The notes under the pieces are model-generated. The model was not told the origin of the DNA. It searched no databases and saw only the letters and a list, made by a program, of their open reading frames with translations. DNA of 21,704 nt, taken from positions 1 through 21,704 of IMG/VR virus record IMGVR_UViG_3300046808_001357; one strand, 5' to 3'. Positions 1 to 21,704 of the stretch are shown here, one piece after another; position 1 is the stretch's first letter; each line of letters begins with the position of its first letter. A program made the position numbers and the translations under genes. The DNA is from a virus.

Positions 1-67
1 TTTTAATATACTGTTCGTTGTTTTTAGAACAATAGCCGACATAATATTGGTCGCTGTATGGTTTCAT
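1..67 (-). CDS. 5' end of a hypothetical phage gene (partial)
   Basis: Reading leftwards, an ATG at 67 opens a frame of 22 codons with no stop before the window edge; the peptide begins MKPYSDQYYVGYCSKNNEQY. It lies just beyond the two-way terminator that ends the 884-aa gene, and a TCTAAATA box sits 14 nt before the ATG, so it has the layout of a separate late transcription unit. There is no clear Shine-Dalgarno sequence, as for most genes here. Too little is present to name a function. The start is supported by position and context only. Confidence 0.55.
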   Translation of the reverse strand, partial: MKPYSDQYYVGYCSKNNEQYIK

Positions 68-81
68 TTCTAAATTTTAAT

Positions 82-89
82 TATTTAGA
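82..89 (-). promoter_or_regulatory. T4-like late promoter box (TCTAAATA)
   Basis: On the minus strand TCTAAATA lies 14 nt before the ATG at 67. It differs from the T4 late consensus TATAAATA at one base and from the local GATAAATA form at two. It lies between the terminator at 93-127 and the left-edge gene, where a promoter for that gene would be expected. Confidence 0.4.
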
Positions 90-92
90 GCG

Positions 93-127
93 AAAAAAAA
101 GGCCACCTTTTGAGTGGCCTTTTTTTT
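93..127. terminator. Bidirectional intrinsic terminator
   Basis: A GGCCAC stem (101-106) pairs with GTGGCC (114-119) around a 7-nt loop. It is flanked by eight A (93-100) and a T run from 120, so both strands read as stem plus U-tract. It ends the minus-strand 884-aa gene, whose stop is about 20 nt away, and would also stop plus-strand transcription arriving from the left. Confidence 0.85.
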
Positions 128-146
128 ATTTTTTTATTCCTGTATA

Positions 147-2801
147 TTAAACGTATTGAGGAATTTGAGCGCTTGGTTCGCCAGTCACTTGCTTTGCTCC
201 ATTGACTATCTTAACGCTATAATTTCTCTTCTCAGTTAATCCAGTTAACGTAAGAGTACGAACAGTGTTAGTATCTCCACCAGAATCATTTTTAGATGTA
301 AATGGTGATCCATTAACATATACTGTTGAAGATGTTTGGAGAGCTCCTGCAACCGATCCAAGTGTGTAAGAAACGGTCATTGTGCCGTTTGTGCATTGGC
401 CTTTAGTTCCAACGCAAGGCCGTGCTGGAGCTGCTGGAGTTAATGCAACAATTCTTGGATTAACCGGAGGAGGAATCGGAACAGCTGTTGGAAGAGGTGG
501 GAACGGAAGTGCCGTCACTGCCACATCAAAGCTTCTTCCTGCTGCATTAAACTTAAATCCAAACCAACCGAGACCTGGACGGGCCCATTGTACTCTTTCT
601 GCAAGTTGTCCTGGAGTTCTTCTCTTCATGCGAGCAGTCCACGTAACAGACTCTGTTCTGTAAAGACCTGTACCAGGGAAGAATAGTTCTCCTTGAAGAG
701 GGGTAGCTGGATCAAAATCTGCAATTCCAACGTTCGATAACGTATAAGGAATTCTTTGAACTCCTGCTGGCAAGTTTCTGCCTGTTACTGTTATTGTAAC
801 GAGATCTCCCTCTGTTACAGAAGCTGTGCCAGAGATTACATAATCTGCTGCTGGTGGTGGTGGCGGCTCTGGAGGAGCCTTGTCATAAATTCTGATTGTT
901 TTAGATGCAGTTTTGGATTCAGCGTCATCAACTGTGAATTTAAAGTCTTCGTAACCACCTTTTTTCTTGTCTTTGTTTTTAGCAAACTGAAATGTCCAGA
1001 TGTCCCGATATTCTCTTCCACCAACGGAGTTGAATACACCAGGTTTTGCTGCAAGATTTAATACGCCGCTCAACTTAGCAGGCACTGTGCCGTTGATTCT
1101 GTTGAAGTCTGCTAAATTAATGCCATTACCTGATACTGTCCAGTTAGCGTTTCTGTTACTAGAAATTTGTCCGCCGCCTACGCGATCGATCGTAAACGTT
1201 ACTGTTTCTCCTTCTCCAGCAGAAGCGGGACCATCAATTATGTACTGAACAGGAGGAGGATTATCAAAGATATCAATTTGTTTGCTTACCACAGGAGCAT
1301 CAGAAGGAGTGAAAGTAAGAGTAATTGTTTCTTTGCCTCCATTTCTCTTATCTTTGTTTTTGCTGAAGTCGATGGTAAATCTTGCTGAATAGTTATAACC
1401 TCCGTTAGAATTAACTGTGGTATCTATAGGAACTAACCGAACAATTCCACTTAAGCCCGCTGGTTTGACATCGTTGATTTCTCTGAAATCAGAAAGATTG
1501 ATTCCAGGACCTGAAATTGACCAAGGAATATCTATATGAGCTACTCTGGTATTCGTATTGATCTTCTTGAGCGTTTGTGTTAACATAACAGCTTCAATTG
1601 TATCATTGCGGCCGTCGAGTGAATAATAGACAGGTTCAGGTTTGTCAAACACTTTAACATTGTGGTTGATCACTTCTGATGTTCCTGTATCAAGAGAAAA
1701 TGTAACAAGCTCAGAACCGTTAAGTGTCTTGATTTTGTTTTTACCAAACTTAAATGAAACAGTGCCGCTATAAACAAGCGGAGAAGTAGAGATACGATTT
1801 AATGAAACATTGCCATTAAGAGAAGCTGGTGCTGTCCCATTAACTAAAGTAAAGTCAGCAAGACCTAATCCAGGACCAGTTAAATTCCAAGGACGAGATA
1901 AAGACGTTCCAACATCAGTTCCGCCTTTTCTGGATACCGTCAAAGTGACTAAGTCTCCTTCTGTTACAGAAACAGGTCCAGTAACATCAAAATCAATTGG
2001 TGGAATTGGATTGTTAGGAATTGGCGTTGATGTCGGCTTTGGTGGTAATGGAGTGGATGTTGGGTTTGGAGGAATTGGTGTAGGAGTTGGGCGTGGTGGA
2101 TTTGTTGGAACAGGGGTATTTGTCGGAACCATGGTTGGGTTCGGAGCCGGAGTGTCTGATGGTCTAGGTGTATTTGTTGGAAATGGAGTCGATGGAGGAC
2201 GTGGCGTCGATGCCGGAAACGGTGTTTGTGTAGGAGGAAGAGTAGCAACAGGAGGAGCAATCGGCTGAACTACGTCTGGATTTGCAATTACAATATCTTG
2301 AGTAGCGTAAATAATATAACCTTTGCCTGGCTCAAACGTATCAAATCCGTTACCTGCATTATAAGGACGATAAGAACGTAAAAACGAATTTGAATTGTTT
2401 GGAGAATAAACTAAATTAATTTTTGCGTTATGGGCATTAATTGGCTGAGAACGAGCAAAAGGATAAATGAAAATAGTTGGCTTACCTCTTTGTGCTGTAG
2501 AATTGCCCTTAATGGTTACATTAGCTGCAGTTGATTCAGCTAATGTAGCAGCAGCGCCCGGAAGAGTGATGGTAAAGCTTCCTTTAGCTAAAGCAATATA
2601 ACTTTCATTTGGCTTAAATGTGGAAAACGTATTAATTGGACCGGGTCTGTAAGCAGTAATTCCTGTTCCAGAAGAATTAATTGTTTGGACCTCAATAAGG
2701 TACTGGTTAAATTGTTTAATGTCAACCGCAACAGTACCATTGTTCTTTAAAAAGTTAAGTTTTCCTGTTTTGGAGTCGCCTGTTATATTGATTTGTCTCA
2801 T
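147..2801 (-). CDS. Large virion surface protein with tandem Ig/Calx-beta-like domains and a Thr/Pro linker
   Basis: This 884-aa protein is modular. Residues 30-80 and 126-173 hold two copies of a short module with the motif YRP...F.TF.P...YI.YA (for example FDTFEPGKGYIIYA). Residues about 180-269 are a Pro/Thr/Asn-rich linker. Three tandem domains follow (about 270-387, 390-514, 518-641). They share an opening E(G/A)..VT.T strand, a GPGINLADF-like motif, an NG..PA.L.G turn and an F...KNK motif (GKNKIK, SKNKDK, AKNKDK). A fourth diverged copy (652-765) again starts with SVTEGDLVT but lacks KNK. The C-terminus (781-884) resembles a fibronectin-III-like fold. There is no signal peptide or membrane segment. 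The domain fold is inferred from pattern (Calx-beta or Ig-like). A head-decoration or fibre-like surface role is inferred from this architecture and the neighbours. A GATAAATA box lies 12 nt before the ATG and a strong terminator follows. Confidence 0.8.
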   Translation of the reverse strand: MRQINITGDSKTGKLNFLKNNGTVAVDIKQFNQYLIEVQTINSSGTGITAYRPGPINTFSTFKPNESYIALAKGSFTITLPGAAATLAESTAANVTIKGNSTAQRGKPTIFIYPFARSQPINAHNAKINLVYSPNNSNSFLRSYRPYNAGNGFDTFEPGKGYIIYATQDIVIANPDVVQPIAPPVATLPPTQTPFPASTPRPPSTPFPTNTPRPSDTPAPNPTMVPTNTPVPTNPPRPTPTPIPPNPTSTPLPPKPTSTPIPNNPIPPIDFDVTGPVSVTEGDLVTLTVSRKGGTDVGTSLSRPWNLTGPGLGLADFTLVNGTAPASLNGNVSLNRISTSPLVYSGTVSFKFGKNKIKTLNGSELVTFSLDTGTSEVINHNVKVFDKPEPVYYSLDGRNDTIEAVMLTQTLKKINTNTRVAHIDIPWSISGPGINLSDFREINDVKPAGLSGIVRLVPIDTTVNSNGGYNYSARFTIDFSKNKDKRNGGKETITLTFTPSDAPVVSKQIDIFDNPPPVQYIIDGPASAGEGETVTFTIDRVGGGQISSNRNANWTVSGNGINLADFNRINGTVPAKLSGVLNLAAKPGVFNSVGGREYRDIWTFQFAKNKDKKKGGYEDFKFTVDDAESKTASKTIRIYDKAPPEPPPPPAADYVISGTASVTEGDLVTITVTGRNLPAGVQRIPYTLSNVGIADFDPATPLQGELFFPGTGLYRTESVTWTARMKRRTPGQLAERVQWARPGLGWFGFKFNAAGRSFDVAVTALPFPPLPTAVPIPPPVNPRIVALTPAAPARPCVGTKGQCTNGTMTVSYTLGSVAGALQTSSTVYVNGSPFTSKNDSGGDTNTVRTLTLTGLTEKRNYSVKIVNGAKQVTGEPSAQIPQYV
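1985..2265 (-). repeat. Thr/Pro linker-coding repetitive DNA (884-aa gene)
   Basis: An imperfect short-period repeat encodes residues about 180-270, made of TPxP, NPTSTP and PTNTP units. On the plus strand it reads as GG(A/T)GTNGG-type G/T-rich DNA. The same style of repeat recurs at 3215-3330 and 19984-20106. Confidence 0.75.
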
Positions 2802-2813
2802 AGGTTGTATTAT

Positions 2814-2821
2814 TATTTATC
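2814..2821 (-). promoter_or_regulatory. T4-like late promoter box (GATAAATA)
   Basis: Minus-strand GATAAATA, 12 nt before the ATG of the 884-aa gene; it differs from T4 TATAAATA only at the first base. By T4 geometry (last base at -6) the transcript would have a leader of about 7 nt. Confidence 0.65.
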
Positions 2822-2860
2822 AAATTGGTTTTAAATTTTTATTTGTTGTTTCACTACTTA

Positions 2861-3484
2861 CTACACTTCGATAGCAGAAACGGCCTCATATGTTCCGGTT
2901 TCATAATAAACGTCGCCGTTAAACAAGAAACCTTCAAATTCTAAGTCTGTGTCTGGGTATATGTTTGTAACATACCCGTACGTTAAGCCGATTCTGCCGT
3001 TATCAAATTGAACAACAGCTCTTGGTTCAGTATCAACGTGTATTATTAATTGTCTTAACACAGGAGCTCCGGTGAGAGTAACCATGTTTGCTGGCTCATA
3101 ATAAAATTTATCTCCAGAAATTAATCCGGCGTATGTAAGATCTAGATAGCTCTGATCAACCGGTTCTCCGTCAGCTAATGTTGCAGTAAAATAGCTTGAA
3201 TACTCAATAGAAGGAGGAGTCGGAGTTAAAGTTGGAACTATAGGAGTAGACGTCGGAGCTACAGGAGTCGGCGTTGGACCAACTATTGGAGTTGCTGTTG
3301 GTGTTGGAAGTATAGCTGTAGGAGTAGGAGTAACAATCCACGGAGCTCTCCATCCTCGTTCAGCACAAAATGACGTTAATGATTGAACGATTGTGTATAA
3401 AGAACTTACCTCAGAAAAATTTTCATTTATCTTGGTTCTAATATCATAGAGCTGTTCTCCGTTATTTAAAATTCGCATTGACAT
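2861..3484 (-). CDS. Virion/tail-associated protein with INENF-type N-terminus and Thr/Pro linker
   Basis: This 207-aa protein has three parts. Residues 1-45 contain IRTKINENFSEV, an IxxxINxNFxxV pattern common at the N-termini of phage tail-fibre and tail-associated proteins and also seen in the tail-fibre gene at 16838 (SAINSNFSQI). Residues about 52-91 are a TPTPTA-type repeat linker. Residues about 94-207 form a beta-rich acidic domain with two similar segments (SGDKFYYEP and NGDVYYETGTYE). I do not recognise the C-terminal domain. The N-terminus suggests a virion anchor carrying an exposed C-terminal domain; this is inference. Two ATGs lie at 3484 and 3478; the first is chosen because it gives the longer frame. 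An AATAAATA box is 6 nt upstream, there is no Shine-Dalgarno sequence, and the previous minus gene ends 19 nt upstream. Confidence 0.75.
   Translation of the reverse strand: MSMRILNNGEQLYDIRTKINENFSEVSSLYTIVQSLTSFCAERGWRAPWIVTPTPTAILPTPTATPIVGPTPTPVAPTSTPIVPTLTPTPPSIEYSSYFTATLADGEPVDQSYLDLTYAGLISGDKFYYEPANMVTLTGAPVLRQLIIHVDTEPRAVVQFDNGRIGLTYGYVTNIYPDTDLEFEGFLFNGDVYYETGTYEAVSAIEV
3215..3330 (-). repeat. Thr/Pro linker-coding repetitive DNA (207-aa gene)
   Basis: Imperfect tandem units encode TPTPTA, PTATP and TPTPVAPTST segments. The sequence on the plus strand (GGAGTNGGNGTNGG type) is close to that at 19984-20106. Confidence 0.75.
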
Positions 3485-3490
3485 ATTTTA

Positions 3491-3498
3491 TATTTATT
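3491..3498 (-). promoter_or_regulatory. T4-like late promoter box (AATAAATA)
   Basis: Minus-strand AATAAATA, 6 nt before the ATG at 3484, in the short gap after the 96-aa gene. T4 geometry would start the RNA about 1 nt before the ATG. Confidence 0.55.
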
Positions 3499-3503
3499 TG
3501 ACT

Positions 3504-3794
3504 TTACGTTTCTGACCAAATTAAAAAATCTCGCCAGTAGCTTGAATAATCTGACCAAGTTCCTTGAAATTGAGATTCATTCCATGTCAGCTCATCGTAC
3601 CACGCTCGAGAGTCGTCCCATCTAGTTCCAAAAGGCAGAGGGGTCGGAGTGGGGCCTGGCACAGGCGTTGGGAATTTCGAAAAGTCAGGGCCAGGTCTTC
3701 TTTGAGAAGCTGATGAAGAGACTCCTGCTCCACCAGCTCGTTGCAAACGCGTGACTCGCTTTCTTAATTTGTAATTGATTTGAAAACGGCCCAT
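3504..3794 (-). CDS. Small virion-type protein with Pro/Thr linker and a Trp-rich repeat
   Basis: This 96-aa protein begins with a basic segment (KLRKRVTRLQ, residues 9-18). A short FPTPVPGPTPTPLP linker covers residues 41-54. The C-terminus is rich in Trp, Tyr and Asp and looks like two copies of one unit (about 57-74 and 79-96): TRWDDSRAWYDELTWNES followed by GTWSDYSSYWRDFLIWSE. The Pro/Thr linker is the same style as in its two minus-strand neighbours, which supports a shared structural context. I do not recognise the family. An exact TATAAATA lies 15 nt before the ATG. The gene is divergent from the plus-strand gene at 3873. Confidence 0.7.
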   Translation of the reverse strand: MGRFQINYKLRKRVTRLQRAGGAGVSSSASQRRPGPDFSKFPTPVPGPTPTPLPFGTRWDDSRAWYDELTWNESQFQGTWSDYSSYWRDFLIWSET

Positions 3795-3809
3795 ATATAG
3801 TGTATATGC

Positions 3810-3817
3810 TATTTATA
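3810..3817 (-). promoter_or_regulatory. T4-like late promoter box (exact TATAAATA)
   Basis: Minus-strand TATAAATA identical to the T4 late consensus, 15 nt before the ATG at 3794. It sits in the 78-bp divergent intergenic region that also holds a plus-strand GATAAATA at 3858. Confidence 0.75.
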
Positions 3818-3857
3818 GGTAGAAATAAAATATTTTTTAGAAATTGTTTTGGATTTT

Positions 3858-3865
3858 GATAAATA
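3858..3865 (+). promoter_or_regulatory. T4-like late promoter box (GATAAATA)
   Basis: GATAAATA ending 7 nt before the ATG at 3873, divergent from the minus-strand box at 3810-3817. The expected leader under T4 geometry is about 2 nt. Confidence 0.6.
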
Positions 3866-3872
3866 AGATTTA

Positions 3873-4412
3873 ATGAGTAACTTTGATACATTGTTTGAAA
3901 AAGAGCTTGAAAGATTTCAGCAAGGCGGAATCATAGTCGGCGATCGCGTTCGTTTTAAAAAGGATGCATTAAAACTAGACTACATTGCTTCAAGAGCACG
4001 ATCTTATCAAGAGATTATCAAAGCTTGCATGGAGCCAAGCTTTGATTTAAATTTGAGAGTGGGAGCCGTTAAATCGATTTATCCTACATCTGCTACTAAT
4101 TTTCAAGCAGGCAATGCTGCTCCGGACGGGGTATTCTTAGATATCTATATTGAATATGCTCCAGGACTTTTCCGCAATCCAATGACTGTCCCGTTTGAAG
4201 CTGTGGACGTAATTGATGACGGAAACGAAAGAGGACCTATCCCAGACAGCTTCCGTCGCAAAAACAAAATTCACGGTCCAGAAGAAGTTAAAGCTGAGAC
4301 CGACAACACTGAGTCAAATATTAATTTGACCAACAAAAACGTTCAACTGCCAGGAGCAAACAAGTGGGATGACACCCAACCTGGTGGCGGAAATTTTAAA
4401 CCAAAACGCTAA
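3873..4412 (+). CDS. Unassigned phage protein, 179 aa
   Basis: I do not recognise the family. The first 120 or so residues look folded: an N-terminal helix (DTLFEKELERF), then GGIIVGDRVRFKKDALKLDY, which resembles the first strands of a small SH3-like beta barrel, and later a DGVFLDIYIEYAPG strand region. The last 50 residues are polar and low in hydrophobics (PDSFRRKN, ETDNTESN, QPGGGNFKPKR), probably a disordered tail. There are no signal peptide, membrane segments or enzymatic motifs. A GATAAATA box 7 nt before the ATG suggests late expression, unlike the RNR genes downstream, so it may be a virion or assembly component; that is inference. No terminator is visible before the next ORF. Confidence 0.75.
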   Translation: MSNFDTLFEKELERFQQGGIIVGDRVRFKKDALKLDYIASRARSYQEIIKACMEPSFDLNLRVGAVKSIYPTSATNFQAGNAAPDGVFLDIYIEYAPGLFRNPMTVPFEAVDVIDDGNERGPIPDSFRRKNKIHGPEEVKAETDNTESNINLTNKNVQLPGANKWDDTQPGGGNFKPKR

Positions 4413-4463
4413 AAATAAAATTTCCTCTATGAATTCTCTGGGCGTGAACTATACTCAAAAATA

Positions 4464-4652
4464 ATGAAGACTCTGTATTACAAATGCTTAGTTGTCTTTT
4501 TTTATTACACAGGAGATGTTGTGTGCAGATTTAATTTCAACAGCGCATTTGAACTTTATCAAAAATGTATGTCTCTATCCTTGTCTTTTGATGATAAGAT
4601 AGGAAACTGGTGGTGGAAAGAACCGTCTCCACTAAACAAAACAAATTTATGA
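4464..4652 (+). CDS. Small hypothetical protein overlapping nrdB by ATGA
   Basis: This is a 62-aa frame. Its TGA (4650-4652) overlaps the nrdB ATG (4649-4651) as ATGA, a typical translational-coupling arrangement. The peptide has a hydrophobic start (YYKCLVVFFYYTGDVVCRF), a polar middle and a WWWKEP motif near the end. I do not recognise it. It could be a small cytoplasmic phage protein; the single hydrophobic stretch contains charged and polar residues and is a poor membrane anchor. There is no Shine-Dalgarno sequence or late box. A TATACT hexamer at 4450-4455 could be a -10 element but has no convincing -35. Support is the overlap, plus the fact that without it almost 200 bp would be empty in a tightly packed genome. 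Confidence 0.55.
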   Translation: MKTLYYKCLVVFFYYTGDVVCRFNFNSAFELYQKCMSLSLSFDDKIGNWWWKEPSPLNKTNL

Positions 4653-5641
4653 AAACCTTAACTCGACCAAAAATATTCGACGAACAAATTGCTAGAAAAC
4701 CAGACTATTATCCGTGGGCTCAGGAATTTTCTCATGCTATTCATTCGGGGTTTTGGACGGATAGAGAATTTAACTTTAAATCAGACGTACAGCAATTTAA
4801 AGTTAATCTGACAGACCAAGAAAGAGAAATCATTGTGCGCACTCTTTCAGCTATTGGTCAAATTGAGATTGCAGTTAAGAAATTTTGGGCCCAATTAGGA
4901 AACAATCTCAAACACCCATCACTAGCCGACTTAGGATACGTCATGGCTAATACAGAAGTTATCCACAACAATGCATACGAAAGATTACTCGAAGTGCTTG
5001 GACTCGAGGAAGTCTTTGAAGAGAATCTTAAACTAGAGTGGATCCAAGGTAGAGTAAATTACCTACAAAAATACAACCACAAGTATTATAAAGATTCAAA
5101 AAAACAATACCTATATGCGATCATTTTGTTCACTTTGTTTGTCGAAAACGTCTCATTGTTTTCACAATTTTATGTTATCAACTGGTTTGCTCGATTTAAG
5201 AATGTTCTTAAAGACACTGACCAACAAGTTAAATACACAAGAAACGAAGAAAACCTTCATGCGTTAATTGGCATGAAGATTATCAACACTGTTAGAGAAG
5301 AATATCCAGAGCTGTTTGATGAAGAATTAGAAGAAAAAATTCATCATGAAGCAAAAGAAGCTTACGAAGCAGAAGCTAAAATTGTTGACTGGATGGTTAA
5401 TGGCATTCAACAAGACGGATTAACAGCACAGATTCTTAAAGAGTTTATTAAAAACAGAATTAATGAATCGCTCAAACAAATTAAATTTAAACCAGTTTTT
5501 GATGTTGATAAAGAATTATTAAAGGCTACAGTATGGTTTGATGAAGAACTACTCGGAAACAACCAAACTGACTTTTTTCATAGTCGACCAGTTGATTACT
5601 CAAAAAAATCACAATCGTTTGACGAAGAAGACCTTTTTTAA
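4649..5641 (+). CDS. nrdB: Class I ribonucleotide reductase small (radical) subunit NrdB
   Basis: Ferritin-like R2 subunit, 330 aa. It carries the diiron centre and tyrosyl radical that NrdA uses to reduce ribonucleotides to deoxyribonucleotides. By alignment to E. coli R2 from memory, the metal ligands are all visible: D46 (in FKSD), E103 and H106 (in TEVIHNNAY), E166 (in FVENVSLF), and E201 and H204 (in NEENLH). The radical tyrosine is Y110 and the radical-path Trp is probably W36 (SGFW). The acidic C-terminus (FDEEDLF) fits the tail that docks on NrdA. There is no N-terminal ATP-cone. The start is placed at ATG 4649 because it overlaps the upstream TGA; an in-frame GTG at 4610, with AGGA at 4601-4604, would add 13 residues and cannot be excluded. 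It precedes a 75-aa gene and nrdA, and there is no late box, consistent with early or middle expression. Confidence 0.95.
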   Translation: MKTLTRPKIFDEQIARKPDYYPWAQEFSHAIHSGFWTDREFNFKSDVQQFKVNLTDQEREIIVRTLSAIGQIEIAVKKFWAQLGNNLKHPSLADLGYVMANTEVIHNNAYERLLEVLGLEEVFEENLKLEWIQGRVNYLQKYNHKYYKDSKKQYLYAIILFTLFVENVSLFSQFYVINWFARFKNVLKDTDQQVKYTRNEENLHALIGMKIINTVREEYPELFDEELEEKIHHEAKEAYEAEAKIVDWMVNGIQQDGLTAQILKEFIKNRINESLKQIKFKPVFDVDKELLKATVWFDEELLGNNQTDFFHSRPVDYSKKSQSFDEEDLF

Positions 5642-5644
5642 TCT

Positions 5645-5872
5645 ATGACAGTTAAAGAGTTAATCGACCGTCTTTCAGTAGAAGACCATCACATGCGCGT
5701 TGTAGTACAAGGATATGAAACCGGCTATGACGAGCTTGAAAAAATTCGCTTCGTGCAAATAAGTCCCAATCTTAGTAAGGAAGAAAAAAAATGGGAAGGG
5801 GAATTCGATGAAGCTGCTCTCGTAACAGAAGACACAGAAGTGGCTTTGTGTTTTTTTAGAAAATCTTATTAA
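5645..5872 (+). CDS. Small conserved-type hypothetical protein between nrdB and nrdA
   Basis: This 75-aa protein starts 3 nt after the nrdB stop, and nrdA starts 1 nt after its own stop, so all three should be read from one transcript. The N-terminal helix (TVKELIDRLS), followed by a beta strand and a VVVQGYETGYDELEKI motif, resembles small hypothetical proteins of the kind '.VKELI..L........VVV.GYE.GYDD' that I recall from phages and bacteria; I know of no assigned function. The middle is highly charged (KEEKKWEGEFDE). No Shine-Dalgarno sequence is visible, so translation may be coupled to nrdB. Confidence 0.75.
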   Translation: MTVKELIDRLSVEDHHMRVVVQGYETGYDELEKIRFVQISPNLSKEEKKWEGEFDEAALVTEDTEVALCFFRKSY

Positions 5873-5873
5873 T

Positions 5874-7532
5874 ATGACAAAAGACAATTATTACTGGCTC
5901 AATAAAGATTCACGCAAATTTCTAGAGCGTGGATATTTATTAGAGGAAGAAACAGCGGAACAGCGAATTGAAGATATAGCACAGACTGCTGAAAATTATC
6001 TTAAGCTTCCAGGGTTTGCTAAAAAGTTTACAGATTATATGGCTTTGGGGTTCTATTCTCTTTCTTCTCCAATTTGGTCTAATTTCGGAAGAAAGCGTGG
6101 TCTTCCCATTTCTTGTTTTGGTTCGTATATTTCCGATACCATGGAATCTATTCTGCATAAAGTTGCAGAAGTAGGTATCATGACAAAACACGGAGGTGGC
6201 ACTTCTGCATATTTTGGAGACATTCGTGGAAGAGGCACTCCAATCTCTTGTGGAGGAGAGTCAACCGGTTCCGTTCATTTCATGGAACTGTATAACAAAC
6301 TGATGAATGTGGTTTCTCAGGGAAACGTCCGTCGAGGCTCTTTTGCAGCTTACCTGCCAATTGATCATAAAGATATCGAAGAATTTTTGCAAATCCGCTC
6401 TGACGGACACGACATTCAAGAAATGTCTTTTGCTGTATGTGTTTCTGACCAATGGATGAAAGAAATGGTGGATGGAGACAAATCAAAACGTAAAATTTGG
6501 TCCAAGGTTATTCAAAAACGTTTTGAGACGGGCTATCCATATGTATTGTTTTCTGATACAGTCAATAACAATGCTCCTCAAATTTACAAAGACAAAGGAA
6601 TGAAAATTCACAATTCGAATCTTTGTAGCGAGATTGCATTGTCTAATGATGAAGAAGAGTCATTTGTGTGTGACCTTTCGTCGCTGAATCTCGAACGATG
6701 GGATGCTATTAAAGATACTGATGCTGTAGAGACATTAGTCTACTTTCTTGATGCTGTAATGAGCGAGTTTATTATCAAGACCGAGGGAATGCAATTCATG
6801 GAGGCTCCGAGAAAGTTTGCGATAAACCAACGAGCTCTCGGAGTAGGAGTTCTCGGATGGCATTCACTTCTCCAATCCAAGATGATTGCTTTTGAGTCAT
6901 TTGATGCGAAGCTATTAAATGCTGATATATGGAAGACAATTAGACATAGAGCAGATGCTGCAACAACAGAATTAGCTAAACTATTTGGCAAAGCTCCAAT
7001 CTATAAGGATTCGAAAGAAGAAAGAAGAAACGTAACCACGCTCGCTGTAGCTCCTACAACTTCGTCTAGTTTTATCCTTGGCCAAGTATCCCAATCGATT
7101 GAGCCTCTTAATTCAAATTACTACGTTAAAGATCTTGCAAAAGGCAAATTTACATACAAGAACCCTTATCTTAAACAGCTCCTCAAAGATAAAGATAAAG
7201 ATGAAGAAGAAACATGGAAGTCGGTTCTTGAGCACGGAGGATCTGTACAGCATCTTAATTTTCTTTCCGAAGAAGAAAAAGACGTATTTAAAACGTTTGC
7301 TGAAATTTCTCAGAAAGAAATCGTCATTCAAGCAGCACAGCGTCAAAAGTACATTGATCAATCACAGAGTCTTAATGTCATGGTTCCGCATGACGCTAAA
7401 CCAAAAGAAGTCAATGAGCTTTTAATTTTTGGTTGGGAACAAGGAATTAAAACTTTTTATTACCAACGTAGTTCGAACCCTGCTCAAAAGCTAGCTCGAA
7501 CGTTGATGAATTGCAAGTCTTGTGAAGCGTAA
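5874..7532 (+). CDS. nrdA: Class I ribonucleotide reductase large (catalytic) subunit NrdA, short form without ATP-cone
   Basis: This 552-aa catalytic subunit reduces ribonucleoside diphosphates to deoxy forms with NrdB. Residues expected of the family are present: redox cysteine C81 (PISCFGS) with partner C266 (FVCDLSSLNL), the NLCSE active-site motif with N249, thiyl-radical C251 and E253, the Y529-Y530 radical-transfer pair (FYYQRSS), and a C-terminal thioredoxin/glutaredoxin-type pair C547/C550 (NCKSCEA). It starts directly in the catalytic region (YYWLNKDSRKFLERGYLL), so the N-terminal ATP-cone of about 750-aa enzymes such as E. coli NrdA is absent. Since NrdB has none either, overall-activity control by dATP through an ATP-cone should be missing. 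The overall sequence and CKSCEA tail resemble short NrdA proteins I associate with Bacteroidota; that affinity is from memory. The stop abuts the stop of the minus-strand gene at 7533 with no visible terminator. Confidence 0.95.
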   Translation: MTKDNYYWLNKDSRKFLERGYLLEEETAEQRIEDIAQTAENYLKLPGFAKKFTDYMALGFYSLSSPIWSNFGRKRGLPISCFGSYISDTMESILHKVAEVGIMTKHGGGTSAYFGDIRGRGTPISCGGESTGSVHFMELYNKLMNVVSQGNVRRGSFAAYLPIDHKDIEEFLQIRSDGHDIQEMSFAVCVSDQWMKEMVDGDKSKRKIWSKVIQKRFETGYPYVLFSDTVNNNAPQIYKDKGMKIHNSNLCSEIALSNDEEESFVCDLSSLNLERWDAIKDTDAVETLVYFLDAVMSEFIIKTEGMQFMEAPRKFAINQRALGVGVLGWHSLLQSKMIAFESFDAKLLNADIWKTIRHRADAATTELAKLFGKAPIYKDSKEERRNVTTLAVAPTTSSSFILGQVSQSIEPLNSNYYVKDLAKGKFTYKNPYLKQLLKDKDKDEEETWKSVLEHGGSVQHLNFLSEEEKDVFKTFAEISQKEIVIQAAQRQKYIDQSQSLNVMVPHDAKPKEVNELLIFGWEQGIKTFYYQRSSNPAQKLARTLMNCKSCEA

Positions 7533-7808
7533 TTATATTCCTGGAATAGAACCAAAGAACTGAGTACGATAAAACATATCCCCGTTAATTGTAGCACTCA
7601 ATTGATCAGAATTTGTTAATCCACGAAAAGTAAACTCCGTTCCTGCAGGCACCTCAAACCCAACAGAAGGATTTTGAAAATCAAAAATAGTGGCTGTGTG
7701 TTTTGCTCTAATGATAACTTCAGAACACTCCTGACTTTCAAGTTTAGCTTTCACTAAATTTCCTGTTAAGAAAAAAGACTTACAAATATTGCGATTGAAT
7801 TGAGCCAT
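7533..7808 (-). CDS. Small virion structural-type protein, 91 aa
   Basis: This 91-aa beta-rich protein contains ECSEVIIRAKHTATIFDF and then VGFEVPAGTEFTFRGLTNSD and a MFYRTQFFGS ending. This pattern resembles small structural proteins I recall from T4-like phages, especially cyanophages, which are usually annotated only as virion structural protein. There is no signal peptide or membrane segment. A GATAAATA box lies exactly 5 nt before the ATG, the spacing at which T4-type initiation would begin on the A of the ATG. It is a single minus-strand gene between plus-strand nrdA (stop codons abutting, TAA/TTA) and the plus-strand 71-aa gene, so it looks like an independently inserted late unit. Confidence 0.72.
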   Translation of the reverse strand: MAQFNRNICKSFFLTGNLVKAKLESQECSEVIIRAKHTATIFDFQNPSVGFEVPAGTEFTFRGLTNSDQLSATINGDMFYRTQFFGSIPGI

Positions 7809-7813
7809 GGTAT

Positions 7814-7821
7814 TATTTATC
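7814..7821 (-). promoter_or_regulatory. T4-like late promoter box (GATAAATA), leaderless spacing
   Basis: Minus-strand GATAAATA with 5 nt (ATACC) before the ATG at 7808. With the T4 late geometry, in which the octamer covers -13 to -6, +1 falls on the start codon. Confidence 0.62.
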
Positions 7822-7829
7822 TTTTGTTG

Positions 7830-7857
7830 TTGAAAACGATTTATTATCTTCTAATTA
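7830..7857 (+). promoter_or_regulatory. Possible sigma-70-type promoter for the 71-aa gene
   Basis: TTGAAA (7830-7835) and TAATTA (7852-7857) are separated by 16 bp, giving a leader of roughly 40 nt to the ATG at 7904. The gene has a Shine-Dalgarno sequence and no late octamer, so a host-type promoter is plausible. AT-rich sequence makes such matches common. Confidence 0.3.
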
Positions 7858-7864
7858 ATAACAC

Positions 7865-7882
7865 AACAATGCACACATTGTT
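7865..7882 (+). promoter_or_regulatory. Perfect inverted repeat (hairpin or operator) upstream of the 71-aa gene
   Basis: AACAATG (7865-7871) and CATTGTT (7876-7882) are perfect inverted repeats around a CACA loop, just before the Shine-Dalgarno sequence at 7886-7892. It could be an RNA hairpin in the leader, a protein operator next to the promoter, or a weak terminator-like element (followed by only four T). Which one cannot be told from sequence. Confidence 0.5.
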
Positions 7883-7903
7883 TTAGAAAGGACACACACA
7901 ACT

Positions 7904-8119
7904 ATGCCCAACAAAAATGCTTATGAAATCCGTTTGGACGTTCTCCAAATGGCTCACTCTGATGCTCAGATGAAATATTTGGAAAAGCTCAATACAATTA
8001 GAGATAATAACGGAAAAGTTACTGACTCGAATTTAATTGAAGAACTCTTTCCAAAGCCTGCTGATATTAATAAAAGAGCTGAGGAATTATATAAATTTGT
8101 CGAAAACAACGGTTTGTAA
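7904..8119 (+). CDS. Small hypothetical phage protein, 71 aa, with a Shine-Dalgarno sequence
   Basis: This 71-aa, mostly helical and charged protein begins MPNKNAYEIRLDVLQMAHSD and later has the IEELFPKPADINKRAEELYK segment. It resembles small proteins I recall from T4-like phages of marine bacteria, where the function is not known. It is the only gene in the window with a clear Shine-Dalgarno sequence (AGAAAGGA, 7885-7892, about 11 nt before the ATG). It has no late octamer and is followed by an intrinsic terminator, so it looks like a one-gene unit expressed on a different schedule from the virion genes. A perfect 7-bp inverted repeat lies in its leader. Confidence 0.8.
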   Translation: MPNKNAYEIRLDVLQMAHSDAQMKYLEKLNTIRDNNGKVTDSNLIEELFPKPADINKRAEELYKFVENNGL

Positions 8120-8133
8120 GTGAGTCGAACCCT

Positions 8134-8169
8134 AAATCCCTCTGGGCTACCAACCTGGAGGGATTTTTT
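8134..8169 (+). terminator. Intrinsic terminator after the 71-aa gene
   Basis: AAATCCCTC (8134-8142) pairs perfectly with GAGGGATTT (8158-8166) and runs into six T. It lies 15 nt after the stop of the 71-aa gene and isolates it from hsp20. Confidence 0.9.
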
Positions 8170-8194
8170 ATGTTGAAAAATATCCATTATGTTA

Positions 8195-8202
8195 GATAAA
8201 TA
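8195..8202 (+). promoter_or_regulatory. T4-like late promoter box (GATAAATA) for hsp20
   Basis: GATAAATA lies 61 nt before the hsp20 ATG and directly after the previous terminator. It is the only one of these boxes paired solely with a long leader (about 55 nt). The leader contains imperfect complementary segments (TTGT..GTGC and GCAC..ACAA, about 8206-8243). Confidence 0.55.
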
Positions 8203-8263
8203 AATTTGTCCTAGTGCACAATTACGTGGCTAGCACAAAACAATATTGATTAGAAATAATAAT

Positions 8264-8743
8264 ATGACAACATTAGCAACATACGTCCCTGGACATTTTT
8301 CGTCCACTGAGCGGGTTTATCGTCAGTTACCTGCTCTGTTTAATGATAACTGGCTCAACAACATCTTTGGAGAAGTTGATAAAGCATTTGATGTTCCAAA
8401 TGCAGTTTATCCTTATAATGTTCTTCAAGTAAGAAACACTAAAGATGAAATCCTTCAATATGAAGTTGAAGTAGCTCTTGCTGGCGTCGGCAAAGATAGT
8501 ATCGACGTCAAAGTAAGAGACGGCAAACTTCACATTGATATTAACAAAGATAAAGAAGAGGTATCAGAGACTGTAACTTACCTTAAAAAGGGCATCAGTC
8601 AAAGAAAGGGAAGCATGACCTTTAATCTCGATGAAAAGGTTAATTCCAAAAAGATTAGCTCTTCTTATAAAGACGGTCTACTTAAAATCATTATTCCGGC
8701 TGTAAAGCCAGAAACAATTGATATTGATGTTAAAGTAGAATAA
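8264..8743 (+). CDS. hsp20: Small heat-shock protein (Hsp20 / alpha-crystallin family)
   Basis: This 159-aa ATP-independent holdase chaperone would keep unfolding proteins soluble in the infected cell or assist virion assembly. It has a variable N-terminal arm (1-48), then an alpha-crystallin domain (about 49-147) starting at YPYNVLQV, with the core strands ALAGVGKDSIDVKVRDGKLHI and a late DGLLKIIIP strand matching the family's GxL-type signature. The C-terminus has an I-D-I (152-154), the I-x-I motif that joins oligomer subunits. The start is taken at ATG 8264, giving MTTLATYVP; an in-frame TTG at 8246 would add six low-complexity residues. T4-like cyanophages are known to carry hsp20 genes. 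It stands alone between two terminators with its own late-type promoter. Confidence 0.93.
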   Translation: MTTLATYVPGHFSSTERVYRQLPALFNDNWLNNIFGEVDKAFDVPNAVYPYNVLQVRNTKDEILQYEVEVALAGVGKDSIDVKVRDGKLHIDINKDKEEVSETVTYLKKGISQRKGSMTFNLDEKVNSKKISSSYKDGLLKIIIPAVKPETIDIDVKVE

Positions 8744-8760
8744 CTTAAATTCAAACCATT

Positions 8761-8793
8761 AAGAGAGGCTCTAAGAAGGGCCTCTCTTTTTTT
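8761..8793 (+). terminator. Intrinsic terminator after hsp20
   Basis: AAGAGAGGC (8761-8769) pairs perfectly with GCCTCTCTT (8780-8788) around a 10-nt loop and ends in a run of T (8787-8793). It begins 17 nt after the hsp20 stop. Confidence 0.9.
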
Positions 8794-8830
8794 GTCTCCA
8801 ATGTTTAGTGTTTGGTTTTCAGGTTTTGTT

Positions 8831-8838
8831 AATAAATA
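8831..8838 (+). promoter_or_regulatory. T4-like late promoter box (AATAAATA)
   Basis: AATAAATA, 15 nt before the ATG at 8854 and directly after the hsp20 terminator. It is the most upstream promoter of the 11-kb structural run. Confidence 0.6.
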
Positions 8839-8853
8839 ATAAGAACGCTACCC

Positions 8854-10182
8854 ATGTCCATGGATATAACTTTCGAAAATCTCACTGTCAACACCGTACC
8901 TTCTGATTATAGTTGGGACAAACAAGTCCCCAATGAGCGTACGCTAGTTCAAAGTGTATTATCAGGAAACAAATACACAGGATATGCTCCATTTGTCAGT
9001 GTTTTATTAAGTTCTTATGTAGACAATTTAAGTGGAGCAGCAATTGCGTTTATAACAACAACAGACTACGGAGATTATTACAATTCTGAGACAAACAGTC
9101 AAACGTCTTTGCTTAGCGGAAATCAAATATTTTGTCACAACTATTTGATGCCTGGAACATATACGTTAATGTACAAACGATCTCAGTATGTTTCAACGGA
9201 TATTTCAAGATGTTCAGAGGGAAGTTATAATCCTTATGATACATACATCGAAAAAGAAGAAACAAAAACAGAAAGACTTCCGTTTTCATGGATGTGGTAC
9301 AATTTTTTAAGAGACGATTACGATCCAAGAACAGAGTTTGTAGGCTCTTATGAACCCAGAAATGAATTTCTAACATGGGACGATTGTGTGTTTCAAGGTT
9401 CAAAACAGGTTACTTGGGAACAAGCTTCTGGACCTGCTATTGAAATTCGACAAGGACCTGTTTCATGGCAATGGAAAAAAATAAAAACCAAACCAGATCC
9501 GTTTGAGCTGTATACTCAAAACACTAACTGGGTGCAAACGAAACCAAATTCTTTATTTCCACGCACATGGAAACAAATTAAAGAATACAAATGCGCAAAT
9601 GATAAGACTGAATGCTTGGAATTAGTTCCTACTCTTTCTTCAACTACCTACGTACACGTACTAACATCATTTTTAGAAGTAAAAGAAATACCTCCTACTG
9701 CTTTTTTAAATGTTGTTCATAGTAAAGCTTTAAACGAGAGAACATCTCCATACAAAGTAACGTTGACCCCAAGATATATACGTTGTGGAAGTTTTCCGAT
9801 TGAGAAAATTTTATGGGATTTAGGAGACGGAACTCCTGTAATTGAAAAAACACGAGCCAATCCAAATCAAACGTATGACACGGTCATTAATTTCGTTCAT
9901 CAAAACTATTTTGACTCAGACTTTTTAGATCCTAGAAATTTTGACTTAGAGTATACCTATACGAGAACTCCTGAAACAGGCAATTGCTTTTATCCTTCTT
10001 TGACAGCGTTTGCGAGTTCTACTGGCACAATTGATTGTGCTTCCGCAATAGTTGGTCCATTAACATACCAGTCCCACGACAATTCCAAGTTTCGACTAAT
10101 TCAAAACTACTTGTCGGAAAAAGGTGTAGCCTATACAGGAGCCGTTGAAAGCTCCTTTGTATTCTGGAATAGAAATAAATAA
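8854..10182 (+). CDS. Virion structural protein with two PKD-like domains
   Basis: This 442-aa protein has two stretches with the PKD (polycystic-kidney-disease Ig-like) pattern. The first, about residues 45-113, has DYGDYYN in place of the W.FGDG turn and HNYLMPGTYTLMYKR as the final strands. The second, about 281-390, has the clear ILWDLGDGTPVI turn and the F.LEYTYTRTPETGNCF ending. Between them is a Trp-rich section (about 145-240) with FSWMWYNF, EFLTWDDC, VTWEQASGP and PVSWQWKKI. There is no signal peptide. PKD-like domains are common in phage tail and fibre proteins; a tail or baseplate-associated role is inferred from this and the neighbours. An alternative ATG lies 6 nt downstream (8860). 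The next gene starts 4 nt after the stop. Confidence 0.78.
   Translation: MSMDITFENLTVNTVPSDYSWDKQVPNERTLVQSVLSGNKYTGYAPFVSVLLSSYVDNLSGAAIAFITTTDYGDYYNSETNSQTSLLSGNQIFCHNYLMPGTYTLMYKRSQYVSTDISRCSEGSYNPYDTYIEKEETKTERLPFSWMWYNFLRDDYDPRTEFVGSYEPRNEFLTWDDCVFQGSKQVTWEQASGPAIEIRQGPVSWQWKKIKTKPDPFELYTQNTNWVQTKPNSLFPRTWKQIKEYKCANDKTECLELVPTLSSTTYVHVLTSFLEVKEIPPTAFLNVVHSKALNERTSPYKVTLTPRYIRCGSFPIEKILWDLGDGTPVIEKTRANPNQTYDTVINFVHQNYFDSDFLDPRNFDLEYTYTRTPETGNCFYPSLTAFASSTGTIDCASAIVGPLTYQSHDNSKFRLIQNYLSEKGVAYTGAVESSFVFWNRNK
10174..10181 (+). promoter_or_regulatory. T4-like late promoter box (AATAAATA) overlapping the end of the previous gene
   Basis: AATAAATA lies across the last codons and stop of the 442-aa gene and ends 5 nt (ACGTT) before the ATG at 10187, again the spacing that puts +1 on the ATG under T4 geometry. 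Confidence 0.5.
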
Positions 10183-10186
10183 CGTT

Positions 10187-11092
10187 ATGTCTTTTGCTGT
10201 TGATACTTTGTCTCTTAGTGCACTAGCTCCTATTAAACTAACGTATTCGTTTAATTCAGCAGAATCGCTTCAATCCAAATTACACAGCAACAGCAGCAAT
10301 TTAAGATTTAGAACACACGAATTGCTTGATGATAACGAAGACATAGCTATCAGCAAGCATAACATGCTGTCGTTAACTAATATAAAAGACGTTAAGTCAA
10401 TATTTGAAAACAAACCAACCACTATTGGAATTGATGTAATTTCAGGATCTTTTCAACTAACGCTACAAAATAGTTCTTTTTTAGAAGAAAGAGAGCGTAT
10501 TATAAAAACAGCAAATGATAAGTTTTACATGGGAGGAAAAGGAGAGGTTGCTGTATTTCACTTATTACATTTAGACACTGGAGGTTGTAATTTGAAAATA
10601 AACAACAAGTACGTACAGGTTGAAGAAGAGTATCCATATGCCTTAGTATCTTCTGAAGAGCCTTTGTTGGACGAAAACGCCTCGCGACAACGTTTTTTTA
10701 TCGAGTATCGAAATAAATTAATGACAATTAAAACTCAAACAAAAGAAGGAATGAGGTATTTGTCGTGCGGAAGCGACAGAGTTCTTAGGTTTGTTGGAGT
10801 AGAACTTAATCAAACGAAAATTAACAATTATTATATGTTGCCTACATTTATTTCTTCTTCTTCGTTATATTATGGGTTTGATTCTACTGCAAAGGAAATT
10901 CGATATTTCAACGAAGTATCAGAAACAGACAATCAAAAAACCGTCAATATAAAAAGACAAATACCTACTAATACAAACTTGCTTGTTAGTTGTCCTTCTG
11001 TACAATTAGCTGAAAGTTCAGAAGTTGGAGTAAACATTTCACTTCTCAAAACAAATTTTTCAACAACAGGAGTTTTCAACACACTACTATAA
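10187..11092 (+). CDS. Virion-type protein, 301 aa, possible beta-trefoil segment
   Basis: The start is placed at ATG 10187 (MSFAVDTLSLSALAPIKLTY), 4 nt after the upstream stop; an in-frame TTG at 10145 would overlap the upstream gene and is unlikely. The N-terminal part is Ser/Asn-rich and polar. The middle (about residues 120-215) has short strands: NLKINNKYVQVEEEYPYALV, FFIEYRNKLMTIKTQT and RYLSCGSDRVLRFVG. These resemble fascin- or ricin-like beta-trefoil repeats, a weak structural guess. I do not recognise a family. Its stop overlaps the next ATG (TAATG), so it is translationally coupled to the 830-aa gene, which suggests the two products act together. Confidence 0.7.
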   Translation: MSFAVDTLSLSALAPIKLTYSFNSAESLQSKLHSNSSNLRFRTHELLDDNEDIAISKHNMLSLTNIKDVKSIFENKPTTIGIDVISGSFQLTLQNSSFLEERERIIKTANDKFYMGGKGEVAVFHLLHLDTGGCNLKINNKYVQVEEEYPYALVSSEEPLLDENASRQRFFIEYRNKLMTIKTQTKEGMRYLSCGSDRVLRFVGVELNQTKINNYYMLPTFISSSSLYYGFDSTAKEIRYFNEVSETDNQKTVNIKRQIPTNTNLLVSCPSVQLAESSEVGVNISLLKTNFSTTGVFNTLL

Positions 11093-13584
11093 TGAATCAA
11101 CGTTCATATAATAAACTATACGTTAATAAGAACAGAGAAGATGGATCAGAGGGAATTTTTCTGGGATACAAAGGAGATGAAAATGAAATCATTTTGTACA
11201 AAGACAAAGAAACATATTTTCATATACCAGCATATACTGAGCATTTAAGATTAATCGACACCGATTTAATTTCAAATGGAGCAGTTGGAGGAGGATTTCC
11301 TGCAGCTTCTGATAGAATTTTTAAAAGCCAAAAGGGATACGGAGACGTAACACCTCATGGAAACCCTTCTGTGGCTGATGGCATGTGGTTTTGTAGTTGG
11401 TTGTATGGAAACATAGAAACTGGCGAAATGCAATGGATGGATCGCTATTATCAACCAGGCAAATTTGACTATAATACAGCTATAAATCAACTATTTGATA
11501 GACCAGATTATGTAAAAAAGAATCCTGTGTTTAAGGATGTTGTTTCAACCATGGTTTTCGAACCAGGCGTGTTGTACAAATATTTTCATCAAGGAGAAAG
11601 GACGGCAGCTGAACTTCTGAAAACATTTGAAGGAACGAACAGCAAACGATTAAAGATGCATTTGTTAAATTGGGGCAGCGAATCAATAGATCGGTCACCT
11701 AACAATTTAACAGTGAACGTGCAAACCGATACTTCAAATTTGTCTGCTGTATATGGAACAAAGATTGAAGACGGCATTAGAATTTTCAATCCTACGTTGA
11801 GATTTGATAACGACCTTAACATAAACGCTAAAGTTGAATACAATTCCAACTATTTGTTTGAAAACGAATTTACTTGGTCGTTTTGGGCATACTCTAAAAA
11901 TTGGCAATCTTCTCCATCTACACAGTTGATTGGAAACTTATCTACGAGAGGTGGAGGAGTCGGTCTTTTTATTGATACTCTTGAAACGTTTCCATTTATT
12001 GCTATTCCTGAAACAAACTACGGCCATGTGATATTCATTAACGAAAAAGGATCATCCTATTTAGATAAGTCAGTACAAACACAAGCTATGCCTGTTAATC
12101 CAGTTTGTTATGGAATTGACTCAAACAATCACGTTGTTGTATGCAATAAAGACAGTACTGGAGTTATTTACAAATTAGATCACGCAGGTAATGTAATAAA
12201 AACCACAAAGAACGTAGACGATCCAACCACACTGTTTGTGTTTCCGTTAAGTGGAGAGACTCCAAAACAATTGCTTTGTGGCTTTGATGATGATTTTCAC
12301 GTCGTTACAAACGGAGCTATACACACGTTTGATACAAACTTTAATCACAAACGTTCACTTAGCATTTCTGGTGACGATTACACAAAAGTATCTTTTCGGT
12401 ACAGTACGACTTTAGGAACAGCAGTATTAGATGTAGCTGAACAAGTATATGATGTAAAATTCTTAGAACAAGACAAATGGTCCATTTCTTCGAATGACGG
12501 AAATTTGTATTTAAACAATGAATTGTTTTATGCGTTTGACGATATAGCTACTAATTTTTCAATTGGCCCTGATAATAATATTTGGATAACTCACGGATTA
12601 AACAAAATTTCTGTATTAAATCCTTCATTGTCTTCTATAGTAGACAAACTTGACGTTGGAAGTCCTGTCATCCAAGAAGGAACTACAAGAAGAAAAAACA
12701 TTAGTTTTGTTAAACGGTATACCAGAAAAACGAATATTAGTGAATGGAATATGGTTGTATTTTATACAGACGAAAAAGTGCTCTATTATTACAATCTGTC
12801 TGGTAAATTAGTTAAAACATTAGATCTAGCTACAACGTTTGATGCATTTTTGTTGCAAAGGCTTTCTCAATCCCCAGAACAAGTTGAGTTTTTATCTCAA
12901 GGAGATTTTACAGGGTACGAGAGGCAGCGAATTTTTAGTAAGCTACCTCCTTATTCAAATGCTCCTCAACTGTGCTTAAAAATATCTACTCAAGATACAT
13001 CAAAATCAAATTTGATCTTCAATTGTCCAATTAAACAGTTCGCTTCTATGCAAAATTGGGAAAAGGATAGTTGGAAACATTTCGTTCTTACTTTTAACAA
13101 CAAAGTAGCTTCTGTATATTGCAATAGTATTAAATTAATTGAGCTTAAATTAAACGGTCAGGAAAGATTGAACTTTGAAACGCAGCCTTCGTTTTTTATA
13201 GGTTCTCCTACTGGTGGCATTTTTGGACTTAATTCTGAAGTAAAATGTGTGTCCAACATATTCAATGGCAAAATTGGCGACATACGTATTTTTGACTACG
13301 CAATGAATTCGGACCACATTGTTACTTTTGATGAAGCTAGTACAGTATCTCAAGATTTAATCTGGCCGTTGCCTATTCCTTCAACTCAATATGTAGAACA
13401 AATCGAAAGAATATTTAAACACAAGCTTCCTGGATCCAAATCTCAATTTTTTAAATTGAAACTTACAGGAACAGGAATAACTGATCCGACAACTCGCGCC
13501 ATTGTTGAGGAAGAACTGTTGGATTTAATCAAAGATTCTAAGCCCGCTTATACTGATTTAATTAAAATCGAGTGGATTGACTGA
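11092..13584 (+). CDS. Virion structural protein: LamG-like jelly roll interrupted by a beta-propeller
   Basis: This 830-aa protein has an N-terminal region (1-200) with Trp and Tyr-rich loops such as GMWFCSWLYGNIETGEMQWM. From about 225 the sequence reads as the start of a concanavalin-A/LamG-like domain (FENEFTWSFWAYSKNW). This breaks off near 300 and the typical LamG second half (WKHFVLTFNNKVASVYCNS and FNGKIGDIRIFDYAM) appears only at about 655-740. The insert (about 335-580) has repeated strands of beta-propeller type: PVCYGIDSNNHVVVCNKD, GVIYKLDHAGNVIKTTKNV, FSIGPDNNIWITHGLNKISV and YYYNLSGKLVKTLDL. The C-terminal 70 residues (IERIFKHKLPGSKSQFFKLK) form a separate segment. LamG domains bind glycans or proteins, so an exposed tail or baseplate role is inferred. 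The start overlaps the upstream stop. Confidence 0.8.
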   Translation: MNQRSYNKLYVNKNREDGSEGIFLGYKGDENEIILYKDKETYFHIPAYTEHLRLIDTDLISNGAVGGGFPAASDRIFKSQKGYGDVTPHGNPSVADGMWFCSWLYGNIETGEMQWMDRYYQPGKFDYNTAINQLFDRPDYVKKNPVFKDVVSTMVFEPGVLYKYFHQGERTAAELLKTFEGTNSKRLKMHLLNWGSESIDRSPNNLTVNVQTDTSNLSAVYGTKIEDGIRIFNPTLRFDNDLNINAKVEYNSNYLFENEFTWSFWAYSKNWQSSPSTQLIGNLSTRGGGVGLFIDTLETFPFIAIPETNYGHVIFINEKGSSYLDKSVQTQAMPVNPVCYGIDSNNHVVVCNKDSTGVIYKLDHAGNVIKTTKNVDDPTTLFVFPLSGETPKQLLCGFDDDFHVVTNGAIHTFDTNFNHKRSLSISGDDYTKVSFRYSTTLGTAVLDVAEQVYDVKFLEQDKWSISSNDGNLYLNNELFYAFDDIATNFSIGPDNNIWITHGLNKISVLNPSLSSIVDKLDVGSPVIQEGTTRRKNISFVKRYTRKTNISEWNMVVFYTDEKVLYYYNLSGKLVKTLDLATTFDAFLLQRLSQSPEQVEFLSQGDFTGYERQRIFSKLPPYSNAPQLCLKISTQDTSKSNLIFNCPIKQFASMQNWEKDSWKHFVLTFNNKVASVYCNSIKLIELKLNGQERLNFETQPSFFIGSPTGGIFGLNSEVKCVSNIFNGKIGDIRIFDYAMNSDHIVTFDEASTVSQDLIWPLPIPSTQYVEQIERIFKHKLPGSKSQFFKLKLTGTGITDPTTRAIVEEELLDLIKDSKPAYTDLIKIEWID

Positions 13585-13594
13585 GTTTTTTTGC

Positions 13595-13602
13595 CATAAA
13601 TA
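13595..13602 (+). promoter_or_regulatory. T4-like late promoter box (CATAAATA)
   Basis: CATAAATA, 6 nt before the ATG at 13609, in the 24-bp gap after the 830-aa gene. It is one base from the T4 consensus and predicts a leader of about 1 nt. Confidence 0.62.
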
Positions 13603-13608
13603 ATTAAA

Positions 13609-16600
13609 ATGTCACTTGAGCTGTTTGTAAATTTTGAAAGACAAAGTAATAACCAATTATTTTACAGACCAACTTCTATTAACGCTTACGCAGCAGTAGT
13701 CAAGTTGTCCAGCTCAGATCTTGACATTTTTGATCCAAGCCTTTATGTTGCAACATACACAGTAGACAACAGGCCTGAAACGCTTTCTAATTTTGATTTA
13801 TATAACGGAGTGTCTTTATCTTTTGATAGGCGTTGGCCTGTAATCCGAACCGTGCAAGTTTTATTGTCTGCAAAAGAAGGAGCAACTGAAACGGAAACAT
13901 ATACAATGTCTGCGATGTTTCTTGATAAAATTCCCTCAACTACGTTTGTTGCGTATCCTAGTAGTTACTTTGAGGATGAAACTGGAATACAACGTTTTCC
14001 GAATACCAAAAACTTTACTAAGGGACCTGGATTATATTTTTACGGAGAAGGACATACGGAAAGCATTTGTTTGTCAGCAAAAGGGGCTTCTGGGTTTACT
14101 CTTAATTGGTTTATTGGAGATAGTTCAGCCGTGTCCCAATGGCCTATAACAATTACTTCAACAAATACTGCTACTGTTAGAATATCATCAGAGCCTACTC
14201 AGGAGAAAAAAATTCCAATAAACGTAAGGCTTACGAATCAAGATATTAAATTGGACGGGCCCGTATATTATTATGATGACATAACAGGCAAGAAGACTCA
14301 CTATTCTTTTTTCGATTCTTCTGCAACACCGGACGGAACAGAGCGAACAGACAACAAATTTAAATCCCACATACACGTTAGACGTTACCCTCAAGTAGAA
14401 AACTACACTTACGTTCCAGCGTTTAGTGCTGATATAGCGGATCTCCCTTTTGATTACACTACCAAATGGTTCGAGTCTAAATTAGTAGATAAACATAATT
14501 CTCCGTTTCTTTATTACGGACTCAGCTCAACTGCTTGGCAAATTGACACAAACATCGATGGAATGTCTAGAGCAAGTAATTGGTCTTATACAACCAAGCC
14601 TTTGCCAAACATAAATGGATATCGGTTTCCTTTAAGTTATACGCCAGCTACAACGGAAAATATTCCTTACTTAAAAATTTCTTCTATAAACGATACTACC
14701 GTTACTAACACTGTATCAGCTATAAAAAAAGTACAGATTCAGAAGTTCCCATATGATTGGCAGCTAAGCACTCAAATTGAGACTTATAATAGCTCAGCTG
14801 TAATATACTCTCAACCATATATTAAATTACATTCTCCTAATTTTTTTGCTGTAAAAGAAGAAAAGAGTTATTTTGAACGCTTGCAAGTGTATGCAAAAGA
14901 TTTTTTAAAATTAGAAAAGGTCGTAATTGATTGCGACGGAAGCTTAACCACGACTCTAACTGGAGATAATTTGTACAATGAGTTTGATATAGTTTTTAAT
15001 AAATTAGGAAAACAAACGTTGTCCGCTACTTCTTTTTTCTACAATTCTAAAACAAATACCACAGACAAAGTTGTCAATGTATTTGAAAATGCAATTGAAG
15101 TTGTCAGTAGCTATGATGACAAAGCAGTGATTGATTTTTATCATACCACTAATTCAAAATTACAAACAACTCAATTGAGCGCTCCAGCTCTTTCACCAAA
15201 TGAGTGGGTAACAGAAACAAATATAAACAGCATATTTCAAGCGTTTTATGAGACGCTAGATACTATACTTGATCATACAACTTTGTATGTAAACAATAGC
15301 CTTTTCTATGGTTGGTTGGGATCTTCAAATTATAGATGGGTAGACTTAGTGAATGCTGAAAATACCACAGATAAATTGACATGGAATGACCAATTACCAA
15401 GCCAACTTGACACCAACAATAATGGGTTTCCTCTTTATTGGAATCAACAGTCCTGCGATGATGATGTCGAAAGTGATACAGTTTGTCTTCAAAAGTATTG
15501 CTTAGAATGGAAATGGTCTTCTCGTAAAAGATCTAACTCAACTTTAATCACAACATGGAGAGATACTAGAAGTACCTCTTCTTTAGCTAAAAAATGGCAG
15601 TATGAACCATGTAGCATAGATTCAACAGCGTTGATGTGTGATTTGGGGAAATGGCATATTTCCACGATCGATCTTGATTATTTTCCGTTACAGAATTGTG
15701 GATACAATAAAGACTGTTTAAACGTAGCATGCGTAGAAATGGACAATTATTTGATCGTTGCTAAGAAAACCGAATTAAACTTAATTGATAATAAATACGA
15801 TCCCAAAAAGCTTCACAGAGCAGGACTGGCTGACTCGTTGTTTGCTTTTGCTAGTATAGAAGGAATGTGCTCAGAAGGAAATAACCTTTATGTGCTAGAC
15901 TCTTTAATACCAAAAGTAACCGTATATAAAGTTAGCAACAACAAATTTACTTTAGTTAATTCGTGGGGACGTTTTGGTTTAGCTACAAATGGTTACGGAT
16001 TCAATCGACCAAAAGACATTACAATAGATCAAAACAAGTATTTGTATATAACTGATACGGGCAATAAGTGTATCAAAAAGTATACATTAGCAGGTAAACA
16101 CGTATTGACAATTAAACACTCTTCTTTTGATACAGAATCTCCTGTGAGTTGTTGCGTCGATTCTCAAGAACAAATTCATGTTTTGCTATCAACTAAGGTG
16201 GTAGTTTTAGATAAAACCGGAACGTTTGTGTTAGAATACAATCTCTCGTCCAATGTAGTTTCTCCTAAAAAAATTACCTGCAATTACAATAGAGAGCTGG
16301 TATACGTTTCTCATTTTTACGGAATAGACAAATATTTTCGAACCGGCGTGTTTTTCGATGCTTTAATAAACAAGCTCCAATGCTCAAACGGGATAGTGAT
16401 GGAACAATTTGCTGGGGTTTATCATAACCCTCAGCGAACCCTGTATATTTGTGCCAATGATAAAATTTTAAAATACGCTGATAGGATGAGATTGATTACT
16501 AGTAGGTCTCCAATATCGAAAGATCTATATTGGACCATTGATGAAATTAAAATTCATAAAGAAGAGTATATACAAACATGGGTATATCAAAAAGCATTTC

Positions 16601-16809
16601 ATCGGTTATGGGATAATATTGAATTAATTCGCAATTCTTTGCATTACAATTCCGCGTTGCATCCTGAAAGAAAAACATACTATCCGCCTACATACTCTAA
16701 AGAGGAAATAGTAATTGGGCAAAACGAAATTGTTACGAATTCTGTTATAAATAGACTCTCTGAACAGCTCTGGACTAACACCCAAACGCTGTTAAATTAT
16801 TTCAAATAA
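13609..16809 (+). CDS. Large virion structural protein with Cys/Trp-rich region and NHL-type beta-propeller
   Basis: At 1066 aa this is the longest gene in the window. Residues 1-500 are beta-rich with Ig/PKD-like stretches, for example VVIDCDGSLTTTLTGDN...LGKQTLSATSFFY at about 438-478. Residues about 555-665 are Trp-rich (YGWLGSSNYRWVDL, LTWNDQ, EWKWSS, TTWRDTR). Eight cysteines fall between 616 and 708. Residues about 745-955 carry NHL-repeat strands, clearest as NRPKDITIDQNKYLYITDTGNK and CIKKYTLAGKHVLTI, so this part is a beta-propeller. The last 110 residues are helical (EEYIQTWVYQKAFHRLWDNI). There is no signal peptide, so the protein is assembled in the cytoplasm. A tail or baseplate location is inferred from the neighbours. 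The propeller suggests a relationship with the one in the gene just upstream. Confidence 0.8.
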   Translation: MSLELFVNFERQSNNQLFYRPTSINAYAAVVKLSSSDLDIFDPSLYVATYTVDNRPETLSNFDLYNGVSLSFDRRWPVIRTVQVLLSAKEGATETETYTMSAMFLDKIPSTTFVAYPSSYFEDETGIQRFPNTKNFTKGPGLYFYGEGHTESICLSAKGASGFTLNWFIGDSSAVSQWPITITSTNTATVRISSEPTQEKKIPINVRLTNQDIKLDGPVYYYDDITGKKTHYSFFDSSATPDGTERTDNKFKSHIHVRRYPQVENYTYVPAFSADIADLPFDYTTKWFESKLVDKHNSPFLYYGLSSTAWQIDTNIDGMSRASNWSYTTKPLPNINGYRFPLSYTPATTENIPYLKISSINDTTVTNTVSAIKKVQIQKFPYDWQLSTQIETYNSSAVIYSQPYIKLHSPNFFAVKEEKSYFERLQVYAKDFLKLEKVVIDCDGSLTTTLTGDNLYNEFDIVFNKLGKQTLSATSFFYNSKTNTTDKVVNVFENAIEVVSSYDDKAVIDFYHTTNSKLQTTQLSAPALSPNEWVTETNINSIFQAFYETLDTILDHTTLYVNNSLFYGWLGSSNYRWVDLVNAENTTDKLTWNDQLPSQLDTNNNGFPLYWNQQSCDDDVESDTVCLQKYCLEWKWSSRKRSNSTLITTWRDTRSTSSLAKKWQYEPCSIDSTALMCDLGKWHISTIDLDYFPLQNCGYNKDCLNVACVEMDNYLIVAKKTELNLIDNKYDPKKLHRAGLADSLFAFASIEGMCSEGNNLYVLDSLIPKVTVYKVSNNKFTLVNSWGRFGLATNGYGFNRPKDITIDQNKYLYITDTGNKCIKKYTLAGKHVLTIKHSSFDTESPVSCCVDSQEQIHVLLSTKVVVLDKTGTFVLEYNLSSNVVSPKKITCNYNRELVYVSHFYGIDKYFRTGVFFDALINKLQCSNGIVMEQFAGVYHNPQRTLYICANDKILKYADRMRLITSRSPISKDLYWTIDEIKIHKEEYIQTWVYQKAFHRLWDNIELIRNSLHYNSALHPERKTYYPPTYSKEEIVIGQNEIVTNSVINRLSEQLWTNTQTLLNYFK
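16746..16753 (+). promoter_or_regulatory. Possible second late promoter for the tail fibre (exact TATAAATA)
   Basis: An exact TATAAATA lies inside the end of the 1066-aa gene, 84 nt before the tail-fibre ATG. The box nearer that ATG (16821) is degenerate, so this one may drive the gene with a leader of about 79 nt. It also encodes Val-Ile-Asn-Arg in frame, so it may be coincidental. Confidence 0.35.
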
Positions 16810-16820
16810 ACAGAGTAATG

Positions 16821-16828
16821 ATTAAATA
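16821..16828 (+). promoter_or_regulatory. Degenerate late promoter box (ATTAAATA)
   Basis: ATTAAATA ends 9 nt before the ATG at 16838, in the 28-bp gap after the 1066-aa gene. It deviates from TATAAATA in its first three bases. Confidence 0.4.
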
Positions 16829-16837
16829 ATACATATT

Positions 16838-19405
16838 ATGCTTTCAAATAGCCTGACACAAATTAGCCCCAGCGAATGCATAGGAAATTCGCTTTCCGCT
16901 ATTAATAGCAACTTTAGTCAAATTGGAACAAAAGTAGATGCAATTGAAACTACTCTCGGTACCAATGTATCTAAAATAGTTGCAGGCACAAATATAACCG
17001 TCTCTCCATCCAGCGGTACTGGAATTGTTACAATAAACAGCACTATAAACAACAACAGCATTGTCTTAAGCGGAACGAACTTAGGAACAGTTGGAGCTAG
17101 TGTATTTAAAGAAAAATCCGGCCAAAATTTAGCATTCAAAAGAATTATTGGCACTGGAACTAACATTATAGTTACAGAAGATAGCAATACAATTAAAATT
17201 GCAGCTTTAGGGGTTAATGGTACAATCGGAGTTGTGCCTCAAAACATTGGGGATGGTTTAGGTATTGCGGGCATAGGAACAGGACAAGTGTTGCCGTTTA
17301 AGTCTCTAAAGGGAGGAACAGGCATACGGCTAGCTGACGGATCTTCTGCTATAACTATTTTAGCGGACCTCTCTGGAAAAAACGTAGGAACAGGAGCCAC
17401 TTTATATAAAACAGTAACAGGAAACAGCCTTTTATTTAAATCGTTAGTTAACGGAACTCCAAACGTCTCCATCCAAAACAGAACAGATGATGTTGTCATT
17501 AGTGTTAATGAAACGACAACAGGACTTGCTATAGGACAAGGAGCAAGCGTCTTCAAAGACAAGCAGGCAAATGGATTATTATTTAGGTCATTGCTTAGTT
17601 CGACTCCCAACGTTGTTATTACAGAAAGAGCGCAAGACATTACTATTGGCGTTAATGAGGCAACAACTGGAAAAAATATTGGAGAAGGAGAAGGATTAAT
17701 ATTTGCTCAAAAGAGTGGAAATTCCATTCAGTTTAAAACTCTTAAAAAAGGCAACAATATTCAAATCACAGACAACGGACAAGAAATCCGATTGGATGCA
17801 ACACTTCAAGGATCTGGTGGAGGAGAAGTTAATGAAGGCAGAAACGTCGGCACAGGAGCTCCTGTATATAAGGCAAAAGACGGAATTGATCTCGTGTTTC
17901 GCACTCTTAGTGCTGGTCCTGGAATTACAATTAACGAAAGTTCAAATGTTTTAACGATAAGTGCCATTCCGCCTATTATGGGAAGAGGAGATGTACTTGG
18001 AGCAGATAATTTAGGTCAAACTACTAACTCCGTAGGATTTTATACAGGAGTAAAAACGTCAAATGGAATTTTAAATTTTAAGAGTCTTAGCGGAGGACCC
18101 GGAATTGCAATCAAAAATTCCTCAACAAACGTTTCCGTCCAACTTTCCGGAGTGGTTGTGGACGGAATAAACAGCATATTTGGCATAGGAGAAGGAGAAC
18201 TATACAAAGGAAAGTCAGACAGTGACACTTTAGAATACAGAAAGCTTAAAGCAGGAGCTGGAATGCAAATAGTTACTGGTACACATGATGTAATTATTTC
18301 TTCTACTGTTCAAGCGAGTTTAGATGCATTGGCTACGTCGTTTAAAAACAAAGTTATTAATGGTAATTTTGACGTTTGGCAATGGGCTAATAGATCAACA
18401 ATCAATCCGACGACTGGAATAGTCTCTCATTTTGCTGACTTAAGCGCAACCGATAGAAGCAGTATTAAATCAAATTATTTAGCTGATAGATGGGCATTTT
18501 ATGCAGGCAAGCCAACAACTGGTGGATCCGGAGATCAATATGCCACATTTGTAAAACAAATTGCTTCTACAAATGAGACATTAGCTATACCGTCAAGGCC
18601 TGCTTTTTACGGCAGAATTGCGTTGAATCAGAGAGCAAATGGAATTCCAGGTGTTCAGGTTGTGCCTACAGCTCTCATGCATCGTATTGAGAATGTTTTG
18701 ATGCTTGGAGGCAAAACGGTAACTTTATCTTTTTATGCTAAATCTAATAATACTGGATCGAGTAAACTTCCATTGTATTTAAATCAATATTACAAAGCTT
18801 CATTTCCTCAGTACAACACGTATTATAAAGACACTCCAATAGCTGAGTTTGAAATTAATGAAGCGTGGCAGCGATACAATGTTACATTTACTGTACCTCC
18901 TATTAGAAGATCAATTATGTCCGCAGCGTGGGGCACATTTATTCAAAATTTAGAACAAGTAGCGAGAGAGTCGTTTACACAGCTTGTCTTCGAAATTCCT
19001 GGCACCGAAGGCAGATATTTGGATATAACTGCTGTGCAACTTGAGGAAGGAACAATTCCAACTACATTTGAACCGAGACCATACACGGTTGAACTACAGC
19101 TGTGTCAGCGTTACTTTGAAAACGGAACAAGTTTAATCTCTCAAGTAGGAATTGCTGAACCTAGCAACAAAACTGAAATTCCATTTAAAGTTACTAAGCG
19201 CATTGCTCCTTTAATGAGAACCGATAACCGTACAGTAATACTGAAAAACACAGGAACAAACGGAGAGCCAAACATTTCTAATCACGTTGTGTCCGAAGAC
19301 ACTTCAATCACGCATTTGAGAACAATTTACACAGCAACAGGAAACGGTATTATTACTCGACCTTATGTGTACAATTGGGCAGCTGATGCAGAATTTTTCA
19401 TATGA
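16838..19405 (+). CDS. Tail fibre / receptor-binding protein with eight tandem shaft repeats
   Basis: 855 aa. Residues 1-45 contain SAINSNFSQIGTKVDAIETT, an NF-type N-terminal module with a helix that could trimerise. Residues about 80-490 hold eight repeats of 43-57 aa with the pattern NVGTG..VYK...G..L.FKSL..G..I.I......I.I, starting near 81, 138, 181, 230, 279, 334, 390 and 445. Such repeats form fibre shafts. From about 504 (NKVINGNFDVWQW...DRWAFY) to about 750 (ITAVQLEEGTIPTTFEPRP) is a carbohydrate-binding-like jelly roll often found in phage tail fibres. LQLCQRYFENG marks the junction to a last domain of about 100 aa, the likely receptor-contacting tip. Its TGA overlaps the next ATG (ATGA). 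The call as a tail fibre is strong; host specificity cannot be read. Confidence 0.9.
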   Translation: MLSNSLTQISPSECIGNSLSAINSNFSQIGTKVDAIETTLGTNVSKIVAGTNITVSPSSGTGIVTINSTINNNSIVLSGTNLGTVGASVFKEKSGQNLAFKRIIGTGTNIIVTEDSNTIKIAALGVNGTIGVVPQNIGDGLGIAGIGTGQVLPFKSLKGGTGIRLADGSSAITILADLSGKNVGTGATLYKTVTGNSLLFKSLVNGTPNVSIQNRTDDVVISVNETTTGLAIGQGASVFKDKQANGLLFRSLLSSTPNVVITERAQDITIGVNEATTGKNIGEGEGLIFAQKSGNSIQFKTLKKGNNIQITDNGQEIRLDATLQGSGGGEVNEGRNVGTGAPVYKAKDGIDLVFRTLSAGPGITINESSNVLTISAIPPIMGRGDVLGADNLGQTTNSVGFYTGVKTSNGILNFKSLSGGPGIAIKNSSTNVSVQLSGVVVDGINSIFGIGEGELYKGKSDSDTLEYRKLKAGAGMQIVTGTHDVIISSTVQASLDALATSFKNKVINGNFDVWQWANRSTINPTTGIVSHFADLSATDRSSIKSNYLADRWAFYAGKPTTGGSGDQYATFVKQIASTNETLAIPSRPAFYGRIALNQRANGIPGVQVVPTALMHRIENVLMLGGKTVTLSFYAKSNNTGSSKLPLYLNQYYKASFPQYNTYYKDTPIAEFEINEAWQRYNVTFTVPPIRRSIMSAAWGTFIQNLEQVARESFTQLVFEIPGTEGRYLDITAVQLEEGTIPTTFEPRPYTVELQLCQRYFENGTSLISQVGIAEPSNKTEIPFKVTKRIAPLMRTDNRTVILKNTGTNGEPNISNHVVSEDTSITHLRTIYTATGNGIITRPYVYNWAADAEFFI

Positions 19406-19734
19406 AAACTTACTACGAACTTGAAAACGGCATTGATACAGGGGAGCACTTTGTACATAAAACGCATCCTTACTATGAGTTTTTGCTCGAAGAAATTAGA
19501 AATAATACAGCTCAACTTTTACAAAAAGAACCGGAACCAGTTGCTCCGCAAACGTGGGAATCAGTAAGGAGCAAGAGAGATCAGTTGTTGAAGGATTCTG
19601 ACTGGGCTGCGTTGCCTGATGCTGCTCTTGCAAATAAAAACGCTTGGCTGACATACAGGTCTGTACTAAGACAAATACCTCAAGTATATACTAATCCTAA
19701 CAAGATTCTTTGGCCTATTAAGCCTTCAAGTTAA
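19402..19734 (+). CDS. Tail-fibre assembly chaperone-like protein
   Basis: 110 aa. The C-terminal half (about 51-107) has the pattern TWESVRSKRDQLLKDSDWAALPDA...WLTYRSVLRQIPQVYTNP...WP, which I recognise as the phage tail assembly chaperone / tail-fibre-adjacent family (Pfam Phage_tail_APC-like): R..LL..SDW, then W..YR..LR.I. The N-terminal half (KTYYELENGIDTGEHFVHKT) is unassigned. It overlaps the tail fibre by ATGA, so its synthesis is coupled to the fibre, fitting a role in folding or attaching that fibre. Its TAA abuts the stop of the convergent minus-strand gene with no terminator visible. Confidence 0.82.
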   Translation: MKTYYELENGIDTGEHFVHKTHPYYEFLLEEIRNNTAQLLQKEPEPVAPQTWESVRSKRDQLLKDSDWAALPDAALANKNAWLTYRSVLRQIPQVYTNPNKILWPIKPSS

Positions 19735-20265
19735 TTAGATTGGCTCACAGGCACTGTTAAATGTTCCTCTAATCGATCCTGGGTCTCCAGTTGGAGTATT
19801 GCCTGTCACAGCTATTGCTTTTCTCTTTTGAGAGCCGCTTGTTATATAGAATTCCACATCGACGTCCATGTCAGGATGGTTTACTATTTCGTCTGCCCAA
19901 ATCTGAGTTGCGTCGCAAAGAGAAGTTCCTCCTGGAAAGAATGTCTCTTCGATACTATCTAACGCAAACGTAATTATGCCAGCTGGAGTTGGTGTAGGAA
20001 CTACTGGAGTTGTAGTTGGTTCAATCGGGGTTGAGGTCGGAATTACAGGAGTTGGTGTAGGAACTACAGGAGTTGATGTTGGAACTACTGGAGTTGAAGT
20101 TGGAGGAATTTCCGTTTTAAGGGCAAAATATTCGCTTAGATAATTCTTGAGATCATTTACTGTAAAACGTATTTCTGAAGTACCGTCTGAATTATATCCT
20201 ACGATGAAATCTCCATCATCTAAAGAGGGCTTTAATTCGAAATCTGGAAATTTAATATTTGCCAT
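19735..20265 (-). CDS. Virion-type protein with tail-module N-terminus and Thr/Pro linker
   Basis: 176 aa in three parts. Residues 1-50 ([20 protein letters not shown], then [14 protein letters not shown]) match the short N-terminal module of many phage tail and fibre proteins, of the DGDFIVG...RFTV.DL type. Residues 54-94 are a Thr/Pro repeat linker built from TPVVPTST-like units of 6-8 aa; the DNA is correspondingly repetitive (about 19984-20106). Residues about 96-176 form a beta-rich domain with two cysteines (C117, C173), not recognised. The layout (short anchor, TP linker, C-terminal domain) is the same as that of the 207-aa protein at 2861, so the two may be attached to the same kind of virion site. 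An AATAAATA box lies 5 nt before the ATG. Confidence 0.78.
19984..20106 (-). repeat. Thr/Pro linker-coding tandem repeat (176-aa gene)
   Basis: Tandem units, clearest on the plus strand as repeated GGAGTTG(G/A)TGT(A/T)GGAACTAC, encode TPVVPTSTP and TPVVPTPTP. It is the most regular of the TP-coding repeats in the window. Confidence 0.8.
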
Positions 20266-20270
20266 GAGTA

Positions 20271-20278
20271 TATTTATT
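20271..20278 (-). promoter_or_regulatory. T4-like late promoter box (AATAAATA), leaderless spacing
   Basis: Minus-strand AATAAATA with 5 nt (TACTC) before the ATG at 20265. It overlaps the stop codon (20277-20279) of the upstream minus-strand gene. Confidence 0.55.
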
Positions 20279-21704
20279 ATTGTTGAATAGGAATTATAGA
20301 GTTTCCTGTAATTGTGATTAAATTGTTTCCTGTTATTGTTTGAATTTTGTCAAACAAGTCAACGTTAGCTGAATTAAACGTTAACGGAAATTGATTTGAG
20401 CCTGCTGAATTTGAAACTTTGCAAATAACAGTCTGATAACCCGATAATTCCAATGTTCCTGTAATTCTTATATTGTAATCATCAAGTACAAAAGCGCTCA
20501 GAGAGTCGTTGTCAATAAATATTTCATTTACTACTTCGGTTGAGCTCAACGTTACAGCAAACGAACTAAGAGCGTTCACGTTGTTTACTGTTTCAAAGTT
20601 TATCAAATACGGAGCAGAAGCTAACGCAAAAGTTTTATAAATTTTAATATCTGCTATTGTGAAATACTGCCTTTGATCAATTAAAACGTCCACAATAAAC
20701 GGAGTATTGTTTGTTTGAGTGCCAGCAATTGTTAGTAAATATTGATGTAGGTTTTTATTGTATGTCAGTAGTCCTTGTTGCAAGGTTTTGACTGACAAAG
20801 AACTCAACGAACGAGTCAACATCCCTTCTTCGTTTTCATCTGTCGGAAATTGTCTTATTAACGAATTGGTTGTTGTGTTTAGTTCATATAGTTCAGGAAG
20901 TATTTGACTCGATGATAAATTAGTAAATGAACAAATTATTTTGTTTTTTTCTGGAAAGTACCATGTTTGATTTGCAATTGTTGTTAGTCCGGAAAGTTCG
21001 TTTGCAATTGTTATAAACTTGATGTCGTCTAAACTGCTTTGTATTTCATCTGCATCGTAATCATATGTTACTTTAGCAAAAACAATTGCACCAGAGGTTT
21101 CAAACATAAGAGTGTCTCCAAAACATTCTATGTTCTTTATACCGTTACCTGTTAGCTCATTGTAAACACTCAATGAAAGATCTTTAACTGGAGAATAAAT
21201 TGCGGATAAACAGACGTACGACGGAGATAGTAATTGGTTGGGCTTTCTTACCCACATCTCTCCATAAGTGCTGCTAAGAGATTCTTTAAATAAACCGTAC
21301 TCTGTACCATATACATCATGCGCCCAATTATTCAATACCTTGCCGCGCTCATTGCTAATTTGACTACTTGTCCAAGCAGGCACACTACGCAAACCAGTAA
21401 AACTAACAGGGCTGTTAACGGTATCGGTCCACTCTTGTTGATCAGTTCCTCCCCAAGGAGATTTTCTATCATTCGTTTGGTTCAGACCAAATTGTTTGTT
21501 TTCATTAGAAGCTTGATAAGGAACAAATGTTTGTAAGGTTTTAGACAAGTTCTTTTTAACTGCTCCAACTAAATTGTTCGTTGTAGGAGGTTCTTTTAGC
21601 CATCTGTTATCTTCTGACCATGTATAAATTGTGCTTTGTTCTATGTTTGTTAATCCTCTTCCTCCAATGTGAACAGTTGTGTCGTCTGTAAATATAGAGA
21701 AACT
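20277..21704 (-). CDS. Large virion-type protein, 5' end beyond the window (partial)
   Basis: The frame is open from the right edge (21704) to TAA at 20279-20277, giving at least 475 residues. There is no ATG near 21548, only an internal TTG, and the 52 codons upstream of that (including [19 protein letters not shown]) are open, so the gene begins outside the window. The N-terminal visible part is Trp-rich ([40 protein letters not shown]), a style shared with the plus-strand structural proteins. The middle (about 150-360) has propeller-like repeated strands ([36 protein letters not shown]). The C-terminus (about 365-465) looks Ig-like ([40 protein letters not shown]) and ends in a short [15 protein letters not shown] duplication. 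Probable tail or baseplate-associated protein; no specific family is recognised. Confidence 0.75.

Follow-up and report, generated by a model that had tools for sequence, protein, structure and literature searches.

Late-promoter-like octamers at a short, conserved distance from start codons suggest leaderless late mRNAs in an uncultured clade of T4-superfamily phages

Results

The window analysed here, by which we mean the whole stretch of DNA under study, comes from IMG/VR, is 21.7 kb long and represents a fragment of a T4-superfamily phage that is without a close relative in culture. It contains nrdB and nrdA (the latter encoding the ribonucleotide reductase large subunit, 5874..7532 on the plus strand, without an octamer of the kind described below), hsp20, a gene for a tail fibre and the assembly gene that goes with it, and a number of large genes of structural type, one of which (13609..16809, plus strand) encodes a 1066-aa structural-region protein that was used to find relatives. 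On the minus strand, four proteins (147-2801, 2861-3484, 3504-3794 and 19735-20265) have in common linkers rich in Pro and Thr (PTPTPxxPTxTP type), and by their look they may be adhesin or fibre accessories.

The octamer NATAAATA was sought and its gaps to ATG were recomputed on the window. At a gap of exactly 5 nt, GATAAATA at 7814..7821 (minus strand) precedes the ATG at 7808 of a 91-aa gene (7533-7808), and AATAAATA precedes both the ATG at 10187 of a 301-aa gene (octamer 10174..10181, plus strand) and the ATG at 20265 of a 176-aa gene (19735-20265; octamer 20271..20278, minus strand). At a gap of 6 nt, AATAAATA at 3491..3498 (minus strand) precedes the ATG at 3484 of a 207-aa gene (2861-3484), and CATAAATA at 13595..13602 (plus strand) precedes the ATG at 13609 of the 1066-aa gene; at a gap of 7 nt, GATAAATA at 3858..3865 (plus strand) precedes the ATG at 3873 of a 179-aa gene. 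It is noted that all six gaps had been claimed in a sequence-only reading of the window, together with the lack of a Shine-Dalgarno (SD) sequence in each of the six genes, and that both claims held, the best match to AAGGAGGTG being 'AAG'. That reading omitted the octamer genes with longer gaps, namely GATAAATA at 2814..2821 (minus strand), 12 nt from the ATG at 2801 of an 884-aa gene, TATAAATA at 3810..3817 (minus strand), 15 nt from the ATG at 3794 of a 96-aa gene, AATAAATA at 8831..8838 (plus strand), 15 nt from the ATG at 8854 of a 442-aa gene, and GATAAATA at 8195..8202 (plus strand), 61 nt upstream of the hsp20 ATG at 8264. The 8854 gene is a leadered exception, the gap being 21 and 27 in its orthologues, and the octamer before hsp20 could be either a leadered promoter or no promoter. 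A variant octamer, ATTAAATA at 16821..16828 (plus strand), lies 9 nt from the ATG at 16838 of the 855-aa tail-fibre gene (phrog_4492), and the remaining octamers of the window are inside genes. Gaps of 5-7 are present in 6 of the 9 window genes that have an octamer at most 60 nt upstream. Under a Markov null for the window the mean is 0.05 genes at these gaps, with six reached in none of 20,000 simulations, and uniform placement of the window's nine octamers gives P=2e-6 for the observed excess.

Against a phage collection, the window DNA gave zero matches and its 1066-aa and 179-aa proteins gave zero direct matches. Relatives of the 13609 gene are present in six viral contigs (L004-L009), with identities of 30-100%. 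One of them, L004 (IMGVR_UViG_3300051213_000997), is from a second dataset; its 1066-aa protein is 100% identical and its octamers, including that before the ATG at 20265, match those of the window. Another, L009 (the same as G006), carries gp22/gp23-type genes, with a T4-type major head protein (phrog_138), a scaffold (phrog_237), head closure/adaptor families and head-completion proteins. The T4-type synteny of structural genes on which membership of the T4 superfamily rests is met in this relative, and the window shares only the neighbouring structural genes. With the gp23 of L009 as the query, hundreds of uncultured relatives are found, and the identity to cultured phages is only about 33%. 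In the gp23 tree, the seven uncultured rows are placed together with full support, and a long branch separates them from T4, the cyanophages and the pelagiphages. A gp55-like late sigma factor (phrog_234) is encoded in three large contigs of this clade (G008, G009 and G010). The window fragment itself does not include gp55, and that its own phage carries the gene is an inference. The Pfam models for gp33 (PF16805) and gp45 (PF02916) detected nothing in the clade contigs, which are incomplete, the gp45 model being weak even for HTVC008M. As a separate observation, the 125-kb contig G008 has a cluster of 17 tRNA genes (110993-118257), and G007, G009 and G010 have one tRNA gene or none.

The spacing was then surveyed in the clade over 1,269 deduplicated genes, with a single gene caller for all genomes and ATG starts only, of which 285 have the octamer. 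The gaps of these 285 genes are 0-4 in 9, 5 in 79, 6 in 54, 7 in 33, 8 in 17, 9 in 23 and 10 in 25, followed by a tail, so that the spacing rule and its cliff at gap 5 are seen directly; gaps of 5-10, which correspond to leaders of 0-5 nt, are present in 231 of the 285 (81%). Note that the clade contigs are related to each other, the counts are not independent and their independence is overstated. The variant TTAAATA shows 4 genes at gaps 0-4 and 26, 27 and 16 at gaps 5, 6 and 7, ATAAGTA shows 12 at gap 5 and 11 at gap 6, and CTAAATA has the same edge at gap 5. In an unbiased de novo k-mer scan ATAAATA at gap 5 was among the strongest signals, recovered at fixed gaps, by which the resemblance of the octamer to T4's TATAAATA is also met; for the control k-mers TATTTAT and ATATAAA the peak is absent.

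Conservation of the spacing in relatives, the lack of which had been named in advance as a refutation, was examined, and the spacing is kept both clade-wide and in orthologues of the window genes. For the 13609 gene, a late-type box is present at gap 5-6 in 6 of 7 relatives with its letters varying (gap 6 in G002, G003 and G008; TTAAATA or CTAAATA at 5-6 in G005, G006 and G011). The gaps in the family of the 3873 gene, window included, are 7, 7, 5, 6, 6 and 17; those in the 10187 family are 5, 6 and 6 (the last two in G003 and G008), and G002 has the variant CTAAATA, likewise at 6; and the gap of 5 at the 7808 gene is also present in L005 and L007. The orthologues keep both the spacing and the N-termini. 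Wrong start-codon calls were considered and rejected, the orthologous N-termini starting at the octamer-proximal ATG and most of the GTG cases described below having a nearby in-frame upstream stop.

The T4 late promoter octamer lies at -13 to -6, with variants of A(-13) known (PMC2988020), and contacts are made at A-12, A-9 and A-8 (PMC7892883); the approximate placement taken from T4 in the sequence-only reading held when checked against these two papers. Since the T4 octamer spans -13 to -6, the start codon coincides with +1 when the gap is 5. At octamer+6, leadered T4-type phages have A in 52% and G in 31% (83% purine) and C in 2%; the pelagi-, methylo- and rhizophages have A in 71% and G in 16% (87% purine) and C in 0%. 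In the gap-5 genes of the clade a pyrimidine precedes the A of the ATG in 35 of 39 cases; in the other genes the count is 380 of 620 (Fisher p=2e-4). A pyrimidine before +1 is the usual initiator. The start-site register, in which +1 would lie 13 nt downstream of the octamer's first base, is in this way supported by sequence alone, through the purine in the leadered relatives and through Y-A in the gap-5 genes, with no RNA ends. GTG starts, which the ATG-only caller missed, number 21 at gap 5, 5 at gap 6 and 1 at gap 7, and TTG starts number 0 at gaps 5-7. Both the occurrence of GTG almost only at gap 5 and the exclusion of TTG are explained by a requirement for a purine at +1. In the gap-6 genes of the clade the predicted +1 is T in 63%, with A on both sides, and the exact transcription start of these genes may be displaced by one base.

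The exclusion of SD sequences from these genes is also shown directly. In the clade, an SD is present versus absent in 5 versus 408 genes with a promoter at 5-12, and in 72 versus 836 other genes (p=9e-8). The criteria for leaderless genes of a -10-type box placed with +1 at the start codon and of no SD are both met in the window and in the clade. Among gene clusters of at least 5 members, a conserved SD is present only in gp23, the major capsid gene, which is without a close late promoter. The clade hosts can probably use SD sequences, and because gp23 keeps its SD and the hosts are probably SD-capable, the absence of SD in other clade genes is not simply a host trait. In much of the clade (e.g. 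G006, G007, G010 and L025), the gp22-gp23 intergenic region has a conserved element, AAGGTCGA(A/C), about 25-45 nt before gp23 begins; this element between the scaffold and capsid genes is possibly an RNA-processing or regulatory site. A phage-encoded IF3 was sought and not found. A gene for ribosomal protein bS21 is present in G009 (48822-48959) and G010 (84906-85037) and in HTVC008M, Mosig and Melnitz, these last being three marine phages with some gap-5 promoters, and it was not found in T4 or RHph_I1_18.

With the late-type genes of the clade removed first, a scan for sigma70-type promoters gave TATAAT boxes in 27 genes at gap 6, in 2 at gap 5 and in 1 at gap 4. When a TTGA/C -35 is required, gap 6 has 25 ATG starts and gaps 0-5 taken together have 8, and gap 6 has 5 GTG and 0 TTG starts. 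As the sigma70 hexamer lies at -12 to -7, a start codon at gap 6 once more coincides with +1. The effect comes mostly from the contigs G009 and G010 and is therefore a property of a sub-branch. By this result the claim that the arrangement belongs to a late programme has to be qualified, since in part of the clade it extends beyond late genes. In an early-type region of G010 (2000-9000), small genes stand in a run, each with TTGAC and with TATAAT 6 nt before its ATG, often as ATGATG.

For the host, a scan of genome contigs with gp23 found nothing, and a scan with NrdA gave mostly Flavobacteriales cells at 52-56%. The contig L193 (CALKOP010000137.1), of 4.4 kb, has nrdB-nrdA similar to the window's genes (NrdA 70%) and is binned in a Flavobacteriales MAG; by its look it could be a phage fragment. 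Sigma70-type TTGAC/TATAAT promoters, as seen in G009 and G010, are unlike Bacteroidota promoters. Because of this misfit a Flavobacteriales host cannot be assigned, and the host may differ within the clade.

By the measurement used for the clade, no octamers at gaps 5-7, and no peaks at the leaderless distance, are present in T4, KVP40, Syn9, P-SSM7 or DLP6, the median octamer-ATG gap being 25.5 in T4, 24 in P-SSM7, 26 in Syn9 and 30 in KVP40. The claim that the layout differs from that of T4 held, the spacing rule being absent in T4, KVP40 and the cyanophages. The clade resembles T4, with its gp55/gp33/gp45 system, in having the same octamer (with the first base free, as in the cyanophage NATAAATA), the same inferred +1 register and, in three contigs, a gp55-like sigma factor. 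It differs in that T4's TATAAATA octamers lie 12-52 nt before ATG, with an SD in 12 of the 13 T4 genes with a gap up to 25, whereas those of the clade lie mostly at 5-10 nt without SD, and in that gp33 and gp45 are undetected by Pfam. The late promoter motif NATAAATA has been described for the cyanophages S-PM2 and Syn9 (PMC2984593); the motif is the same as in the clade, but the median gap is 24-26 and none is at 5-7 in Syn9 or P-SSM7. The Pelagibacter phages HTVC008M and Mosig, the methylophage Melnitz and the Rhizobium phage RHph_I1_18 have a gap of exactly 5 at 8, 6, 3 and 3 genes, respectively, those of HTVC008M including DNA-end protector, tape measure and baseplate genes, and for each of seven HTVC008M sites checked, the independently deposited annotation has the start codon where it was predicted. 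These four phages, distant from the uncultured clade in the gp23 tree, differ from it by a bimodal or mixed strategy, their other octamers being mostly at least 13 nt upstream.

In leaderless 'TA-led' bacterial genes, a box resembling a -10 element stands about 10-12 bp ahead of the start codon and an SD is lacking (Zheng et al. 2011, PMC3160421). Their box-to-start layout without SD and the logic of inference are the same as in the clade; they differ in being cellular genes read with the host sigma70, whereas here a phage late sigma and the virion programme are concerned. Leaderless initiation in phage lambda (cited in PMC3160421) is a precedent for leaderless phage mRNA, but as an isolated case versus a genome-wide layout in the clade. 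The T-ATG late motif of phiKZ was rejected as a precedent, its +1 being on the G (PMC7598289). A report of the present promoter layout was not found in the literature searched, which lacks most subscription papers.

Discussion

Leaderless or near-leaderless late mRNAs made from gp55-type promoters are the best explanation of these data, and we consider it a likely one, in the absence of 5'-end, proteomic or infection data. In this explanation, the octamers would be T4-type late promoters read by the host RNA polymerase with a phage gp55-like sigma factor, and transcription would begin with the start codon's first base (gap 5) or 1-5 nt earlier (gaps 6-10). With the octamer placed at gaps 5-10, the late mRNAs would therefore be leaderless or nearly so, without a ribosome-binding site, and translation would proceed by recognition of the 5'-terminal AUG (or GUG). 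The internal major-capsid gene, which keeps its SD, would probably be reached by read-through. The actual mRNA 5' ends and leaderless translation are inferred, and the claim of the sequence-only reading that the late programme runs largely on such mRNAs is thus supported by the sequences with direct 5'-end data lacking. Against this explanation stand several window genes at gaps 9-15, which would have leaders of 4-10 nt and by which that claim is qualified; the absence of Pfam hits to gp33 and gp45 in the clade contigs and the frequent T at the predicted +1 of gap-6 genes also count against it, and it is possible that read-through from upstream genes supplies leadered copies.

Three rival explanations can be considered. 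The one that survives best, although we regard it as unlikely, is that the octamers are active but the genes are translated mainly from longer read-through mRNAs, the leaderless ends being minor. In its favour, the genes are tightly packed, and read-through probably occurs, since gp23, which has an SD, is without a promoter nearby. However, as the octamer genes are without SD, no known signal for initiation would be present on a read-through mRNA, and the window genes at 3873 and 7808 each follow an opposite-strand gene, yet have gaps of 7 and 5.

The second, which we judge very improbable, is that the A-rich box is itself a translation element, either a standby/S1-binding site or a substitute for the SD, with its closeness to the start codon reflecting ribosome geometry. 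This alternative had been raised in the sequence-only reading. A spacing of 5-10 nt resembles that of the SD, the octamer genes lack SD, and some bacteria are known to have AT-rich signals upstream of genes that are without one (PMC3160421). It is disfavoured, however, by the one-sidedness of the cliff at gap 5, by the tolerance of GTG almost only at gap 5 with TTG excluded, by the leadered T4-like phages, in which the same octamer lies 20-30 nt upstream and a purine is at +1, and by the sigma70 TATAAT with its upstream -35, which keeps to the same register once its own offset is allowed for. The strongest argument against a translation element is made by these two unrelated promoter types, each of which stands at the distance that would make its own transcripts leaderless. 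The third, that AT-rich intergenic DNA (genome GC about 36%) yields octamers beside ATG by chance, is all but excluded, being contradicted by the shuffle and Markov nulls and the clade survey, by the equally AT-rich T4 (35% GC) and P-SSM7 (37%), which show none, and by the control k-mers TATTTAT and ATATAAA, which are without a peak.

Returning to leaderless late mRNAs from gp55-type promoters as the preferred explanation, a bolder reading can be made, towards which we lean only slightly. It is that the whole T4-superfamily clade runs most of its virion genes on leaderless AUG/GUG mRNAs, that one sub-branch runs part of its sigma70-driven (presumably early) programme in this way too, that a conserved SD is retained only for the major capsid gene, and that selection of the transcription start is at the same time selection of the translation start.

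In textbooks, late T4-type genes exemplify strong phage expression that is driven by SD sequences in leadered mRNAs. If clade-wide leaderless virion mRNAs are true, the infection phase of highest demand can run on 5'-terminal start codons. The layout raises two questions, by what means host ribosomes find mRNAs of this kind and why the capsid gene should be an exception. It provides, in addition, a practical rule for locating gene starts (GTG included) and late promoters in these uncultured phages, and HTVC008M and Mosig, which grow on cultured Pelagibacter, make the leaderless layout directly testable.
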